Shown piece after piece: positions 1 to 64,000 of a stretch of DNA of 64,000 nt; within the stretch, counting starts at the first letter, position 1; each line of letters begins with the position of its first letter. The notes beneath the pieces were generated by a model that had not been told where the DNA came from, searched no databases, and was given only the letters and a program-made list of their open reading frames with translations. Origin of the DNA: Bacteriovoracia bacterium (lineage in GTDB: Bacteria; Bdellovibrionota; Bacteriovoracia; Bacteriovoracales; Bacteriovoracaceae). The position numbers and the translations under genes are program-made. The stretch covers positions 310,001-374,000 of the forward strand of contig JAUIIL010000001.1 in NCBI GenBank assembly GCA_030431635.1. The letters are read 5' to 3'.

Positions 1-1
1 T

Positions 2-256
2 ACATGGGGACATGGTAGCCATAATTGTACAAATAGCATCTATAAAAATATAACTGAGGTGAATTTTGTGAACGGTAAGATTGAGAGTTTGACCTACAAT
101 CTAACGTTGGGGAGTCAAGCTTTCACTCAAATCAAGTTTGACTCTATTAAAGGAGTTCCTAGTCAAATGAGATTTAATAAGAAAGAAAAGAAAGTCCGTC
201 AGATTACATTAGAATTAAATGGTGACTATAAAGTAACCAAAGTTACTACTCGTTAA
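2..256 (+). CDS. C-terminal part of an unknown protein (cut by left edge)
   Basis: The reading frame is open from the first bases of the window to a TAA at 254-256, giving at least 84 residues. A GTG at 59 could be read as a start, but there is no ribosome binding site before it and the frame upstream is open without a stop, so this is most simply the tail of a gene that begins outside the window. The tail is rich in Lys, Thr and beta-strand-like residues with one Cys; I recognise no family. Its last 11 bases overlap the end of the convergent gene on the other strand. Confidence 0.6.
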   Translation, partial: TWGHGSHNCTNSIYKNITEVNFVNGKIESLTYNLTLGSQAFTQIKFDSIKGVPSQMRFNKKEKKVRQITLELNGDYKVTKVTTR

Positions 257-794
257 ACTTTTGGAAGAGCCTCTCAATTTCACGTGATAATTTTTCTTTA
301 TCAAGTGGATGCGAGAGGTATCCATCCGCCCCAGAGGCAGTTTGCGCATGTTTCTTGGCCTTTTCTGGATTAAGTCCTTTTGCAACAATCACTGTCTTAC
401 AATGAGAGAACTTTTCTCTAATTTGCTTACTCACTTGGTTGACGGCAGCTGAGCTTCCATCATAATTGAGAAAAAGAATTTTAAACTTTTTCTCTGCAAG
501 TTCAGAGTTGAGTTCTTTAAGTTCAGTTAAGATTTTCACATCAAGGTGAGAGGGGAAATTGGTTTTCATCTCTTCAAATAAGCTATTTCCAAAGTCAAAA
601 CATAGAACTGGAAATAAAGGCAGTTTTTTTATTTCTGTTTTTGTTTCCGAGTCATCCAAATCCACAGAAAATTGCAGTGAAATATCATCACTCAGAGCGT
701 TCTCTTCTTTCACCGTTGGGCCAGCTGCGATTTGTTTTTTCAGCTCATTAACATCAAGAACAACAGTTGCGTTTTCATCTTCATCATCAGACAT
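246..794 (-). CDS. Degenerate CheY-like receiver protein
   Basis: A 182-residue protein. About 60 acidic residues (MSDDEDEN...) precede a CheY-like fold from residue 60 on. The beta3 motif reads ILFLNYDG, so the usual phosphoacceptor Asp is Asn, and the KP motif near the end is HP (YLSHPLD). The phosphorylation site and conserved Lys therefore both look lost, which suggests a pseudo-receiver used as a protein-interaction module. No output domain is visible. There is no Shine-Dalgarno before the ATG; a -10-like TATAAT sits 7 nt upstream, so the mRNA may be leaderless. The fold is inferred from the hydrophobic pattern and motif positions. Confidence 0.7.
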   Translation of the reverse strand: MSDDEDENATVVLDVNELKKQIAAGPTVKEENALSDDISLQFSVDLDDSETKTEIKKLPLFPVLCFDFGNSLFEEMKTNFPSHLDVKILTELKELNSELAEKKFKILFLNYDGSSAAVNQVSKQIREKFSHCKTVIVAKGLNPEKAKKHAQTASGADGYLSHPLDKEKLSREIERLFQKFNE

Positions 795-801
795 AAGAAC
801 G

Positions 802-807
802 ATTATA
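802..807 (-). promoter_or_regulatory. -10 box of a likely leaderless promoter
   Basis: On the minus strand TATAAT occupies 807-802, and 7 nt later comes the ATG at 794 of the degenerate receiver gene. There is no Shine-Dalgarno between them, so transcription would start at or next to the A of ATG. A GGCC-ATTA-GGCC inverted repeat lies in the spacer. I see no strong -35 match. Confidence 0.5.
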
Positions 808-918
808 CGGCCTAATGGCCAGAGAATATAGGAAGAAGATAAGCAAAAAATATCACGCCTTGCGGCAAATAAACCTCTTATTCATAATGAGGGCATAGGA
901 ATACTAAAAGAGGTTTAA

Positions 919-1665
919 ATGATGAAAATAGTCGGAATATTATTACTGTCTCTCCTTTTTGCGTGTGAGATCAAAACAGACAATCTCATTCGCTTGAAAG
1001 GTTTAAATTTAGATTACTCTGCTCCAAATGGTAGTGGTGAGCTCTCTCTTTATATAGGGCCAAGTCTTTTAGAGGATTCTTTGAAATTTGAACTGGTAAA
1101 GAATGAGAAGACTTTAGATGTTTCTCTCCCTGGTATTCAATACAAAATGGAGATTCCTGGTTTTTTAAAGAAAGCTCAAGAGATAGAAATTAGTGATTTC
1201 AATCTAGAAGTGAGCAGACAAAAGGCATTAGTTACGCTTGAAAAATACTACGCTCTTAAAGAAGATGAATCCCAAGTCTTAGAAGACGCGACTGTTTCTT
1301 GTGAAGCACAGTCTGTGAGCGAATCGGGACAAAAAATGATGGAAGACATTCTTCATGCTTGTATCGAAAGAGGTCTTATTAAGTTCTACTCTTTTAAAGA
1401 GAAAAAATTTGAAATGGTGAACCTTGAAGCACAAATCTCAAATGGAACTCTTAATATCACAGGGCAAGTTTTCTCAAGTATCAATGGAAAAATGAAATTG
1501 GAAGGGGCCATAGAGTATCTTAAAGAAGAGAAGAAGATTCGCTTAAGGGCCGATAAAGTAAAATTTGGAATTCTTTCAGTGAAGAAGCGTTTTTTCCAAG
1601 AAATGAAAGAACTTGAAAGTGAGAATTTTAAGGTTCAAGAGCCTTATCTGTATTATTCAATTTGA
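919..1665 (+). CDS. Predicted lipoprotein, unknown function
   Basis: 248 residues. The N-terminus MMKIVGILLLSLLFAC is a short lipoprotein signal with a lipobox ending LFAC at Cys16, so the mature protein should be anchored in a membrane by its N-terminal Cys. The rest alternates hydrophobic residues in a beta-rich pattern and has a central Cys pair. I recognise no domain. The start is supported by GAGG five bases before the first ATG. The 3' end overlaps the convergent amidoligase-like gene by 9 bases. Confidence 0.75.
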   Translation: MMKIVGILLLSLLFACEIKTDNLIRLKGLNLDYSAPNGSGELSLYIGPSLLEDSLKFELVKNEKTLDVSLPGIQYKMEIPGFLKKAQEIEISDFNLEVSRQKALVTLEKYYALKEDESQVLEDATVSCEAQSVSESGQKMMEDILHACIERGLIKFYSFKEKKFEMVNLEAQISNGTLNITGQVFSSINGKMKLEGAIEYLKEEKKIRLRADKVKFGILSVKKRFFQEMKELESENFKVQEPYLYYSI

Positions 1666-2793
1666 GAGCCCTTGCTCTCGCTGCCTTTTTAAGCAGAAAA
1701 GAAAAGAATTCATGACCTTTTGAAAATGAAGATGATATTTTTCAGGAATAAGGTGAAGATAGTCATTTAATTCCTGGCCACTTTCTCGAACATAGTGAGC
1801 AAAGTTTGTGGCCATTGCTTGATGATTACTGGTAGGAATGGCCTGTCCCCACTTAATTAATTCAACTGGCCCATCAAGAGTTTTTAAATACTCAATTCTT
1901 CCCTTGAAAAGTTTAGTTTGAAGGAGAAAATCTTCAAACTTTTTTTGAGATCTCAGAGCTCTGATTTCTAATAGTCCGTCATGGATATTGAAAGAAAAAT
2001 TTCTATCTAGCTCAGAGAGGGCCAGATAGAATTGGTTACCAGAGATTTCACCTCGATCAAATTTTGAGATGATTTCTTCAAGTTTTTCGTATTGATGAAT
2101 ATCTCTTAAATAGGGCTTTGCATTTCCATAATCTTTAGAAAGAATTCCTGACGCTATTTCATCGTGGTTAATAAAATCAACAATAAAGTTTCGAAGGAGG
2201 ATAGCATCGTTATTGAAGGCTGCTTTAATTCCAATAGAGAGATGGCCTCCAGTGAATTTATCAATTCTATAAGGGATATAAAAACCCATCCTTTGGGCCT
2301 GTTGGTACAAATCCACTTCAACTCTTTTCACGACTTCACTTAAAGTTTCAATTGTTGCTGGTTTTGCTTTAATTTCCATGACGTAGTCATCTTTTGTCAC
2401 TTCCCAATACCAACCATTAGGATACTGAACTCTAAAATGGCGTCCTTCTTCCATAACGCTGCAGTTCTTAGTTTCTAGGCAGTAGAGTCTCATGTATTTC
2501 TTAAATTTTACGATCTCCATATCTTTCATGATGGCCTCACAGGTTATACCAGAAAGATAGGCCCCAGTTAAAGCGGAGAGTGAATTGATAATCATTCTAT
2601 CTTCTTTGGTAAGCTCCTCGCTATCCTTAGTCAGTTCGTTAATAAGAAAGGGTAGTCCAGCCGCAGTAATACTTCCGCAGATGGCCGCTGACTTAAGGGC
2701 CTTAGCACTTCGAAACTCTATCTCTGGTCCAAAAGTTGCTTCTTGGGCATTAAGATGAGTGAGAAAAATAAGAAAAACCGACACAATTTTCAC
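1657..2793 (-). CDS. Exported amidoligase-like (COOH-NH2 ligase) protein
   Basis: 378 residues with a signal peptide (MKIVSVFLIFLTHLNA, cleavage near residue 16). Immediately after it is FGPEIEF (E24, E26), the typical first motif of the amidoligase / ATP-grasp-like glutamine-synthetase-fold family (Amidoligase_2). Near residue 182 is GGHLSIGI, matching the family's GxHxHx motif, and near residue 275 LEIRALR, matching its ExR motif. A segment around 30-100 containing a hydrophobic stretch is inserted after the first motif. Known amidoligases use ATP, so export is puzzling. The start is GTG without a Shine-Dalgarno; an intrinsic-terminator-like hairpin encloses it. It follows the coiled-coil membrane gene at 2838-3353 by 44 nt. 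The family call rests on three motifs seen by eye. Confidence 0.6.
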   Translation of the reverse strand: MKIVSVFLIFLTHLNAQEATFGPEIEFRSAKALKSAAICGSITAAGLPFLINELTKDSEELTKEDRMIINSLSALTGAYLSGITCEAIMKDMEIVKFKKYMRLYCLETKNCSVMEEGRHFRVQYPNGWYWEVTKDDYVMEIKAKPATIETLSEVVKRVEVDLYQQAQRMGFYIPYRIDKFTGGHLSIGIKAAFNNDAILLRNFIVDFINHDEIASGILSKDYGNAKPYLRDIHQYEKLEEIISKFDRGEISGNQFYLALSELDRNFSFNIHDGLLEIRALRSQKKFEDFLLQTKLFKGRIEYLKTLDGPVELIKWGQAIPTSNHQAMATNFAHYVRESGQELNDYLHLIPEKYHLHFQKVMNSFLFCLKRQREQGLSN

Positions 2794-2815
2794 GCTAACT
2801 GGTCGGTTTTTTTTT
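2773..2815. terminator. Perfect 10-bp hairpin around a GTG start, bidirectional terminator-like
   Basis: AAAAACCGAC (2773-2782) and GTCGGTTTTT (2802-2811) are perfect inverted repeats with a 19-nt loop. On the plus strand a run of nine T (2807-2815) follows; on the minus strand TTTTTC-TTATTTTT follows. It could terminate the minus-strand gene ending at 2838. The GTG start of the next gene (2791-2793) lies in the loop. Confidence 0.6.
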
Positions 2816-2837
2816 GCCTAAAGTAAAATGCTTAGGT

Positions 2838-3353
2838 TTATAGCTGACAGAAACGATTCAAGTTGTCTTGAAACTCTTTGATTTTATCTTGAGCATTGGT
2901 GATGCTTAATTTTTCTTCATCGATAATTTTAACAGCTTCTCCAAGTTCAAATTCAAGCTGAGCGAGTTCTTTGGCATTTAAATACGCTTTCCTAATCAAA
3001 AAATAACTCCCGGCCCCTGCTCCAACTCCAAGAAGAGCTTTGATGATATTCACTTTTTGTCCCAACGATTTAAGTTTAATGGCCTTTACCGTTTGAACAC
3101 CCATAACGATGGCCGTAATAGCAGTGACAACACCACCAGTGATCCAAAGCCAGTTCTTTTTATTTTTAATGGTTGCTTGTTCAACAGCTTGTTGAAGTTC
3201 AACGAAAGATTCTTGAAGGGCTTCTTGTTCTTGTTTGTAGAATTCTAATTGGACTTGTTGATCGGCCAACTCTTGTTTAATGTCTCTACAATCTTGCGCT
3301 AGCGCCGCGTTAAACAACAAAAATGCACAAGATAAAACAACAAAAACTCTCAT
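2838..3353 (-). CDS. Exported coiled-coil membrane protein, unknown
   Basis: 171 residues. A signal peptide (to about residue 19, ALA-Q) is followed by a coiled coil rich in Gln/Glu (20-65), a hydrophobic segment around 68-88, a second around 105-122 and another coiled coil to the end, which finishes near a Cys. A GGAGG sequence before the ATG supports the start. Cys22 and the C-terminal Cys could pair. The arrangement resembles small periplasmic or inner-membrane scaffold proteins, but I recognise no family. The amidoligase-like gene follows directly on the same strand. Confidence 0.65.
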   Translation of the reverse strand: MRVFVVLSCAFLLFNAALAQDCRDIKQELADQQVQLEFYKQEQEALQESFVELQQAVEQATIKNKKNWLWITGGVVTAITAIVMGVQTVKAIKLKSLGQKVNIIKALLGVGAGAGSYFLIRKAYLNAKELAQLEFELGEAVKIIDEEKLSITNAQDKIKEFQDNLNRFCQL

Positions 3354-3428
3354 AGAAAACTCCTCCCTCTTTCTTGAGTAAAATACTACATTTTATAAAA
3401 GTGGGCGTAAACTAATGAATTTCAGATG

Positions 3429-4262
3429 TTAGTTTTTAAAAGAAAAGCGGTTATTAAGAATAACACCTGTAAGAATCATGAGAATTCCAATAAGAACTGA
3501 AGGAGAAGGTTTTTCATCAAAAAGATAATGCCCCCAAAAAACAGCATAAATGAGACCTACGTAGCGAAAAACTGCAACTTTAGCGATGCGATCGCCTTGG
3601 TAGCCGAGGGTGAGAAAAATTTGGGCCACATAAGTCAGAACAACCAACGCTAAAATCTTAAGTCCTTGCTCAAAATTGGGAGTTACCCAGTGATCAAGAA
3701 CAAAGGGAGTTACTAAGGGCAAAGTGATAAGGGGAAAATAGAAAATTACTAAATTAGTGGTGGCCTTCCCCTTAAGCATTCTCACTGCAGTATAAGCAAG
3801 ACCAGTAAGCATAGCTCCACAGACTCCTATAATGGCCGCTTGCCCAGTGATGTTGGGATCAAATTCTTTAATAATCACAACACCTGAAAAAGCTAGGGCA
3901 ATAAAAGGCAGTTGTTTGGGATTAAAATGCTCTCCAAAAAAAATGGCCGCAATAAAAACAGAAAAAATAGGTGAGAGGTATTGAATTGTCACAGCTGAAG
4001 CAAGAGGTAGAGCATGTAAGGTATAAAAGTAGCAACACAGAGCAAGAGAGCCAGAAAGGCCTCTGAGAGTTAGTAAGCGCCAATGTTCATTAAAAATTTT
4101 GGTCTTTTTTCTCTTAATATCAATATAAGAAGCCAGTAAAACAAAAAGAGAGCGGAAAAAAATAAGCTCAAAAACATGAAATTCTTTGAGAGATTTCACA
4201 AGGATATTAACAAGGCTAAAGAAGACTCCGGCCAGAAGAATGTAGACGATGCTTTTATTCAT
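3429..4262 (-). CDS. EamA/DMT-family permease
   Basis: 277 residues with ten hydrophobic segments in two repeats of five, the plan of the drug/metabolite transporter (EamA) superfamily. Typical motifs are seen: the FELIFFRSLF end of helix 1-2, the YYTLHALPLASAVTIQYLSPIF type stretch in helices 3-4 and the FFGEHF turn, with the second-repeat equivalent VFWGHYLFDEKPS near the C-terminus. The substrate cannot be predicted; members export amino acids or metabolites. The start codon is only 15 bp from the divergent esterase start, and there is no Shine-Dalgarno. Confidence 0.85.
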   Translation of the reverse strand: MNKSIVYILLAGVFFSLVNILVKSLKEFHVFELIFFRSLFVLLASYIDIKRKKTKIFNEHWRLLTLRGLSGSLALCCYFYTLHALPLASAVTIQYLSPIFSVFIAAIFFGEHFNPKQLPFIALAFSGVVIIKEFDPNITGQAAIIGVCGAMLTGLAYTAVRMLKGKATTNLVIFYFPLITLPLVTPFVLDHWVTPNFEQGLKILALVVLTYVAQIFLTLGYQGDRIAKVAVFRYVGLIYAVFWGHYLFDEKPSPSVLIGILMILTGVILNNRFSFKN

Positions 4263-4277
4263 AACTAAAGTAGACTT

Positions 4278-4976
4278 ATGAATACCAAGAAAAAGATCAT
4301 TGAGATAGAGGGAATTGAATTTATTAAAGTCGAAGCAGATGAGAGCTCTCCGGCCATTGTTTTAATGCATGGCTATGGGGCCAATAGTGAAGATCTCTAC
4401 CCTTTGCACTCTTATCTCGATCCACAAGAGCAGTTTACTTGGTATTTTCCTAACGCTCCTCTAGAAGTTCCTCTAGGGATGATGATGAGTGGAAGAGCGT
4501 GGTTCCCTATTGATGTGGAAGCTCTTAATAGGGCCATGATGACTGGGGAGCACAGAGATTTTAGAAATTTAAGTTCTGATGATTTCAGTTTGATGGTTCA
4601 AAGGTTAGAGAGAGTTTTCAATAAACTTTTTGAGTCCCATGATACATTTTTTATTGGTGGCTTCTCACAAGGAGCGATGTTAAGTTCGCACCTGGCTTTT
4701 AGACTTGAAAAGAAACCAGCTGGACTTCTTCTTTTATCTGGAAATTTAATTGATGAAGAAAATTTAAAAAGCTCTTTAGTTGGACGTGAACCTATTTCTT
4801 ATTTTCAGTCTCATGGTACTCAGGACCCTTTATTATCCTTAACTGGAGCTCTGGCCCTCCATGAACTTCTTAAAACCTATGGACATGAGGGAGAGTTCCA
4901 CGAATTTCGAGGCGAACACTCTATCCCACTGGAGATAATCGAAAAATTAAGGGTTTATCTTCAAAAAGCTGTCTGA
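4278..4976 (+). CDS. Alpha/beta hydrolase, phospholipase/carboxylesterase family
   Basis: 232 residues, the usual length for the cytosolic esterase/lysophospholipase (Abhydrolase_2) family. Visible features are the oxyanion-side motif VLMHGYGANSEDL (28-40), FPNAP, the nucleophile elbow GFSQG with Ser130, an Asp in the SHGTQDPLL stretch (Asp183) and His214 in GEHSIP, together a complete catalytic triad. There is no signal peptide, so it should act in the cytoplasm on small esters or lysolipids. It diverges from the EamA gene with only 15 bp between the two ATGs. Confidence 0.85.
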   Translation: MNTKKKIIEIEGIEFIKVEADESSPAIVLMHGYGANSEDLYPLHSYLDPQEQFTWYFPNAPLEVPLGMMMSGRAWFPIDVEALNRAMMTGEHRDFRNLSSDDFSLMVQRLERVFNKLFESHDTFFIGGFSQGAMLSSHLAFRLEKKPAGLLLLSGNLIDEENLKSSLVGREPISYFQSHGTQDPLLSLTGALALHELLKTYGHEGEFHEFRGEHSIPLEIIEKLRVYLQKAV

Positions 4977-5077
4977 ATTTTAGTCACTACCACTTTCTCT
5001 TTTACCTAGTTTAATTGACTCACATTCCCATGTGGGGTATAAGTCATCAAAAATATTCTCAATCTATTGGAGACATC

Positions 5078-6646
5078 ATGAAGCTCATTTCTTTTTCTGT
5101 AGTGGCGACCCTCTCTCTTTCTGCTTTTTCCCAAGGCCTAGTTGGTGGAAAAGATTTTTATCAAACAAATGATAACTTTAGAAATATGACTGACTTTGTT
5201 TATGAGATCGATGCAGTTGAGCTGCAAGATTGTAAAAGTAAAGAAGAACAAGACCAAGAGTTAAATGACTTCTTTAATAAGTGTACAGCGAGTGATGGTG
5301 AACTAATGCAAGTTGGTTACAAGTCTATTAGAGCAGCACTAAAGAACTATCCAGACGTTAATGTTGAAGAAGAGCTTCTTAACTATGAGATCAAAAACCA
5401 CCTGATTGTTGATAAACAATATTATAAGCAGCTTCTTGGAACTGGCCCTGAACCCAAAGATGACTGGGTCACTGTATCTGAAGATATGATTAAGGATAAG
5501 AAACTAAGAGGAATAAAAACTTTTAAGTGTTTATCTGAAGTAAAAGTTAAAAATGAAGCTTTATTTAATTTTAAGCCTTTTTATTCTCAAGTCTTCTTAG
5601 GGCCTGAGTACTCTCAGCTTAACTGTGTGAACTTTATTGAAACGGCCAAGGCCCAACATGGAGCACTTAACCTATTTAGTCGCAGAATGTATTACGAGTG
5701 GAAAGTAAAGAGAACAAATAATAATGAAAGTGAAGTTGATAAAGTCGTTCTTAAGGGAAAAGAAGAGAAATACGAAGCCAAAGATGATGATAGATTTCAT
5801 TTAGTTCAAGTTGATAATAAAGATGGTAGTGGAATTCACTATAAAAAAGTGGATAAAGGCTGTTTCTACGATCTTCCTCAAAACTGTCAGGCGATGCTTT
5901 TAATGTTAGAGCCTAAACCAGGCTTGATGTGTGAAGAGATCGATACAACTCCAGATTGTAATGAAAATAATGAACTTGAAATAGTCGTTCTTGCTGAGAA
6001 GTTAATTGATTCTCCAGATAAGAGGTTTGATGAGTTCAGAAAGATTTTTGACAACCCTTCAGCTCATCTTCCTTATACAGATAGACCTCATACTTCAGAT
6101 AGATACTGGAATAATAAAGTTTATAATTATGGTGATTACATGGATATGAACAAAGAAGGAATGAAAATCAATAAAAACAAGCAAACTGTCTTTAAATTTG
6201 ATTTTTCAAAACTGGATAAGCGCTTTGCTCAAGCTGCAGCAGTGAAAGCGGCCGTGATTGAAATGGATCTTCAGCATAGTGATTTAGATGATGCTGACTT
6301 TACTGAGCTTTTCTGCTCTCTAGATACTAAGCTTTGCTCTGGAAAACTCTTTGTTGGAAACTGGACTGGATATATCAATAAGAAGTTTCATGACTTTTCT
6401 AAGCCAGTGCCAGTTTCAAACAAATGGGAAATGGTGGTAAGGAAAAGTGCTCAAGAGGCCACGAGAGTTGGTTATTATCATACTGAGTTTGATGTGACTG
6501 AACCAGGCCATGCTATTATCTCCAAGGAGAGACTCTACCAAGAAATGCTCTCTGGTGGAAAAGTAAGATTTGTTATCGCTGATGACGTCTATGTCGAGCA
6601 GCACGCCAAAATCAAGCTCAAGATGAGCTGTCATGACCAAAAATAG
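5078..6646 (+). CDS. Exported protein, unknown function
   Basis: 522 residues from the ATG at 5078, which has GGAG eight bases upstream and begins a clear signal peptide (MKLISFSVVATLSLSAFSQG). A longer frame from 5015 lacks both and is rejected. The mature part is hydrophilic, rich in Asp/Lys, with about ten cysteines that could form disulfides and a C-terminal half that looks beta-rich (ending VRFVIADDVYVEQHAKIKLKM with a final Cys). I recognise no domain. A strong terminator follows, so it is probably a single-gene transcript. Confidence 0.75.
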   Translation: MKLISFSVVATLSLSAFSQGLVGGKDFYQTNDNFRNMTDFVYEIDAVELQDCKSKEEQDQELNDFFNKCTASDGELMQVGYKSIRAALKNYPDVNVEEELLNYEIKNHLIVDKQYYKQLLGTGPEPKDDWVTVSEDMIKDKKLRGIKTFKCLSEVKVKNEALFNFKPFYSQVFLGPEYSQLNCVNFIETAKAQHGALNLFSRRMYYEWKVKRTNNNESEVDKVVLKGKEEKYEAKDDDRFHLVQVDNKDGSGIHYKKVDKGCFYDLPQNCQAMLLMLEPKPGLMCEEIDTTPDCNENNELEIVVLAEKLIDSPDKRFDEFRKIFDNPSAHLPYTDRPHTSDRYWNNKVYNYGDYMDMNKEGMKINKNKQTVFKFDFSKLDKRFAQAAAVKAAVIEMDLQHSDLDDADFTELFCSLDTKLCSGKLFVGNWTGYINKKFHDFSKPVPVSNKWEMVVRKSAQEATRVGYYHTEFDVTEPGHAIISKERLYQEMLSGGKVRFVIADDVYVEQHAKIKLKMSCHDQK

Positions 6647-6676
6647 AGCGAAAAAGACATCAATTGTTGCCATAAA

Positions 6677-6699
6677 GCACCCTCTTGAGGGTGCTTTTT
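6677..6699 (+). terminator. Rho-independent terminator
   Basis: GCACCCTC (6677-6684), a TT loop, GAGGGTGC (6687-6694), then TTTTTG. The flanking AAA/TTT extends the stem. It lies 30 nt after the exported protein ending at 6646. Confidence 0.9.
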
Positions 6700-6798
6700 G
6701 TCTTTAAGTCATTAAAATTTCGTTAAGATAGAGTTTTTTTGTTCTTAAGATCCCGGTTTTTGGTACAATTAAAGGTAGGAAAGCACAAGGAGGGCCTA

Positions 6799-7296
6799 AT
6801 GAGGACACTGCTCCTAGATAACACTTTCCTGCCAGTTAAGATTGTGGCCTGGGAAAAGGCCATGCTCTTGTTCCTCACCGGCAGGGCCGAGGTCATAGAA
6901 GAGTACTCTGACCTCCAAATCCGCTCCCCCAGACAAACCTTTAACCTTCCCAAGATTCTGCGCCTTTTTTCTCGAAACCGTTCCCGTCAAGAAGTGAAAT
7001 TCAACCGCTACAATGTTTTCTTGCGTGATAACTTCACATGTCAGTACTGCGAGAAGAGGTTTCTCCAAAGAGAGCTCACTATCGATCATGTGTGGCCACG
7101 CTCAAAGGGTGGAAAAAGTGATTGGGAAAACGTTGTAACAAGTTGCTCTACATGTAATCACAAAAAAGGAAATAAACTTCCGAATGAGTTTCATTTGAAA
7201 CTTAAAAGAAAACCAGTCAGACCCAAATGGACTCCTCGTCTAAATCTAAAGCCAAAAGATGATGATCCAGATGAATGGAATAACTGGATAGCATAG
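6799..7296 (+). CDS. HNH endonuclease family protein
   Basis: 165 residues from the ATG at 6799, which has AAGGAGGG upstream; a longer frame from 6739 lacks a binding site. The C-terminal half carries a complete zinc-ribbon HNH fold: CQYC (81-84), the catalytic IDHVWP with His97, Asn111 of the WENVV segment, CSTC (116-119) and the closing NHKKGN. The N-terminal half (LLLDNTFLPVKIVAWEKAM...) is typical of a chromosomal HNH family widespread in delta-type proteobacteria and not tied to phages. A role in DNA repair or processing is possible but unproven. The first 200 bases use more C-rich codons than the neighbours. Confidence 0.88.
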   Translation: MRTLLLDNTFLPVKIVAWEKAMLLFLTGRAEVIEEYSDLQIRSPRQTFNLPKILRLFSRNRSRQEVKFNRYNVFLRDNFTCQYCEKRFLQRELTIDHVWPRSKGGKSDWENVVTSCSTCNHKKGNKLPNEFHLKLKRKPVRPKWTPRLNLKPKDDDPDEWNNWIA

Positions 7297-7299
7297 ATT

Positions 7300-8271
7300 T
7301 TAGGGTTTTAGTAAATAGCGAATTCCTTTAAGAGATGACTCTTTTAAATAGAGGCTCGCAAAGCCGTAGCTATTGCTTTTAATCCCTGCTCCCATCATCG
7401 CTCCTTCGTAACCTTGAAAGATATCTCTGATTTTCCACTCACTTGTAATTTTTAAAGGATCGTTAAAAAGATATTTTTTATAGTTTGAATCAGTGGAAAT
7501 CATCTCATAAGTAACAGTCATCATAAAAGCTGTCTGCCCAGCTACTTGAGCACTATAGCCTTTTGCTTTTAATCTTTGGGCCAAGTACATAGGAACATAG
7601 AAATGGTAAAGTGAGTAGTTGCGAAAACTGAGTTTGTGGCGCGGAAAAACTGTTTGAATGAACTTTTCAGGATTGGCCTCATTCATTGTGAGCATAATTT
7701 GAATGAAAGAGCGCAGTCGGTTAAGGTTGGCCTGAAAAAATTCTGTCTTCTGTTCAACCATTCTTTGAGCGTATTCAATATGAAGCATTTTATTAGAGGT
7801 ATCTTGAAATAAAACAGCAATCATATAGGTCGCGAGTTCTGCGTTTCCCTTAAATCTCTCTAAAGTAAAATCCCATAGATTGAAGTCAAAATTCTCATAA
7901 TGAAATTTAGCAAACTCTTTAGTGAGGGCCTTAAGGTAGTTGGCCACTGTTTCTGAATGCATCATTTGCATAAAGGCTTTTTCGAAGGCCAGAAAAATAA
8001 AAGCCCCTGTTTCCCAATTAGGTTCTTGCTCAGGATCAATGAACTCAACATCAAAGTTCAGAATTTCAATAAGCTCCCTGGCCGCAAAAGAGCAAGACTG
8101 CTTCTGAACATAAGTGGGCATATAGCGGTTACATCTATTTTTAATAAGTTTATGAAAACCAAACTCTCTCATGGCTTCGTTTTCGATCATACGTTGAATG
8201 AAATTTTTCGATTGGGCCTGAAGATTAAAACTAAAAAACGTAACAAATAGAGAAAAAACAAAAACTCTCAT
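7300..8271 (-). CDS. Exported protein, unknown function
   Basis: 323 residues from the ATG at 8271, chosen because AAGGAG lies nine bases upstream and the signal peptide MRVFVFSLFVTFFSFNLQAQ begins there; the frame extends nine codons further with no site. The mature protein is mostly alpha-helical, with two early cysteines (CNRYMPTYVQKQSC) and many aromatic residues. I recognise no family. Its end lies three bases from the end of the convergent HNH gene, so the two share a 3' boundary. Confidence 0.7.
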   Translation of the reverse strand: MRVFVFSLFVTFFSFNLQAQSKNFIQRMIENEAMREFGFHKLIKNRCNRYMPTYVQKQSCSFAARELIEILNFDVEFIDPEQEPNWETGAFIFLAFEKAFMQMMHSETVANYLKALTKEFAKFHYENFDFNLWDFTLERFKGNAELATYMIAVLFQDTSNKMLHIEYAQRMVEQKTEFFQANLNRLRSFIQIMLTMNEANPEKFIQTVFPRHKLSFRNYSLYHFYVPMYLAQRLKAKGYSAQVAGQTAFMMTVTYEMISTDSNYKKYLFNDPLKITSEWKIRDIFQGYEGAMMGAGIKSNSYGFASLYLKESSLKGIRYLLKP

Positions 8272-8348
8272 AAAACCCAACTCCTTTTCAGATTTCAAAA
8301 AAGTGTATGTCTTGGTTTAAGATCTGTGAAGGAAGGAGAGCGTTTATG

Positions 8349-8963
8349 TCAGATAATGCTAGGATTTAATTCAGTTTGTTGCTCTAAATAGAATAAAAGT
8401 TTATCGAGTCTATCGTTGATGGAGTTCATTTCCAATAAAACTTGTTTCTTATAGGCTTCCTGAATAAGAAAATGACACCCGTAGTTAATTAATTGTGACT
8501 TATTAGTTATGCGGTCGATGAAGTGAGTTTCTTCCTGGTGGGATTGAGAATTTCTCTCAAACCACTTCTTGAGTTCAATCTTCACTCGGTTAACCCGGAA
8601 AAGGTTAATGCTATCAACACGGTTACTCTCAGTGGTTAAGATACAATTATATTTTTGGTAAGGTATGCTCTGGAGGCGCTGGTGGAGCGTCACTTTTTCA
8701 GTGGCGTGGACCATAATAAGTTTAGATCCATCCATATTTTCCTGAATGACAATGGGCTTTCCAATAGTGCATGTAACACCTTCAAAGTCTTCTCTATCGG
8801 CTAAAAAACTAGGGCAAAGTCCCAAAGGCATGTCATTTCTCAAACAATCTTCCAGCATTGTTAAATAGCGCTTTTCAAAAATATTTAATGGAATAGTCGT
8901 TTTGGGCATGAAAACAGTTTCAGGCAATGGGAAAAGAGCTGTTAAGTATGGAAGCTGAGTCAT
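8349..8963 (-). CDS. Lon N-terminal (substrate-binding) domain protein
   Basis: 204 residues. The opening LTALFPLPETVFMPKTTIPLNIFEKRYLTMLEDCL is the classic start of the Lon protease N-terminal domain (PUA-like LON superfamily), and GVTCTIGKPIV...KLIMVHATEKVTL fits its beta barrel. The ATPase and protease domains of Lon are absent, so this is one of the stand-alone LON-domain proteins, probably a substrate- or protein-binding factor in the cytoplasm. The C-terminal half is helical. There is no Shine-Dalgarno; TAGAAT lies 6 nt before ATG, so the transcript is probably leaderless. Confidence 0.85.
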   Translation of the reverse strand: MTQLPYLTALFPLPETVFMPKTTIPLNIFEKRYLTMLEDCLRNDMPLGLCPSFLADREDFEGVTCTIGKPIVIQENMDGSKLIMVHATEKVTLHQRLQSIPYQKYNCILTTESNRVDSINLFRVNRVKIELKKWFERNSQSHQEETHFIDRITNKSQLINYGCHFLIQEAYKKQVLLEMNSINDRLDKLLFYLEQQTELNPSII

Positions 8964-8969
8964 AGTGAA

Positions 8970-8998
8970 ATTCTAGCAAGCTAATCAGGTATTGAAAA
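8970..8998 (-). promoter_or_regulatory. Leaderless-type promoter of the LON-domain gene
   Basis: On the minus strand: -35 TTTTCA (8998-8993), a 17-nt spacer, -10 TAGAAT (8975-8970), then 6 nt to the ATG at 8963. Transcription should begin at or beside the start codon. The same -35 hexamer with the same spacing precedes the odhA promoter. Confidence 0.55.
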
Positions 8999-9054
8999 GT
9001 GAATGTCTTTTGCAAAGCAAAACAAAAAAAAATCCCAGCAATTTCTCCTACTTG

Positions 9055-9083
9055 TTTTCAGTACTTAGAGATGAAGTTATAAT
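9055..9083 (+). promoter_or_regulatory. Promoter of the 2-oxoglutarate dehydrogenase operon
   Basis: TTTTCA at 9055-9060, a 17-nt spacer and a perfect TATAAT at 9078-9083. The predicted start is about 30 nt before the odhA ATG at 9120, leaving a short leader with only a weak CGGA as ribosome binding site. Confidence 0.6.
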
Positions 9084-9119
9084 AGGTGTAAAGTTAATCA
9101 ATAAAAATCGGATTTCTTT

Positions 9120-11879
9120 ATGAGCTTACCGGCTGACTTTTCTTATATGACTTCTTCAGACAATGCTTTTATCGACGCTCTTTACGAAGATTACAAAAAA
9201 AATCCAGAATCAGTGGATGAGAGTTGGAGGAAATTTTTTGAAGGTTTTGAATTTGCTATTGGCAAAGGACTTGATTTTGATTCTGAATCTCAAGAGAAAA
9301 ATACGTCTTCATCGCTAGACTCAGAAACAATGGATAAAGAATTTAAAGTTTATCGGGTCATTCAATCCTACCGTGCGAGAGGACACCTCATTTCTGATAC
9401 AAACCCAGTGAGGCCGAGAAGAAATAGAGATGCAAGACTGAACCTAACAGATTACGGATTGTCAGACTCTGATCTTGAAAGAAATTTCATTTGTGGAGAG
9501 TATTTAGGTCTTGGTAAAACTTCACTGAGAAATATTCTTAAACATATGCATGAGATGTATTGCCGCAATCTTGGTGTCGAGTACATGCATATCGCAAATA
9601 CAGATATTAGAAGATGGTTTAGAGAAAAGTTCGAATCAGAAGCAGCGAAACTTAATTTTCCACTAGATAAAAAGAAAAGAATTTTTAGAAAACTCAATGA
9701 AGCTGTTGTTTTTGAAAGTTTTCTTAGCAAAAAATATGTTGGTCAAAAGCGCTTCTCTCTTGAAGGTGGGGAAAACACAATTCCTGCATTAGATGCTATT
9801 ATCAATAAAGGAGCTGAGCTTGGTGTCGAAGAGTTTATTATTGGGATGGCCCATCGAGGAAGACTGAATGTTTTGGCCAATACAATGGGAAAAACCTATG
9901 AGTATATATTTAATGAATTTGAAGGACAAGCAGACCCTGATCTCTCTCTTGGAGATGGAGATGTCAAATACCACCTTGGCTTTAGTTCAAAAGTCCAAGC
10001 GATAAATGGAAAAGATGTTTATTTAAAGTTAATGCCTAACCCTTCTCACCTTGAAGTGGTTGGCTCTGTAGTCCAAGGCTACGCCAGAGCGCAAGCAGAT
10101 CAACTCTATCACCGAGATAGAAAAAAAGTTTGTCCTATCCAAATTCATGGTGATGCAGCGATTGCCGGACAAGGTATTGCTTATGAGCTTGCTCAGATGA
10201 GTGGTCTTGAGGCCTATGCTACTGGGGGGACTATTCATTTTATAATCAATAACCAAATAGGATTCACTACAAATTTTACGGAATCCAGAACATCAAATTA
10301 TTGTACGGGTGTAGGAAGAGTTTCTGGTAGTCCTATTATTCACGTTAATGGTGATGATGCCGAAGCAGTGACTTATGCCGTAGAGCTTGCAACTGAGTTT
10401 CGTCATAAGTTTGGAGTTGATGTTTATGTTGATATGGTTTGCTATCGTAGACATGGTCATAATGAGGGTGATGAGCCCATGTATACTCAGCCTAAACTTT
10501 ACGAACTCATTAAAAAACACAATAACCCAAGAGAAGTTTATAAAAATAAATTACTGGCCAGTAATGAAATAGATAATGACTTTGTCGCGAGCATGGAAAA
10601 TGAGTTTAAAACTCTCCTGCAACAACGCCTCGATATGGTGAAACAAAAGCCACTACCTTACCAGTATCAAAAAGCTGATGAGGACTGGGTTAATATGCCT
10701 AAGGCCAGTGACTCTGACTTTGATTCTTCACCAATGACAGCGGTGAAAAAGAGTGCACTGGATAAAGTTATTAAATGCCTCACAAGTGTTCCAAGTGATT
10801 TTAAAATTATTAAGAAAGCTGAAAAAATGATGGCCGATAGACTCAGTAAGTATAAAGAAGATCAACTTGATTGGGCCTTAGGAGAACTACTGGCCTATGG
10901 GACTCTTCTTCTTGAAAAAAAATATGTTCGAATGTCTGGACAAGATGTTATCAGAGGAACTTTCTCTCACCGTCATGCAGCTGTCTTTAATTCAGAAGAA
11001 GACTGGGATAAGTATATTAACCTAAGATATTTAGATGAAAAGCAAGGGAAGTTCTCTATATATAACTCCTTACTTTCTGAATTTGCGGTGCTTGGGTTTG
11101 AGTATGGATATTCTCTTGGAGATCCGAATGGGATTAATATTTGGGAAGCTCAGTTTGGAGATTTTGCTAATGGGGCCCAGACTATTTTCGATCAATTTAT
11201 CTCTTCTTCTGAATCCAAGTGGCAACGAATGAGTGGACTTGTTGTTTTACTTCCTCATGGATATGAAGGGCAAGGACCTGAGCACTCAAACGCAAGACCA
11301 GAGAGGGCACTACAGCTAGCAGCTGAAAATAATATGATAGTGGGAAATTTTACTACTCCAGCGAACATGTTTCATGCACTAAGACGTCAAGTCACCTGGA
11401 AGTTTAGAAAGCCATTGATTGTTTTTACTCCTAAGTCGCTCTTGAGACATCCTTTATGTGTGAGTAAAGTCGACGATCTCGTGACAGGAGGTTTTCAAGA
11501 AATTATGGATGATGACTACGTTAAGGGCAGTGAAGTTAAAAGAGTTCTCTTTTGCACAGGGAAGATTTATTATGACCTTCTAGAAAAACAGCAAAAAGAT
11601 AAGAGAAAAGATGTCGCCATCGTAAGACTCGAGCAACTTTATCCTCTTAGTATGGGACAACTTAATAGTATTTTTGAAAAATATCAAAAAGCAGAGTTTT
11701 ATTGGGTCCAAGAAGAACCGAAAAACATGGGGTATTGGACTTATCTTTTAAGATACAAAGAATTTTCTCAGTTCTCTCTCATTAGTCGTAAATCTTCGGC
11801 CTCTCCGGCCACAGGTTATGCGAAAGTGCATGGGAAAGAGCAGAGTATGATCGTTAACAAAGCATTTAGTGTGAAATAA
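9120..11879 (+). CDS. sucA: 2-oxoglutarate dehydrogenase E1 component
   Basis: 919 residues, normal length for the homodimeric thiamine-diphosphate E1 that decarboxylates 2-oxoglutarate in the TCA cycle. It starts with the E1o-type N-terminal segment (NAFIDALYEDYKKNPESVDESW...). Visible motifs are MAHRGRLNVLANT, the ThDP/Mg site HGDAAIAGQG (around 342), INNQIGFTT, CYRRHGHNEGDEP, then FSHRHAAV, GDFANGAQTIFDQFISS and LLPHGYEGQGPEHSNARPERALQL of the pyrimidine-binding half. First gene of an operon with E2 and E3, nine bases before the E2 start. odhA is an equivalent symbol. Confidence 0.97.
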   Translation: MSLPADFSYMTSSDNAFIDALYEDYKKNPESVDESWRKFFEGFEFAIGKGLDFDSESQEKNTSSSLDSETMDKEFKVYRVIQSYRARGHLISDTNPVRPRRNRDARLNLTDYGLSDSDLERNFICGEYLGLGKTSLRNILKHMHEMYCRNLGVEYMHIANTDIRRWFREKFESEAAKLNFPLDKKKRIFRKLNEAVVFESFLSKKYVGQKRFSLEGGENTIPALDAIINKGAELGVEEFIIGMAHRGRLNVLANTMGKTYEYIFNEFEGQADPDLSLGDGDVKYHLGFSSKVQAINGKDVYLKLMPNPSHLEVVGSVVQGYARAQADQLYHRDRKKVCPIQIHGDAAIAGQGIAYELAQMSGLEAYATGGTIHFIINNQIGFTTNFTESRTSNYCTGVGRVSGSPIIHVNGDDAEAVTYAVELATEFRHKFGVDVYVDMVCYRRHGHNEGDEPMYTQPKLYELIKKHNNPREVYKNKLLASNEIDNDFVASMENEFKTLLQQRLDMVKQKPLPYQYQKADEDWVNMPKASDSDFDSSPMTAVKKSALDKVIKCLTSVPSDFKIIKKAEKMMADRLSKYKEDQLDWALGELLAYGTLLLEKKYVRMSGQDVIRGTFSHRHAAVFNSEEDWDKYINLRYLDEKQGKFSIYNSLLSEFAVLGFEYGYSLGDPNGINIWEAQFGDFANGAQTIFDQFISSSESKWQRMSGLVVLLPHGYEGQGPEHSNARPERALQLAAENNMIVGNFTTPANMFHALRRQVTWKFRKPLIVFTPKSLLRHPLCVSKVDDLVTGGFQEIMDDDYVKGSEVKRVLFCTGKIYYDLLEKQQKDKRKDVAIVRLEQLYPLSMGQLNSIFEKYQKAEFYWVQEEPKNMGYWTYLLRYKEFSQFSLISRKSSASPATGYAKVHGKEQSMIVNKAFSVK

Positions 11880-11888
11880 GGATGAAAA

Positions 11889-13433
11889 ATGGCAACTAAG
11901 GTAACAATTCCAAGCGTAGGTGAATCGGTAGCAGAGGTGACAATCGCATCATGGCTTAAAAATGATGGAGATTATGTAGAAATGGATGAGGCCATCGCTG
12001 AAGTCGAATCAGATAAGGCCACCGTCGATTTAAACGCAGAAGTTGCAGGCGTTCTTAAAAGAATTGCAAAAGAAGGCGAAACGGTTCAAGTAGGAGCTGT
12101 TGTTGCTGAAATCGACGAGAGCGCAGGCTCAGGCAAGCAAAAAGCTTCTTCTCCAGAGAAAAAAGAAGCTGCTCCAGCTCAAGAGGTGCAAGCAGCAAAA
12201 GAAACAGGTAAGGTTGTTGAAATTATCGTTCCTACTGTTGGTGAATCAATAACTGAAGTGACCTTTGCTTCTTTTATGAAGCAAAGTGGAGACTATGTTG
12301 AACTTGATGAAGCTATCGCTGAAGTTGAGACAGATAAGGCCACAGTTGATCTCAATGCTGAAGTTGCAGGGATTCTAACTTGGTATGTGAAGGAAGGCGA
12401 TAGTGCTCAAATTGGGCAAAAGGTTGCTGAGATTAAAGAGATGAGTGGAGGTTCACCGAGAAAGGAAACTTCTGCTAGTACAGCAAGTTCTACAACTCAA
12501 GAATCTCAAATCTCTTCAGAGGGAAATAAAAACTACGCTTCCCCAGCAGCGAGAAAAATACTAAGTGAGAAGGGAATTGATGCAAGTTTTCAAGGCAGTG
12601 GGAAAGATGGAAGAATTACAAAAGCTGATGCACTGGCCGCTCAAGCTCCACAACCACAAAAAGCAAGTGAACCAAAAGCACAGACAAAAACATCAATAGA
12701 GCAAACAAGCTCAGCTAAGATTTTTGGTGGTTCAAGAGAAACTGAGCGCAAAAAAATGTCTGGACTGAGAAAGACAATCGCTAAAAGACTTGTTGCTGCT
12801 AAAAACACAACGGCCATGCTCACGACTTTTAATGAAATTGATATGAAGCCTTGTATGGATTTAAGAAATAAATATAAAGAGGCCTTCAAAGAAAAACATG
12901 GAATTGGGCTTGGCTTTATGTCTTTATTTACAAAGGCCGCATGCCAAGCGGCCAAAGACTTACCAGCAGTGAACGCGATGATTGATGGAGAGGAAGTTAT
13001 TTATCACGACTACGTCGATGTTGGTGTGGCCGTTTCAACACCTAAAGGATTAATGGTTCCAGTTGTGAGAAATGCTGAAATGCTCTCCCTGGCCGATATT
13101 GAAAAAGAAATTAAAAGGCTTGCTCTTAAGGCCCGTGATGGAAAAATCACAGTTGATGATATGAGTGGTGGAACTTTTACAATTACCAATGGAGGAGTTT
13201 TTGGCTCAATGATGTCAACGCCAATACTTAATGCTCCTCAATCTGCGATTTTGGGAATGCACAATATTGTCGAAAGAGCGTGGGTGGTTGATGGAAAAAT
13301 TGAAATAAGACCAATTATGTATGTGGCCCTTTCTTATGATCATAGAATTGTTGACGGGAGAGAGTCTGTGACTTTTCTTAAAACAATTAAAGAGATGATA
13401 GAAGACCCTGCCAGATTATTACTAGATGTTTAA
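11889..13433 (+). CDS. sucB: Dihydrolipoyl succinyltransferase (E2) with two lipoyl domains
   Basis: 514 residues. It transfers succinyl groups from E1 to CoA and forms the core of the 2-oxoglutarate dehydrogenase complex. Two lipoyl domains are visible, with lipoylated lysines at K43 (ESDKATVDL) and K150 (ETDKATVDL), separated by Ala/Pro/Lys linkers. The peripheral-subunit-binding domain spans about 215-250 ([16 protein letters not shown]...GRITKADAL), and the catalytic domain ends with [11 protein letters not shown] (His484, Asp488). Enterobacterial SucB has one lipoyl domain, so the second is unusual; the neighbouring E1 is clearly of the oxoglutarate type, which fixes the substrate. AAGGA precedes the ATG. 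Confidence 0.94.
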
Positions 13434-13447
13434 AAAAGGAAATAAAA

Positions 13448-14845
13448 ATGGAATTTGACGTTATTGTAGTGGGGAGTGGCCCAGGTGGTTATGTTTGTGC
13501 CATTAGATGTGCTCAGCTAGGAATGAAAACAGCACTAGTTGAAAAATATAGCACTCTTGGTGGAACTTGTCTTAACGTCGGATGTATTCCTTCAAAAGCG
13601 TGGCTTGATTCTAGTGAGCGCTATTTTGAAACTGTTCACTCTCATGCTGATCACGGTATTGAGATCAAAGATGTCAAACTCGACATTAAAAAAATGGGAG
13701 AGCGTGTTCAAAAAGTTGTTACTGATACAACTAAGGGAATTGAATTCTTAATGAAGAAAAATAAAGTCAGTGTCTTCCAAGGAGTTGGAAGCTTTAAAGA
13801 TAAAAACACTATTTTAGTGAAAGGGAAAAAAGAAGAAGAAATTAAAGGAAAGAACATTATTATTGCCACCGGTTCTAAACCCTCTAGTCTTCCAGGAATT
13901 GAAATTGATAAGAAAAGAGTTATCACTTCAACTGAAGCTCTTAAACTAGATAAACTCCCAAAACACATGATTGTGATTGGAGGAGGGGTTATTGGACTTG
14001 AGCTTGGAAGTGTGTTTTGTCGACTCGGTTCAAAGGTAAGTGTTGTTGAGTTTGCTGATTCTATTATTGGAATGATGGATAAGGATTTAGGCAAAGAGCT
14101 ACAAAAAGCGCTTAAAAAAGAGGGAATGGACTTTTATCTCTCTCATGGAGTGAAGTCTGTTGAGGCTAAAGGAGCAAAAGTTATTGTTAAGGCCGATGCC
14201 CGTCAAAATAATAAAGAACTTATTTTAGAAGGAGATTATTGTCTTGTGGCCGTAGGGCGTAAGCCTTTTACCGAAGGACTAGGACTAGAGAAGGTTGGGA
14301 TAGAGCTTGATGAAAGAGGACGTATTCCCACAGATGATCACTTAAAAACAAAAGTTGATAATATATACGCCATAGGTGATGTAACGAAAGGGGTGATGCT
14401 TGCCCATAAAGCTGAAGAAGAAGGTGTGTTCGTCGCAGAAATGTTAGCTGGCCAAAAACCTCACATCAATTACAACCTTGTTCCTGGAGTTGTTTACACT
14501 TGGCCAGAAGTTGCGAGTGTTGGAGCAACGGAAGAAGAATTAAAAGCAGAGGGAGTTCCCTATAAAAAAGGAGCTTTTCCAACGAAGGCCAGCGGACGAG
14601 CTAGGGCCTCTAATGAGTCAGCAGGACTTATTAAAGTGTTGGCCCATAAAGAAACTGATGAAATCCTTGGTGTTCATATGATAGGCCCTCGTTGTGCTGA
14701 TATGATAGCTGAAGCTGTTCTGGCGATGGAATTTAGGGCCAGTGCTGAAGATGTGGCCAGAACTTGTCACGCTCACCCAACTTATACTGAGTCATTTAAA
14801 GAAGCTGCTCTGGCCGCAACTGAGAATAGAGCTCTGCATATTTAA
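13448..14845 (+). CDS. lpdA: Dihydrolipoyl dehydrogenase (E3)
   Basis: 465 residues. This FAD flavoprotein reoxidises the dihydrolipoyl groups of E2 and passes electrons to NAD+. Seen: the FAD Rossmann motif VVGSGPGGYVCAIR (7-20), the redox disulfide GGTCLNVGCIPSK (C41/C46), the NAD-binding IGGGVIGLELGSVF, the FAD motif YAIGDV and the C-terminal active-site HAHPTYTE with its His-Glu pair near 442. AAGGA lies seven bases before the ATG, 15 bases after sucB. Last gene of the operon; it probably also serves any other lipoyl complexes in the cell. Confidence 0.97.
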   Translation: MEFDVIVVGSGPGGYVCAIRCAQLGMKTALVEKYSTLGGTCLNVGCIPSKAWLDSSERYFETVHSHADHGIEIKDVKLDIKKMGERVQKVVTDTTKGIEFLMKKNKVSVFQGVGSFKDKNTILVKGKKEEEIKGKNIIIATGSKPSSLPGIEIDKKRVITSTEALKLDKLPKHMIVIGGGVIGLELGSVFCRLGSKVSVVEFADSIIGMMDKDLGKELQKALKKEGMDFYLSHGVKSVEAKGAKVIVKADARQNNKELILEGDYCLVAVGRKPFTEGLGLEKVGIELDERGRIPTDDHLKTKVDNIYAIGDVTKGVMLAHKAEEEGVFVAEMLAGQKPHINYNLVPGVVYTWPEVASVGATEEELKAEGVPYKKGAFPTKASGRARASNESAGLIKVLAHKETDEILGVHMIGPRCADMIAEAVLAMEFRASAEDVARTCHAHPTYTESFKEAALAATENRALHI

Positions 14846-14880
14846 TATGCCGCTCGAATTAGAGAATAATTAAAATAGTA

Positions 14881-14911
14881 GGGTCATCTTTTACAGATGG
14901 CTCTTTTTTTT
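14881..14911 (+). terminator. Rho-independent terminator of the suc operon
   Basis: GGGTCATC (14881-14888), loop TTTTACA, GATGGCTC (14896-14903) pairing with two G-U wobbles, then eight T. It lies 36 nt after the lpdA stop. Confidence 0.8.
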
Positions 14912-14986
14912 AATCAATTTCTTATCTATAGAATTTCCCAAATATCTAAATCTTAGACTTCACAGGAAACTAGAGTCAAATATCTT

Positions 14987-15664
14987 CTAATTGAACAGAT
15001 TAATAGAAGTACTCACGTTCTCATCAAATTCAAAAGCATCTATCGTTTTCGGAAAAGCAGAATGAATAGCGTCTATTAAATGGTTTGTAATTCCAAGCTT
15101 ATCCTCAGAAGTTAGTTCTTTATTTAAGTCAATTTTATCAAGATGTGGAACTCTAAAAATGACGGCAGCCATCCTAAAGTTTGTACCAGCCAGAACATTA
15201 TTTCCATCTTTCCTAATTTGTAACATTCTTTCAAATTCGACATTGTAATTAGACCCTTTTGAAATATAAAGTCTTACATCCTTATCTAAAAGGTTGAAAT
15301 CGGCGATAATAATAGGGTGTTCTGTGCCATGCTCTGAAATTGTCTTTCGAGTAATTGACTTAGGCATTGTCTTGTAAATTGCTTCTCTTGCATTAACCAT
15401 TATAGACTTAATATCTTCATATACAGGATAGCTAGAAAGTTTATTATCAATTAGGCTGTGTTTTTTATGAAAAAGTAGCTTATGAGCAACTTCTTCTTCT
15501 GATTCATCAGCGTAAATATCGGCCAGAGATGTGGAGTAAATCTCTTTCCAAGAGTCAGTCTCCTGCAAATCAATTGTAAGTAAAATGGGGTGAGTGTCAT
15601 TATCATAGTTTGCGAGAGCTGATAAACTCCCTAATACAACTAATATTGTTAACAATATTCTCAT
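14987..15664 (-). CDS. Exported protein, unknown function
   Basis: 225 residues. The start is well supported by GAGGAG six bases before the ATG, and the N-terminus MRILLTILVVLGSLSALAN is a signal peptide with an ALA-N cleavage site. The mature part is acidic, mixed alpha/beta, with no cysteine that I can see. No family recognised. It is followed by no obvious terminator of its own; the suc terminator lies beyond its 3' end on the other strand. Confidence 0.7.
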   Translation of the reverse strand: MRILLTILVVLGSLSALANYDNDTHPILLTIDLQETDSWKEIYSTSLADIYADESEEEVAHKLLFHKKHSLIDNKLSSYPVYEDIKSIMVNAREAIYKTMPKSITRKTISEHGTEHPIIIADFNLLDKDVRLYISKGSNYNVEFERMLQIRKDGNNVLAGTNFRMAAVIFRVPHLDKIDLNKELTSEDKLGITNHLIDAIHSAFPKTIDAFEFDENVSTSINLFN

Positions 15665-15727
15665 TTCTATCTCCTCGTGATTGCACTCATTAGTAATGAT
15701 TTTTATAAATCTAATGCACGCATTGTC

Positions 15728-15862
15728 TCAGGTTTTAAAATCTCGCGCTAGATACCTTGAAAGCTCTATAACTGCTGTACATTCCTTAAACAGTTCATCA
15801 TGTAATTTTAGTAAGTTAAGGCTTACGTCGGATGATAATCTCAAAAACTTCTTCAAACTCAT
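15728..15862 (-). CDS. Possible 44-residue peptide, unknown
   Basis: A minus-strand frame from ATG 15862 to TGA 15728 encodes MSLKKFLRLSSD...ELSRYLARDFKT, with an amphipathic helical composition that looks more coding-like than the plus-strand frame over the same bases. There is no Shine-Dalgarno and a stop codon sits just upstream in frame. It may be a genuine small gene or a remnant in an otherwise gene-poor 380-bp stretch. Confidence 0.25.
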   Translation of the reverse strand: MSLKKFLRLSSDVSLNLLKLHDELFKECTAVIELSRYLARDFKT

Positions 15863-15878
15863 GGTTTAACCGGGTTCG

Positions 15879-15904
15879 GATGCACTCTACAGGCATAGTG
15901 CATC
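15879..15904. repeat. Inverted repeat, 8-bp arms
   Basis: GATGCACT (15879-15886) and AGTGCATC (15897-15904) are perfect inverted repeats with a 10-nt loop. No T run follows on either strand, so it is not an obvious terminator; it could be an operator or an RNA hairpin. Confidence 0.5.
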
Positions 15905-15956
15905 TCGGCTTAAAGCTCTCTAAATGTAAGATTTAGCAAGAGATAGTTTAGGAAAG

Positions 15957-15973
15957 AGTGTAATTTTTACACT
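15957..15973. repeat. Inverted repeat upstream of the gene at 16045
   Basis: AGTGTAA (15957-15963), TTT, TTACACT (15967-15973): a perfect 7-bp dyad about 70 nt before the start codon, in a position suited to a regulator binding site. Confidence 0.4.
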
Positions 15974-16044
15974 ACGTAAGATACCAATTTAAAAGGGCTT
16001 TTCTTTTACTCTATACTTTCTTCACATCTTAACTGGGAGAGAGT

Positions 16045-16572
16045 ATGAGATTGAGTTTAGTTTTTGTCGGATTATTTTTTGTCGTACAGGCGTTCGCTGG
16101 TCCAAAAGATTTAAAATTAGAAGGAAGTGATAAGGTTTATATCGCTCTTGAGAGTGTAGAGAAAGGCCTTCTTTCAGATTGGTTTGGAAAACCAGAAGTT
16201 CTTCTGATTGTTTCAGTGGCCGCAAAAAACAATGAGAGTATAAGAACAAGGGCCTTCGGTAAGACAAAGTCTCACCGTCTTAAGAAGAACTTTAACCAGA
16301 TAGGAGATTCTTTTTTTCTGAGTGGAAGACAACTTCAAGGCATCATCGATTCAATGCCTTATAATGAAGAAGGTTATGAAATTGTTATAAGACTTTTTGA
16401 AAAAGACTTTCTCAAAATTCAAAATACTGGTCTTGAGTGGAGAGTCGATGTTCAAAACCTGTATGGCATTGATAAAGAAGTTCTCATAACAGAGAAGAGG
16501 GATCTTTCTTGCTTTGAAGGGCCAACGAATCTTAAGGCCAAAGTTTCTTTAAAAATGAATAGTGCTAGCTAA
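16045..16572 (+). CDS. Exported protein, unknown function
   Basis: 175 residues beginning with a signal peptide (MRLSLVFVGLFFVVQAFAGP) and preceded by GGGAGAGAG. The mature part of about 155 residues is basic, beta-rich, with one Cys near the end (DLSCFEGPTNLKAKVSLKM). No family recognised. Its last 8 bases overlap the convergent receiver-like gene. Confidence 0.7.
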   Translation: MRLSLVFVGLFFVVQAFAGPKDLKLEGSDKVYIALESVEKGLLSDWFGKPEVLLIVSVAAKNNESIRTRAFGKTKSHRLKKNFNQIGDSFFLSGRQLQGIIDSMPYNEEGYEIVIRLFEKDFLKIQNTGLEWRVDVQNLYGIDKEVLITEKRDLSCFEGPTNLKAKVSLKMNSAS

Positions 16573-17218
16573 GCTTAACTAGTTGAAGTGTTTTTAGTTT
16601 TTCAAGATCGCTATCCTGAGGCACAAACTTAAGAGTTTGTGTCTCTTCGATAACTTCTACCTCAAATATCTTGCCATTTAAGACGACGTTACCTGAAAGC
16701 CCATCAATATTGTAGTCGAGGCAGAGAGTTAATTTTTGGTTATTCTCTCTAAAGCTTCTGGTTGAAAGTGTAAGATGATCATCTTCAATCTCTAGCACAT
16801 TTAGATCTAAGTTTATTTCTTGAAATTGAGCATTAATGAAGTTAGCGTTCATGAAAAGATTATCAATATCGCCTTGAAGGACTGCTTCACTGGTAATATC
16901 TAAAAGTTCAAGATGAAGATTGTCTTCTTTTTCATTCATCTCATTAATGATTTCATTAATATCTTTAAATTCAGGCACTGAATGATTAACTTCTTGAGAA
17001 AAAGCAGCAAGTCCTGTTCTTTCCTTGTCAACTCCGAGATAAACAACATCAAACTCACTACTTTGTAAGTGTTCCTTAGCTGCAGAAATGCTTGTTGCGA
17101 GAATAATATTCTCAGCGCCATTTTTTCTTAGGTAGGTATTTACTTTGTTGAGTTTCCCTCTATCAAGGTCTACAATAAGAGTTCTAATTTCCTCTAATTC
17201 GTTTGCTATAGCACTCAA
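16565..17218 (-). CDS. Receiver-like protein with unknown C-terminal domain
   Basis: 217 residues. Residues 10-60 (TLIVDLDRGKLNKVNTYLRK... then FDVVYLGVDKE) follow a CheY-type beta-alpha pattern, but the usual phosphoacceptor Asp is Gly and the fold breaks off early, so phosphorylation is unlikely. The last 90 residues (LEIEDDHLTLSTRSF...NGKIFEVEVIEE...LKFV) look like a small beta barrel that could be PilZ-like; I cannot see the PilZ RxxxR motif. The start overlaps the stop of the intact response regulator by 4 bases, so the two are translated together, and both follow the membrane gene at 17631. Confidence 0.6.
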   Translation of the reverse strand: MSAIANELEEIRTLIVDLDRGKLNKVNTYLRKNGAENIILATSISAAKEHLQSSEFDVVYLGVDKERTGLAAFSQEVNHSVPEFKDINEIINEMNEKEDNLHLELLDITSEAVLQGDIDNLFMNANFINAQFQEINLDLNVLEIEDDHLTLSTRSFRENNQKLTLCLDYNIDGLSGNVVLNGKIFEVEVIEETQTLKFVPQDSDLEKLKTLQLVKLS

Positions 17219-17631
17219 CTCGCCTTCCTTTTCATTTCATAACGCTTCCAGCAGCTATTAATCCTTGAAAGAAGTCCTTCTAGGTTCCAAGGTTTAAGTA
17301 GATAATTAGAAGCACCATGGGAAATGCAGCTCATGACAGCTTCTCGATCGTTTTCAGATGAGAGCATCATAATGGGTTTATTTTTATTAACAATATCATC
17401 TCGTAGTTCAACTAAAAGATCTTTTCCTGTAAGTTGAGGCATATGATAATCGAGAATGAAAAAATCAATTTTTTCTTTTTCAATAATTTTCCTCGCCTCC
17501 ATGACTGAATTAGCAGTGAAGATTTTTCCATTAAAATTAGATGCTCTTAAATCTTTAACCACATTAAGAAGGACTCTTGAATCATCATCAACAATGAGAA
17601 AATTAATAGTCATAGGAGTTAACATCTGCAT
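17215..17631 (-). CDS. Single-domain response regulator (CheY-like)
   Basis: 138 residues, essentially only a receiver domain. The acidic pocket VDDDS (15-17), the phosphoacceptor Asp61 in FFILDYHMPQLTG, the conserved Ser91/92 after the beta4 strand and Lys113 in YLLKPW are all present, so it should be phosphorylatable. The first codon overlaps the stop of the membrane gene upstream (TAATG), implying translational coupling, and its own stop overlaps the next start by 4 bases. No cognate kinase is adjacent; the orphan-looking histidine kinase at 50453 is a possible partner only by guesswork. Confidence 0.9.
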   Translation of the reverse strand: MQMLTPMTINFLIVDDDSRVLLNVVKDLRASNFNGKIFTANSVMEARKIIEKEKIDFFILDYHMPQLTGKDLLVELRDDIVNKNKPIMMLSSENDREAVMSCISHGASNYLLKPWNLEGLLSRINSCWKRYEMKRKAS

Positions 17632-18092
17632 TAGGCGGCATCCTGTAATTGTTTTTCACTTTTATGGATAATAATCAAATTTTGAATAAAAATTTTCACT
17701 TCTTCAGGGTAATCAACAAAATAACAAGAAAACTTTCTTTCATCTTTAAGAACAAAAACAACTGTTCCAAAGTTATTATCGCCAGAGAGATTATGAATAT
17801 TTTTTAAATCTCTAATATCAAGTTTATAGGCACTAAAACTATAAGGAGATCTTATAATAACGAAGTCTTTAAAGAGCAGGAGTCGGTGGTAACTATCATA
17901 AACGGTAAAGCCACAAATGAGACAAGAAAGGCTCAGGGCCAGAAAAACAAAGTAATTCCCAAGGGACTCTTGAGGGAAAACGTTTTTCATAATGAGGTAT
18001 TGAATTCCCATAAAAAAAACAAGAATAGGTGTCACCCTCAGCAAATGATTCATATGGTTATTATGTTCAATACTTTTAATAAATTGACTCAT
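17631..18092 (-). CDS. Small membrane protein with cytoplasmic tail
   Basis: 153 residues. Two hydrophobic segments (about 20-36 and 46-66) are followed by a soluble domain of about 80 residues with alternating strands (VIIRSPYSFSAYKLDIRDLKNI...TVVFVLKDERKFSCYFV) and a C-terminal helix, a layout resembling bacterial PH-like membrane proteins. The family is not certain. It is the first gene of a three-gene unit whose start and stop codons overlap, so it may anchor or work with the downstream response regulator. Confidence 0.65.
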   Translation of the reverse strand: MSQFIKSIEHNNHMNHLLRVTPILVFFMGIQYLIMKNVFPQESLGNYFVFLALSLSCLICGFTVYDSYHRLLLFKDFVIIRSPYSFSAYKLDIRDLKNIHNLSGDNNFGTVVFVLKDERKFSCYFVDYPEEVKIFIQNLIIIHKSEKQLQDAA

Positions 18093-18134
18093 AAAATTCT
18101 TATCGTGGGATAGGTGAGTGAACTGAAGTTTTTC

Positions 18135-18392
18135 TTAATTAACCGACTCTAATAAGCAAGTATAATTATCTTCATAGGGAGATTTTCTCTTGAGCTTTTT
18201 TCGACATAAAAACTCAACCTTAATATAGTCCGTTTCAAGCTTTGGGTCTTTTCTTTTGATATACTTTTCAACTTGATTAATTTGACCTGTGTTAAGTTCA
18301 ACGGAAGGAAGATTTTTTTGTTCTTTCTTTGAAAGTCCTGCAAATGAATGAAATGAAAGACCTATAAAAAGAATAATCCAACTGATTTTCAT
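18135..18392 (-). CDS. Small exported protein
   Basis: 85 residues from the ATG at 18392, one base after the stop codon of the upstream gene. The signal peptide MKISWIILFIGLSFHSFAG starts there. The frame extends 40 codons further upstream, but that part lies inside the preceding gene and has no signal. The mature peptide is Lys-rich with two Cys (VEFLCRKKLKRK and YTCLLESVN) that may form a disulfide. Function unknown; it is surely cotranscribed with the upstream Cys-rich exported protein. Confidence 0.65.
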   Translation of the reverse strand: MKISWIILFIGLSFHSFAGLSKKEQKNLPSVELNTGQINQVEKYIKRKDPKLETDYIKVEFLCRKKLKRKSPYEDNYTCLLESVN

Positions 18393-18393
18393 T

Positions 18394-19299
18394 TTATTGT
18401 TCTTGGGCCTTCGATGAATTAGTTGCCTTGATGACATCTTCATCAGTAAAACTCTCATCAAGAGCGCATTCTTTGGCCCCAGGGCACTGCCCATCGATGG
18501 CCTTACAAGCAATATTTCTTACTTTATCTTGGCAAGCAATTTTTCCAATACAAATTTTTTCTCCCTGAGTTTTGCAGCCTAACTGAGCAGTCCATTTGAC
18601 TTGTTCAACCCACTGGCAATCAGAAAGTTCTTTCTGTCTCTCTTTCTCTTCTGGAGAGAGCTCAATATCCCACTTACAGGATTTAAATTGAGGTTTATGC
18701 TCCCAATACATTTTTCCTTGGTATTCTCCAGTATACTTGCCATGAAGATGGCCGATAAACTTTTTATCTAAAAAGACATCAAATCCATTATGAACTTGCC
18801 AAGGCTCACCTTGAGCAACAACTTGCTTAAGCCAGCACTTACCTGATTTTTGCTCTTCTCCGTGTCTAAGCTTAGCTTGCTTTTTTTCTTCTACACATTT
18901 CTTGGCCATTTCGCTTAAATTCCCACTCTCTGTACATTTTCTCAGAGATTGTTTTTTTAAAAAATCCTGAGCTTTTTCAGAGAGTTCCCCGCCTTTAAAA
19001 TAGATCTCTAAATCTGTGGCCATCTTTTTTTGACATTTTTCAACATTCACCTGAAGAACTTCAGGGCAATTTTCTAAGTTTGGCGTTGAGCAGGCCATAC
19101 TTAGGTGAGCATGCTGGTAATAATCTCCACAGAAAAAACTAAGCCTAGTCGCAGCAGCTTTTCTTTCTTGTAAACTAGACTCATTACTTGTCCCTGGAAG
19201 GATAGACCGAGAGCAATGCTCGAGAGCTTTCTGATACTCTTCACAAACCTTGGCGTTTGCAAGGCCGACTAAAAGAAAAAAAAGCGTAAAAAACTTCAT
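18394..19299 (-). CDS. Cysteine-rich exported protein, unknown
   Basis: 301 residues from the ATG at 19299, which has AGGAG five bases upstream; the GTG three bases earlier is too close to that site. The signal peptide ends at about ANA-K. Some 20 cysteines are spread through the mature protein, including the pairs CEEYQKALEHC, CPEVLQVNVEKC and CKAIDGQC, so it should be held by many disulfides in the periplasm or outside. A central Trp/His-rich part (NGFDVFLDKKFIGHLHGKYTGEYQ) looks like a small beta domain. No family recognised. An 85-residue exported protein follows at once. Confidence 0.7.
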   Translation of the reverse strand: MKFFTLFFLLVGLANAKVCEEYQKALEHCSRSILPGTSNESSLQERKAAATRLSFFCGDYYQHAHLSMACSTPNLENCPEVLQVNVEKCQKKMATDLEIYFKGGELSEKAQDFLKKQSLRKCTESGNLSEMAKKCVEEKKQAKLRHGEEQKSGKCWLKQVVAQGEPWQVHNGFDVFLDKKFIGHLHGKYTGEYQGKMYWEHKPQFKSCKWDIELSPEEKERQKELSDCQWVEQVKWTAQLGCKTQGEKICIGKIACQDKVRNIACKAIDGQCPGAKECALDESFTDEDVIKATNSSKAQEQ

Positions 19300-19432
19300 C
19301 ACTTCTCCTGCTTAACTTTATCGGTTTCTTTGACATCCACCTAAAGAGAAATCTAAAGTTTTTATTTATCAGCTGAGTTGGACGTGATAAACTCACAATG
19401 ACTTTCATAACATTTTAGCGCACGGAGCAATT

Positions 19433-22108
19433 ATGACTAATCGAGTTGATTCTTTCTCTACAAAACAGAGCCTAAAAGTCGGAGATAAGGCTTATACTTT
19501 CTTCTCTTTGAAAAAGGCACAGGCCGCTGGTCTTAGTGATATAGATAAGCTTCCTAAATCGTTGAAAGTCTTAATGGAAAATCTTTTAAGAAACGAAGAT
19601 AACTTCACTGTAAAAAAAGAAGATCTTGAGGCCATGAACGAGTGGACTAAGACAAAAAAATCAAATCATGAAATTCAATATTACCCTGCTCGAGTAATGA
19701 TGCAGGATTTTACGGGAGTTCCAGCAGTTGTTGATCTTGCAGCGATGAGAGATGCGATGAAAAATATTGGAGGGGATCCTAAAAAAATCAATCCACAAGT
19801 TCCAGTTGAACTTGTTATCGATCACTCTGTTATGGTTGATAGTTATGCCACTGGAGACTCTTTTGATGAGAACGTTAAGCTTGAGTTTGAAAGAAATAAA
19901 GAGCGCTATGAGTTTCTTAAATGGGGACAAGGAGCTTTTGATAATTTTAAAGTTGTTCCTCCTGGAACAGGAATTATTCACCAAGTAAATTTAGAAAATA
20001 CGGCCCAGGTTGTGTGGACAAAAAAAGAAGACGGCGGTGAGCTCGCTTATTGTGATACCCTAGTTGGAACTGACTCACATACAACAATGATTAATGGTCT
20101 TTCTGTTCTAGGATGGGGAGTTGGAGGAATTGAAGCAGAGGCAGCGATGCTTGGGCAGGCAGTGACAATGCTTATTCCAGAAGTTATTGGTTTTAAACTT
20201 GAAGGAACACTTAGTGAAGGAACAACAGCAACAGATCTTGTTTTAAGAGTTGTTCAAATGCTGCGTAAAAAAGGTGTTGTTGGAAAATTTGTTGAGTTCT
20301 ATGGAGACGGACTTCAGAATCTCTCTCTCGCTGATAGAGCAACGATTGCCAATATGGCGCCTGAGTATGGTGCGACGATGGGCTTTTTCCCTATTGATGA
20401 AGAGACAATTAATTACCTGCGCTTTTCTGGACGTGATAAGGATAGAGTGGCCTTAGTGGAGGCCTATGCTAAGGAGCAAGGTCTTTGGAGAAACAAAGGA
20501 GATGCTCCTGTTTTTACTGACACTCTTGAGCTTGATGTTTCAACAGTAGAGCCAGCTATAGCAGGTCCAAAAAGACCACAAGATAGAATCTCTCTCAAAG
20601 ATGCCTCAGCTCAATTTGAAAAAGATATGAAAGAGACTTTTAAAGTCGAGGCCTCTGCGATGAAAAAATCAGTGCCAGTTGAAGGAGCTGATTTTCATAT
20701 CTCCCAAGGAGATGTTGTTATTGCGGCCATCACGAGCTGCACGAATACCTCAAACCCATCAGTAATGTTAGCAGCCGGACTTGTGGCCAGAAAAGCAGCG
20801 GCCCTAGGACTCAAAGTTAAGCCATGGGTAAAAACTTCATTGGCCCCAGGCTCTCAAGTCGTCTCTGACTATCTTGAAGCAGCAGGACTGCAAAAAGATC
20901 TAGATGAGCTTGGTTTTAATTTAGTTGGTTATGGGTGCACAACTTGTATTGGAAACTCTGGTCCACTAAGACCTGAATTCTCCAAGGCCATTTTGGGAGC
21001 TGACCTTGTGGCAACCTCCGTTCTCTCTGGAAATAGAAACTTTGAAGGGAGAATCTCACCAGATGTGAAGGCCAATTACCTAGCTTCTCCTCCTCTGGTT
21101 GTGGCCTATGCTATTGCTGGAAACATGAATATTAATTTAACGACTGATTCGTTAGGAAAAGATAAAGACGGCAAAGACGTTTACTTAAAAGACATTTGGC
21201 CATCAAATAAAGAGATTTCTGAAGTTCTTCGTCAATCTTTGACTCCAGAAATGTTTGCTTCTCGTTACGCCAATGTTTATGACGGAACAAAAGAGTGGAA
21301 AGAGATTAAGGCCTCTGCTGGTGAAACATATTCATGGGATGAAAAATCAACTTATATTCAAAACCCTCCTTTCTTTGAAGGAATGGGCAGAGATCCTGAA
21401 GCTGTTTCAGATATTCAAGGGGCCAGAGTTGTGGCCATCCTTGCTGACTCGACGACAACAGATCATATTTCTCCGGCAGGAAATATCAAAGCAGACTCTC
21501 CAGCTGGAAAATACCTGCAAGATAACGGTGTTTCTATCAAAGATTTTAACTCTTATGGATCAAGACGTGGAAACGATAGGGTTATGACAAGAGGAACTTT
21601 TGCCAATATCCGTATCAAAAACGAAATGCTTGATGGTGTGGAAGGAGGATATACAAAACATATTCCTAGTGGCAAACAAATGTCTATTTACGATGCGGCC
21701 ATGAAGTATAAAGAAGAAGGGACTCAACTTGTTGTTGTGGCAGGAAAAGAATATGGAACAGGCTCCTCTCGTGACTGGGCGGCAAAGGGAACAAGGCTAC
21801 AAGGTATTAGGGCCGTTATTGTTGAGAGCTTTGAGAGAATTCACCGCTCAAACCTTATTGGAATGGGAGTGCTTCCCCTTCAATTCATGGGATCTGATAA
21901 CAGAAAAACTCTAGGACTTAAAGGTGATGAGAAATTCTCTATCACTGGAATTGAGCAGCTTAAGCCAGGAGGAGTGATTGACGCTGAAATCGAGTATGCT
22001 AATGGAGATAAAAAAACTATTACGCTGCAGTCTCGAATCGATACCGCCAATGAGTTAGAATATTATAAAAATGGTGGGATTCTTCACTACGTTTTAAGAA
22101 AACTCTAA
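19433..22108 (+). CDS. acnA: Aconitate hydratase A
   Basis: 891 residues, the normal length of the AcnA/IRP1 type. It isomerises citrate to isocitrate in the TCA cycle with a [4Fe-4S] cluster. Ligand cysteines are seen in ITSCTNTSNP (near 434) and GYGCTTCIGNSG (near 501 and 504), matching the positions in other AcnA proteins. Other motifs: GTDSHTTMINGLSVLGWGVGGIEAEAAMLGQ, GRISPDVKANYLASPPLVVAYA, DSTTTDHISPAG and the swivel-domain GSSRDWAAKG. CGGAG lies five bases before the ATG. It is monocistronic, ending in a bidirectional terminator. AcnA-type proteins can also bind mRNA as apoenzymes; nothing here shows that. Confidence 0.97.
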   Translation: MTNRVDSFSTKQSLKVGDKAYTFFSLKKAQAAGLSDIDKLPKSLKVLMENLLRNEDNFTVKKEDLEAMNEWTKTKKSNHEIQYYPARVMMQDFTGVPAVVDLAAMRDAMKNIGGDPKKINPQVPVELVIDHSVMVDSYATGDSFDENVKLEFERNKERYEFLKWGQGAFDNFKVVPPGTGIIHQVNLENTAQVVWTKKEDGGELAYCDTLVGTDSHTTMINGLSVLGWGVGGIEAEAAMLGQAVTMLIPEVIGFKLEGTLSEGTTATDLVLRVVQMLRKKGVVGKFVEFYGDGLQNLSLADRATIANMAPEYGATMGFFPIDEETINYLRFSGRDKDRVALVEAYAKEQGLWRNKGDAPVFTDTLELDVSTVEPAIAGPKRPQDRISLKDASAQFEKDMKETFKVEASAMKKSVPVEGADFHISQGDVVIAAITSCTNTSNPSVMLAAGLVARKAAALGLKVKPWVKTSLAPGSQVVSDYLEAAGLQKDLDELGFNLVGYGCTTCIGNSGPLRPEFSKAILGADLVATSVLSGNRNFEGRISPDVKANYLASPPLVVAYAIAGNMNINLTTDSLGKDKDGKDVYLKDIWPSNKEISEVLRQSLTPEMFASRYANVYDGTKEWKEIKASAGETYSWDEKSTYIQNPPFFEGMGRDPEAVSDIQGARVVAILADSTTTDHISPAGNIKADSPAGKYLQDNGVSIKDFNSYGSRRGNDRVMTRGTFANIRIKNEMLDGVEGGYTKHIPSGKQMSIYDAAMKYKEEGTQLVVVAGKEYGTGSSRDWAAKGTRLQGIRAVIVESFERIHRSNLIGMGVLPLQFMGSDNRKTLGLKGDEKFSITGIEQLKPGGVIDAEIEYANGDKKTITLQSRIDTANELEYYKNGGILHYVLRKL

Positions 22109-22110
22109 GC

Positions 22111-22143
22111 AAAAAAAGCCCCTTAAAACAGGGGCTTTTTTTT
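22111..22143. terminator. Bidirectional Rho-independent terminator
   Basis: Seven A, GCCCCT (22118-22123), TAAAAC loop, AGGGGC (22130-22135), eight T. It serves acnA on the plus strand and the exported protein ending at 22142 on the minus strand, whose TAA stop lies next to the T run. Confidence 0.92.
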
Positions 22144-23062
22144 AATTACTTTTTAACATTTTTTTTATTTTTTCATTCTTAGCTTCTTGAGGAAAGAGTT
22201 CTATAAAGACGACGTCTTCTTTTAGATTAATAACAATACTATCTTCAGTAACATCGTTAGTGAGCTTTATCATCCCTTTCTCTGAGAACTCTTCAAAACG
22301 TCCAGCAAATTCATAGGTATTACCACTTTTTTCTATTTTATAAACAAATTGATGACGTCCTAAAACCTCTGAAATTTTTACTAATGTTTGATAATTATTA
22401 ATTTGAATTTCTAAATCTGAAGAAGCCATTTTTTCATACATCACTTGCTCACGGGCCACGAAAACTACAGAACTTCTGGGAGCAGTACTCATAGGGTAGA
22501 GGATTTCTGAAAAAGTCACAATTTTTTCCTTGTCTCTTCCTTCGTGATCAAAAACCCTTATAACCTCTTTTTCAAAATCGACATCCATATACCCACGGTA
22601 ATAATTCATTTGATCAAACTTGTAGGTCCATGTGCTATAAACACCTCCAAAGGTAAGATATTTGTCGGTGTAGGAGTAATGTGCGATTGTGACTTTTCTT
22701 CCGCTGGCTTCGTTTAAAAGCTCTAAAAAAGCCTGTTTTTCTTCTTCTTTAGAATTTCTAAGTCCTCTTACATGAAAGCCAACGAGTTCGTTATCAGGGC
22801 TCGAATTCCAGTTTTTTTGAATTTGGGTCATTGGACCTACACTCCCAATATATTTTTCAGGAAGTTTTCCCAAAAGTCCTTGTTCTATGGCCTCGTGAAG
22901 CATGCTCTTACCTTCATCGGAGTGAAAGGGCTCTTTGAGTTTAACTTCGGCAGTATCAGGTAGGGAGTTCCTAACAGTGAACTCAAGTGAGCATTTTTTT
23001 AGTTTAGCAGCTGCAAAGAGATGAAAAGAGAAAAGTAAGTTTAAAATAATGATAACTTTCAT
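22142..23062 (-). CDS. Exported protein, unknown function
   Basis: 306 residues. The signal peptide MKVIIILNLLFSFHLFAAA and AAGGA six bases before the ATG support the start. One Cys lies at the beginning of the mature part (KKCSLEF). The body is mixed alpha/beta with a run of aromatic-rich strands (YTDKYLTFGGVYSTWTYKF, YYRGYMDVDFEKEVIRVFDHEG) and two repeated-looking beta hairpins at the C-terminus. I recognise no family. Confidence 0.7.
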   Translation of the reverse strand: MKVIIILNLLFSFHLFAAAKLKKCSLEFTVRNSLPDTAEVKLKEPFHSDEGKSMLHEAIEQGLLGKLPEKYIGSVGPMTQIQKNWNSSPDNELVGFHVRGLRNSKEEEKQAFLELLNEASGRKVTIAHYSYTDKYLTFGGVYSTWTYKFDQMNYYRGYMDVDFEKEVIRVFDHEGRDKEKIVTFSEILYPMSTAPRSSVVFVAREQVMYEKMASSDLEIQINNYQTLVKISEVLGRHQFVYKIEKSGNTYEFAGRFEEFSEKGMIKLTNDVTEDSIVINLKEDVVFIELFPQEAKNEKIKKMLKSN

Positions 23063-23147
23063 ATTGAATCCTTTGATTGAATTAAATATAAAACAAAACG
23101 CCTAGCGTCAAGAATGCAATCTTAGTCAGTAAATATTATAAAATGAC

Positions 23148-23167
23148 GGCCTACTTTTCTGTAGGCC
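23148..23167 (-). terminator. Probable terminator hairpin
   Basis: GGCCTAC (23148-23154), loop TTTTCT, GTAGGCC (23161-23167), extended by TGA/TCA across one mismatch. On the minus strand it is followed by TTTTATAAT, so it would end the transcript of the gene stopping at 23177. Confidence 0.6.
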
Positions 23168-23176
23168 ATCACTTAT

Positions 23177-24541
23177 TTAAATTCTATAAATATCGAAGAT
23201 CATTGATTTTAATTGTCCAAGACCAGTACTTCTTTTGTTTTTTGGACAAAGTTGTCCATCTCGGGATGCTCGTAAAATATCCTTTGCTAGACCTTTAGTT
23301 GTAAGATTAAGATGAAATTTTTTGCTCACTTTTTTCGTCATTTTAACTAACAGTATTGAATCACAATTTCTGGAAGTGGTCGCACATGTATAAGACTGAT
23401 TAAGTAGAGAGAGAGCTCTACTAAGTCTATTTGAACGGGTCACAATGATAGTAACTCCTGCTATCCAAGCAAAGAAACTACTTGTTCCTATCGTCACAGA
23501 GGCAGCGTTAAAACTACCGTTAAGAAGAGCATGCAAACCTCCAGTTACTATGGGAGAAAAGATACTGATTCCTACCATTCCTCCACCGTTTCTTAAAAAA
23601 TCATTATGGGTCATTTTATAAGAGAAGGCCTTTTTATTATTCGTTTCAATTTTTTGATGACAGTAAGGATACCACTCATCGACATTGTTAAGAATCGTTA
23701 ATTCACCTTCAACTTGATACTCCTTCGAATCAATAAGTCTCTTGTAAGTTAGTATCTGTTGGTATTGTGTAGGACTGTTTTCGATAAAGGTGCGTGAATC
23801 TTTATAGCTATTTTGGCCATAATAGTTTTTCAAATCTTTATTCTTTTGTTCTTTAATCAAATTTACATAGTGATTGATATAGGGAGTATTTAATTCTGTA
23901 ATAATTTTTGAAATTTCACTATTATTTTTTTCATTTTCTTTTGAAAATAAAAGTGCGGTTAAACGCTGAATTTGGTCAGCTGAATACTCCTGGGTCATAT
24001 AGGCTTGAGGATTAAACCTTTTTAGAGTTGAGCGATAAAAAGCGTAAAGTGCTTCGTGAGTGTAAAGACCAGCTTTATGAAAATCACTGAAATGCTCAAA
24101 GATATTTTTAACGATGAGTAATTTTTTTTCTTCGTCTTGATAGTTGGCCACTTGTTCATCACTCACGATGCCATTACATTCAATTTTAAAACCAGCGGAC
24201 TTAAAATCATGAACTATATCAAGTTTCCAATGATTAATATCTTGAAGCTCATCACTACGGATAAGGTCAAGCTCAGCTTTAAAAGCAGTTGCTGTTAACT
24301 TACTGAAACTTTCTAATCTTTTTTCTATCAAGGTTAGTATTTCGTTTAAATTAAAATGATGTTCAGTGATTTTTAAACTAGAGTTTTTTGAATCGACAAA
24401 ATCTCGAAAGATAGCTTTTTCGATTTCTCCAGTTTGATAATTACGGCAAACAACACCACGTCCTCCATTTCCTCCACCTGACGAGGCGTGAGATGAAACT
24501 AAAATTAGACATAGAAGAAACAACATCACTATTTGTTTCAT
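23177..24541 (-). CDS. Exported GGNGG-type protein, unknown function
   Basis: 454 residues with a signal peptide (to about SHA-S) followed by SSGGGNGGRGVVCRNYQTGEIE. This glycine-rich start with a following Cys is, to my knowledge, common in exported Bdellovibrionota proteins of unknown role. The middle is helical; near 330-370 there are two hydrophobic stretches (GGGMVGISIFSPIVTGGL and SFFAWIAGVTIIV) that may be membrane segments or a buried core. Late cysteines (YTCATTSRNC, QLC) could form disulfides. Its ATG overlaps the final stop of the TIGR02147 frame upstream (TAATG), so it would be translationally coupled to that regulator if the regulator were read to its end. Confidence 0.7.
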   Translation of the reverse strand: MKQIVMLFLLCLILVSSHASSGGGNGGRGVVCRNYQTGEIEKAIFRDFVDSKNSSLKITEHHFNLNEILTLIEKRLESFSKLTATAFKAELDLIRSDELQDINHWKLDIVHDFKSAGFKIECNGIVSDEQVANYQDEEKKLLIVKNIFEHFSDFHKAGLYTHEALYAFYRSTLKRFNPQAYMTQEYSADQIQRLTALLFSKENEKNNSEISKIITELNTPYINHYVNLIKEQKNKDLKNYYGQNSYKDSRTFIENSPTQYQQILTYKRLIDSKEYQVEGELTILNNVDEWYPYCHQKIETNNKKAFSYKMTHNDFLRNGGGMVGISIFSPIVTGGLHALLNGSFNAASVTIGTSSFFAWIAGVTIIVTRSNRLSRALSLLNQSYTCATTSRNCDSILLVKMTKKVSKKFHLNLTTKGLAKDILRASRDGQLCPKNKRSTGLGQLKSMIFDIYRI

Positions 24542-25374
24542 TATTTTTCTCCTTTTTGAGTCAATGAGTAAAACTGCATTGCAAATTGATAAATTTCTTC
24601 TGATTTTTTATTAGGAGTTTCATAGCGACTAATCAGTTGCTCTAAAAACTCTCGCATTTCTTTTTTTATGGCCGGTAAATCTTTTGCCCTAATTCCAAAA
24701 GCAGTCGCATTATATTCTCTCTCCTCCGGCTCCTGCTGGGTAAGCTGCTTACTGGCTTCTTTTAAAATATTCTGATGAAACTCTTGTAAGGCCAGGTTTT
24801 TAATGTCTTGTTTGGTATAAAGGTGATCGTTAGAGCGCTGAAGGTTATCACTAGCGTCTTTATTGAGAAGGTTAAGCTCTAAAAGTCTTTTAATACTTTT
24901 CTTGATTTCAGCTGTCGTTGCTTTATTTCTTAATCTTTTTTATATCCAATCAATATCAGATTGGAAGTCATTTAAGGTTGTCAGTTCAATAATGGCCATA
25001 TGAAGAGGGTTTTTAAGAAAATGAAAACTCTCAATTTCATAATAATTTAAACTCTTTTTAGGAGAGATCTCAGTAAGTCTTTGTTTGTAATAAACTTTAA
25101 CTTTTTCGCTTTTGGCCTTCTTAAGCTCTATCATTGTTTCGAGATAGAGGGACTCTTTGGTATTTAATTTGAGACTTCGACAAACTGAGAGAAAATACTT
25201 TTTAGGTAAATGCCTCTTCCCTTTGACGATGTCATATAAGGTTCCATGACTATTAACCCCAAGCTGCTTGGCCCATGAACGAATCGTAAAATGTGCATTC
25301 TTGCTTTTCTTTTGTTCCCAAGAATCATTAAGAAATTGAGAAGGGTCTTCATAGTCGTAAATAGATAAATTCAT
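24541..25374 (-). pseudogene. TIGR02147-family regulator with an in-frame stop codon
   Basis: The frame from 25374 gives 144 residues with a helix-turn-helix-like N-terminus (FTIRSWAKQLGVNSHGTLYDIVKGKRHLPKKYFLSVCRSL...LETMIELKKAKSEKVKVYY) and the family-typical FHFLKNPLHMAIIELTTL, then stops at TAA 24942-24940 right after SDIDWI. The same frame goes on without another stop for 132 codons (KRLRNKATTAEIKKSIKRLLELNLL...) to TAA 24543-24541. Together about 277 residues match the usual length and order of TIGR02147 proteins, in which DxxWIAKRL continues into a winged-helix-like part. A nonsense mutation is the simplest reading; stop readthrough or a sequencing error are alternatives. Confidence 0.8.
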
Positions 25375-25556
25375 TCTTCCTCTTTATTGGCTGTAAATAT
25401 AGTGAGCTTATTTCGTTTAAACAATTTTTATGAGCACAAAGTGAAGCAAGAATGAGAACAGAGGCGTGATTTCAAATAGTTAAATCATTTGGCTATTGGT
25501 TAATTGGGCCCAAAGCTTTGAAGAGTCTTTTCACATCAGTTTTAACTATTTTTAAT

Positions 25557-25603
25557 GTTTATAATTATATACATAAATGATTAAAAAGTGTATAATTATA
25601 AAC
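25557..25603. promoter_or_regulatory. hipBA promoter with two HipB-type operators
   Basis: Two 16-bp near-palindromes, GTTTATAATTATATAC (25557-25572) and GTGTATAATTATAAAC (25588-25603), have centres 31 bp apart, about three helical turns. Site 2 contains a perfect -10 TATAAT (25591-25596); TATACA at 25568-25573 in site 1 serves as -35 with a 17-nt spacer. The hipB ATG at 25607 is only 10 nt beyond the -10, so the mRNA is nearly leaderless. Binding by HipB would block the polymerase directly. Confidence 0.75.
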
Positions 25604-25606
25604 ATT

Positions 25607-25945
25607 ATGAAGACTAAGAAAAAACCGATATTACCACAAACTAAAAAAACCCTAGAGGCGTTTGGGGAAAATATTAAACTTGCCCGCTTGAGAAGAAAGC
25701 TATCTATGGAGCAAGTAGCTGAGCGTGCAGGTATTAGTCGTTCAACTCTCGTGAAAATAGAAAAGGGGGATGATAGCGTCTCAATGGGAAGTTATTTTCA
25801 AGTGTTGTTTGTCATGAGACTCGACAAAGATTTTCTTGATGTTGCTAAAGATGATGTTCTAGGAAGAAAAATCCAAGATGCGGGCCTTGTTACAAAACAA
25901 AGAGCGCCAAAAAGAAGTAGAGATAATGATGTCGAAGAAAAATGA
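25607..25945 (+). CDS. hipB: HipB-like Xre-family antitoxin/repressor
   Basis: 112 residues from ATG 25607. An earlier ATG at 25577 lies inside the promoter between the two operators, so it is unlikely to be in the mRNA. The helix-turn-helix spans about 20-75 (FGENIKLARLRRKLSMEQVAERAGISRSTLVKIEKGDDSVSMGSYFQVLFVM), the typical HTH_3 of HipB-type antitoxins, followed by a basic tail. HipB binds its own operators and neutralises the HipA kinase. Its 3' end overlaps hipA by 20 bases. No Shine-Dalgarno, consistent with a near-leaderless transcript. Confidence 0.85.
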   Translation: MKTKKKPILPQTKKTLEAFGENIKLARLRRKLSMEQVAERAGISRSTLVKIEKGDDSVSMGSYFQVLFVMRLDKDFLDVAKDDVLGRKIQDAGLVTKQRAPKRSRDNDVEEK

Positions 25946-27221
25946 GAGAAAACATATTTACGTATATGCTGATTGGGTAGGGATTGATGGGCCTTTTTTA
26001 ATGGGAGTTCTTTCTGTTGATGCCGTAAGAGGTGAAGAGGTATTCTCTTTTTCTTACGATGAGAGTTGGATGAGAAAAGGTTTAGTACAAGAACTAGATC
26101 CAGATTTACAACTCTATCTAGGAGATCAGTATTTAGAAGAAGGAAAATCAAACTTTGGTATTTTTACTGACTCTTGTCCTGATCGCTGGGGAAGAGTTTT
26201 AATGCAGCGGCGTGAGGCAATACTTGCAAGGAATGAAAGTCGGCCGCCTAGAAAACTATACGAGAGCGATTATCTATTAGGGGTCTATGATGGGAATCGA
26301 ATGGGTGCATTAAGATTTAAATTAGATCCAGATGGAGACTTTCTAGATAGTAAAACAAGATTTTCGACTCCGCCATGGGTGAGATTAAAAGAACTAGAGC
26401 AAGCAAGCTTAAAAATTGAAGAAGATGGAGATGAAATTTCAGAAGAATATATAAAATGGCTTAATATGCTTATTTCTCCGGGCTCTTCTTTGGGAGGGGC
26501 CAGGCCCAAAGCAAGCATTGTCGATGAGAAGGGAAATTTATGGATAGCAAAGTTTCCAAGCCAAGCTGATGCCACGAATGTTGGTGGGTGGGAAATGGTT
26601 GCTTATCAAATAGCTTTGGAAGCCGGTGTAAACATGTCAGAGTCTAAGGCACAGAAATTTAATAGTGATAATTATACGTTCTTAACAAAAAGATTTGATA
26701 GAAAACAAAATGCTCGGATTCATTTTGCTTCAGCAATGACTTGTTTAGGTAAAGTGGATGGAAATGACCATACTTTAGGTGTTAGTTACCTTGATTTAGT
26801 AGAGTTCATAATTCGTAATGGATCAAATGTAGATAGAGATTTAGAAGAACTTTGGAGAAGAATTGTTCTTAATATTTGTATCTCAAATGTGGATGACCAT
26901 TTAAGAAATCATGGTTTTATTCTAGAAGAGACTGGATGGAGGCTCTCTCCTGCTTACGATATTAATCCTATTTCTGATAGTGATGGTTTAAAATTAAATA
27001 TATCTGAACACGATAACTCTCAAGACTTAGATCTTGTCTTGTCAGTTATCGGGCACTTTAGACTGGATGAAACTAAAGCTAACAAGATAATAGGTGAAGT
27101 AAAAGATGCTGTTTTAAAATGGAGAGACTACGCAAATAAACTAGGGATTCCAAGAGAAAAACAAGATTTAATGGCAAGAGCGTTTAGAGTCGTTGAGAAT
27201 AGTCATGTTAAGCAAAAGTAA
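25926..27221 (+). CDS. hipA: HipA-type serine/threonine kinase toxin
   Basis: 431 residues from ATG 25926 (or 25929); the frame runs further upstream inside hipB. Full-length HipA plan: N-terminal subdomain (HIYVYADWVGIDGPFLMGVLSVD), then GSSLGGARPKASI near 184-195, which holds the autophosphorylated-loop Ser and phosphate-binding residues, the lysine strand LWIAKFPS, FLTKRFDR, the catalytic NICISNVDDHLRNHGF near 317-328 and the metal-binding AYDINP near 343. E. coli HipA phosphorylates glutamyl-tRNA synthetase and causes growth arrest; the target here is unknown. All catalytic motifs look intact, so the toxin should be active. Coupled to hipB by overlap. Confidence 0.92.
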   Translation: MMSKKNERKHIYVYADWVGIDGPFLMGVLSVDAVRGEEVFSFSYDESWMRKGLVQELDPDLQLYLGDQYLEEGKSNFGIFTDSCPDRWGRVLMQRREAILARNESRPPRKLYESDYLLGVYDGNRMGALRFKLDPDGDFLDSKTRFSTPPWVRLKELEQASLKIEEDGDEISEEYIKWLNMLISPGSSLGGARPKASIVDEKGNLWIAKFPSQADATNVGGWEMVAYQIALEAGVNMSESKAQKFNSDNYTFLTKRFDRKQNARIHFASAMTCLGKVDGNDHTLGVSYLDLVEFIIRNGSNVDRDLEELWRRIVLNICISNVDDHLRNHGFILEETGWRLSPAYDINPISDSDGLKLNISEHDNSQDLDLVLSVIGHFRLDETKANKIIGEVKDAVLKWRDYANKLGIPREKQDLMARAFRVVENSHVKQK

Positions 27222-27356
27222 GGAGATTAAAAAGAATAAACACCCGTGGAGAAAATGTCCTTCAGGTCATCGAAAGGAATTAAGGAATTAAGGGATCACC
27301 TTCTCTTTTTCGAACAAGACGAACTTTATGAAAGGATTAAAAGTGAAGAGATTTAA
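27205..27356 (+). pseudogene. Small ORF after hipA, split by an 8-bp tandem duplication
   Basis: From ATG 27205, inside the end of hipA, a frame reads KNKHPWRKCPSGHRKELRN and stops at 27291. The sequence GGAATTAA occurs twice in tandem at 27276-27283 and 27284-27291. Removing one copy restores a 47-residue frame that goes on as ELRDHLLFFEQDELYERIKSEEI to TAA 27356, which looks like real protein. The second half can also be read alone from ATG 27255 (33 residues, GGAG upstream). It may be a third, decayed gene of the hip module; no family recognised. Confidence 0.4.
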
Positions 27357-27361
27357 TTTTA

Positions 27362-27469
27362 CTATGATGCTCTTACTTGTCTAAGGTTTGCACTATCGAA
27401 CTTTTCTCCCTCATGCTCGCCAAATTCGTAAACTACCGTAAAAAAACCGTCGAGACGTTTAAAGAAGAA
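27362..27469 (-). pseudogene. Remnant of an unknown gene
   Basis: A minus-strand frame with no start codon reads FKRLDGFFTVVYEFGEHEGEKFDSANLRQVRAS and ends at TAG 27362. Its composition is strongly protein-like. Upstream a neighbouring frame reads AELKKYKLFDSS, so a single frameshift near 27465 could join them. No start or binding site is left. It is probably the 3' end of a lost gene next to the hip module. Confidence 0.35.
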
Positions 27470-27527
27470 TCAAAAAGTTTATATTTTTTAAGTTCAGCAA
27501 AAACTCAGAATATCCGTATAAGTGTCT

Positions 27528-28130
27528 ATGAAAGATAAGATATTGGTTATCGATGATGATCCGGCCATTGTCAGTTTACTTCAGGATTTCTTAGAAGATG
27601 AATTTGATATTGAGAAGGCCTACTGCTCTGAAGAAGCCTTATCGACTTTAATGCAAAAAAATCAATATAGTGCCATACTCACTGATATTAATTTAGGTGG
27701 GTTAAGCGGTCTTAAGTTACTTGAAATTCTCAAAATGAGACCAGGCCCAACTCCTATTATATTAATGTCAGCTGATGTAAAAAGAGAAGATCTTTTTAAT
27801 GCGATTCATATTGGTGCTTTTGATGTGATTGAAAAACCTTTTGAGTTAGAAAAACTTTACTACACCTTAGGAAAAGCAGTTCACTACTATAGAGAGCAAC
27901 TTCAAAAAGAGAGCCTTTCGATCAAATGCAAGGCCTTAATAAGAGAGGCGCAAGAGTTAGTGAAGGCCTATAAAAAAAGACTTTTGAAGGCCGAGAATAT
28001 TCTCATGCACACCAAGAGTTTAACTTTAGAAAATCAGACCGAAGTAAATCAATTTTTAAATACAATAAAAGAAGTCATCGAGCATGAAGATATTTTTCAT
28101 AAGGCCCTAGAAGAATTTAAAGAGAGTTAA
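27528..28130 (+). CDS. Response regulator with helical C-terminal extension
   Basis: 200 residues from ATG 27528; the GTG two codons earlier overlaps a -10-like TATAAG (27517-27522). An intact receiver domain is visible: acidic IDDDP (9-11), phosphoacceptor Asp53 in ILTDINLGGLSG, Ser81 in ILMSAD and Lys103 in IEKPFE. Residues 115-200 form a charged, probably coiled-coil helix region (YYREQLQKESLSIKCKALIREAQELVKAYKKRLLKAENI), not a DNA-binding domain, so output is likely through protein contacts. It ends two bases from the convergent LysR gene. No kinase is adjacent. Confidence 0.85.
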   Translation: MKDKILVIDDDPAIVSLLQDFLEDEFDIEKAYCSEEALSTLMQKNQYSAILTDINLGGLSGLKLLEILKMRPGPTPIILMSADVKREDLFNAIHIGAFDVIEKPFELEKLYYTLGKAVHYYREQLQKESLSIKCKALIREAQELVKAYKKRLLKAENILMHTKSLTLENQTEVNQFLNTIKEVIEHEDIFHKALEEFKES

Positions 28131-28132
28131 GT

Positions 28133-29098
28133 TTATTTGAGCTTTTCTTCTGGAATATTAGCAATATCAATTAAGAGATCCTGATCATTATAGTGAAATG
28201 GCTTATTTTTTAACTTAAGGCACTCTTTTAGTTTTTGAATGGAAATCATATTAGAAGAGAGTTCCCTCCAGGAAGCATAAAGCTTGATCTTAAATTTTTG
28301 CTGATCAAGAGTGAAGATTTTTAATCTACTCTCCCAAAATGCATCAGGTTGGTGAAAGGGGAAAAGAGTAATACATCTTCCACGCTCGGCCAAGTGGATA
28401 CTGAATTCTCTATGGTCTGTATAGATAAACTCCTCTGGAAAAATAGAGTGTTCTCCCAGGTAGTCTAGAACAAGCTTATTTAAAGAGTGGTCCCAATTGC
28501 TCAGAGAAAGAGGAATCGTATTTAACAGATCCTCTTTCTTTTTGAAACGTGAGAAAATTTCAGGAGACGTTGCAAGTCCCAAGGTATAACTTTCAATACA
28601 TTCATTTTGAGTTTTTCGACTTTTAATAGGTTCAAGAGAAATCACCCAATCATACTCTCCTTTATCAAGGCCGATGGTGAGTTTTTGCGCATTGGTCTCT
28701 CTAATCGTATGAACTGTCCCATAAGGAGCAAAGAGATCGTTATATTCAGAGACAAACTGAAGTCCGAGAGATTCAACTAAAGACTCTTGAATTCCAATTT
28801 TAACAGCATATCCACCGACTGAGTGTTTTGAAATATTATCGATAATGCGTCTTCCATTTTCAAAAATTTCTCGGCAAGAAAAAAAGAGCTCCTGCCCATC
28901 GCTGGTGAGAACAAACTTACGGGATTTCTTTTGAAAGAGAGTCAGATTAAAACGTGCCTCTAATTTCTTAATATGCTCGCTTAAGGTGGGGCTTGATAAA
29001 CCTAAAGTTTTTGCTGCCTCCTTGATAGATTGCCTTCTTCCTACTTCATAGAAGTAGTAGAGCTGGTTCCAGTTTATATCTTTAAGGGCAGAAATCAT
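28133..29098 (-). CDS. LysR-family transcriptional regulator (NhaR-like)
   Basis: 321 residues. The winged helix-turn-helix is at about 8-68 (WNQLYYFYEVGRRQSIKEAAKTLGLSSPTLSEHIKKLEARFNLTLFQKKSRKFVLTSDGQEL). The opening LNWNQLYYF-type start and the effector domain recall NhaR and related regulators; the coinducer is unknown. It is divergent from the GNAT-racemase-deacetylase-symporter cluster, with 90 bp between the starts, so it is the likely regulator of that cluster. The intergenic region has a GGTTTAACC palindrome near 29109-29117. Confidence 0.9.
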   Translation of the reverse strand: MISALKDINWNQLYYFYEVGRRQSIKEAAKTLGLSSPTLSEHIKKLEARFNLTLFQKKSRKFVLTSDGQELFFSCREIFENGRRIIDNISKHSVGGYAVKIGIQESLVESLGLQFVSEYNDLFAPYGTVHTIRETNAQKLTIGLDKGEYDWVISLEPIKSRKTQNECIESYTLGLATSPEIFSRFKKKEDLLNTIPLSLSNWDHSLNKLVLDYLGEHSIFPEEFIYTDHREFSIHLAERGRCITLFPFHQPDAFWESRLKIFTLDQQKFKIKLYASWRELSSNMISIQKLKECLKLKNKPFHYNDQDLLIDIANIPEEKLK

Positions 29099-29188
29099 AA
29101 CTATATATTAGGTTTAACCAAACATACTGTCAAATTTATTGAGTATAATTGATTTACCCTTTATTTATATCATTAAACGGGGTTATCT
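29099..29188. promoter_or_regulatory. Divergent control region between LysR gene and racemase cluster
   Basis: 90 bp. The palindrome GGTTTAACC at 29109-29117 lies close to the LysR start, a usual place for a LysR autoregulatory site, and TATAAT at 29145-29150 could be the -10 for the rightward operon. I see no convincing -35 for it, which would fit an activator-dependent promoter. Confidence 0.4.
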
Positions 29189-29623
29189 ATGAAAATAAAA
29201 AGAATTGATGGTCAATATCTTAACTATGAACAAAAAAGAGAAATTGGTCAGTTTCTCTATGAACACTTAGATGAGTTTCGGGATTCTTTAGATGAGATTT
29301 GTCACTGTCTAGACTATGTGACAAACGATCCAAAAGGTGGAGACGTTTTTCTCTCGATGAATGAAAATGATGAACTCACTGGGTGTGTAGTTTTGAATAA
29401 AACAGGAATGGGTCGTTATATTCCTGAGAATATTCTGGTTTATGTGGCCGTTGACAAAAAATACAGGGGGCAAGGAGTGGGGAAGAAGTTAGTTGCAGAG
29501 GCCTTAAAAAATATTGAAGGCTCTGTTGCTCTTCATGTTGAACCTCACAACCCTGCAATTCATTTGTATGAGAAACTTGGTTTTACAAACAAATATCTAG
29601 AAATGCGATATACGAGAGATTAG
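29189..29623 (+). CDS. GNAT-family N-acetyltransferase
   Basis: 144 residues. The acetyl-CoA binding core is clear: VYVAVDKKYRGQGVGKKLVAEAL (motif A, with the R/QxxGxG/A loop RGQGVG), followed by ALHVEPHNPAIHLYEKLGFTNKYLEMRY (motif B). It transfers acetyl groups to an amine; from its position ahead of two racemases and a deacetylase, the substrate is probably an amino acid or related amine, which is inference. First gene of the rightward cluster; the next gene begins one base after its stop. Confidence 0.9.
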   Translation: MKIKRIDGQYLNYEQKREIGQFLYEHLDEFRDSLDEICHCLDYVTNDPKGGDVFLSMNENDELTGCVVLNKTGMGRYIPENILVYVAVDKKYRGQGVGKKLVAEALKNIEGSVALHVEPHNPAIHLYEKLGFTNKYLEMRYTRD

Positions 29624-29624
29624 T

Positions 29625-30695
29625 ATGGCCTTTATCAAGCTTTATAAAGAGAGGCTAAGAAGAAACTATAATTACCTAGAGAATTTCTTTGAAAAAAAAG
29701 GAACTCAATGGGGAATAGTGACTAAACTTTTGTGTGGTAATGAGAGTTTTCTCTCTGAAGTTATCAAACTTGGGATTAATGAAGTTCATGATTCGAGAGT
29801 ATCTAATCTTAAAAAAATTAAAAATCTTGCTCCTGAAATTCAAACTGTTTATATCAAACCACCTGCTAAAAGAAGTATTAAAAGTATTATCCAGTACGCT
29901 GATGTCAGCATGAACACTGAGCTCTCAACAATTAAACTTCTCTCTGAAGAGGCCAAAAGACAAAACAAAATACATAAGATTGTCATTATGGTTGAACTTG
30001 GAGATTTAAGAGAAGGAGTGATGGGGGATGAATTAGTTGATTTTTATGGAGAGGTTTTTAATCTTGATAATATTGAAATCACTGCACTGGGGGCCAATTT
30101 AAACTGTCTTAATGGTGTTCTGCCCTCGCAAGATAAACTTGCCCAATTATGTTTATATAAAAGTATTATTGAGTTGAAGTTTAATAAAAAAATTCCTTTT
30201 ATTTCTGGAGGCTCTTCAGTCACGATTCCTCTCCTGTTAAGAAAGCAAATGCCTAAAGCCGTTAATCACCTAAGAATAGGCGAGACTCTGTATTTTGGAG
30301 TCGATTTATTTAAAAAGAAAACTATCAATGGAATGCAGAGTAATGTTTTTGAACTTTGTGCTGAAATTATAGAGTTAACTCAAAAACCTATTGTCCCGTT
30401 TGGAGAGTTTGATGAGAACCCAAGTGGTGAGACATATGAGATTAACGAAAATGATTACGGCAAAAGATCACATCGGGCCATTGTTGATGTAGGTTTACTC
30501 GATATCTCTCCAGAGTTTCTCTCTCCTCAAGATGCTAATATCCAGGTCGTTGGTGCTAGTTCTGATATGCTAGTTGTCGATCTGGGGGATTCTCATTCTC
30601 AATACAAGATAGGTGATACTATTTCTTTTTCACTTAAATATATGGGAGCTTTAAGTCTTATTAACTCTAAGTATATAGATAAGGTTGTGGTTTAA
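29625..30695 (+). CDS. PLP-dependent racemase, ornithine racemase-like
   Basis: 356 residues. Fold-type III PLP enzyme of the alanine/ornithine racemase family: the PLP lysine is Lys34 in GIVTKLLCGN, and the family-typical GANLNCLNGVLPSQDKLAQL, FISGGSSVTIPLL and NHLRIGETLYFGVD (phosphate and Arg contacts) follow. Orr-type enzymes interconvert L- and D-ornithine, others act on Ala or Lys, so the exact substrate is unsure. It sits between a GNAT gene and a canonical alanine racemase. Its stop at 30693-30695 lies just before the AAAAAGGAG site of alr. Confidence 0.85.
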   Translation: MAFIKLYKERLRRNYNYLENFFEKKGTQWGIVTKLLCGNESFLSEVIKLGINEVHDSRVSNLKKIKNLAPEIQTVYIKPPAKRSIKSIIQYADVSMNTELSTIKLLSEEAKRQNKIHKIVIMVELGDLREGVMGDELVDFYGEVFNLDNIEITALGANLNCLNGVLPSQDKLAQLCLYKSIIELKFNKKIPFISGGSSVTIPLLLRKQMPKAVNHLRIGETLYFGVDLFKKKTINGMQSNVFELCAEIIELTQKPIVPFGEFDENPSGETYEINENDYGKRSHRAIVDVGLLDISPEFLSPQDANIQVVGASSDMLVVDLGDSHSQYKIGDTISFSLKYMGALSLINSKYIDKVVV

Positions 30696-30708
30696 AAAGG
30701 AGTGCCTT

Positions 30709-31860
30709 ATTTTTGAATCTTCACATATTGAATTGAGTAAAAGTGCGTTGAGAAATAATATTAAGTTTCTCAGGAAGACTGTGGCCAAAAATAGACGACT
30801 CTCTGTTGTTGTGAAAGGGAATGCTTATGGCCATGGGATTCAAGATATCGTGCCCATGCTTGAAGATGAGGGGATTGATCATTTTTGTGTTTTTTCGGCC
30901 CAAGAGGCCTATGAAGTTTTTAAAGTTGCTTCCAAGCATTGCAGTATTGTCATTATGGGAGATATGACTGATGAAGCCATTGAATGGGCCATAAGTGAGG
31001 GGATTGAGTTTTATGTTTTTGATTTTAATCGCTTAAAAAAAGCTTATTCAATTGCTAAGGAGAAAAAGAAGAAGGCCCTTATTCATTTGGAAGTAGAAAC
31101 AGGAATGAATAGAACAGGCTTTGATATGAATGAATACGTAGAATTAGCAGAATATCTAAAAGAAAAAGATGGTTTCTTTAGAATAATAGGGCTTTGTACC
31201 CATTTTGCTGGAGCAGAGAGTGTTTCAAATTATATCAGAATTAAAAATCAAATAAAAAAATTTAAAAAGGCCCAAGAGATTTTAGTCTCTTTTGGAATTA
31301 AAGTAGAACTCACCCATGCTGCTTGTTCAGCAGCGAGCTTGCGATACCCACAAGTTCGCTTTGATATGGTGAGAATTGGTATTTTAACTTATGGTTTTTG
31401 GCCTTCCCAGGAAGTTTATATTGAATATCTTACTAAGAAAAAAACCCATAAAAATCCTCTTGAGAGAGTTATTAGTTGGAAAAGTTTTGTCATGAATATC
31501 AAAAAAGTAAAGTTGGGGGAGTACATTGGTTATGGAACTAGTTTTCAGGCCAATGAGAATAAAACCTTGGCCCTTATTCCGGTTGGTTATGAAACAGGGT
31601 TTTCAAGAAATTTAAGTAATCAAGGGAAAGTTCTTATTCGCGGTCAAACAGTTCCCGTAGTAGGAATTGTGAATATGAATCTTTGCAGTGTCGATATTAC
31701 TCGGATCCAAAATGTCAAAGAAGGAGATGAAGTTGTTATTATCGGCAAACAAGGAGAGAATGAGGCCACAGTTTCTTCTTTTAGTGATATGAGTAATTTA
31801 TTAAACTATGAACTCTTAACGAGACTTCCAACTGATATTCCAAGACAAATAGTATTATGA
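30709..31860 (+). CDS. alr: Alanine racemase, probable ATT start
   Basis: 383 residues if it starts at ATT 30709, six bases after a strong AAAAAGGAG (30694-30702). The only upstream alternative in frame is TTG 30685, which overlaps the previous gene and has no spaced binding site; no ATG, GTG or TTG lies in a suitable place downstream. Alr motifs: SHIELSKSALRNNIKFL, PLP lysine Lys36 in VVVKGNAYGHG, HLEVETGMNRTGF, the Arg-bearing VRFDMVRIGILTYG and the catalytic Tyr in IGYGTSF near 273. It racemises L/D-Ala, for peptidoglycan synthesis or D-Ala catabolism. Its stop overlaps the next start (ATGA). Confidence 0.85.
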   Translation: MFESSHIELSKSALRNNIKFLRKTVAKNRRLSVVVKGNAYGHGIQDIVPMLEDEGIDHFCVFSAQEAYEVFKVASKHCSIVIMGDMTDEAIEWAISEGIEFYVFDFNRLKKAYSIAKEKKKKALIHLEVETGMNRTGFDMNEYVELAEYLKEKDGFFRIIGLCTHFAGAESVSNYIRIKNQIKKFKKAQEILVSFGIKVELTHAACSAASLRYPQVRFDMVRIGILTYGFWPSQEVYIEYLTKKKTHKNPLERVISWKSFVMNIKKVKLGEYIGYGTSFQANENKTLALIPVGYETGFSRNLSNQGKVLIRGQTVPVVGIVNMNLCSVDITRIQNVKEGDEVVIIGKQGENEATVSSFSDMSNLLNYELLTRLPTDIPRQIVL

Positions 31861-32861
31861 TTATCTATAACCCTCGTTTTATTCCTTATCTTCTTCAATT
31901 TGGGATTGAGGTTCCTCATCTAAAGTCTAAATATGATAAAATTGTAACTGAAATAACAAAGGATTATTCTCAAGATGTCTTTTATCAAGGCCAATTCGAA
32001 GAAATAAAAAAAGAAGATCTTCTTCTTGCTCATGACGAGAGTTTTGTAAGAGAACTTCTCTCCCACCCAGAAGAAGAGATTATAAAGGCCTACGAACTTA
32101 TCAAAACAAATGGACAATATCATCGTTATAATCCTTCAAAGGCGACAAGAAGTTTGCACGAGCTTGCTCAAGTTTTAGTTCAAAGTACCAGTGGTACATA
32201 TCAAAGTTTAGTTTTGGCCCAGGAGAAAGGCTTCTCTTATTTTTTAGGTGGTGGGCAACACCATGCCATGAGTTTTGGAGGAAGAGGTTTCTGTCTGGTA
32301 AACGATATTGTTATTACCCTAAGAAAGTTTCTTTCCATAAATAAGAAACTAAAAAAAGCTTGGGTTATTGATGTTGATGCTCATAAGGGATGTGGGACAG
32401 CGCAGATAACTCAAAATGATGAAAAAATTCTCACTCTTAGTATTCATATGGCCGATGGTTGGCCGCTAGATAGCACAAAGTATGATGGGAAAGGAGAACT
32501 TTATCCATGGTTTATAGAGAGTAATATTGATATCCCCATTCAATCAGGCCAAGAGCACAGATATATAAAAGCACTCGAAGAAGGAGTTGAAAAACTTTTT
32601 GCAGAAGAGAAGAAGCCAGATATTGTTTTAATTGTTAATGGCAGTGACCCCTATGAATTTGATACTCTTCCTAGTGCTGATCTCATCAAACTAACAAAAG
32701 AAGAACTTTTCAGAAGAGATGTTTTTCTTTACGACTATTTTAAGAAAAAAAATATTCCTCAGGCCTATGTCGCTTCAGGTGGCTATGGAGAAAAGGTTTG
32801 GGAAATTCATTATCAGTTTATTCATTATGCTCTTGGGAGAGAAGGTCATGGCCACAATTGA
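31857..32861 (+). CDS. Histone deacetylase-family hydrolase (acetylpolyamine/AcuC type)
   Basis: 334 residues. Zinc-dependent deacetylase fold: HDESFVRELL, GGGQHHAMSFGGRGFCLVND with active-site His135/His136, WVIDVDAHKGCGT with Zn ligands Asp174 and His176, and third ligand Asp264 in NGSDPYEFD. Bacterial members remove acetyl groups from polyamines, acetyl-lysine or other acylated amines. With a GNAT acetyltransferase in the same operon, it may act on acetylated amino acids or polyamines; this is inference. Overlaps alr by four bases (ATGA) and the symporter by 14 bases. Confidence 0.85.
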   Translation: MIIYNPRFIPYLLQFGIEVPHLKSKYDKIVTEITKDYSQDVFYQGQFEEIKKEDLLLAHDESFVRELLSHPEEEIIKAYELIKTNGQYHRYNPSKATRSLHELAQVLVQSTSGTYQSLVLAQEKGFSYFLGGGQHHAMSFGGRGFCLVNDIVITLRKFLSINKKLKKAWVIDVDAHKGCGTAQITQNDEKILTLSIHMADGWPLDSTKYDGKGELYPWFIESNIDIPIQSGQEHRYIKALEEGVEKLFAEEKKPDIVLIVNGSDPYEFDTLPSADLIKLTKEELFRRDVFLYDYFKKKNIPQAYVASGGYGEKVWEIHYQFIHYALGREGHGHN

Positions 32862-34272
32862 TTTGATTATTTTAGCTATCTATACCATTTTCATGCTTGG
32901 AGTTGGTTTCTATTTCATGAAAAAAAATACCACGATGGATGATTACTATGTTGGTGGCCGAGAAATGGGAAGTTATCACGTTGGGCTCTCAGTTGTTGCC
33001 ACTGACGTTGGAGGAGGGTTCTCGATAGGACTAGGAGGACTTGGTTTTATGATGGGCCTATCTGGCTCTTGGATGTTATTTACTGGTCTTATTGGTGCAT
33101 GGTTAAGCGCCTCCTATCTTATTCCTAAAGTAAAAAAATTAGAAGAAAAGAAAACCTTTTATACTTTTGCTCAACTTTTTGATCATTTTTATGGACCTCG
33201 TGTGGCCCTCGTTGCAGCCGTTGTTTCCATTATTGGCTATGTGGGTTTTACAAGCTCTCAACTACTAGCAGGAGCAAAGCTTGCTAGTGCGAGCTTTGAT
33301 GGAGTGAATCTCGAAACAGCTCTTGTTATTATGGGAGCTTTGGCCGTTATCTATACATCTATAGGAGGGATAAAAGCTGTCATTTATACCGATACCTTTC
33401 AATGGATAATACTGATGGTGGGACTTTTTTTCATTGGTGTTCCTATGACCTACTTTAAACTAGGAGGGTGGGATGTTATATCCAAACTACTTCCTCGAGA
33501 GTTTTTCTCCCTTACAAATTTAACTTGGATTCAATTTTTCAATTGGATGGTGACTATTATTCCAATTTGGTTTGTTGGTATGACTCTCTATCAAAGAATT
33601 TATGCATGCCCTGATGAAAAAACAGCGAAGAAAGCTTGGCATATAGCAGCTTTTTTAGAATATCCTTTAATGGCCTTTATGGGAGTGATACTTGGAATGT
33701 TTTCCAAAGTGGCCCTTTTAAGTGGTGTTTTCTCTGAAATAGGTGCGCAAAATTTTGATCCAGAGCTTGGTCTTCCACTGCTTATTAAATATATTTTTCC
33801 TGTTGGTTTAATGGGCCTTATTTTAGCTTCTTATTTATCGGCCGTCTTATCAACTGCTGACAGTTGTTTGATGGCCGCATCAGTGAGTGTCATTAACGAT
33901 GTTCTTGCAAAACTTTTCCTCAAGAAAAAAGAACATCAGTCTTCATTAGTAATAGGCCAATTAGTGACTTTAGTGATTGGAGGTCTCTCTCTCTTATTGG
34001 CCCTTCATATGGAGAGCGTTTTAAACTTGATGCTCTCCTCCTATAGTTTTATGGTTTCAGGTCTATTAGTTCCAATTATTGCGGCTTTCTTTTTTCACTC
34101 ACAAAATTCACTGGCTGCACTGCTTTCAATTATTTCGGGTGGGGGATTGACACTTTTTTTACAATTTTCAAACACTGAACTTCCCTATGGTCTTGACGCT
34201 AATATTTTCGGGATTAGCTTATCTCTAGTTGTTTTCTTCGTTACTCAAAAGATTAATCAAAGAGATAAATAG
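32848..34272 (+). CDS. Sodium:solute symporter (SSS family)
   Basis: 474 residues from ATG 32848 (GGAG eight bases upstream), overlapping the deacetylase end; the frame runs further upstream but inside that gene. About 13 membrane segments with SSS hallmarks: MDDYYVGGREMG after helix 1, the Na+-site segment VVATDVGGGFSIGLGG, the FTSSQLLAGAKL helix, GGIKAVIYTDTFQW and YLSAVLSTADSCLMAAS. SSS members import amino acids, sugars or organic acids with Na+. The operon suggests an amino acid or related amine. The 3' end overlaps the convergent M20 gene by 48 bp, an unusually long overlap. Confidence 0.92.
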   Translation: MATIDLIILAIYTIFMLGVGFYFMKKNTTMDDYYVGGREMGSYHVGLSVVATDVGGGFSIGLGGLGFMMGLSGSWMLFTGLIGAWLSASYLIPKVKKLEEKKTFYTFAQLFDHFYGPRVALVAAVVSIIGYVGFTSSQLLAGAKLASASFDGVNLETALVIMGALAVIYTSIGGIKAVIYTDTFQWIILMVGLFFIGVPMTYFKLGGWDVISKLLPREFFSLTNLTWIQFFNWMVTIIPIWFVGMTLYQRIYACPDEKTAKKAWHIAAFLEYPLMAFMGVILGMFSKVALLSGVFSEIGAQNFDPELGLPLLIKYIFPVGLMGLILASYLSAVLSTADSCLMAASVSVINDVLAKLFLKKKEHQSSLVIGQLVTLVIGGLSLLLALHMESVLNLMLSSYSFMVSGLLVPIIAAFFFHSQNSLAALLSIISGGGLTLFLQFSNTELPYGLDANIFGISLSLVVFFVTQKINQRDK

Positions 34273-35352
34273 TTTGTTCCCGTGCTCAATTAGTTCATCA
34301 GGGAAATCATAGCCCGAGTCATGGAGAGGTTTTCTTTCAACTCCTGAACCAAGAACAAAAAAGAGTCCTGGCCATTTATTAAGAAAATGACCAAAGTCCT
34401 CAGACCATGGAAAAGCTTTATCCACTTGATGAACAATAAATCCTCTTTGTTGTAAAAGAGGAATTATTTTTTGAGATAAATTAATAGGGTTAGCTGTCAC
34501 AGGAAATTCTTCAACCCACTCCTTCGTTATTTCAAACTGAATGAAGTGTTCAAAAAAAGAAGAATAGGTTTGTTTTAAGTTTTCAAAGGCACTTTGCTCA
34601 TCTGCTCTTAAAGTTAAACAAAGATGAGCTTGACCGGGGTTTATCCCAAAATTCTCTTCTCCTAAGGAGAGATGGGTCAGAGTGACCATTTGAAAAAAAG
34701 AAGAATCTTGTTCGTTTGTTTTCTTGATCAAAGAAAGTAGTTTTTCAATAACTTTAATAGGGGATTTAAAATTAATCTCTCCTGCATGAGAAGATTCACC
34801 TTGAATTTTAACCTTGAGCCCGGTTGAGGCACAGGCCATAGTCTTCTCTTTGATAAATAAGTGAGAAAGCTCTCTTGATGGATAGTTATGAAGGGCAAAA
34901 ACATAATCTAACGAGAGGTTTTGAAATAAGGAAGAATTAATGACTTCCTTGGCCCCTTGCCCTGTCTCTTCTGCGTGTTGAAAAAGAAGATAGACGTTGG
35001 GTCTTTCTTTATTTTTTTTAAGGAAGGGAGCAAGTGAGCAGAGAATGCTCATATGCCCATCATGGCCACACATATGAGAAATTCCTGATTTATTGGACTG
35101 ATATTTTTTTTCTTGCTCTTGTATGGGGAGAGCATCAAGTTCACATCGAAAAAGAATATTTCGATGATTTATTTGACCATTAAATTTAAATAACACAGAT
35201 GTCTTGCTAAACTGATGATAAACTTCATCAGGTTCATAAGAGGTTAAAAAATCAGTTATTATTTTTGCTGTTTGAACTTCCTGAGAGGAGAGTTCAGGAT
35301 TTTGATGAAGAAGATGTCTGAGTTCAACAAAAGGGCGAAGAGAATAATTCAC
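34225..35352 (-). CDS. M20-family metal-dependent amidohydrolase
   Basis: 375 residues, the length of the amidohydrolase/IAA-amino-acid hydrolase branch of M20. Motifs: LRHLLHQNPELSSQE at the N-terminus, RCELDALPI, the metal and Cys motif MCGHDGHMSIL (Cys95, His97), the acid pair HAEETGQGA (Glu128/129), ALHNYPS, and a dimerisation domain at about 180-290 with SSHAGE. It cleaves N-acyl amino acids or similar amides. The start is GTG 35352 within the stop of the SH3 gene (GTGA overlap). It faces the symporter and racemase genes, supporting a shared amino-acid salvage role. Confidence 0.9.
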   Translation of the reverse strand: MNYSLRPFVELRHLLHQNPELSSQEVQTAKIITDFLTSYEPDEVYHQFSKTSVLFKFNGQINHRNILFRCELDALPIQEQEKKYQSNKSGISHMCGHDGHMSILCSLAPFLKKNKERPNVYLLFQHAEETGQGAKEVINSSLFQNLSLDYVFALHNYPSRELSHLFIKEKTMACASTGLKVKIQGESSHAGEINFKSPIKVIEKLLSLIKKTNEQDSSFFQMVTLTHLSLGEENFGINPGQAHLCLTLRADEQSAFENLKQTYSSFFEHFIQFEITKEWVEEFPVTANPINLSQKIIPLLQQRGFIVHQVDKAFPWSEDFGHFLNKWPGLFFVLGSGVERKPLHDSGYDFPDELIEHGNKLFISLINLLSNEENN

Positions 35353-35870
35353 AGCTCAATGGCCTTTTTAGAGTAAATAGAAGGCCATATAGACTCACTA
35401 TAAACCCAAAAAACTCGACCTCTAGAATCGAGAACTTTATTGCAGTTAAAATCAATTTTAAGGACTTTAAAACTTTCAAGATAATACGCTTGTTTTTTCT
35501 GCTTAAGACTTCGTGTTTTAGGACAAACATTTCCAAGTTCTTGTTGATGAGTAAGAGTGAAGCATTTAATATTCTTCTCTATTAAAGGAGAGTAGATCCA
35601 GCCCTTTTCGTGCAAGTAAGTTTCTACCTTACTCCAGTTACCCTCTTGGGCAATGAGTTTTAAGGGTGTGTATTTTTTTAGTTTCGCAATAATGGGAGAG
35701 TTTGTCGTCGGACGAGATCTTAAATGAGTATAGTATTTTTTCACACAAGCAAAGTCTGCTGAGTAAGTATATTGACTTAAAAAAAAGAGGATAAGAAAAC
35801 TAGCTACAAGCTTCAATATTATCTTCTGTAATAAGCTGAACTTTTTTGAGCTCTTGGATAACGTATTCAA
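35349..35870 (-). CDS. Exported SH3-like domain protein
   Basis: 173 residues. A basic N-terminus and a hydrophobic stretch (KLVASFLILFFLSQYTYSA) form a signal peptide. It is followed by an SH3b-type domain (CVKKYYTHLRSRPTTNSPIIAKLKKYTPLKLIAQEGNWSKVETYLHEKGWIYSPLI), which in bacteria binds cell-wall peptides. The C-terminal 60 residues have four Cys and no recognised fold. The annotated start lies 71 bases inside the PqqD-like gene; a TTG at about residue 19 is a weaker alternative. It shares its last four bases with the M20 gene. Confidence 0.75.
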   Translation of the reverse strand: MNTLSKSSKKFSLLQKIILKLVASFLILFFLSQYTYSADFACVKKYYTHLRSRPTTNSPIIAKLKKYTPLKLIAQEGNWSKVETYLHEKGWIYSPLIEKNIKCFTLTHQQELGNVCPKTRSLKQKKQAYYLESFKVLKIDFNCNKVLDSRGRVFWVYSESIWPSIYSKKAIEL

Positions 35871-36066
35871 CTACCGCAGTGGCCGCCTGACTATCTATTT
35901 CTCCCACTTGAGAGATTTTATCAATTATCTCTGATTTATTTCTCGTCCCATCAGCTAACTTCCAAATATAAGCACTTGTTTGGTTGATTTTAAAGTTTTC
36001 ACCCTCTTGGTTTTCAAGATAGAACTCATTGTCTTTGATATGGTTGATTCTTCCTAATTTTTTCAT
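35800..36066 (-). CDS. PqqD-like (RRE-type) small protein
   Basis: 88 residues from ATG 36066, which has AGGAGGT four bases upstream; the frame runs 28 codons further without a binding site. The pattern NHIKDNEFYLENQEGENFKINQTSAYIWKLADGTRNKSEIIDKI is that of the PqqD family, a small winged fold that binds peptide precursors in RiPP pathways (RRE) but also occurs alone in many bacteria. No radical-SAM enzyme or precursor peptide is next to it here. It heads an operon with an SH3-domain protein and an M20 hydrolase. Confidence 0.75.
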   Translation of the reverse strand: MKKLGRINHIKDNEFYLENQEGENFKINQTSAYIWKLADGTRNKSEIIDKISQVGEIDSQAATAVVEYVIQELKKVQLITEDNIEACS

Positions 36067-36196
36067 CAATACCTCCTGCTTTAACAGGTTAACTCCATGA
36101 GTAATTTCACTCAAAAGGAACTTGTCTAAATTAGGTTTATCCGAAGACACTTAAGAGTTATTTTGTGAGTAAGATAATCCATGAGAGCTTTTATGT

Positions 36197-37369
36197 ATGA
36201 TTCAAGGAAGAGTTGTTATTCTATTTTTTCTTTTCTCTCTTTTTTATGGTTGCTCCAGTATTTCCAGGAGTAAAAAAAATTTGGTCGTTTCTGAACATAA
36301 AGATGTTCAAAAATGGATTGATTATTTTACTCAAAAAGATAAAGAAAGGTTTGAGAGATTCATTAATAGGGGACAGTATTACAGAGATGCAACTATTGCT
36401 GTTCTAAGAAATTATAACCTCCCAGATGAGCTTTTTTATCTTCCCCTCATTGAAAGTGGTTATGTTTTGCGAGCAAAGTCTCACGCAGGTGCAGTAGGCC
36501 CATGGCAATTTATCGCTCCCACTGCTAAACGATACGGACTAAAAATAAACTATTATGTTGATGAAAGAAGAGATCCTATTCTAAGTGCGACAGCAGCCGC
36601 CAAATATCTTCGATCTCTTTTCCAAGTTTTCCAATCTTGGGAGTTGGCCCTGGCTGCCTATAATTGTGGGGAGAGAAGAGTGCTCTCGGCTATTATGAGA
36701 GGAAAGACAAGAAACTTTTGGGAACTATCTCGAAAAAAACTCTTACCTTATGAAACAAGAAACTACGTTCCAAAGCTTATGGCCGCAATCGAAGTTGCTA
36801 GAAATCTTGCTGATTATCAAATAAAGCTTAAAAAAACAGACCCAATCCCCGTTCTTGTTAAGCATGATTTTCCAGGAGGAGTAAAACTGAAAGATATCAG
36901 TAAGGAAACAAACATTCCAGTAAGACTTTTAATGCGCTATAATCCAACTCTCTATCGAGGAATGACCGCATTAGAAAGAAAGTTTAAAGGTTTATTTCTT
37001 CCTGTTGATTATTCTCAAGATATCACTCTTGTTGCTCAAAAGTTAGGTAAACAAAGAAGAAGATTAGCATCTTTCTCGGCCAGGAAACACCACAGGGTCA
37101 AAAGAGGAGAGTCACTTTATTTCATCTCAAGAAAATATAATTTAAGAGTTAACTATCTAAAAAAACTCAATGGACTTTTTCATAGTAAAATCTTTCCAGG
37201 TCAAAAAATTAATATCACAGCTGGAGTTAGAAGGTTTCACTACAAAGTAAAAAAAGGGGACAGCCTTACAAAAATTGCAAGGCTTTATCGTAAATCAAGG
37301 AGATGGATTAAAAGAAAAAACGCTCTGGCCTCAAACCGAATTTATGTTGGCCAAGTTTTAAAAATCTAG
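36197..37369 (+). CDS. MltD-like lytic transglycosylase lipoprotein with two LysM domains
   Basis: 390 residues. A lipoprotein signal ends in LFYGC (Cys19). The SLT/MltD domain spans about 60-215: LPLIESGY with catalytic Glu86, HAGAVGPWQFIAPTAKRYGL, VDERRDPILSATAAAKYLRSL, WELALAAYNCGERRV and LPYETRNYVPKLMAA. Two LysM repeats follow (HRVKRGESLYFISRKYNLRVNYLKKLN... and YKVKKGDSLTKIARLYRK...). It should cleave peptidoglycan glycan strands in the periplasm, at its own or a prey wall. A paralogue lies at 47119. The end shares CTAG with the convergent gene. Confidence 0.93.
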   Translation: MIQGRVVILFFLFSLFYGCSSISRSKKNLVVSEHKDVQKWIDYFTQKDKERFERFINRGQYYRDATIAVLRNYNLPDELFYLPLIESGYVLRAKSHAGAVGPWQFIAPTAKRYGLKINYYVDERRDPILSATAAAKYLRSLFQVFQSWELALAAYNCGERRVLSAIMRGKTRNFWELSRKKLLPYETRNYVPKLMAAIEVARNLADYQIKLKKTDPIPVLVKHDFPGGVKLKDISKETNIPVRLLMRYNPTLYRGMTALERKFKGLFLPVDYSQDITLVAQKLGKQRRRLASFSARKHHRVKRGESLYFISRKYNLRVNYLKKLNGLFHSKIFPGQKINITAGVRRFHYKVKKGDSLTKIARLYRKSRRWIKRKNALASNRIYVGQVLKI

Positions 37370-38052
37370 CGTCTCTTTCTTTCTTTTTCAGCATCAGTCA
37401 CTGCTAAAATGATCACCATTATAATGAGAATCAATATAACAGGCATAAGGTGCTTATTGTTTGAAGCAACCTCTTTAAGATTTGCTTTACTAAAGTTTTT
37501 AATTGAATTAATTCCTTGCCCGCCAGACTTCAGCAGACTAGCAGCTCCAAGAGCAACGATAGCAAGAACAACAACAAAGAATACTATCTCAGCATTAGCG
37601 CTCATGGCCGTTACTTGGTTATCAACATTTGTAAAAGCTTGAAGTGTAGGCAGAGTTTCATTCTCAAATTTATAACGAGCATCATTAACAATCTTTTGAG
37701 CAGACTCCTGCGAGGAATCCTCGTCAGATAAAACAATTTCTGTTGTCTCTGCGATAAAGCCTGTTTCTTTATCAATATGCTCAATCGTAATGATAGTTCC
37801 ATTATTTTGAGAGTCATCATCAATTTTTACTTTATGATCAAAAGAAGAAAGAACAGGGGCCTCTTGAGAATTAATATTAGCAATGAGGTTTTTCTCATCA
37901 AGTTGATTGACTTTAACGATATCTTTAGTCAGTAGATCGTTTATAAAGCCAACCCCTTTAATGATGGGATTAAAAGAGCGAGCAGCTCTCGCATGAGCAG
38001 TTGAGTATTGAGTAAAGAAAATAAACGTTAAAAGAAGGGCAAAGTTTTTCAT
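37366..38052 (-). CDS. Exported/membrane protein, unknown
   Basis: 228 residues. A signal peptide (MKNFALLLTFIFFTQYSTAHA) is followed by a hydrophilic domain of about 120 residues with an HDKETGF-like acidic stretch, then two hydrophobic segments (FFVVVLAIVALGAASLL and MPVILILIIMVIILAVT) and a basic tail AEKERKRR. The topology suggests a periplasmic domain anchored at its C-terminus. GGAG supports the start. No family recognised. Confidence 0.65.
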   Translation of the reverse strand: MKNFALLLTFIFFTQYSTAHARAARSFNPIIKGVGFINDLLTKDIVKVNQLDEKNLIANINSQEAPVLSSFDHKVKIDDDSQNNGTIITIEHIDKETGFIAETTEIVLSDEDSSQESAQKIVNDARYKFENETLPTLQAFTNVDNQVTAMSANAEIVFFVVVLAIVALGAASLLKSGGQGINSIKNFSKANLKEVASNNKHLMPVILILIIMVIILAVTDAEKERKRR

Positions 38053-38130
38053 GAGAAATCTCCGTCTGTTTCGAAGGAGTATTTCATAAGTGAGATAGGC
38101 TAAAAAGGAATCTGTGTATTTTTTACAGGA

Positions 38131-39102
38131 TTAAAGAATCCATTTTTTCGTATTTCTTACAGCTCTTAACAGGAAGTCGAGCATAAAGACATGCCTTCGC
38201 ATTTGACGCCTAAAGCGATGCTCTTTAACAGGATTAAAAAGCCCAAAAATAGAGAATATTTGAAAAGGGTTTTTCTTTACCCAACGCCAAGAGCCAATTT
38301 CAAGTGTGAGTGGAATAAAAACGGTGGGTTTTTCTCTTTTTTGATTTTCTTCAAGTAGGTAATCCCACAAATCTCCATGAGTGACATAGTTCTTTGTTTG
38401 AGGCTCAATTTTATAAATATGATTAGGATAAGTGTCCTCAAAAAGTTTTTGTAGGCGTACAAATTCATTATAATAAGGAAATTTTTCCTTTTTAGTCTTG
38501 GCCCATGGATACCAAATTTGATCTTGCACTCCAAAACCAGAGTGAAAATCCATTGAAATACAAACTTCAGAAGAGAAGACTTCTTCTTTAAAAAAATCAA
38601 CAACAGTCTGGGTCTCAAGTTCAAGTTTATCTTTTTCACCTCTATGCCAGGCGAGTTTTTTAGTCAGACGATGGCCAGATAAAAGCCAGGTTGTTTCATC
38701 GGCATCAGCTTCAACAGGAGCATTTCTCATCAGATCAACTCCATTTGGGTTGCACCTGGTGTGATAAGCTGTTCCTCCTGGATTCACGATTGGGATGGCG
38801 ATGAGCCTTCTATTTTTAAACCATTTTTTCAGGTCCTCATCCCACTGAAGAGACTGAGCAATTGTTTTTAGGTAAGAAATAATAACCTGAGTTCCTATTC
38901 TTTCAAGGCCGTGAACTCCTCCCACCAAAACAACTGTTGGAAGTGTTCTATCTTCAGACCCAAAAATAAGAGCATCGACTGGGAAGCGTTCAAATTCACA
39001 ATCAATATAATTTAATGTTCTTTTTTTAATCATCTCTGGGTTAGAAGCAGCGATAGAATCTATATCTTTTAACTCAGGTAATAAGGTGTATAGCTTACTC
39101 AT
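38131..39102 (-). CDS. M14-like zinc carboxypeptidase / deacylase
   Basis: 323 residues with no signal peptide. M14-type metal site: GGVHGLERIG (His64, Glu67), NPNGVDLMRN (equivalent of the GVDLNRN Asn-Arg pair), SMDFHSGFG (His187, third ligand) and catalytic-type Glu268 in TLEIGSW. These fit the M14 / succinylglutamate desuccinylase-aspartoacylase superfamily, probably a DUF2817-like member. Substrate unknown; cytoplasmic cleavage of peptides, perhaps cell-wall derived, or N-acyl amino acids would suit the neighbourhood. It is a stand-alone gene. Confidence 0.82.
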   Translation of the reverse strand: MSKLYTLLPELKDIDSIAASNPEMIKKRTLNYIDCEFERFPVDALIFGSEDRTLPTVVLVGGVHGLERIGTQVIISYLKTIAQSLQWDEDLKKWFKNRRLIAIPIVNPGGTAYHTRCNPNGVDLMRNAPVEADADETTWLLSGHRLTKKLAWHRGEKDKLELETQTVVDFFKEEVFSSEVCISMDFHSGFGVQDQIWYPWAKTKKEKFPYYNEFVRLQKLFEDTYPNHIYKIEPQTKNYVTHGDLWDYLLEENQKREKPTVFIPLTLEIGSWRWVKKNPFQIFSIFGLFNPVKEHRFRRQMRRHVFMLDFLLRAVRNTKKWIL

Positions 39103-39202
39103 GCCTCTATGTTAACGGGATTTAGCGACTTTAGTAAGGGGGGAAACTCCTCACAACTTGAGTTTTAGAGAAAAAATCCCGAAAAACACTTAGGAGTGTT
39201 AT

Positions 39203-40057
39203 ATGCCAAGGCCATACCTTATCATTGCTAGTTTTTTTATCCTATTTTCTCTTTTTATAGGTATTTTCAAAGATGAGAATGATGAGAACTTATCAAGAAC
39301 TCCAGCTTCAGTTTCTGGGGGACGGTCTATGAGTGATAACGACTTCATTGAACTTATTATCTCAAGTAGGAAAGTGAACAAAGTCGTCAAAAGTCTTGTT
39401 GAAACTTCCCAATCTCTCTTTTTCATTAACTCTTCAAACTACTTATGCTTTGAATTAGGTAAGGTTCAAACTTCAATTGAAGAAATGAAGAGTCTTTATC
39501 AAAAGAATAAAGATATTTGGCCTGAAGGACAAAAAATAGGGATGTCTACTTTTTTAGAAAAATATCCTAATCAATTGTTAAGTTTATGTGAAGAAAAGTC
39601 CCCAAGGGAAATTAAAACATATCTTCTGCAAGTAGGAGTTGGCGCTAAAGAACTCCTCCATTCAATTTATTTGGATAAACATTTCGCAAGAACTCACCGG
39701 GCTTTTTATGATCAACTTGAGAAGGAAATAGATAAGAAACACCAAGAGCTTATTTATCAAGAAATGAAAAACTTTCTTTCAATTGTTAATGATTTAAAAG
39801 TAAAGGCCAATCAGCAAAAAAATTACCGACAAACATGCTTCTATTTAGGGAAATCCTTCCTCCCTTTTTATACATTAAATACGAGTTACTTAAACTCTTC
39901 TTATGCTAAGAATGACAAAATTATCAAGAATTATGGGAAACTAGGACGCAGTATCTCTTCCGTCGGCCCATCTTGTCACAGGGCCGAGGAAAACTTTGAT
40001 AAAAAAATAGAGTCTATTAGAAAAAAAGCGATGGAGCTTAAATCTTCTCTTAACTAG
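39203..40057 (+). CDS. Membrane-anchored or exported helical protein, unknown
   Basis: 284 residues. TTAGGAG six bases before the ATG supports the start. An N-terminal hydrophobic segment (YLIIASFFILFSLFIGIF) is a signal anchor or signal peptide. The rest is helical and Lys-rich, with four Cys scattered (SSNYLCFELGK, LLSLCEEK, QTCFYLGK, PSCHRAEE). No family recognised. Its TAG stop shares CTAG with the convergent gene ending at 40054. Confidence 0.65.
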   Translation: MPRPYLIIASFFILFSLFIGIFKDENDENLSRTPASVSGGRSMSDNDFIELIISSRKVNKVVKSLVETSQSLFFINSSNYLCFELGKVQTSIEEMKSLYQKNKDIWPEGQKIGMSTFLEKYPNQLLSLCEEKSPREIKTYLLQVGVGAKELLHSIYLDKHFARTHRAFYDQLEKEIDKKHQELIYQEMKNFLSIVNDLKVKANQQKNYRQTCFYLGKSFLPFYTLNTSYLNSSYAKNDKIIKNYGKLGRSISSVGPSCHRAEENFDKKIESIRKKAMELKSSLN

Positions 40058-41616
40058 AAGTTCCCTGAACGAATATCTTCCAGGTCGTTTTTAAGAGCCT
40101 CTTTAGACATTTTATTTTCATCTAACTTAATTTTAAGTGCTGATAAAAGACGGTCTTGTAAATAATAAAAAGCAATATCATTTTGGTTTTTTAGTTCACA
40201 GCTTTCATAAGCATATTTAAACATTTGAACGGACTGAGTACTCTCTGTATAAGAAATAATATCGTCATATCTGAGTTTTAAAAACATTGCGGCCATAAAT
40301 TTTAACTGCTCTTCAGAGAGCTCTTGAGAAAGCACGTGGTTCGTATAAACTGTTTTTCCCACCATCTCTGTTAAATAAGGCAGAGCTACTTTTAAGGCAG
40401 AAAGCCTTCTGTTAATGAATTCTATTTCACTAGATTGACCCGCTATGGCCTTCCCTTCATAAAATTTATTCAAGTTTTTATACTTATAGGTATAACTCTC
40501 ATTAAGATCATTTTCCTGATACTCAGCAATGATGAGTTTTTGGGCCATTTCAAAATCATGTTCATTAAAGTCAGCAAGATTTTGTTTTTTTTGTTCAAAA
40601 AAATAACTGGCCAATCCTTGTCCAATTGATGGGTTTCCTGTGGCCGTCCCAACTCCCATAGCAATTTGAGCGAGTAATCCAGGTTTGTCTTCTTTTAACT
40701 CGTATCCTCGGTTTTCAACTTCTTCTTTTCTTTCTTTAAGAATTTTTTCCTGAGATTTTAAGTAAGTAAAAAGAACCTCTTGAACTTCGGTGTAAATGCT
40801 CTCTTCACCAATGAGAGAAGTCAGAAACATATTAAGTTGTGCCGAAACTTGAGTTTCTTTTTTATAGCTAGTAGAACCATCCTTTTTAATTGGTTTATTA
40901 AATTGGATTTCATTAATATAGCCTTCATCAACTTCAACTTGAGTAATATCTTCTCCTAATATATCAAAAATAGATTTTCCGTTTTTATTTAAAGGAGCAT
41001 ATTGAGAAATATAGTTTTTAATGATTTTTTTTGCTTGCTCTTGATCATAACCAATAGGAAATTTTCTTGATATGTTGTTACCTTTAAGATCCTCTTTACT
41101 TTTGGCAATAAGAGCAGCGTTATAAAAATCATTCACAACCGCTTCAATTCCTGTTAAAGCACTTTGATCTTTTATTGGAAGAAAATTTCCATTTGAGTCC
41201 GTTCTTTTCGCTACTTTAAAGCTGGAGACTCTTTCTTTATTATTAAAAATGCGCATAATCGCGTGGGCCCTGACGCTTTTTTGATAAAAGGCCACTTCTT
41301 CCTTAGTTAATGAAGGATCGATAGGAGTAACGGCCATTTTACTAAATTTTTCAAGGGCCTTATTCATTCCATCACTAAGAATTGACTTAACAACTGTCGA
41401 GTAACTTCTACGTCTAGGTTCTCCGCTTCCTTTGGGATACTTGAGATTAATCTCTGGGAGGTGTTGCATTTCAAGTTCTTTTAAGATTTCTTGCGTTCTC
41501 TGGAGAGCATAACTCTTAATTTTTTGAGGCTCTTTAAAATAGCAGCTTCTGTAGTCGCTTAAAGAAGCAGCAAAAGTAAATTGTGTCCAAAGAAAAACTA
41601 AAAATAAGTGTTTCAT
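40054..41616 (-). CDS. Large exported protein, unknown (third of operon)
   Basis: 520 residues. The signal peptide MKHLFLVFLWTQFTFAA starts directly after the stop of the preceding gene. The mature protein is mainly helical; a glycine-rich hydrophobic stretch near 320-340 (LLAQIAMGVGTATGNPSIGQGLASYFFEQ) may contact a membrane. I recognise no domain. It belongs with the two exported proteins just upstream, which have no gap between them and it, so the three products probably work together. Confidence 0.65.
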   Translation of the reverse strand: MKHLFLVFLWTQFTFAASLSDYRSCYFKEPQKIKSYALQRTQEILKELEMQHLPEINLKYPKGSGEPRRRSYSTVVKSILSDGMNKALEKFSKMAVTPIDPSLTKEEVAFYQKSVRAHAIMRIFNNKERVSSFKVAKRTDSNGNFLPIKDQSALTGIEAVVNDFYNAALIAKSKEDLKGNNISRKFPIGYDQEQAKKIIKNYISQYAPLNKNGKSIFDILGEDITQVEVDEGYINEIQFNKPIKKDGSTSYKKETQVSAQLNMFLTSLIGEESIYTEVQEVLFTYLKSQEKILKERKEEVENRGYELKEDKPGLLAQIAMGVGTATGNPSIGQGLASYFFEQKKQNLADFNEHDFEMAQKLIIAEYQENDLNESYTYKYKNLNKFYEGKAIAGQSSEIEFINRRLSALKVALPYLTEMVGKTVYTNHVLSQELSEEQLKFMAAMFLKLRYDDIISYTESTQSVQMFKYAYESCELKNQNDIAFYYLQDRLLSALKIKLDENKMSKEALKNDLEDIRSGNF

Positions 41617-43248
41617 TTAGTTTCCTCCACCAAAGAGCATGTGAAAAAAGGAGTCAGGTGCATTATAGAATTTTGTGGCCTTAAACCCTTCTCGGTTGTC
41701 ATAGTCTTTGGGTGTTTTAAAATTAAGAACGATTGGTTTAGAAAAATAGTGCTTAGGCTTTCGGCCTGCTTTGAAAAACTTAGCAAAGCCAGAGCAACCA
41801 AAACCAGTTTCTTGTCCTATTTCTTTAGCATCTTCACAAGATTGCTTATAAAAAGGAATTCCTTTCTGATACATAGAGATTTCAACTCGGTAGTTCCTGT
41901 TTGGCCTTAGGGCAACATCGTCAAGATCAATAAGCCAAGTATCTGATTCATATTTTGTTTTATCTTGAGAGAGAAGATTGTTGTCTATTTCTAGCACATT
42001 AGCATCAGTATAAATTTGGGAGCTCCATACTTCATCTGGCCATCCATAGATAGGGTCTTCAATAAGGCGAACCATAATATGGGTATTTTTAAAGAAAGAT
42101 TTTAATTCACCTTCGTCAGGTTTTTCATCTCCAAAAGAATCTCCACCTTTTCCTTGCTCTCTCTTGGCTTCTTCTCTTGCTGCATTTTCTCTTGATTGTT
42201 GCGAGATAACTTTAATAGTAGCAGCTGAGGTATCTTCTAATCTGATTTTATCGAGAAACGCTTTCTCAATAACGTTTTGCTTTTTGACACCTGAGTTCCA
42301 AACAAGAATTTGAGACTGATCAAGCTGATTACCCTCTAAGTCTGTTGGAAGTCTTAGAGCGTTAGGTGCTTGTTTTGAAGGATCGCGTCCATCAGTTTCA
42401 ATTCTAGCACTTAAGTGGTAGTCAGAATTTTGCCTGCAAGCCGCTCCGTTTGCACTTCCTGAAAGAAAAACACTATATTTATTCCAAGCATTACCAATTT
42501 CAACCTTTGGGCTCAGGCTTCTTGAGCGAGAGGTATTACTGTAGACCTGGATATCTTCCATTTCCCCAGGTAGTAAGTCATATTTATTGGGAAGTACCCA
42601 AAAATAATCTTTCATCCCAGGATTCCATTCACTTTCACTAGGTTTTTTAAAGTAAGCATCATAAGTCATTCTCTCATGAGAGCAATCCCAACTTTTATTG
42701 TAGGTAACATCATCATGACAAGAGTTAGTGTGTTCAACACTTTCTTCAACAGTGACCATTTTACAGTCATCATAAGGATTACCTTCTTCATCATATTTTG
42801 TTTCACACTGCTCTTCTTCATAAGTTGTTGTATCGATGTGATAACCACAAGCACTTCTATCGACAACTAATTCACAAAGTTGATACGACCAAACCTCTAC
42901 TGTCTGATAGGGAATAGTTCCTTCCCATTTTATGTCAGGAGAGTCTTTCTGCATTTCTACTTGTAAGCTTCTTGCTGCATCGTAACCCATACTAGAGGCA
43001 TCACCGATATCAAAGGCAGTTTTAGAGGAGAAGTGTGTTCTTATATAATGATCAGTGTTTCCCGTGCACTCAAGATGGCCTTTTGATTTATTTCGAGCAT
43101 AGGCCACAGGAATACTTCTACCCTGGCAAACACTGGTAACATCAACTCCACGATCAACACACTTGATTCCAGTGTAAACATCTTCACCCAAAGCCTGTTC
43201 AAGGCCTTGAGTGAAAATAAAGATAAAAAAAAGAGTGAAGAGTTTCAT
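41617..43248 (-). CDS. Large cysteine-rich exported protein, unknown (second of operon)
   Basis: 543 residues. A signal peptide (MKLFTLFFIFIFTQGLEQALG) is followed by about 260 residues with a dozen or more Cys, including CGYHIDTTTYEEEQC, CETKYDEEGNPYDDC and CHDDVTYNKSWDC, then a beta-rich C-terminal half with regular strands (TWLIDLDDVALRPNRNYRVEISMYQKG). A disulfide-bonded, surface- or periplasm-facing protein is likely. No family recognised. Starts one base after the stop of the gene at 43250 and ends directly at the start of the next. Confidence 0.65.
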   Translation of the reverse strand: MKLFTLFFIFIFTQGLEQALGEDVYTGIKCVDRGVDVTSVCQGRSIPVAYARNKSKGHLECTGNTDHYIRTHFSSKTAFDIGDASSMGYDAARSLQVEMQKDSPDIKWEGTIPYQTVEVWSYQLCELVVDRSACGYHIDTTTYEEEQCETKYDEEGNPYDDCKMVTVEESVEHTNSCHDDVTYNKSWDCSHERMTYDAYFKKPSESEWNPGMKDYFWVLPNKYDLLPGEMEDIQVYSNTSRSRSLSPKVEIGNAWNKYSVFLSGSANGAACRQNSDYHLSARIETDGRDPSKQAPNALRLPTDLEGNQLDQSQILVWNSGVKKQNVIEKAFLDKIRLEDTSAATIKVISQQSRENAAREEAKREQGKGGDSFGDEKPDEGELKSFFKNTHIMVRLIEDPIYGWPDEVWSSQIYTDANVLEIDNNLLSQDKTKYESDTWLIDLDDVALRPNRNYRVEISMYQKGIPFYKQSCEDAKEIGQETGFGCSGFAKFFKAGRKPKHYFSKPIVLNFKTPKDYDNREGFKATKFYNAPDSFFHMLFGGGN

Positions 43249-43249
43249 C

Positions 43250-44851
43250 TTAGTAACCTAAAAGATCAGATTCTTCTTCGTCAGCTAACTTCATGAATTC
43301 ATTGTTCTCCGCCTGAAGAGCATCAAGGTAATCTCTTAGTCTTAAGGCCTCAGAGAAGCGGTTTGAAATTTTATTAATCTCAGTTTTTAAGTTGTTAATA
43401 TTCCCCATTGTTGAACCTGAGTCTGAAGTCACACTTCCGAGTCTACGAGGAGCACTTTTGGGAGGAAAAACCTGGCGAATTGTACTCTCCCACTCAGGAT
43501 CTCCTTTATAAGTATTAAACCAATGGTTTCTAATCGATTCAAGATCTCCTTGTCCAACCCATAAGTCTTGTTGAATATCAGCATAAACAAGCCCACAAAT
43601 GATATTTTGAATATAAACAGTCTTAGAGTTTCCTAAAGCAAAAGAGCGAAATGTCTGAAATCTTCCTAATAAAGAGAGGTCATTTTTGAAGTCAAACACT
43701 TCACTGAACTCTCCTCCAGCTTTCCCGTCACCAACTTTATCCTTCATCGCAAGCATACATTTTTTTGCTTTTTTAAGCTCGCTAATAAGTTCATTCTCAC
43801 TTCTGACTGATTCTGTACCATTCATTAAAAAAGAAACATGCTCATTTAATCTATCAAGGTTAGCAACTCTAGTTTCAGGCCAGTTGACTCTAAAGGTCCC
43901 AAATTTTTGAAAGTAAAGTGCTCTAAAGTAAGTTTTGGCCATAAAATAGATCTGAAGACTTTTCAGAGACTGATCACGCTCTAAACCAACATCAGAGAAA
44001 GTGTATTTCTCTCCTTTTCCGTATGTTTTATTAATCGTCTGAGCAATTCTAGCAAAAGCGAGGTTTACTTTATCAAATTCAGCCTTCTCTGCATTTTTCA
44101 ATGAAAGCTCTAATTTTACCTTATCATATTGTTGGGCAATCCAATCAGTACTTGGTCTTTCAAGAAATTTTCTAGCACCTTCGATATCAGAAAAACCTTT
44201 AAAAGCCTTAGGTACACCATTTAAGTCTGTGACATAAAAAGTAAAACTTGTATTGATTTCTTCAAGAACAGCTTCAATTTGTTCAACGTAGTAGTTAGAA
44301 AGGGCTTCAAAATCAAGTCCTTCAAAGTAGTCTCTGTAATCAGCAAAGTCAGTAACTCCACTTGTGCTGAACTGAAGTCTTCTCTCTGTTGCTTCAATAG
44401 ACTTAATCTTGGCCTCAGCACCTAAAAGCTTCATGTAGGAGAGGATTGAAATTTTCTCTCTCTGAATTCTTCCGTAAAGCTCTAAGTAATCTTTAGCTGA
44501 AAGAGCTGCTGTCTTTCCATCACGTTGAAGTGATTGAGTCGAAATATAATTAAGAGATTTTTTATCGTTGTCGTTTTCACCATAAACAAAGCCCAAAAAG
44601 TCATTAAACCTTTGGTTGGCTTCAGCTACCGTTGCCACAAGATATCTCACATCAGCTTCTTGAACTTTCTGGTTCTGCCTTTGAAGAGTATCAATGATTT
44701 TCCCTTGATCAATCATTTTATAATCACCAGGCTGTAATGTAATAAAAGGCAGAGCAAGACCTGGTCCAAATGGAAGTCCAGCTTGTTGGGCGTAAGTGAA
44801 ATTGATACTTAAGAACCCGAGTAAGGCAGTTGTGGCCAAAAACTTCTTCAC
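43250..44851 (-). CDS. Large helical exported protein, unknown (first of three-gene operon)
   Basis: 533 residues. The signal peptide MKKFLATTALLGFLSINFTYAQQ has a clear AQ cleavage site. The mature protein is almost entirely charged helices, with three Cys in the C-terminal half (AKKCMLAMKD, IICGLVY) and a Gly-Ser linker near 470-490. It has no recognised domain. Abundant repeated helices with moderate length suggest a tubular or scaffold structure, which is inference. It heads a tightly packed set and follows the trypsin-like protease gene on the same strand by 127 nt. Confidence 0.65.
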   Translation of the reverse strand: MKKFLATTALLGFLSINFTYAQQAGLPFGPGLALPFITLQPGDYKMIDQGKIIDTLQRQNQKVQEADVRYLVATVAEANQRFNDFLGFVYGENDNDKKSLNYISTQSLQRDGKTAALSAKDYLELYGRIQREKISILSYMKLLGAEAKIKSIEATERRLQFSTSGVTDFADYRDYFEGLDFEALSNYYVEQIEAVLEEINTSFTFYVTDLNGVPKAFKGFSDIEGARKFLERPSTDWIAQQYDKVKLELSLKNAEKAEFDKVNLAFARIAQTINKTYGKGEKYTFSDVGLERDQSLKSLQIYFMAKTYFRALYFQKFGTFRVNWPETRVANLDRLNEHVSFLMNGTESVRSENELISELKKAKKCMLAMKDKVGDGKAGGEFSEVFDFKNDLSLLGRFQTFRSFALGNSKTVYIQNIICGLVYADIQQDLWVGQGDLESIRNHWFNTYKGDPEWESTIRQVFPPKSAPRRLGSVTSDSGSTMGNINNLKTEINKISNRFSEALRLRDYLDALQAENNEFMKLADEEESDLLGY

Positions 44852-44978
44852 GATGTGCTCCTTGTTGTGAAACTTAATCTAACTTATAGCGTTGATATAA
44901 AATTTAAGGGACATACGAAAGGGAAATATCTAGCTCTGTAAAAATGACAATTGAAGCATCGACCTAAAATGAAGGCTT

Positions 44979-46004
44979 TTAGGGAGTTATAAGTTCTAGA
45001 AGAGAGTTTTTTTGAGCCTTCTCTAAAATTCCAATAATCCTACTTGTGGTCACTGCTTTTGAGTAGACTTCTGGGCCATAGTTGTTTGGTGATTGCGCCC
45101 TAGTAATACCAATGACTTTACCATTTGAATTTAAAACAGGGGAGCCTGAAGCTCCTTTAAGAAGTGGAGCGTAAAACATTAAAAACCATGTTGTTTTAGC
45201 ATTTCTTTCATCAATACACTTGCGTCTTTTTTTCTCTTTTTTGATTTTACTGCATTTTCTCTTAAATCCTCTCGGGTCTGCGTGATAGGCCGCTCCTTTC
45301 CCAGATGATCCTTGAAGACCAAATCCATCAGTATTGTTAACACTGTAATAGATTTCATCAGAAGCAATTTTTTGATGAGAATCAATACCAAATTCATCAA
45401 AGAACTCAAGAGCGGGAGAAATATCTTCTATTTCATAAGAGAGACCATCAATTTTAACTGAGGACATTTTCACAAAACAGATATCTTCAAATTTATCGCA
45501 GAAAAGAATTTCATCACATTTAGAGCGAGTGTTGCGATTTTCCCGTTTATCTTCGGAGTAAAAACTGACTTCCATTTCAAGGTGAGAGCATCCTGCACTA
45601 TTAGCATTCTCAGGATAGAGGTTATGATAATTCGTTGCGATGATACTTTTACCAATATGAAAGGCGGAAGCATTATACTTATCAAAGGGTTGTCCCATAG
45701 GGCCAGAGTCAGTGAGAAAAAGACGAAAAACAGACTTAGATATTTGATGGTAGAATTTTAACTCTTTATAAGAGAGTTTAACTTCTCCTCCTCGTTCTCT
45801 TCTTTTGATAACCTCTTTTTTCTTCAGATGTCCTTCAAAAATAGGGGCTTCAAGCGTCAGTATTTCATTGTATTGAGGCAAGTCAAACGGGATATGAAAA
45901 AGTGGCGTGACAGTACGCTCCGGATTAATAGAAGCGTGTAAAGCTTTCTCAGTAACCAAGAACACTGCACAAGCTGTCAGAAAAACACAAAAACAAAATC
46001 TCAA
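44979..46004 (-). CDS. Exported trypsin-like serine protease (S1 family)
   Basis: 341 residues starting at TTG 46004, with GGGAGAGAG just upstream. A signal peptide is followed by a pro-like segment of about 85 residues, then the chymotrypsin fold: IIATNYHNLY (His127), EDICFVKM (Asp174) and LLKGASGSPVLNSNGKVIGI (Ser286), a full catalytic triad. A Lys/Arg-rich loop with Cys (KRKCSKIKKEKKRRKC) lies before the Ser motif and could be an autoprocessing site. Predicted to act in the periplasm or outside the cell. Same strand and just upstream of three large exported proteins. Confidence 0.85.
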   Translation of the reverse strand: MRFCFCVFLTACAVFLVTEKALHASINPERTVTPLFHIPFDLPQYNEILTLEAPIFEGHLKKKEVIKRRERGGEVKLSYKELKFYHQISKSVFRLFLTDSGPMGQPFDKYNASAFHIGKSIIATNYHNLYPENANSAGCSHLEMEVSFYSEDKRENRNTRSKCDEILFCDKFEDICFVKMSSVKIDGLSYEIEDISPALEFFDEFGIDSHQKIASDEIYYSVNNTDGFGLQGSSGKGAAYHADPRGFKRKCSKIKKEKKRRKCIDERNAKTTWFLMFYAPLLKGASGSPVLNSNGKVIGITRAQSPNNYGPEVYSKAVTTSRIIGILEKAQKNSLLELITP

Positions 46005-46127
46005 AACTCTCTCCCTCTCACAGGAGTTAATAAAGTAAATGTAGATTCACATATTTAGGATAAAAATGTAATCTTTACATGACCAATTTAATGCGGTTTA
46101 AGTATTTGTAAGAAAGTGAGTTAGGAC

Positions 46128-47126
46128 ATGAAAGTTTTTCTTTTCTTTTTAATCTTTTTTCTCGGAATTTTATCTTTTCTTTACTGGGCGCAACATAATT
46201 CTTTAGCAATAGGCGAGTTTCAAGCTGAGAAAGGTCAAAATGAAACACTTCTAGAAAGAGAGCTAGGTGCAATTCAAGAAGTGAGAGTCATGAGTTGGAA
46301 TCTTGCTTTTGTGCATGGCGTAGGTTCCGAAGGAGTGAATTATATTCCCAAGGAAAAAAAAGAATACGAAGAGAAACTTGAAAAAATGGCCAGAGTCATT
46401 TCGGAAAATAAAGTTGATATTTTGCTACTTCAAGAAGTCGATTGGGAAAGTCAAAGAAGCCATTATATTGATCAAGTGAGAGAACTAGGAATAAAAGCGA
46501 ATCTTCCTTTTTATTCAAAGGCCCTAAGTTGGGAATTGAATTATTTGGCTTTTCCCTATTGGCCCATTTCTCATCACTTTGGGAGGATAAAATCAGGAGG
46601 GGCCATTCTCAGTCGTTTTCCTATTAAAGAGAGTTCCTATAAGCTTTTTTCAAAGCCTAAAAGGCTTCCTTGGTGGTACCAACCTTTTTATCTTTACCGT
46701 TATGTTCAAATGGCAGAAATAGAAATTAATGAAAAGAACTTTCTTGTTTTTAATCATCATCTTGAGGCTTTTGATAAGGAAAACAGGCAAGAGAATGCAA
46801 AGGAATCAATTGGATTTATGAGAAACTTTATCTCTCAAACTGATGCTCAAGTTTTGGTTTATGGAGGAGATTTTAATGCCATTGAAAGTGAAGCACCAAA
46901 AGTTCAGGGTTATGAAGATGATAAAACAATAGAATTCATGAACTTTTTAGAGAGTTTTTCATCTTCTTTAACGGGCACAAGTTTTACTTATTCTTCTCAT
47001 GACTTGGATAGAAAATTAGATTACTTATTTGTCAAAAAAGAGAATTTGATTTCATCTCGAGTTGTTAGTGAAGCGCAAGAATTATCAGACCATCTTCCTA
47101 TTTTAGTAAAAATAAGAATCAATTAG
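46128..47126 (+). CDS. Endonuclease/exonuclease/phosphatase-family protein
   Basis: 332 residues. An N-terminal hydrophobic segment (VFLFFLIFFLGILSFLYWA) is a signal anchor, so the domain is probably periplasmic. EEP-fold motifs: VMSWNLAF (Asn of beta1), ILLLQEVDW (metal-binding Glu), FNHHLEAF, VYGGDFNAIES (DxN), DRKLDYLFVKK and SDHLPILVKI (catalytic Asp-His). Members cleave DNA, RNA or phospholipid headgroups; a role in degrading external nucleic acid or phosphodiesters would fit but is not shown. The last 8 bases overlap the convergent transglycosylase. Confidence 0.87.
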   Translation: MKVFLFFLIFFLGILSFLYWAQHNSLAIGEFQAEKGQNETLLERELGAIQEVRVMSWNLAFVHGVGSEGVNYIPKEKKEYEEKLEKMARVISENKVDILLLQEVDWESQRSHYIDQVRELGIKANLPFYSKALSWELNYLAFPYWPISHHFGRIKSGGAILSRFPIKESSYKLFSKPKRLPWWYQPFYLYRYVQMAEIEINEKNFLVFNHHLEAFDKENRQENAKESIGFMRNFISQTDAQVLVYGGDFNAIESEAPKVQGYEDDKTIEFMNFLESFSSSLTGTSFTYSSHDLDRKLDYLFVKKENLISSRVVSEAQELSDHLPILVKIRIN

Positions 47127-48342
47127 TTGCAATGACGAGTTCTTGTCCTGGATGAATGAGTCCGGAGGAAAGCTTATTTTCGGCCATAATCTTGTGGACT
47201 GGAATAGAATACTTTTTTGCAATAAGAGTTAAGTTCTCTCCTGCTTGAACAACGTGTGTTTCACGAGAAACGGGAATTTTGAGTAACTGTCCCACTCTGA
47301 TAAAATCACCTTCTTCGATATTATTGACTTTACGAAGAGAGTGAATTGTCGTTCCTGAGTTTTGAGCGATTTGATAGAGTGTTTCTCCTCTTTTAATTCT
47401 ATGGAGTTTTACTTTTCTCTTCTCTCCAATACGATCGTGAATAATTGAAGCCACTTGTCTTAAATTCTTTTTTGTTGGTACATGAATCTCAAGCGTGCTG
47501 TATCTTAACTGAGGAGTTCTCCAAGATTTTAAATCAGGATTTAAGTGTTTTAATTGGGCCGTGGAAATTCCGTAATGAGAAGCTATCTTTGAAAGTTTCA
47601 CTGCTTTTTTTACTCTTACTTTTTTAGTGTAGCGGTAAGGACTAATTTGTCCGTATTTTACTGAGAAACCAAAATCTTGAGGTCTTTCAAGAATGGCCAT
47701 GGCCGCAAGAACTTTGGGTATATAATTTCTTGTTTCAGGAGGAATGATTTTTCTTCTGGAGAGACGATAAAAGTTTTTTGTTCTATATTTTTTAATTCTT
47801 CTGACAAGACCGTATTCACCAGAGTTATAAGCAGCTAGAGCAAGTTCCCATGAGCCAAAGATATTATATAAATGTCTAAAGTATCTTGCTGCTGCATGAG
47901 TTGCTTTTATAAGATGAATTCTCTCGTCCACATACTGATTAATAATAAGTCCATATCTTCTTGCGGTGTCTTTAATAAACTGCCAAGGTCCAACAGCAGA
48001 GGCGCTACTTTTAGCACGCATATAATAACCACTCTCAATCATCCCAACATAAAAGAGCTCTTTAGGAAGTTCATAACTAGCAAAAATTCGTTCAATAATT
48101 TTTTTATGTCTAAACCCATTATTGATATAGCGCTGGAATCGCTCTTTTTCTCTCTTAGTAAAATAATCAATCCAAAAATAGTACTTAGACGTTTTTACTG
48201 GACGCAAAAATTGAAGGTTGGCTTTTCTATCTTTGTTCTTAAGTTTTTTAACTATTTGATGAGCGGTGCTTAATGAAACATCTGCATAAAGAGGTTGGAA
48301 AGAAGATAAGAATAAGATGACTGAAACAATACGCAGAAACAA
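47119..48342 (-). CDS. MltD-like lytic transglycosylase with LysM domains
   Basis: 407 residues from TTG 48342, with AGGGGGA seven bases upstream. A signal peptide (ending YA-D, no lipobox Cys) replaces the lipoprotein signal of the paralogue at 36197. The catalytic domain has MIESGYYMRAKS with the Glu, SAVGPWQFIKDTARRYGL, WELALAAYNSGEYG and PPETRNYIPKVLAAM. It is followed by a LysM-like segment (near 235-285) and two clear LysM repeats at the C-terminus (HRIKRGETLYQIAQ... and HVVQAGENLTLIAKKYS...). Predicted periplasmic or secreted peptidoglycan-cleaving enzyme. Confidence 0.92.
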   Translation of the reverse strand: MFLRIVSVILFLSSFQPLYADVSLSTAHQIVKKLKNKDRKANLQFLRPVKTSKYYFWIDYFTKREKERFQRYINNGFRHKKIIERIFASYELPKELFYVGMIESGYYMRAKSSASAVGPWQFIKDTARRYGLIINQYVDERIHLIKATHAAARYFRHLYNIFGSWELALAAYNSGEYGLVRRIKKYRTKNFYRLSRRKIIPPETRNYIPKVLAAMAILERPQDFGFSVKYGQISPYRYTKKVRVKKAVKLSKIASHYGISTAQLKHLNPDLKSWRTPQLRYSTLEIHVPTKKNLRQVASIIHDRIGEKRKVKLHRIKRGETLYQIAQNSGTTIHSLRKVNNIEEGDFIRVGQLLKIPVSRETHVVQAGENLTLIAKKYSIPVHKIMAENKLSSGLIHPGQELVIATN

Positions 48343-48417
48343 AAGCGATCCCCCTAAAAAGAAAGTTCAGACTCTATTCTAGCATGAGGCTAAAAATCTT
48401 CCAGAGGGGAAAGAAAA

Positions 48418-48720
48418 CTAACTGTTTAACTGATTGAAAGAATCATCTATTTGCATGGCCAATTCTCTATCTAGATTTGTGAGATCGCTGATCTCGTGAG
48501 TGTGAAGAGAAATATTGAGATAACCCCAGCCAAAACTAATGTCAGGGTGATGGTTTTGTTTATGGGATTGGTGAGAAATAAGCTGAATAAACTCAATAAT
48601 TTTAAGATAATCCCTAATTTGATAATGGCAAAGAAGTTTGGTTCGCTCTTCGTTGAAACTCCAATTCCTGCTTAGTTGATTAAGACACTCTTCTTTTTCT
48701 TTTGATGTTAATGCTCTAAT
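48418..48720 (-). CDS. Pterin-4a-carbinolamine dehydratase with ATT start
   Basis: 100 residues, full length for the PCD/DCoH family, which dehydrates 4a-hydroxytetrahydrobiopterin formed by aromatic amino acid hydroxylases. The signature H-x3-H-H-P is present (His53, His57, His58, Pro59), then SFGWGYLNISLHTHEISDLTNLDRELAMQID with His75 and the family LTxxD ending. Alignment puts the start at ATT 48720 (ATT-AGA-GCA-TTA, reading RALTSKEKEECL), six bases after GGAG (48727-48730). No ATG, GTG or TTG is available upstream before a stop. No phenylalanine hydroxylase is in the window; the family also occurs in molybdopterin and other roles. Confidence 0.85.
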   Translation of the reverse strand: MRALTSKEKEECLNQLSRNWSFNEERTKLLCHYQIRDYLKIIEFIQLISHQSHKQNHHPDISFGWGYLNISLHTHEISDLTNLDRELAMQIDDSFNQLNS

Positions 48721-48785
48721 ACTGGACTCCGTTAAAAAAGCTTGATATTTTCAAACAAGTTTACCACTTAGGAACCACACCTGAA

Positions 48786-50456
48786 ATGAAAACTTTAAGT
48801 CTTCTCCTTATTCTGATTAAATCTACATTTGCTATTGATTTTCCAGAGGAAACGAAAGAGCATGTTGCAAGTTCAAAAAAAATCATGATTTCAAGTCAGG
48901 GAAAAGAGTCCTCTTTAGCCGGTTTAAAAATTTATCAACAAGGTGGAAACATAACTGATGTTTTTGTCGCAGTTTCTTTTGCTATTTCAGTAGAAAGACC
49001 ACAATCAACGGGACTTGGTGGGGGAGGGTTTGCTCTTTTGAAATTAAAGAATCAAAAAACCTTGGCCTATGATTTTAGAGAATCAGCTCCATCAAAGTTT
49101 CATGAAAAAATATTTCAAGATAAAAGAGGGAACGTTATTGAAAGTAAATCAAAAGATGGGCCATTTGCTGTTGGGGTTCCAGGACTTGTCAAAGGTCTTT
49201 GGGAAATTCATCAAAAACACGGAAAACTTCCTTGGGCATCATTATTAGTTCCTGCTATTGAAATGGCCAGTCAAGGCATTGAGGTTTATCCCCATCTTCA
49301 CGAAGCAATGAAAAGAAGACAAGAGGTTTTGAAAAAAGATCTAGAGACAAGAAAAATTTTTCTCAAGCCAGATGGATCTGTTTATAATGTTGGCGAAAAA
49401 CTTCTTCAATTAGAACTGGCCAGCACCTTAAGAAGAATAGCCACAAAAGGTTATAGGCCTCTTTATCATGGACGACTGTCTTTTCAAATAGCAGGTAGTG
49501 TTTCTGAGAAGGGTGGGGTCATGAGCATTGATGATCTTAAAAACTACCAAGTGAAATTGCGAAACCCTGTCAGTGATAAAATTTTTGGACATCAAATCAT
49601 CTCCATGCCTCCTCCTAGTTCTGGAGGAATTCATGTCATTCAAATCCTTAAACTTTTGGAAGGGGATAAAAAAATTAAATTTCATAAAAAGAATGAACAT
49701 TATTATGAACAGTTTATCAGGGCCATGGGGTTTGCTTTTCAAGATAGAGCAAAGTTTTTGGGAGATCCTGATTTTGTTAAAGTTGATAATGAAAAACTTA
49801 TTTCCAAAAAACACCTGGCTCCTTTTTATCTGGATCAAAAAAAGAGAACCCTTTCTAAGGGTATTATTCCTAAAGAATCGACCGAGACGACACATTTTAC
49901 CATTATGGATGGTGAGGGAAATGTGATTTCAAGTACTCAAACTATAAATGGATATTTCGGAGCAGGCTTTGTTGCTGGCAATACTGGTATTGTTTTAAAT
50001 AATGAGATGGATGATTTTAGCGCGAAGTCAGGAAATCTTAATATGTTTGGTGCCATTGGGGGAGATAAAAATAAAGTTGAAGCAGGAAAAAGGCCTTTAA
50101 GTAGCATGTCTCCTACTATTGTTTTAAAGGGAGATAAAGTTGTATTTGCTCTTGGAACTCCTAATGGAACAAGAATTATTACTTGTGTGGCCAATACTCT
50201 TCTTAATAAACTTGCCTTTCATATGAGCACAAAGGAGGCCGTTTATGCTCCTCGAATTCATTATCAGCTTTTACCAGATGAGGTTTTTTATGAGGAAGGA
50301 GCTTTGGAGAGTTCACTAATAAAAAAGTTAGAGAAAAAGGGATATAAATTTTCAAATAAACCAACAGGATGCAAAATCCAAGCGATAAGTTTTGAAAAAA
50401 ATATTCTTACAGGAGTGAGTGATCCCAGAGGAGCTGGGGCCAGCATAGGTCTTTAA
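48786..50456 (+). CDS. ggt: Gamma-glutamyltransferase
   Basis: 556 residues with a signal peptide (MKTLSLLLILIKSTFA), typical of periplasmic GGT. It cleaves gamma-glutamyl bonds of glutathione and related peptides and is made as a precursor that cuts itself. The N-terminal substrate motif RPQSTGLGGGGFALL and the family signature TTHFTIMDGEGNVISSTQT with TINGYFG are complete; the self-cleavage and catalytic Thr is Thr368, splitting it into large and small subunits. PLSSMSPTIV and the C-terminal DPRGAGASIGL also fit. Together with peptide transport genes it suggests glutathione or peptide use. It shares TTAA with the end of the convergent kinase gene. Confidence 0.93.
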   Translation: MKTLSLLLILIKSTFAIDFPEETKEHVASSKKIMISSQGKESSLAGLKIYQQGGNITDVFVAVSFAISVERPQSTGLGGGGFALLKLKNQKTLAYDFRESAPSKFHEKIFQDKRGNVIESKSKDGPFAVGVPGLVKGLWEIHQKHGKLPWASLLVPAIEMASQGIEVYPHLHEAMKRRQEVLKKDLETRKIFLKPDGSVYNVGEKLLQLELASTLRRIATKGYRPLYHGRLSFQIAGSVSEKGGVMSIDDLKNYQVKLRNPVSDKIFGHQIISMPPPSSGGIHVIQILKLLEGDKKIKFHKKNEHYYEQFIRAMGFAFQDRAKFLGDPDFVKVDNEKLISKKHLAPFYLDQKKRTLSKGIIPKESTETTHFTIMDGEGNVISSTQTINGYFGAGFVAGNTGIVLNNEMDDFSAKSGNLNMFGAIGGDKNKVEAGKRPLSSMSPTIVLKGDKVVFALGTPNGTRIITCVANTLLNKLAFHMSTKEAVYAPRIHYQLLPDEVFYEEGALESSLIKKLEKKGYKFSNKPTGCKIQAISFEKNILTGVSDPRGAGASIGL

Positions 50457-51271
50457 ACGGCTTTGGCAACAAAGGTAAAACTGAAAGTACTACCGATTCC
50501 TTCTTGGCTTTCAAACCAAATATTCCCGTTCATAGCTTCGACAATCCCTTTACATATTGAAAGACCAAGCCCTGTTCCTCCATACTCTCTTGCTATAGAA
50601 GCATCAACTTGAGAGAAAGATTGAAAAAGCTTGTTTTGTAATTTCTTAGGGATACCAATCCCTTTATCGATAACATCAATTTGAATGATATATTCATTAC
50701 TTTCTTTTTCTTTAAGTTTTGAAATGATTTTTACTTCTGCGTTTTTTGAGAACTTAATCGCATTACTTGCTAGGTTTGTAATGACCTGCTTAAGACGAGT
50801 AGGATCAGAGATTAACTGTGAAGGAATATCGCTCCCTGCCTCATATAGGAGTTGAGAGTTATTTTTTTTAGCACTTATTTGTAGGAGAGCAACCACTTTA
50901 TCAATTTCTTCATGGATATTTACTGGAGTTGATTCTAACTCAATCTTACCAGCTTCAAGCTTCGCAAAATCCAGCATATCGTTAAGTAAATTAAGTAGAG
51001 AGTGGGCAGAGCTTTGAATAAGTTCGACCAGTTTAATATTTTCCTCTTCTGTTAGGGAGTCTCTAAGAAGTTCACTGAGACCCAAAATTCCGTTGATAGG
51101 AGTTCTTACTTCATGAGACATAACTGAAAGAAATTTTGTCTTATTTTTTAATGCCAGCTCAATCATTTGTTTTTCTTTCTCAAGTGAAGAAAACTTATCC
51201 TTTTGCCATGATTTAAATAAATAGCCAAAGAAGAAACTCAAGCACGCAATAGCGTAGGGGGTTAACTCCAT
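50453..51271 (-). CDS. Sensor-less membrane histidine kinase
   Basis: 272 residues. One N-terminal hydrophobic segment (YAIACLSFFFGYLF) and a short coiled coil lead straight to the dimerisation domain with phosphoacceptor His53 in SHEVRTPINGILG. The ATPase domain has the N box LASNAIKFS, G1 DVIDKGIGIP, F box FQSFSQVD and G2 GGTGLGLSICKGIVEAMNG. There is no PAS, GAF or periplasmic sensor region and no receiver, so the signal must come through the membrane helix or a partner. No response regulator is adjacent. A 14-bp inverted repeat lies just upstream. Confidence 0.92.
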   Translation of the reverse strand: MELTPYAIACLSFFFGYLFKSWQKDKFSSLEKEKQMIELALKNKTKFLSVMSHEVRTPINGILGLSELLRDSLTEEENIKLVELIQSSAHSLLNLLNDMLDFAKLEAGKIELESTPVNIHEEIDKVVALLQISAKKNNSQLLYEAGSDIPSQLISDPTRLKQVITNLASNAIKFSKNAEVKIISKLKEKESNEYIIQIDVIDKGIGIPKKLQNKLFQSFSQVDASIAREYGGTGLGLSICKGIVEAMNGNIWFESQEGIGSTFSFTFVAKAV

Positions 51272-51284
51272 AAGTTAGGTATCC

Positions 51285-51322
51285 TTTTTAATTTGTACAT
51301 CTTTTTTCGTACAAATTAAAAA
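51285..51322. repeat. 14-bp perfect inverted repeat upstream of the kinase gene
   Basis: TTTTTAATTTGTAC (51285-51298) and GTACAAATTAAAAA (51309-51322), separated by 10 nt. It lies between the small Xre gene and the histidine kinase gene, both on the minus strand. It may be a weak terminator for the former or an operator before the latter. Confidence 0.6.
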
Positions 51323-51369
51323 ATGGAATACGTCACTTTTCCTACGTGAAGAGCAAAAGAATTCTTTAT

Positions 51370-51594
51370 CTAAAGGTTAAGAAGATCATGTATTTTAATT
51401 TTAAGGCCCTGACAAATGTCGAGCAAGGTAAGGAGGCGAATATTAATTTTCCCCGACTCAATATCCTGGTAGTGTCTGTAGCTAATCTTATTTTTTTCAG
51501 CAAATTCAAGTTGTGTATGGCCTTTGGCCTTTCTTAGCTCTTTTAAACGATTACCTAACTTTTTGAGAAACCTTTTTTCTTTTTCCGAGTTCAT
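51370..51594 (-). CDS. Small Xre-family regulator
   Basis: 74 residues, almost entirely an HTH_3 domain (LGNRLKELRKAKGHTQLEFAEKNKISYRHYQDIESGKINIRLLTLLDICQGLKIKIHDLL). It has no effector or dimerisation extension. It is divergent from a second, similar Xre gene, with an 86-bp region full of short palindromes between them, so the pair probably controls itself and perhaps each other. The fold is clear, the target unknown. Confidence 0.9.
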   Translation of the reverse strand: MNSEKEKRFLKKLGNRLKELRKAKGHTQLEFAEKNKISYRHYQDIESGKINIRLLTLLDICQGLKIKIHDLLNL

Positions 51595-51629
51595 AAAACT
51601 TATCCATATTTAAGAAAAATTAACATTTA

Positions 51630-51674
51630 TACATACTATAATATGTACATACTAAATCAGGTGCAAGATAAAAT
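51630..51674 (+). promoter_or_regulatory. Operator-promoter region of divergent Xre pair
   Basis: TACATACTA occurs twice as a direct repeat (51630-51638 and 51646-51654). TACATA-N6-TATGTA (51630-51647) forms a dyad, and TATGTACATA (51642-51651) is a perfect palindrome covering the expected -35. TAAAAT at 51669-51674 is a -10 six bases before the ATG at 51681, so the rightward Xre mRNA is probably leaderless and directly repressible. Confidence 0.6.
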
Positions 51675-51680
51675 AGTTAA

Positions 51681-51914
51681 ATGCTAAAAAAAGATAAAAA
51701 CCAAAAATTTCTTCTTAAGCTCGGCCAAGAACTAAGAAAGATACGTCAAGAAAGAAACTGGAGCTTAGAAGAGACTGAAAATCAAGGTTGGAGCTCTTGG
51801 AGGCACTTACAAAAGATAGAGAAAGGAGGAAATTTTACAGTTTCAACTCTCTTAAAGCTCAGTAAACTCTACAACATTCCTATTAGTGATATCTTCAAAG
51901 ACTTATCAGACTAA
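51681..51914 (+). CDS. Small Xre-family regulator
   Basis: 77 residues, an HTH_3 domain (LGQELRKIRQERNWSLEETENQGWSSWRHLQKIEKGGNFTVSTLLKLSKLYNIPISDIF), similar in length and layout to the divergent Xre protein at 51370 and clearly a distant paralogue. The recognition helix region carries extra Trp residues (NWSL, GWSSWRH). No Shine-Dalgarno; a -10 lies 6 nt before the ATG. It ends 11 bases before the convergent giant gene. Confidence 0.88.
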   Translation: MLKKDKNQKFLLKLGQELRKIRQERNWSLEETENQGWSSWRHLQKIEKGGNFTVSTLLKLSKLYNIPISDIFKDLSD

Positions 51915-51924
51915 AGGACTCTGT

Positions 51925-54900
51925 TTAGTCAAAATGCTTGTTACATTTAGCTTGTTTTAAAACTTGCTTAAACTTCTTATACTCATTGAGTGCTGTTGAA
52001 GGTGAAGATAAAAATCTCAATCCCATTATTTTTTGGGCTTGAGTCATTAAGTAGTTTTTGTCAGCAATATGGGCCTTCATTCCAACGAGTGTGGCAAATA
52101 ACTTTTGGAAAAAAAGATATTCTGGCCTTAAAGAAATTCCCTTAAGTTCAACTTTCTCCATTGATTTAGAAAAAACTTCAATCGGGTCATTGCTTATAAG
52201 AGATTGTCTTTCTATCTCCTCCCTAAGGAGTTGAGATTGTTCTTCACTATCTATGATGAGGTACTCTTTTGCCATTTCAACAGCTTCTTCGATTTTTTTG
52301 AACTTAATGGCGCCAATAATAGACATGAAGCCACGAACTTTCTGTGGTTCAATAATAACTGATTGACCTAGATCGATATTGACAAGGTTGCCCTTCAAAA
52401 CGAGTAATCTTTTTTTGGCCAACTGGTTTTCTTCATGTGGATCGATATCTAGAATAACGTTTCCTCCTAGCTTTTCTGAAGGCTGAATGAAGGAAGTAAG
52501 CTGATTTAAAATCTCGTTGACTACGGCCTTAGCATAACTTTGTTTACTCCATCCTAAAAGTGATTTTTCTGGCAGCTGTCCCCAAGAATCTGCTTTAATA
52601 AATTCTTCGGCCATGACTCCATCAAATTGCCAGCCCTCAAGAGGAACTGGGACCTGAACATTAACTTTATTCCCAAAGATTTTAACTAAAAGCGGTCTAT
52701 CCATAATGGCATTATTATGGGCAATGTTCATTTCAAACTCTTTCTTAAATTGCATTTCTTCAGTAATAATTCTCTCTACTTCCTCTCTGAGAGCAGGTAA
52801 ATTTTCAATACGAAGAGTTGGATCTTGCATAATTAACTCAAGGGCCTGTTTAAGAAGTTCAAACTCCCTAAGAGTTTTCTCATAAATATACTCTCTGGCC
52901 AGTTTAATAACGATAACTCTTCCATCTTTCAAAGTTGCTGAATAGGCCAGTTTCAATGAGCCTGAGCCCAACTCATGGTTTAATGTCTTAATTTGATTAA
53001 ATTTGTCCTGAGGAAGTCTTTGTGAAATCCAATTCATCGCTCGTATTTTTTCTACTTCTTGGGCCTGCCCTTTAAATTTTTCTAAAACATCTTGATATTC
53101 TTGAGGAAGTTGAAAACCGTGACTCGCTATAATCTGAGCAAGTTTCGCAGCTGCAACTCCTCCATTCTCAACAAGGATTTTTAAAACTTGTGGGCCTTTT
53201 AAGTCTTGGCTTCCTTGGGCCAATAGTCCAGAGAACATACGAGAAATTTCTGATTCGTTGAGAACTTGAAAATAGATTTTTAAAACACTTCTAAGGTAGG
53301 GAGGCATGTCTTCGTCTGATAAGAGAATACGATTAGCTAGAATTTCTATTGCTTCCTTACTACTATTAACACCACTTTCTCCTACAAAAAGACCCCGAAA
53401 GACAAGGGCCTTCTCGAGAGTGTGGGTTTCTTGAAAAAACTCTTTGATTTCAGATAAAGTGAAGTAGTAGCCATTTTCTCTCATTGTCTTTTTTCTTTTA
53501 TCTTTACCAAAAAAAAGTTTTTTTACTTTTTCTTCTAAATCTTTTTCAAGTTTATCATCAAAGTTAGCTAAGTAGAGAGAGAAATGAACTCTCTCTACTG
53601 GAGTAAGTTTCCCTACATATTCTTCTAATATCTCTCCAAAGGCCTTGGAAATTTTATGATAAGGACTTTCCGTATTATAGGATTTGTACTTTTCAATAGC
53701 TTTAAGTTGCTCGAATGTGCTTTTGCGCGACTTTATATGCTCTTCAAGTAAACCATCTCGATGCTTACTTCCTTCAGGAAAAACTGCTGCTATTTCACCT
53801 GCTGGAGGATTCTCTAGTTTTTGATTCGCTTCATGTAAATCAAGAAGGTACTCTAGAGCAGTCTCTTTCGGGATTCCCATTTTGCCTGCTCTTTTAGCGA
53901 CATGATCCTCCCAAGCATTCTCTATTATGTGCCAAGCATTGATTAATCCAGTGGAATTTTTCAGATCGTCTAAAACTTCTTTGGTCCAGACAGCTTCAGC
54001 TTCTTTATAGGCCTTGTAGAGTTTGATATATAATCTGGCTTTCGTGATAAAATTCATTTTCACTTTTCCATATTTTTTTAAAACATATTGATAGGTTTCA
54101 AGTCTTTTATTGAGTGAGCGAATATTTTTTGTGAGCTCAATAACTTTCTTTCTTTTATGATGAGAGGATTTAATATAATCGGAAATTTCATTGTCAATAT
54201 TTTGTGACCATGGAGTTTGTCTTCTTAGATCTTGCAAGAAGTTAACTTTTTTGACGTTACCAACCTTCTTTTTCTGGGAGAGAGTTTTTGTATAAACCAA
54301 ACTAGAAAAATTTTTGATCTTTTGTGTGACGTATTGATTTAGCTTTGAATTTTCAATTTTCTTAAAAGCTTCATTCAGAATAATTAATTTATCAAGCTCT
54401 TTGAGAAGGCGTGTCGCTTTCCCAAAGCTATTCTGATAAGCGTTAGCTCTATTATAAAGATATTTACTAAAGAAGAGGATAATTTTGTTTATATTTTGAT
54501 TAGGCAAATCTTTTTGCCCATACCAAGCATCAAATTGAGTAATTTTAGCTACCAGCGAGTCAAAAAAGTATTCTCTGTATTTGACTCCAGTAATATTCAT
54601 CAATGTTTTTAAATTAGCTTTAAGGTAATTTTGAGAAACCTCGGGCCCAATTAAACGACCGTGAAGAAATAAAGAGTATAAAGCAGTATATTCCTGCATT
54701 TGCTCTTTTGTTTCTACTTTTTGAAGTGAATTCATAAGATAAGCATAAAAAAGCCTGATTTGTTCTTCCGATTTATCATTGCCAATGATTTGAGTGGATC
54801 TATTTTTTGCGAAAGTATATTCTTTTGAACTTTCAAGGAAGTTGGAAAGAATAAGAATGAGTGAATTGACAGGGTCTTTCTCTTCTATCATTTTTTTATA

Positions 54901-57900
54901 TTGAATTGGCCAAATAAACTTCATTGCCTGTTCAATAAGGGTTTCTCTGGAGTCATAGATTTTAAGACTTTTACTCTCTTTGTTAAAAATATAACGATAT
55001 GCTTCTGCAATATCTTCAAAGAGCAATTTTTCATCCTTGTTAAGCTGAGCTTCACGATTAAGAATTTGAGGATTTTTATTTTTAATCTTATTAAGAAAGC
55101 TTCTATTAAGATTGGCCTGAATTGAAGTGAATCCTTCTTTGGTGTTGATAAGATAAGAAACACCTTGGTGCTTGGCCAGAATATCACAGAGACTGATAGC
55201 TAATTCAAAGTTGCTTATAAAATTTTGATTGGTAGATGGATTTTTAAGGTAGTCAATAACCTCTTTTTTTCCAGGAACAAGAAAGCTTTCTAAAATTTTT
55301 TGCCCATTTGTAGGAGTTGAAGCACCATTATTGAATTTATCTATAAGTGCCTCTAAACTATCTTGTGAAAGAGAAGTGAGTTTAGAAGAATAATTAATCG
55401 TACTATGAAATAAAATTTTAGTTTTTAAATGAAGACTTCTTTTCATGTTAAAAAAAGATTCAGGGATTTTTTCATGAGGATTTTTATTTATCTTTTGAAC
55501 TATGTCATTAAACTCAATGAGGCCGTTAAGATAGTTTATTCTAATTTTTTCATCGATTTTTCCTTCTTTTAAAAGTTCATCTAGGCCTGATTCATAAACT
55601 TTTAATGAATTTTGAAATCTTTCAGCATGAAGATTGATTCTTCTTAACTCATCTGATTTAAGGTGAAGTTTAAAAACTTCGATTTTATCTTGATTGCTTA
55701 GTCTTTGAATATGTTGAGGGTGCAAGACAGGTATCGATGTTTTTTTGGGTTCTGCTGTATTTCCCTCAATGGATGACACGTAGGTCAGATTTTTATTGAA
55801 CTGCTCAAATAAAGTGAGAATATTCTCCTTTAGTATCGTTTGAGATTTGCGATAGGTTTCTATTAACTCTTCTTGAATTGGGTTAAAGTGAGGTAGATGA
55901 GAAGCTTCTTTCAGGTTTTCTTTAGTCAGAGTTTCTTCGTTAAACTCAGATGGCTTGATAGTCATCAAGACTTTTTCAATTCTTTTTAAATTGGCCTCTA
56001 AGTCACGCGGATAACGAGTTCTATCAATATCAAGTATTGCTTCCCGATGCTCTTCCCAGAAATCTCTGTTTATATTATTGGCAATTAATAAATCAAGAGT
56101 TTCTTCGATATTATAATGAGTTTTAACAAGGCTATTAAAAACAAAATTGACGCCATCAATTCCTGTCACTTTATTTAAATAGGTAATAAAATCAGTACTT
56201 AGTGCCGTTCTTTGCCAACGAGGGCTTCTTCCTATCCCATAGCTAAATTCTTGATTAAGTGGATTGAGTTCTGCATTTTTCCCAAGTCGCTCTCTGAGTT
56301 CTCCTGCGATATTTCTTTGGCTATCTTCAAGATTTTTTGAAAAAATTTTCTCTTTCGCGTTAACTGGATATTGGATTCGATGGACGAACTTATTCACTTC
56401 AATTTCAGGATGAGTAAGTAAGGTATTTGTTATTTCAGCAAAGACTTGGTTTAAAGCAAATATGACCTTACTGGATTCTGTTTTACTTATTCTAAGTACA
56501 TTTTGAATAAAATCATATGTAACATTTAAGTCCTTAGTTAGAAGAAGGTGTTTGTTACAAAGTTGAGCGTAAAAAGTTAGCATATGTTTTTTAGATTGAG
56601 AGTTTCTTAGAAAGCGCTCATGCAGAAGGTGTTCCTCTTCGCCTAATAGATCTATTATCCATTGTAGTTCTTGAGTTGATTTTGCTTGATGGGTTAGTTT
56701 AATAAGTGAACCAACAGCAACTCTTTCATCAATCTCTCGTACCCATTGTTGTATCTGGGCAAGATTAGCATGGAAATTGATATCAAAGGTTAGAAGCTCA
56801 ATCTGCTTATTGTTGATTTTTTGCTTTAACTCATTAATTGCCTTTTTGGGACTAGCAATTCTTTTGCTAGAAGTTAATTTTCCATGCTCTCCAACGCTTG
56901 TTTCAAATCGCTTGAAAGATTCTATAACGGAGTTCGTTTTTCTCAAATCGTTCACTTCGTCGAGTAAATAGCTATATTCATCTGTAATTCTCACGATTGT
57001 TTCTTGGTGCATTGATTTAACTTCTTCGTTTTGAATCATGAGATATTCTTCAAGGGCCTGAAGCTTTTGTCGAAAATCAAGAGACTCATAGGCTTCAGTT
57101 GACAAGTATTTTTCTAAGGTCACAACAGAGGTGCGAGATGTTTTTTCATAATGGCTTCTATCTAAACTTCCGTCTTTACTAATAGCTACTTCATTAAGAG
57201 ATATATTAAACTTTTCATAAGCTTCTCTTCTTTGGTTAAGAGTATTAATTAGATCTTCTAAGGCAGCAGAACGCAAAGAAGGCTTAGGGTGTTCATCCAA
57301 AAGACCAGCAATGAGGTGTCTGATTGATTTATTGGATTGGATTTTATCAAAAATTTTAAAAAGGATGTGAGCTGCTTTGGGATCATAACCAGCTTCATAG
57401 GCAACTCTAACCCCAAAGTCATCGGCCTTAAATTCCATGTAAACGCCTGTCGTTCTTTCTAATTTTTCAACGTCTCCATGAACAGCATGTCCTACCTCAT
57501 GGCCAATCACAATGGCCATAATTGAGCGGGAATGGGCATTGGCCTCTTGGGCCAGCTCTTCTCCTAGGTACTCTTTGGCCTTATCAGTATTTGTGATGAG
57601 ATCGAGTAAACCCTTAGTAGAGGCAATATGATAGGCCTTCACCTCTTGCAGATCATGGACTTTTGAAACCCAGGCATTCATTGTTTCTGTGGAAGAGAGA
57701 AATAATTCAAAAATGAGAGAGTCATCGACTTCTTTTGTTTTCTTGATATCCTCTAATATTTCTTTGAGTTCACGGTAGAGTTTTTTTGCTTTAAAAACTC
57801 CACTGGGAAGGGTTTTGAGTGTGTGGATTTTAGCATGCTCTAGCTTTTCTTTTACAACTTCTTTACCAAGTTTAGACTTTAAAAGATCTGATTTTTGAGC

Positions 57901-57954
57901 AAACAGTTGAAGTGAGAAAAGGAAAAATAAGAAGAGAGATTTTTTGAACAGCAA
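51925..57954 (-). CDS. Giant exported M48-like metalloprotease fused to ABC1/UbiB-like kinase domain
   Basis: 2009 residues. The start is TTG 57954 with AAGGA seven bases upstream; a signal peptide follows (LFKKSLFLFFLFSLQLFAQ). Residues 140-200 have an M48-type site: IGHEVGHAVHGD (His152, Glu153, His156) and MEFKADDFGVRVAYEAGYDPKAA with third ligand Glu174. About 1300 residues of charged helices follow. Near 1603-1850 lies an ABC1/UbiB-like atypical kinase: KLAQIIASHGFQLPQEYQDVLEK (the family KxGQ region, here KLAQ), a Gly-rich loop LGSGSLKLAYSA near 1663, the strand Lys in VIVIKLAR, an EEMQFKKEFEMNIAHN helix, DIDPHEENQ near 1835 (UbiB: DPHPGN) and NIDLGQS for the DFG motif. I know of no such fusion. 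Export of an ATP-using domain is puzzling. Confidence 0.8.
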   Translation of the reverse strand: MLFKKSLFLFFLFSLQLFAQKSDLLKSKLGKEVVKEKLEHAKIHTLKTLPSGVFKAKKLYRELKEILEDIKKTKEVDDSLIFELFLSSTETMNAWVSKVHDLQEVKAYHIASTKGLLDLITNTDKAKEYLGEELAQEANAHSRSIMAIVIGHEVGHAVHGDVEKLERTTGVYMEFKADDFGVRVAYEAGYDPKAAHILFKIFDKIQSNKSIRHLIAGLLDEHPKPSLRSAALEDLINTLNQRREAYEKFNISLNEVAISKDGSLDRSHYEKTSRTSVVTLEKYLSTEAYESLDFRQKLQALEEYLMIQNEEVKSMHQETIVRITDEYSYLLDEVNDLRKTNSVIESFKRFETSVGEHGKLTSSKRIASPKKAINELKQKINNKQIELLTFDINFHANLAQIQQWVREIDERVAVGSLIKLTHQAKSTQELQWIIDLLGEEEHLLHERFLRNSQSKKHMLTFYAQLCNKHLLLTKDLNVTYDFIQNVLRISKTESSKVIFALNQVFAEITNTLLTHPEIEVNKFVHRIQYPVNAKEKIFSKNLEDSQRNIAGELRERLGKNAELNPLNQEFSYGIGRSPRWQRTALSTDFITYLNKVTGIDGVNFVFNSLVKTHYNIEETLDLLIANNINRDFWEEHREAILDIDRTRYPRDLEANLKRIEKVLMTIKPSEFNEETLTKENLKEASHLPHFNPIQEELIETYRKSQTILKENILTLFEQFNKNLTYVSSIEGNTAEPKKTSIPVLHPQHIQRLSNQDKIEVFKLHLKSDELRRINLHAERFQNSLKVYESGLDELLKEGKIDEKIRINYLNGLIEFNDIVQKINKNPHEKIPESFFNMKRSLHLKTKILFHSTINYSSKLTSLSQDSLEALIDKFNNGASTPTNGQKILESFLVPGKKEVIDYLKNPSTNQNFISNFELAISLCDILAKHQGVSYLINTKEGFTSIQANLNRSFLNKIKNKNPQILNREAQLNKDEKLLFEDIAEAYRYIFNKESKSLKIYDSRETLIEQAMKFIWPIQYKKMIEEKDPVNSLILILSNFLESSKEYTFAKNRSTQIIGNDKSEEQIRLFYAYLMNSLQKVETKEQMQEYTALYSLFLHGRLIGPEVSQNYLKANLKTLMNITGVKYREYFFDSLVAKITQFDAWYGQKDLPNQNINKIILFFSKYLYNRANAYQNSFGKATRLLKELDKLIILNEAFKKIENSKLNQYVTQKIKNFSSLVYTKTLSQKKKVGNVKKVNFLQDLRRQTPWSQNIDNEISDYIKSSHHKRKKVIELTKNIRSLNKRLETYQYVLKKYGKVKMNFITKARLYIKLYKAYKEAEAVWTKEVLDDLKNSTGLINAWHIIENAWEDHVAKRAGKMGIPKETALEYLLDLHEANQKLENPPAGEIAAVFPEGSKHRDGLLEEHIKSRKSTFEQLKAIEKYKSYNTESPYHKISKAFGEILEEYVGKLTPVERVHFSLYLANFDDKLEKDLEEKVKKLFFGKDKRKKTMRENGYYFTLSEIKEFFQETHTLEKALVFRGLFVGESGVNSSKEAIEILANRILLSDEDMPPYLRSVLKIYFQVLNESEISRMFSGLLAQGSQDLKGPQVLKILVENGGVAAAKLAQIIASHGFQLPQEYQDVLEKFKGQAQEVEKIRAMNWISQRLPQDKFNQIKTLNHELGSGSLKLAYSATLKDGRVIVIKLAREYIYEKTLREFELLKQALELIMQDPTLRIENLPALREEVERIITEEMQFKKEFEMNIAHNNAIMDRPLLVKIFGNKVNVQVPVPLEGWQFDGVMAEEFIKADSWGQLPEKSLLGWSKQSYAKAVVNEILNQLTSFIQPSEKLGGNVILDIDPHEENQLAKKRLLVLKGNLVNIDLGQSVIIEPQKVRGFMSIIGAIKFKKIEEAVEMAKEYLIIDSEEQSQLLREEIERQSLISNDPIEVFSKSMEKVELKGISLRPEYLFFQKLFATLVGMKAHIADKNYLMTQAQKIMGLRFLSSPSTALNEYKKFKQVLKQAKCNKHFD

Positions 57955-58085
57955 GAAGCATTCCTTCTTTTATAAGTTTCAAAAGAAACTATTAAAGAGG
58001 GAGTGATTTGTAGAGATAAAAAATAACGCAGTGTAATATTTTCTTTTATGGTCAATCTAACTATTTGAAATTACTATGCTATGAT

Positions 58086-58949
58086 TTAATCCCAGTTATT
58101 CTCTTCCCATAAGGGAAGTTGTCTATCATCTTTTTGGAAGAGAGTCTTAACCTCTGGAATCCAATGTGAAACATCTTGGAAAAGAGAGTGTACTCCATTA
58201 TCGAGTCTCTTTTCAAAACCATCGACAGGATTTTGATAAACTTCTTCTACCCAACGATACATCTTATCCGGATCCCAAAAAAAGATTTCTCTTCCTTCTT
58301 CTTCTGAGTTGGCCCAGGGATTATAAGTGAGCATCAACTTAAAAAAATTCACTTTCCTCTCCTGAATAGGCATGCCTAAGTATTTCAGAGGGATTTTTAT
58401 TTGATAACTCCAGGCTTCTTTGAGCTTAGAATTCATCAGTCCTGCCAATTGTAAAAAACTGGCCCCGAAGGCACTACAGCCAGAACCTTCTTTGAACAAA
58501 GGTCTATTGTACAGCCCATAATACTTATAAAGTCTTTGCTCTTTATATTCCTGATAGTAGTTATAGAGAAGTTCAAGAACTTCTTGAGAGATCTGAAAGC
58601 AAACGGAGTTAATTCTATCACCTTTTTTTTGATATTCTTTAATCTCATCGAGCATCTCTTCTTTAGTTTCAAGGTGACCTTTAAAACTATGGAAAACAAT
58701 TCCCATCCCAATGTGTTTTTTAAAAAGAAGTTTTTTCGCATTCAAGTTCGCCGCAACCATTCCTGTGAGAACATCTATCTTTTCTCCCGATGTAAGGGTT
58801 CCTTTTAACTCAATATTTACATGTCCCATAAAACGAGGTTTAAAAGCGAGATAGTTTTTAAGAATGGTGCGAGAAAGAGCTGTTGCGCTACTCCAGTTAA
58901 GGCCAAAAGGGGATTTAATAAAATAGAGTTTGAGAATATTTTCAGTCAT
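58086..58949 (-). CDS. Unknown protein, possibly permuted papain-like
   Basis: 287 residues without a signal peptide. FMGHVNIELKG near 40 followed much later by GSGCSAFGASFLQLAGL (Cys near 162) gives a His-then-Cys order, as in permuted NlpC/P60 or YiiX-like hydrolases. HIGMGIVFHSFKGHL between them holds further His. The C-terminal part (NPWANSEEEGREIFFWDPDKMYRWVEEVYQNP) is Trp-rich. I am not confident of the family. It is upstream of and divergent from the OPT transporter gene. Confidence 0.5.
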   Translation of the reverse strand: MTENILKLYFIKSPFGLNWSSATALSRTILKNYLAFKPRFMGHVNIELKGTLTSGEKIDVLTGMVAANLNAKKLLFKKHIGMGIVFHSFKGHLETKEEMLDEIKEYQKKGDRINSVCFQISQEVLELLYNYYQEYKEQRLYKYYGLYNRPLFKEGSGCSAFGASFLQLAGLMNSKLKEAWSYQIKIPLKYLGMPIQERKVNFFKLMLTYNPWANSEEEGREIFFWDPDKMYRWVEEVYQNPVDGFEKRLDNGVHSLFQDVSHWIPEVKTLFQKDDRQLPLWEENNWD

Positions 58950-59020
58950 AAGATCTTACCTTTTGACAAATGATACTAAGAATTATTTTATGAGAACAGG
59001 GAATTTTAAAAGGAAGCAAT

Positions 59021-60877
59021 ATGTCAACTAATGTGAAAGAGTTAACAGTCTCTGCTGTTGTAATTGGTATAGTCATCGGTGTTATTATGACTGCCGCTAA
59101 TGTTTATTTGGGTTTATATGCTGGAATGACGGTTTCAGCTTCTATTCCAGCAGCTGTTCTTGCGATGGGAATCTACAAAGGAGTGCTCAAAAAAAGCTCT
59201 CTGTTAGAAAGTAACATTGTTCAAACAATGGCCAGTGCAGGAGAATCCTTAGCAGCTGGTGTTATTTTTACTTTACCGGCTTTGGTACTCGTTGGAGCTT
59301 GGAAGAATTTTGATTTTTGGTCGACTACACTTATCGCTGTTGCTGGAGGTCTTCTTGGTGTTATCTTCATGATTCCCTTAAGACGTGCCCTTATTATAGA
59401 AGATAAATCATTAACATACCCTGAAGGAGTTGCTTGTGCTGCTGTTTTAAAAACAGGCTCAGATAGCGAAGCCAAAGAAGGATTTATTGTCATTTTGAAG
59501 GGGCTTTTTTTAGGAGCAGCTTTTAAATTTGTTTCTGGTGGACTTGCTCTTTTAAAAGGTAGTGTTGAAATTGCTACGAAGTTTGGACAAAGTGTTGGGT
59601 TTATCGGTCTTGATATCTCCCCAGCTCTTTTATCAGTTGGATATATTGTTAAACTACAAGTAGGAATTCTTGTTTTGGCCGGCTCTCTTATTGGATGGAC
59701 TCTTGTCATTCCTTTTTTAGGAACACCTGAAGCCTATGTTGACTTGAGTGCACTTGATCTGGCCTGGACTCTTTGGTCGACAAAGATCAGATATTTGGGT
59801 GTTGGTGCGATGTTAACTGGTGGAGTGTGGTCTATTATTTCCGTGAGACGTGGAATTGTTTCTGGAATGCAGGGTCTTAAAGCTGCCTATCAAAATAAAT
59901 CAAATACCCCATCTGACAGAATGGATACTGATATGTCTTTAATGGCCATTTTTACTATTTTTGTGTTGTGTTTTGCTATCATGCTTTTTCTTTATAACTC
60001 TCTTATTGCTTCCTTTGGAATCTCTTTAATGACAACGCTCATTATGGTGTTAGCTGCGTTTATATTTGTTGCTGTTTCTAGTTATGTTTGTGGTCTTGTA
60101 GGAAGTTCCAACAATCCTGTTTCAGGGATGACTATTTCGGCTCTTCTTGTCACATCTGTCCTATTTTTAATTCTTGGATTCAAAGGAGACTCAGCGATTC
60201 TTGCAACCTTGGGAGTTGCAGCCGTTGTTTGTTGTGCTGCTTGTACAGCAGGTGACTGTTCACAAGACCTTAAAACGGGAACAATCGTTGGTGCCACGCC
60301 TCGGGCCCAACAAATTGCTCAGGTCATCGGAGTTTGTATACCAGCTTTTGTTATTGCTCCTGTCTTAACTCTACTACACTCTGCTTACGGAATAGGGGTC
60401 GGTCTTAAGGCTCCACAGGCAACTCTGTTCGCTTCAATAACCAAGGCCCTTTTTGGAAACGGGGACCTGCCTATGAACTATGTTATTGCAGGTATTTTGC
60501 TTGGAATTGCTGTGATTATTTTAGATAAAGTTTTCTTTGAAAAGAGAGGGGGCTTCAGGCTTTATTTGATGCCTATTGCAGTTGGGATTTATCTTCCAAT
60601 AACACTGAACGTTCCTATTTTTTTAGGTGCGCTCATTCGTCATTTTGTTGAAAAATCAAGAAAAACTCCTGTTGATGAAGGAAATGATAAAGGAGTTTTA
60701 GTGAGTTCAGGACTCATTGCAGGTGAAGCTATTATGGGGGTGGTGATAGCTCTATTCCTTTTCTTTAATATAAATTTAAAGATGGATGTGTTCTCTCACT
60801 TAACTGGGGAGATCTTATCCGTTATAGCTCTTGCTTTGGTTGGAATGTTTCTCATGAAAACCGCTAAGAAGTCGTGA
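59021..60877 (+). CDS. OPT-family oligopeptide transporter
   Basis: 618 residues with some 14-16 membrane segments. The OPT signature is clear at the start: AANVYLGLYAGMTVSASIPAAVLAMGIYKG, then EDKSLTYPEGVACAAVLKTGS, GSSNNPVSGMTISALLVTS and CTAGDCSQDLKTGTIVGATPRAQQIAQVIGV. Bacterial OPT proteins import small peptides or metal-chelate compounds. The operon partner DUF819 protein starts within its stop codon (GTGA). With gamma-glutamyltransferase and peptidases in the window it may feed peptide use; the substrate is unknown. AAGGA precedes the ATG. Confidence 0.94.
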   Translation: MSTNVKELTVSAVVIGIVIGVIMTAANVYLGLYAGMTVSASIPAAVLAMGIYKGVLKKSSLLESNIVQTMASAGESLAAGVIFTLPALVLVGAWKNFDFWSTTLIAVAGGLLGVIFMIPLRRALIIEDKSLTYPEGVACAAVLKTGSDSEAKEGFIVILKGLFLGAAFKFVSGGLALLKGSVEIATKFGQSVGFIGLDISPALLSVGYIVKLQVGILVLAGSLIGWTLVIPFLGTPEAYVDLSALDLAWTLWSTKIRYLGVGAMLTGGVWSIISVRRGIVSGMQGLKAAYQNKSNTPSDRMDTDMSLMAIFTIFVLCFAIMLFLYNSLIASFGISLMTTLIMVLAAFIFVAVSSYVCGLVGSSNNPVSGMTISALLVTSVLFLILGFKGDSAILATLGVAAVVCCAACTAGDCSQDLKTGTIVGATPRAQQIAQVIGVCIPAFVIAPVLTLLHSAYGIGVGLKAPQATLFASITKALFGNGDLPMNYVIAGILLGIAVIILDKVFFEKRGGFRLYLMPIAVGIYLPITLNVPIFLGALIRHFVEKSRKTPVDEGNDKGVLVSSGLIAGEAIMGVVIALFLFFNINLKMDVFSHLTGEILSVIALALVGMFLMKTAKKS

Positions 60878-61986
60878 CAATTCTTTTTGTTTTTATTTCT
60901 TTGCTGGTACCGTGGGGAGTTTTAAAAATAACTCCCCATTTTCGTTTAACAAGACTTCTTGGCCCTTTTGTCAGTTGCTATGTTCTGGGTATGCTTTTAG
61001 GCAACATTTCATTAACACTTCCTGTTTCTCTTTTTGAATCTTTAACACAAATAAGTATTTTATTTGGTTTGGTTATTCTTCTGTTTATGAGTAATGTGAG
61101 AGCGTGGCACCAAATAGAGCGCAAAACACTTTTAAGTTTTTTTCTCATCATTTTGAGTGTTTTTTTGACATGTTTTTTGGGTTATTTTCTTTTCAAAGAA
61201 GAGCTTTTTGATGCTCATAAAGTAGTCGCGATGGCCCTTGGTGTTTATGTTGGAGGAACATCTAATATGAGCGCTATTTCCTACGCACTTAAAGTTGATA
61301 AGGACGTTTTCCTTCTGATGAATGTCATAGATACTCTTTTTTCAGGAGTCTATTTTCTTTTTCTTCTTGTAGGAGGAGCAAGTTTTTATCACCTATTTCT
61401 TCCTCAAACAAAAAAAGCAGGAGAGAATGAGAAAAAGCAAGAAACTTCTCAGAGTCATCAATCGGTGAGTCATTTTAAAGATTATGGCTTTGTCTTTTTT
61501 CTTGCTGTATTGGGAGTTCTTCTTGCAATAGGTTTAAGCCATCTTTTTTTCGGTAAAGAGGAAGGTGTTTTCATTATTCTTATCCTGACAAGTTACTCTC
61601 TTGTTATTTCTTCACGTCAAAAGATTATTCATTTAGATTCTTGCCATAAAATGGGAAATTACTTTCTTTATCTTTTTTGTTTCGGTATGGGAGCTCTTAC
61701 AAACTTTTCTCTCTTAATTCAAATGAGCTATACATATATCTATCTAGTAGGTTTTGTTTTTATTTCTTCAATATTATTGCATTTACTTTTATGCCATTTC
61801 TTTAAAATTGATAGAGACACAGCTGTTATTACTTCTATTGCAAGTCTTTATGGACCGGTTTTTGCGGCCCCTGTCTCTCAGGTTTTAGATAATAAAGAGC
61901 TTCTTCTCGTTGGGGTCACTCTAGGTCTTATTGGCCATGCGATAGGAAATTATCTCGCGTTTATTCTTGTTTATCTTCTGAGTTAA
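60874..61986 (+). CDS. DUF819 (YjcL-like) membrane protein
   Basis: 370 residues starting at GTG 60874, overlapping the OPT stop by four bases. About ten membrane segments with DUF819 features: VLGMLLGNI, FMSNVRAWHQIERKTLLSF, MALGVYVGGTSNMSAISYALK, and near the end TSIASLYGPVFAAPVSQVLDNKELLLVGVTLGLIGHAIGNY. The central loop is hydrophilic (KKAGENEKKQETSQSHQS). Function unknown; the fold resembles sodium-dependent or ion antiporters. It is certainly cotranslated with the OPT transporter. Ends in TTAA shared with the convergent gene. Confidence 0.88.
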   Translation: MTILFVFISLLVPWGVLKITPHFRLTRLLGPFVSCYVLGMLLGNISLTLPVSLFESLTQISILFGLVILLFMSNVRAWHQIERKTLLSFFLIILSVFLTCFLGYFLFKEELFDAHKVVAMALGVYVGGTSNMSAISYALKVDKDVFLLMNVIDTLFSGVYFLFLLVGGASFYHLFLPQTKKAGENEKKQETSQSHQSVSHFKDYGFVFFLAVLGVLLAIGLSHLFFGKEEGVFIILILTSYSLVISSRQKIIHLDSCHKMGNYFLYLFCFGMGALTNFSLLIQMSYTYIYLVGFVFISSILLHLLLCHFFKIDRDTAVITSIASLYGPVFAAPVSQVLDNKELLLVGVTLGLIGHAIGNYLAFILVYLLS

Positions 61987-64000
61987 TAAGAGTAAGGGGT
62001 CATGCATCTTGTTCCAAAACGCCAACCAGCTGAGCTAGAAGCATCATAGACGTAATGAGCAAATCTACTACCATTGACATATTCGTTTGCATGCCCCATG
62101 ACCATCATTCTCATGTTTGAATCATAGTAAGTATATTGATCAAAGTTAACAAAAGCGCCGGACTGATAGTTATTAACTAGTGTTCCATAACTTGCATGAG
62201 AAACTAAGAGATCATCACTGGAACAGTTAGCGGAGCACCTTAAAATAATCCCCATTGGAAGGTTAATGTAGCGCTGATATCCACTTGAGATATCTAAGTT
62301 ACTATTGTAAGTTGTGTACATTTGATCATAAACACCACTACTTGCTAAATGGGCCTTAAGGTAATCTCCGTTGCCATTAACCCAGTCATTTCTAAAATTA
62401 CTATCAAATAGAGGGGTGGTGTTTTCCATATCAAGATAAGGATTAGAGGAATAACCTTGAATGTGATCAGTGACTATTTCTGATACATTGCCCACCATAT
62501 CTTGAACGCCAAATCGTGAACGGCATGCGCTTGTGTGAGATGTACCAGCAGGCATTCTGGAATCATTATTTGAAGAATTATCCACAACCCAATGAGAATC
62601 AGAATAAGCAGGAAGATTCGCGGATCCAACTGTTTTATCCTTTATATTGCAGGAATTCGCTGTGACTTCAGACTCTAACTTATAAATTTCTCCTCCGGTT
62701 AGAGTTGATGGCCACCACGAAGCTGCTGCATACTCTTTACGTCTTAGCGTCCTTTTTCTAAAAGTAGTAGAACTTCCAGAAATATCAATATCAACAGTTT
62801 GAGATTCACAAAGTCGATAGGCTTGTGAAAGGTTGATCCTTTTTATTGACGGAAGATTAACTTTGTTAGCTGCTAAGTAACTTCCATAATTGTTTCCTGT
62901 AAAAGCAATATCCGTATTAGAGTCCATATTTTCTAGCTTGACCCAGTTGGGGCTAGCTGGGTTAGAAGAAGTTTGAATATAACATCCCGCTGTGTAAGAA
63001 CGGCCATAATAAATAGAATTCTGTGCTGCTTGTAATGAACCAGGACCACCATTTCCAACACAATCAGTTGTCGTCGTTGTCCCCACAGAATGAGAAGTGC
63101 AAGCACCAACAGAGAAGTTGCAACCTAGTTCATTAACATCAACAATTAAGTCCTTTCCTATATCATAATAATGAGTTCCCCCATCATCAGTTGAACCCAG
63201 GCCATTAAATTCACAGCGGTAATGATTTGCGACATCCACTCCCTTGGTAGCTCCAATATCTCTTTGATAAGCATTGCATGTCGTTCTATTAACTATCCAG
63301 CGGTGAACGAGGGCCATATTTTGAGGAGGGTAAAGAATACGAATAACTGTGTGATCGGTTGGCGCTGTAGGAGTTGGAGCTGATTCAACCCCATCGACAA
63401 TTGCACTTACTTTAAACCAATAAACTTTTCCTGGTGTTAAACTTCCTACAGGAATGGAGTAGGTAATATCAGCTCCTCCACCATCAGCAATCGCACTCCC
63501 ATTAATTTTAGTATAAGTACCGGCCACAGAGTCAGAGTAGTAGAGGTTATATCCAGTTAAGGTCCCTGAAGACGTAGTCATTTGTCTCCATGTTAAAGTT
63601 ATATTTTCTGTCTCAGTCGTCGTCCCTTGAAAGTCAACTCGAGGGCCAACGGAATAGACATGTGACCACCCGTTGTGAGTGACAGCAAAACTTAGAGTTG
63701 TTCCAGAGACAGCGTTAGTATTAGAGTCTTCTCCTCCATTAGAATCAACAGAGCGTACAACATAAGAGTAGCCGGTATTTGGAGTTAGCCCTGTTACAAC
63801 AAAATAATTTGTTGGAGCGGTTACCGTGTAAAGAGAAGTATTAAGATCACTTGAAAGATAGACTTTATAGGATGAAGCACCTCCGATATGAGTCCAGTTA
63901 ATTTGCATGGAAGAAGTGGTTACATTTGTGACTGATGTTGCACCAGCAAATGCAAGTGCGGCTGCAGTTGCTTGAGTAACATCGTTGGTATTATCATCTG
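61983..64000 (-). CDS. Exported FN3-repeat protein with FGE-like domain (5' end beyond window)
   Basis: The frame is open to the right edge, so at least 672 residues; the ATG at 63908 is internal. Three fibronectin type III-like domains are seen (AGATSVTNVTTSSMQINWTHIGGASSYKVY..., FAVTHNGWSHVYSV.., ITLTWRQMTTSSGTLTGYNLYYSDSV...). From about 200 residues before the end, the pattern WIVNRTTCNAYQ..., RINLSQAYRLCES, GVQDMVGNVSEIVTDH and SSAGWRFGTRCM matches the formylglycine-generating-enzyme/sulfatase-modifying-factor (C-lectin-like) fold. Many Cys. It probably binds or modifies a surface partner outside the cell. Thr/Ser/Asn-rich composition fits an extracellular adhesin. Confidence 0.78.
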   Translation of the reverse strand, partial: DDNTNDVTQATAAALAFAGATSVTNVTTSSMQINWTHIGGASSYKVYLSSDLNTSLYTVTAPTNYFVVTGLTPNTGYSYVVRSVDSNGGEDSNTNAVSGTTLSFAVTHNGWSHVYSVGPRVDFQGTTTETENITLTWRQMTTSSGTLTGYNLYYSDSVAGTYTKINGSAIADGGGADITYSIPVGSLTPGKVYWFKVSAIVDGVESAPTPTAPTDHTVIRILYPPQNMALVHRWIVNRTTCNAYQRDIGATKGVDVANHYRCEFNGLGSTDDGGTHYYDIGKDLIVDVNELGCNFSVGACTSHSVGTTTTTDCVGNGGPGSLQAAQNSIYYGRSYTAGCYIQTSSNPASPNWVKLENMDSNTDIAFTGNNYGSYLAANKVNLPSIKRINLSQAYRLCESQTVDIDISGSSTTFRKRTLRRKEYAAASWWPSTLTGGEIYKLESEVTANSCNIKDKTVGSANLPAYSDSHWVVDNSSNNDSRMPAGTSHTSACRSRFGVQDMVGNVSEIVTDHIQGYSSNPYLDMENTTPLFDSNFRNDWVNGNGDYLKAHLASSGVYDQMYTTYNSNLDISSGYQRYINLPMGIILRCSANCSSDDLLVSHASYGTLVNNYQSGAFVNFDQYTYYDSNMRMMVMGHANEYVNGSRFAHYVYDASSSAGWRFGTRCMTPYSY

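Follow-up and report, generated by a model that had tools for sequence, protein, structure and literature searches.

The window, a stretch of 64,000 nucleotides from a Bacteriovoracia bacterium, carries a gene cassette whose core is a GNAT N-acetyltransferase beside an Orr-like PLP racemase (ORR). Around this core stand an Alr-family racemase (ALR), an HDAC-family deacetylase (HDAC), an SSS symporter (SSS) and an M20 hydrolase. As the initial annotation had suggested, racemisation together with acetylation, deacetylation and Na+-coupled uptake is the best reading of this gene set. We propose, tentatively and at somewhat less than even chances, that a horizontally spread cassette takes up an amino acid and, by way of an acetylated form, inverts its stereochemistry. 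No description of the gene set was found in the open-access papers that we searched; subscription papers lay outside that search.

The operon and its distribution

By open reading frames and profile matches, five genes on the forward strand form a single tight operon: GNAT (29189..29623, 144 aa; Acetyltransf_7, 6.5e-16), ORR (29625..30695, 356 aa; Ala_racemase_N, 3.6e-11), ALR (30685..31860; TIGR00492, 297 bits, cut-off 168), HDAC (31857..32861, 334 aa; Hist_deacetyl, 1.3e-38) and SSS, a PutP/PanF-like Na+ symporter (32848..34272; SSF, 1.1e-45). A LysR-family gene (28133..29098, reverse strand; HTH_1, 4e-17; LysR_substrate, 7e-9) diverges from the operon, and a gene for an M20D-type amidohydrolase (34225..35352, reverse strand; TIGR01891, 169 bits, cut-off 153.75) converges on it. 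All of these had been named before, overlapping or abutting, with LysR divergent and M20 on the other strand, and all are present where they had been placed. GNAT and ORR are 1 bp apart, the ends of ALR and HDAC share 4 bp, and the 3' ends of SSS and M20 overlap by 48 bp. The start of SSS as listed, 32719, falls within HDAC; the alternative ATG at 32848 fits the SSS family and gives an HDAC/SSS overlap of 14 bp. ORR and ALR overlap if ALR starts at TTG 30685 and are 13 bp apart if it starts at ATT 30709. The latter is probably the true start, because the Shine-Dalgarno-like AAAAAGGAG lies just 5' of this codon and because the consensus Met of the homologues aligns to it.

LysR is a candidate regulator of the cassette. 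The 90 bp between it and GNAT (29099..29188) are a putative promoter region by position only; an inverted repeat of at least 8 was looked for in this gap and none was found. Promoter-like matches between 27500 and 36300 were at chance level (27, against 26.4 in shuffles), and the same scan gave 9 terminator-like sites with 5.2 expected. In one other genome (G097, locus L080) a LysR relative (43%) lies next to ORR, and LysR is found at none of the 81 best-match loci outside the window's family. MarR lies upstream in some outside loci in place of LysR.

Genes at the loci were counted by tblastn with bit-score thresholds of our choice, and loci without a match may carry diverged genes below them. 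The 81 loci outside the family belong to Bacteroidota, Balneolota and Ignavibacteria; since they were drawn from the best 80 of at least 576 relatives, they are a biased, best-match sample. In this sample GNAT is present at 75 loci, ALR at 52, SSS at 48 and M20 at 42, and GNAT is present at 61 of the 62 loci whose flanks each reach 4.5 kb or more. Among the loci listed, the most frequent order is SSS-GNAT-M20-ALR-ORR, and M20 directly precedes ALR at all 42 best-match loci that have it. When best-match and family loci are taken together, GNAT accompanies ORR at 85 of the 91 loci other than that of the window, without exception on the same strand. At 12 of the 67 loci with full flanks, GNAT and ORR are present but the matches listed include no deacetylase, ALR or SSS; deacetylation may thus lie outside the core.

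Within the window's family, ORR and GNAT occur together in 11 of 129 genomes (the window locus and 10 more), with GNAT at every one of the 11 ORR loci. Cassette-type ALR is found in seven of the 129 genomes and SSS in six, all of them within these 11, and M20 in four, three of which have ORR-GNAT. Two alr matches at 33-34% (G021, G017) passed E 1e-50 and were left out of the ALR count. Hypergeometric probabilities for this co-occurrence are 3e-9 for ALR and 8e-8 for SSS, figures that ignore relatedness, five of the 11 genomes being from one genus. That the genes might be scattered in relatives, the condition under which the initial annotation would have failed, is true insofar as 118 of the 129 genomes lack the GNAT-ORR core and HDAC occurs in 77, unlinked in the 20 HDAC neighbourhoods taken from other family genomes. 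In genomes that do have the cassette, however, most of its genes lie together; their conservation and joint inheritance mark them, in our opinion, as a genuine functional unit. Each gene does come from a common superfamily, as one would expect of chance neighbours with no joint function, but this explanation is contradicted by the co-inheritance and by conservation across unrelated lineages, and we regard it as very improbable indeed.

In a tree of 43 of the 87 cassette ORRs and 7 others, the ORRs of the family group as a single clade (98/89) among the Bacteroidota sequences, and horizontal spread is the best reading of the distribution. The suggestion that prey peptidoglycan is the source of the amino acids did not fare so well, given that Bacteroidota such as Flavobacterium and Fulvivirga carry the modal cassette; the transglycosylase and M14 genes near the cassette offer proximity only. 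Detoxification by acetylation, another of the earlier suggestions, is a hypothetical role.

The racemases and their substrate

Both racemases retain their catalytic residues, and to judge from the alignments both carry conserved changes in the active site. ORR has the fold III PLP racemase architecture with its PLP-binding lysine, and VxKxxCG is present in 87 of 87 cassette ORRs. It shares a superfamily with Orr, but is 37.5% identical to Ilyobacter Orr; on the Orr profile NF040742, with a cut-off of 480, the window protein scores 329.6 bits, L109 321.8 and L131 328.0, whereas Ilyobacter Orr scores 520.3. The Orr motifs GRQD and SSDH are replaced in the cassette by GLLD and SSDM (G-x-L-D in 87/87, with LL in 76; SSDM in 82/87), and all five non-cassette rows of the alignment have GRQD with SSDH or, at L199, with TSDH. 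On these motifs ORR is a distinct subfamily, and given the loss of GRQD and SSDH, ornithine is not safely inherited as its substrate.

ALR passes the Alr cut-off and keeps the PLP lysine and the catalytic tyrosine (Lys39 in 49 of 50 cassette sequences, with one gap; Tyr265 in all 50). It differs from Alr in having Glu at the position of the carbamylated lysine and Asn at that of Asp313, each in 50 of 50. The numbering of Lys39 and Tyr265, and the roles of Lys129 and Asp313, are those of Alr. The other alr of the window's genome (G000:C2:126545) has the usual residues at 129 and 313; with this second alr-type gene present, we dismissed the idea that ALR is the genome's sole housekeeping alanine racemase. 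As both racemases belong to divergent subfamilies, D-Ala and ornithine, which had been named earlier, should not be taken as literal substrates.

Solved relatives of ORR were sought by sequence and none was found. An AF2 model (35 rows chosen from a larger set, pLDDT 88.6) matches racemases over residues 1-356, and broad-specificity, lysine and alanine racemases are tied at Z 25-26 as full-length matches. This nearness to broad-specificity enzymes, like the varying gene content around GNAT-ORR, would suit scavenging and detoxification of assorted D-amino acids without a single pathway: ALR would act on D-Ala-like substrates and ORR on basic D-amino acids, GNAT would detoxify, and the hydrolases would serve N-acyl amino acids. 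However, the conserved order, the presence of every detected cassette gene on one strand at 90 of 91 best-match and family loci, and the strict co-occurrence all suggest one pathway, and we find the idea of separate substrates unlikely.

The setting of more distant ORR homologues provides hints. Some (L090, L091, L095) sit after a DgcN-like DUF1611 gene, which represents the same pairing of acetyltransferase and racemase with an unrelated acetyltransferase. At L199 the homologue is one gene away from a match, over all 465 residues, to a solved D-ornithine/D-lysine decarboxylase, and at L096 it is fused to an arginase domain; together with Orr itself at L198 we count these as hints of a basic amino acid.

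The acetyltransferase and the deacylases

The AF2 model of GNAT (32 rows chosen from a larger set, pLDDT 93.4) ties with dozens of acetyltransferases at Z 15-17, and the fold search gave no substrate signal among them. In HDAC the zinc ligands (His-His, Asp-His-Asp) and the GGY tyrosine align with solved deacylases (9gz5 alignment). The protein is without the RPP motif and has LGGGQHH instead; according to PMC11532494, RPP marks robust deacetylases, and GGG-HH and SGGY are linked to long-chain deacylases, which counts against the pathway proposed below. The cluster 5 classical Zn deacylases described there (VcHdaH, human HDAC11) share GGG-HH and SGGY with the window protein, and solved cluster-5b VcHdaH (9gkv, 9gky) is among its best matches, but the window HDAC sits in an amino-acid cassette after ALR.

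HDAC is native to the window's family, where it is as common as noted above. It is present at three of the 11 family ORR loci (the window, L081 and L083) and lies directly after ALR in five of the seven family genomes with cassette ALR. Its absence from all 81 best-match loci outside the family led us to reject HDAC as a transferred member of the cassette. In a tree of 26 family HDAC rows, most of which has little resolution, the three cassette HDACs do not group together, and a single-protein HDAC scan of genome contigs found no relative. The M20 of the window is only 31-39% identical to the M20s of Bacteroidota cassettes and lies on the opposite strand, two points against the proposed pathway. 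It passes the profile of the M20D amidohydrolases, a group with DoeB2, YxeP and N-acyl-amino-acid hydrolases; YxeP is its best solved match, while its 171.8 bits on NF038260 are far from the 550 expected of a DoeB2 N-acetyl-diaminobutanoate deacetylase. In the window's family, the role of the usual deacetylase has apparently passed to a histone-deacetylase-like enzyme. That M20 and HDAC, unrelated amide hydrolases, fill one slot fits a small-molecule amide.

The main rival in kind is a reversible switch as in acuABC of Bacillus, where AcuA and AcuC act on AcsA by reversible acetylation. GNAT would modify a lysine in one of the cassette's own enzymes, such as a racemase, and HDAC would take the acetyl group off again. 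Indeed GNAT and HDAC share an operon, as GNAT and HDAC-family genes do in acuABC, protein acetyltransferases, RimI and NatC for instance, are among the enzymes tied as matches to the GNAT model, and HDACs are lysine deacylases. On the contrary side, HDAC is not conserved in the cassette, as the counts above make clear, its place is occupied by M20, not a protein deacetylase family, and genomes that lack the cassette often carry this HDAC family. We consider such a switch improbable. No acetyl-CoA synthetase gene was found beside the window cassette.

The proposed pathway and known systems

The pathway that we favour would begin with import of the amino acid with Na+ by SSS, after which GNAT would acetylate one amine. 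ORR and ALR would then invert the alpha-carbon bearing the free amine, and the acetyl group would be removed by M20 in Bacteroidota, or by M20 and/or HDAC in the window's family, so that the L-form could enter metabolism. Fold III PLP racemases need a free alpha-amine. The acetyl group would thus sit on a second amine, which makes a diamino acid of the ornithine, lysine, diaminobutyrate or diaminopimelate type the most economical, and a probable, substrate. What the data show is gene content, conservation, co-inheritance, fold and the retention of catalytic residues; from these we infer the reactions, their course from D to L, the substrate and the amine that is acetylated. A more elaborate version is rather doubtful: here the acetylated amine of a diamino acid is a handle for the two altered PLP racemases, the family-native HDAC was enlisted to deacetylate free amino acids where M20 would otherwise do so, and the pathway is widespread and undescribed. 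It counts against the favoured pathway that two racemases, with acetylating and deacetylating enzymes in the same operon, could amount to a futile cycle.

The same genes might serve biosynthesis, with ORR racemising an L-amino acid, GNAT trapping the N-acetyl-D-amino acid as a solute, signal or store, and M20/HDAC, ALR and SSS recycling it. Alpha-acetylation after racemisation fits PLP chemistry, and GNAT-ORR and deacetylase-ALR sub-modules do occur separately: most Pontibacter loci are SSS-GNAT-ORR, and at L103 M20-ALR is a few genes off. Yet no biosynthetic partner recurs across lineages in the same-strand neighbourhood of the loci listed, and the importer and the divergent LysR suggest uptake. 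In our judgement biosynthesis is not likely.

Our preferred reading, stereo-inversion of an imported amino acid, has a known counterpart. In D-glutamate catabolism by DgcN-DgcA, too, an N-acetyltransferase and a racemase act before a deacetylase releases the L-amino acid (names of the pathway and EC entries from PMC10845958 and PMC11747546). The window differs in having a small GNAT and no DUF1611/DgcN acetyltransferase, and in adding a second racemase, a symporter and HDAC/M20; its racemases are PLP enzymes of the alanine-racemase fold. In the best reading, the cassette works like the DgcN-DgcA pathway without belonging to it. DgcA is of the enolase type, and racemisation of an N-alpha-acetyl amino acid is unlikely for a PLP enzyme such as ORR.

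If our proposal is correct, there is a second, chemically different route for stereo-inversion of D-amino acids (or diamino acids) beside DgcN-DgcA, in common Bacteroidota (Flavobacterium and Fulvivirga among them) where turnover of D-amino acids matters ecologically. It would also provide a function for two racemase subfamilies that would otherwise probably be annotated as alanine or ornithine racemase, and an example of a bacterial HDAC acting on a small amino acid. Since the modal five-gene operon occurs in culturable Flavobacterium, the proposal is directly testable.

A link to arginine biosynthesis was also considered and rejected, the runs of arg genes near ORR being an effect of Pontibacter only. 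ArgD-like matches elsewhere are generic aminotransferases at 29-40%, except at L112, which has a 37% ArgC-like gene too.

An operon of racemases, hydrolase and transporter

The cluster reported in the initial annotation is present as a compact operon, in which adjacent genes touch or overlap by a few bases. GNAT (29189-29623) comes first, followed by the Orr-like PLP racemase ORR (29625-30695), the Alr-family racemase ALR (ending at 31860), the HDAC-family deacetylase (HDAC, 31857-32861) and the SSS-family Na+ symporter (SSS, 32848-34272). LysR (28133-29098) is divergent from these genes and M20 (34225-35352, minus strand) is convergent with them. Domain searches of the window give clear superfamily-level assignments: GNAT, Ala_racemase_N for both racemases, Hist_deacetyl, SSF and Peptidase_M20. 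Five matches to Ala_racemase_N occur in the genome; among them is another gene of alr type, whose active-site residues are the usual ones.

ALR probably starts at ATT 30709, judging from the sequence: AAAAAGGAG lies just before it, and homologues have Met at that codon. This rare start codon has a good Shine-Dalgarno-like sequence (30691-30712); gene callers would pick TTG 30685 or truncate ALR. On the minus strand (34225-36150) lies a chain of three overlapping genes: M20, an SH3-domain gene (35349-35870) and a PqqD-like gene (35800-36150). They may form a single transcript, which would tie the window M20 to genes unseen in other cassettes.

Conservation of the cassette

In our opinion it is close to certain that the cassette is real. 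Gene order in other genomes was checked, and the GNAT-ORR core recurs. A GTDB genome scan gave at least 576 relatives; the best 80, which we analysed, comprise 73 Bacteroidota-type, 6 Balneolota and 1 Ignavibacteria (organisms as read from titles). With a Persicobacter plasmid carrying SSS-GNAT-M20-ALR-ORR, these best 80 make 81 loci outside the window's family, containing GNAT in 75, ALR in 52, SSS in 48 and M20 in 42, with HDAC and LysR in none of the 81. Among the 62 of these flanked on each side by at least 4.5 kb the counts are GNAT 61, SSS 41, ALR 38 and M20 34, and the commonest order is SSS-GNAT-M20-ALR-ORR (22/62). In one Balneolales cassette a peptidase M23 gene (L128:9080-9703) lies between ORR and M20; related genes occur at 5 loci, at 4 of these on the same strand.

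Phylum-wide, ORR matches at E <= 1e-15 in 15 of 368 genomes, four of which hold distant homologues only (29-35%). Within the family (129 genomes), 10 genomes besides the window's carry ORR relatives at 53-63% identity. The 11 ORR-GNAT genomes span 6 genera, with 5 belonging to one genus. They include all 7 genomes with cassette-type ALR (49-55%), all 6 with SSS (53-59%), 3 of the 4 with M20 (the fourth, G019, carries two distant Orr homologues) and 10 of the 77 with HDAC. Hypergeometric values for this co-occurrence, which ignore kinship, are 3e-9, 8e-8, 0.002 and 0.02, respectively.

Arrangements in the family vary. G112 has GNAT-ORR-SSS-ALR-HDAC, while G076, G113, G119 and G137 have GNAT-ORR-SSS and ALR elsewhere, followed directly by HDAC in all except G137. 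In G149 HDAC-M20 is divergent from GNAT-ORR and ALR is convergent; in G097 GNAT-ORR is preceded by an M20 of a different subfamily and followed by a LysR with 43% identity to that of the window; only GNAT-ORR is seen in G114, G123 and G148 within the stretch examined. The ALR-HDAC pair occurs in 5 of 7 ALR genomes from 3 genera, G113 and G119 being near-copies. Because of these arrangements we regard GNAT-ORR as the core and ALR-HDAC as a second pair.

A 50-row ORR tree places all 11 family sequences in a single clade (98/89), lying among rows from Bacteroidota, Balneolota and Ignavibacteria; a long branch (100/100) sets the GNAT-linked ORRs apart from the 7 other homologues. This would fit a single transfer into the family, then patchy retention.

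Racemases, hydrolases and a possible role

The predicted ORR model (pLDDT 88.6) resembles fold III racemases throughout residues 1-356, with broad-specificity, lysine and alanine racemases tied (Z 25-26, rmsd 3.0-3.6, 318-333 aligned). The PLP-lysine motif is found in 87/87 ORRs. GRQD and (S/T)SDH are shared by all five aligned non-cassette homologues; in cassette ORRs they are replaced by G-x-L-D (LL in 76/87) and SSDM (82/87). Against curated Orr, the window ORR scores 329.6, under the cut-off of 480, compared with 520.3 for Ilyobacter Orr. In Alr numbering, cassette ALRs carry Glu in place of the carbamylated lysine and Asn in place of Asp313 (both 50/50), and keep Lys39 (49/50, one gap) and Arg136, His166, Tyr265 and Met312 (50/50). 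Both enzymes appear to be functional racemases with a changed specificity.

The neighbour of ALR is M20 outside the family (directly before ALR in 42/42 M20 loci among the best 80 of at least 576 plus Persicobacter) and mostly HDAC inside it. HDAC is native to the family, since members of this HDAC family lie in unrelated gene surroundings at the 20 loci examined in other family genomes. As non-homologous amide hydrolases fill the same slot, their common job is suggested to be cleavage of a small amide, with the caveat that the window carries both. Mainly for this reason we prefer a metabolite to a protein as the acetylated species. The main rival in kind to our reading is an acuABC-type acetylation switch.

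The proposal of D-amino acid uptake and racemisation stands in part, and the function of the cassette is a reasoned guess, somewhat short of an even chance. We favour inversion of the stereochemistry of an imported amino acid via an acetylated intermediate, over biosynthesis or loose scavenging. A PLP racemase requires a free alpha-amine, which makes it unlikely that ORR acts in the DgcA manner on an N-alpha-acetyl substrate. The acetyl group would rather be placed on a second amine, which keeps the alpha-amine free and fits the HDAC habit of cleaving side-chain amides. One ORR homologue lies one gene from a gene whose match to a solved D-ornithine/D-lysine decarboxylase spans all 465 residues, another is fused to an arginase domain, and Orr itself is a third basic-amino-acid context. 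These contexts, with second-amine acetylation, lead us to favour a diamino acid, at modest confidence. Against it speak the ORR motif changes and the GGG-HH/SGGY motifs of the window HDAC, which PMC11532494 ties to longer-chain deacylases. The homologue with the fused arginase-family domain, an Orr-like racemase on a Roseateles plasmid (L096:6968-8752), adjoins genes for a D-amino acid dehydrogenase and RidA.

Known systems and neighbouring genes

Excerpts of PMC10845958 and PMC11747546 describe a DgcN-DgcA route of acetyltransferase, racemase and deacylation, and the window cassette would work similarly. Profile comparison with DgcN's family finds DUF1611 absent from the window cassette. The cassette does not belong to that system, as its acetyltransferase and racemase are, as far as tested, not homologous to the Dgc enzymes (DgcA being of the enolase type). 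In three cases a more distant ORR homologue comes straight after a DUF1611/DgcN-like gene; therefore the pairing of an acetyltransferase with a racemase arose with two unrelated acetyltransferases.

At these three loci (L090, L091, L095) and at L200, which come from two further genomes in the phylum and from two Vibrio plasmids, the DUF1611 gene immediately precedes a racemase of the PLP Orr-like type. It is DgcN-like, below the equivalog cut-off where scored; for L200 the DUF1611 assignment is that of the record annotation. Such pairs may represent a DgcN-DgcA pathway in a PLP version.

Near the cassette are genes for an MltD-like transglycosylase with LysM repeats (36197-37369) and a weakly MpaA-like M14 carboxypeptidase (38131-39102), making a peptidoglycan link possible, by proximity only. 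Elsewhere in the window, a helix-turn-helix gene overlaps a HipA-type gene as a HipBA-like toxin-antitoxin pair (25577-27221), and a 2009-aa protein (51925-57954) matches both M48 peptidase and ABC1 atypical kinase, which are unusual together.

What the first reader, a model, noticed from the sequence alone, without database searches (positions are those of the whole stretch)
51925..57954. 2009-residue exported M48 protease fused to an ABC1/UbiB-like kinase
One reading frame joins a signal peptide, a complete HExxH plus ExxxD metalloprotease site, about 1300 residues of helices, and a C-terminal ABC1-type kinase core with Gly-rich loop, strand Lys, DPHEEN and IDLG motifs. ABC1 proteins are normally small, membrane- or matrix-located ubiquinone-linked ATPases, and M48 proteases are normally 250-500 residues. 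I know of no protein with both. An exported kinase would need ATP from outside the cytoplasm, for example from a prey cell, which would suit a predator.
Basis: partly seen in the sequence, partly recalled or inferred. Interest (0 to 1): 0.8.

Follow-up and report, generated by a model that had tools for sequence, protein, structure and literature searches.

The report
Giant exported protease fused to kinase
The window encodes a real, very large exported protein that joins a zinc protease to an ABC1/UbiB-type kinase; it belongs to an apparently undescribed family scattered through the phylum Bdellovibrionota, in which many members have moved the kinase's key lysine to a new position and nearly all carry one conserved cysteine at the tail.

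Summary
Minus-strand ORF 51925-57954 (2009 codons, TTG start with Shine-Dalgarno) has a signal peptide, a complete M48 site (HEVGH 152-156, E174, HP222-223-x4-R228), about 1,160 uncharacterised residues, a family-specific pre-kinase module and a C-terminal ABC1 domain. Pfam scores both domains above threshold. The join is no artefact: 49 such giants (mostly 1,400-3,350 aa) occur in 35 of 369 Bdellovibrionota genomes, 15 of 29 families, four in this genome; none appeared in about 410 genomes outside the phylum. M48 and kinase distances co-vary.

The window protein has both lysines, a plausible ancestral intermediate. (2) These Cys-poor proteins carry a cysteine in the last 25 residues in 37 of 43 cases (1.8 expected).

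Best reading (function inferred): an extracytoplasmic BepA-like metalloprotease controlled by a UbiB-type nucleotide-binding or kinase domain. Predation on prey ATP is unsupported: a 24-genome genus, presumably Bdellovibrio, lacks it.

The parts
51925..57954 (-). whole gene, 2009 aa, TTG start; SD AAGAAGGA just upstream (57962-57969)
57898..57954 (-). signal peptide, residues 1-19 (LLFKKSLFLFFLFSLQLFA|QKSD)
   Evidence: sequence; hydropathy; equivalent signal in about 27 of 29 relatives with an N terminus
57235..57699 (-). M48 metallopeptidase domain, about residues 86-240
   Evidence: Pfam; family profile hits 3c37 and BepA structures
57487..57501 (-). HEVGH zinc-binding motif, residues 152-156
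   Evidence: HExxH kept in 30 of 36 relatives with a readable N-terminal region
57421..57435 (-). EFKAD, third zinc ligand E174 and D178
57271..57291 (-). HPKPSLR, HPx4R active-site plug of M48, residues 222-228
   Evidence: motif described in PMC7950410
53755..57234 (-). long, presumably helical middle region, residues 241-1400, no Pfam match
   Evidence: alignable with relative L049 over much of its length
53155..53751 (-). family-specific pre-kinase module, residues 1402-1600
   Evidence: ordinary UbiB proteins match only its KxGQ end
53134..53145 (-). KLAQ, equivalent of the ABC1/UbiB KxGQ motif, residues 1604-1607
52951..52968 (-). nucleotide-binding loop GSGSLK 1663-1668 with the extra lysine K1668 (Gly55 / WNK1 K233 position)
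52903..52905 (-). canonical beta3 lysine K1684
52738..52758 (-). EMQFKKE 1733-1739, equivalent of the UbiB ExD motif and the alphaC glutamate
52426..52449 (-). catalytic loop DIDPHEEN 1836-1843
52363..52380 (-). NIDLGQ, DFG equivalent, 1859-1864
51931..51945 (-). conserved C-terminal cysteine C2004 in CNKHF

Best explanation
Shown by sequence (about 0.95): a single polypeptide with an export signal that contains a BepA-like M48 metalloprotease and a UbiB/ABC1 kinase-like domain separated by a long linker region, inherited as a unit in a family spread across Bdellovibrionota. Inferred mechanism (about 0.4): the protein works outside the cytoplasm, most likely in the periplasm, as a protease for large or envelope-associated clients. 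The M48 domain cuts misfolded or foreign proteins, the long arm binds the client or partner, and the ABC1 domain binds nucleotide (and possibly lipid, as UbiB proteins are thought to do) and switches the protease or the whole complex. Many members keep a probably competent kinase through one of three lysine/arginine arrangements; others are pseudokinases that probably only sense or scaffold. The C-terminal cysteine probably makes an intermolecular disulfide or an anchoring bond.
For: Pfam on 28 members: ABC1 in 22, M48 in 18. Family profiles hit only UbiB/ABC1 structures (5yjz 1.8e-19, COQ8A/B about 1e-18 to 1e-16) and only M48 structures (3c37 3.5e-24, BepA 4e-15). Census: 49 giants in 35/369 genomes. 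M48 and kinase distances correlate, Mantel r=0.62, p=0.0002, n=34; the M48 nearest neighbour is among the three nearest kinase neighbours for 24/34 against 3.1 expected. HExxH is kept in 30 of 36 members with a readable N-terminal region, including 10 of 11 whose kinase lacks Lys at both positions and Arg at beta3, so the protease persists where the kinase decays. Catalytic Asp 32/33, His 33/33, Asn 31/33 and DFG Asp 33/33 in the first 33 members. No membrane segment besides the signal.
Against: No experiment and no confident structure (mean pLDDT 37 and 50). The source of ATP outside the cytoplasm is unknown. Six of 36 members have lost HExxH while keeping the kinase domain, and five of the longest proteins have no recognisable M48 domain, so the protease is not the only function. 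No conserved gene neighbour points to a pathway.
Confidence: 0.42

Rival explanations
1. Envelope quality control: a BepA-type factor for outer-membrane protein or LPS-transport assembly, in which the ABC1 domain is a non-catalytic scaffold or lipid-binding module.
For: Closest solved M48 relatives are 3c37 and BepA; a soluble exported M48 followed by a helical substrate-binding part is the BepA plan (PMC7950410); 12 of 48 kinases lack Lys at both positions and Arg at beta3, and several also change Asn or His.
Against: 36 of 48 kinases keep Lys or Arg in a known working arrangement and almost all keep Asp and DFG-Asp; presence in only 9% of genomes is unlike housekeeping; four divergent copies in one genome.
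Confidence: 0.25
2. Effector delivered to or acting on other cells (prey or competitors): a secreted protease-kinase using the victim's ATP.
For: Signal peptide; phylum with predators; giant, divergent, multi-copy, patchily distributed proteins; ATP would be available in a lysed or invaded cell.
Confidence: 0.18
3. The Sec-like signal is misleading and the kinase works in the cytoplasm as UbiB does.
For: ABC1 proteins normally have cytosolic or matrix ATP; signal peptides here were judged by hydropathy only.
Against: Signal-like N termini in about 27 of 29 relatives that have an N terminus; very few cysteines in most members; no second membrane segment that could return the kinase to the cytoplasm.
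Confidence: 0.08
4. Artefact: two genes joined by a sequencing or assembly error, or a decaying gene.
For: None found for this gene; one relative (L086) is split at a run of eight T, showing that such breaks occur in single assemblies.
Against: Same architecture in 35 genomes and 15 families; no stop or frame break in 2009 codons; catalytic residues conserved at about 15-30% identity.
Confidence: 0.01

Closest known systems
UbiB/ABC1 (AarF/COQ8/ADCK) atypical kinases, PF03109
   Same: KxGQ-type N-terminal extension, ABC1 core, catalytic Asp-His-Asn, DFG-Asp; only UbiB/ABC1 structures are hit by the family profile.
   Different: Ordinary UbiB proteins are about 450-600 aa, keep the beta3 lysine and have Gly or Ala at position 55. 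Here the domain ends an exported giant, carries its own pre-kinase module, and most members lost the beta3 lysine. Gly at position 52 (the change that switches on ADCK3, PMC4718504) is not unique: an ordinary UbiB from another phylum (L100) also has it.
BepA and related soluble exported M48 proteases (Geobacter 3c37), PF01435
   Same: HExxH, Glu ligand, HPx4R active-site plug, signal peptide, helical part after the protease.
   Different: BepA is about 490 aa with TPR repeats and no kinase domain; the long middle region here matches no TPR or other Pfam model.
WNK kinases (eukaryotic)
   Same: Catalytic lysine shifted from beta3 to the glycine-loop position 55 (PMC4718504, PMC1821047).
   Different: Convergent only: the domain is UbiB-family, bacterial and exported. 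Lysine placement is read from alignment, without a structure or assay; the window protein itself keeps both lysines.
Choline kinase / FadE subfamilies (CAK) with Arg72 and Asn55
   Same: Seven members of the family pair Arg at beta3 with Asn at position 55, the pairing described for those kinases (PMC1821047).
   Different: CAK also changes the DFG Gly to Glu; that covariation was not seen here. Convergent, not kinship; the window protein is not of this type.

Membership tests
Peptidase family M48 (PF01435) | Pfam score above curated cut-off | tested here: met
   37 bits against 20.3
Peptidase family M48 (PF01435) | HExxH plus downstream Glu zinc ligand plus HPx4R plug | tested here: met
   H152-H156, E174, H222-P223...R228 (motif definition PMC7950410)
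Peptidase family M48 (PF01435) | zinc-dependent proteolysis | not testable with these tools
   needs biochemistry
ABC1/UbiB kinase-like family (PF03109) | Pfam score above curated cut-off | tested here: met
   35.5 bits against 22.9; 22 of 28 relatives match
ABC1/UbiB kinase-like family (PF03109) | KxGQ motif of the N-terminal extension | tested here: met
   KLAQ in the window (G to A); Gln 33/33, Lys 27/33 in the family
ABC1/UbiB kinase-like family (PF03109) | Ala-rich nucleotide loop | tested here: not met
   GSGSLK in the window; but Gly-containing loops also occur in ordinary UbiB proteins (L098-L100), so this does not exclude membership
ABC1/UbiB kinase-like family (PF03109) | beta3 Lys, catalytic D-x-H-x-x-N, DFG Asp | tested here: met
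   K1684, D1838-H1840-N1843, D1861
ABC1/UbiB kinase-like family (PF03109) | fold of COQ8A | tested here: inconclusive
   model pLDDT 49.5; UbiB structures among the top Foldseek hits but E about 0.4
BepA | C-terminal TPR domain after M48 | tested here: not met
   no TPR Pfam match in any of 28 members
WNK-type lysine placement (works like, not member) | no beta3 Lys, Lys at position 55 | tested here: not met
   the window protein has both K1668 and K1684; 15 of 48 family members, including two paralogues in this genome, meet it

The most novel reading that the evidence does not exclude
A phylum-specific class of extracytoplasmic kinase-proteases in which a UbiB-type kinase evolved both the WNK-style and the choline-kinase-style lysine replacements from a two-lysine ancestor that the window protein still represents, and in which nucleotide outside the cytoplasm gates a metalloprotease tethered by a C-terminal cysteine.
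Probability: 0.25. Interest if true: 0.88.

Novelty: new variant of a known kind. Interest (0 to 1): 0.68.

Why it matters
An exported kinase must find ATP outside the cytoplasm, and UbiB proteins are a long-standing puzzle because their own substrate is unclear. A large family in which a UbiB-type domain is physically bound to an M48 protease gives that domain a testable partner and output. It also holds canonical (Lys72), two-lysine, WNK-like (Lys55), choline-kinase-like (Arg72/Asn55) and probably dead kinase sites within one family, so the order of catalytic-lysine relocation can be tested by comparing relatives. The C-terminal cysteine suggests an undescribed tethering or cross-linking step in Bdellovibrionota.

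Tried and rejected
Structure prediction of the M48 region (pLDDT 37.5) and kinase module (49.5) failed for lack of alignment depth; the PDB fold search with the kinase model is not used as evidence. Single-sequence PDB search gave nothing useful. Conserved gene neighbourhood: none beyond one group of three ORFs, one of them the histidine kinase next door. Plasmid search found only ordinary AarF/ABC1 genes of Rhodococcus, matching residues 1576-1750. PADLOC: none. The 13-row alignment was too divergent for the genome-contig scan; a 4-row one found only two giants, which gave the phylum. That the Cys tail is a CaaX box was dropped: the Cys lies 3-24 residues from the end. MYXO-CTERM-type sorting signals were dropped because there is no C-terminal membrane segment (recalled, not tested by model). 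Literature searches found no paper on an M48-ABC1 fusion; this only covers the held open-access library. Promoter scan was at chance level.

Full report
Observation. The reading frame at 51925-57954 is on the minus strand, 2009 codons, no internal stop. It starts with TTG seven bases after AAGAAGGA. All other frames there are open for at most 93 codons, and GC by codon position is 0.466/0.279/0.286. Pfam finds only two domains, both above curated cut-offs: M48 (37 bits) and ABC1 (35.5 bits). The N terminus LLFKKSLFLFFLFSLQLFA|QKSD is a typical Sec signal by inspection; there is no other membrane segment.

It is a family, not a fusion accident. Searching the protein against relatives gave two more giants in the same genome and one in another family of the phylum. 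A kinase-module profile then brought in many long ORFs across the phylum. Reading 33 of these showed the same order in nearly all: signal peptide, HExxH mostly near residue 120-190, about 900-1,000 uncharacterised residues, kinase. A profile of the 250 residues before the glycine loop, absent from ordinary UbiB except for its KxGQ end, gives a clean census: 49 giants at E below 2e-14 in 35 of 369 genomes and 15 of 29 families, four in the window's genome (open frames of 2014, 1679, 1641 and 1634 aa); all but two contig-edge copies are over 1,000 aa. Below them come almost only UbiB-length proteins (450-630 aa) that match the KxGQ end (two further long frames, 1,215 and 1,147 aa, are uncertain). 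Outside the phylum the same profile found no giant in 136, 251 and 10 genomes of three other phyla and in 20 single genomes of other groups, only UbiB-length ORFs. The genomes are otherwise unnamed.

The two domains travel together. Across 34 members, M48 and kinase distances correlate (Mantel r = 0.62, permutation p = 0.0002), and the nearest M48 relative is among the three nearest kinase relatives in 24 cases against 3.1 expected. In a FastTree of 52 kinase sequences the giants separate from five UbiB proteins with support 0.98; some deep internal nodes are weak.

The protease. The family profile hits M48 structures only: Geobacter 3c37 (3.5e-24), E. coli BepA (4e-15) and, weakly, HtpX. The window protein keeps HEVGH, Glu174 and the HPx4R plug that regulates BepA and marks the M48 family (PMC7950410). 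Of 36 members with a readable N-terminal region 30 keep HExxH; two paralogues in this genome have lost it, the fourth copy keeps HELEH. The 20-row M48 alignment was built from members that have HExxH, so invariance of that motif there is by choice.

The kinase. The family profile hits only UbiB/ABC1 chains in the PDB, 1.8e-19 to 1.8e-14. That alignment sets the family's SxSIK against UbiB SASIGQ, so the lysine sits where UbiB has Gly (PKA Gly55, WNK1 Lys233), and sets a hydrophobic residue against the beta3 lysine. Of 48 giants: 11 have both lysines, 2 only the beta3 lysine, 15 only the position-55 lysine, 7 Asn55 with Arg at beta3, 1 Phe55 with Arg, 12 none of these (my tally of the table printed; group totals). 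[quoted passage not shown] WNK also PMC4718504). Both appear here inside one UbiB-derived family; I found no report of this. The two-lysine state lies on the earliest branches (window with L049, and L073) and recurs in later clades, so an ancestor with both is plausible but rests on weakly supported deep nodes. Several of the 12 also change Asn or His and are probably dead.

The tail. The proteins are Cys-poor, yet 37 of 43 with a complete C terminus have a Cys in the last 25 residues (1.8 expected from their own composition); every other 25-residue block counted back to 300 has at most two. A hydrophobic residue follows at +4 in 78%. In several members (e.g. L048, L057, L063, L089) it is the only Cys of the whole protein, so any bond it makes must be to another molecule. 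This was noticed after looking, but the excess is far beyond any reasonable number of looks.

Mechanism. An export signal, M48 chemistry and UbiB kinship are supported by sequence. That the kinase domain controls the protease is inference, from their constant pairing and from the protease outlasting kinase decay (10 of 11 members without Lys or Arg keep HExxH). Source of ATP, substrates and final location are unknown. The predator idea is weakened because in a 24-genome genus (g71, many single-contig 3-4 Mb genomes, presumably Bdellovibrio) the profile matches only UbiB-length proteins of 559-576 aa; I could not confirm the genus name.

Limits. No deep-alignment structure; signal peptides not scored by a dedicated predictor; the census uses one genome per species and many fragmented assemblies; alignment at 15-20% identity makes single-residue calls uncertain in the most divergent members, especially beta3 in members with long loop insertions. 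Only a handful of other phyla could be searched, none of them by name.

Noticed in passing
window 51370-51594 (-) and 51681-51914 (+): Two small XRE/HTH-like ORFs of 74 and 77 aa (recognised by eye), divergently transcribed, sit between the giant gene and the histidine kinase gene at 50453-51271; their similar sequences suggest a duplicated regulator.
   Followed up: no
L016:4687-6720 and L017:3159-5570: ABC1 proteins of 678 and 804 aa in other genomes of the same family also start with a signal-like segment and have classic AAASVGQ loops: possibly a separate, smaller group of exported UbiB proteins.
   Followed up: partly
L065, L072, L089, L095, L096: The longest relatives (2,100-3,350 aa) keep the pre-kinase and kinase modules but show no recognisable M48 domain, so the kinase can exist in giants without the protease.
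   Followed up: partly
L086:1273-7525: M48 part (958 aa) and kinase part (1131 aa) lie in adjacent frames that meet at a run of eight T; looks like one gene broken in that assembly.
   Followed up: partly
L013:4187-9100, L014:6383-11260, L064:3479-8491: Three paralogues in the window's genome: two WNK-like kinases with lost HExxH, one with intact HELEH but Asn55 and Thr at the lysine positions; a complementary pattern of intact and degenerate domains.
   Followed up: partly
window 58086-58949 (-): The upstream 287 aa protein on the same strand has no Pfam match and no counterpart next to other giants.
   Followed up: no
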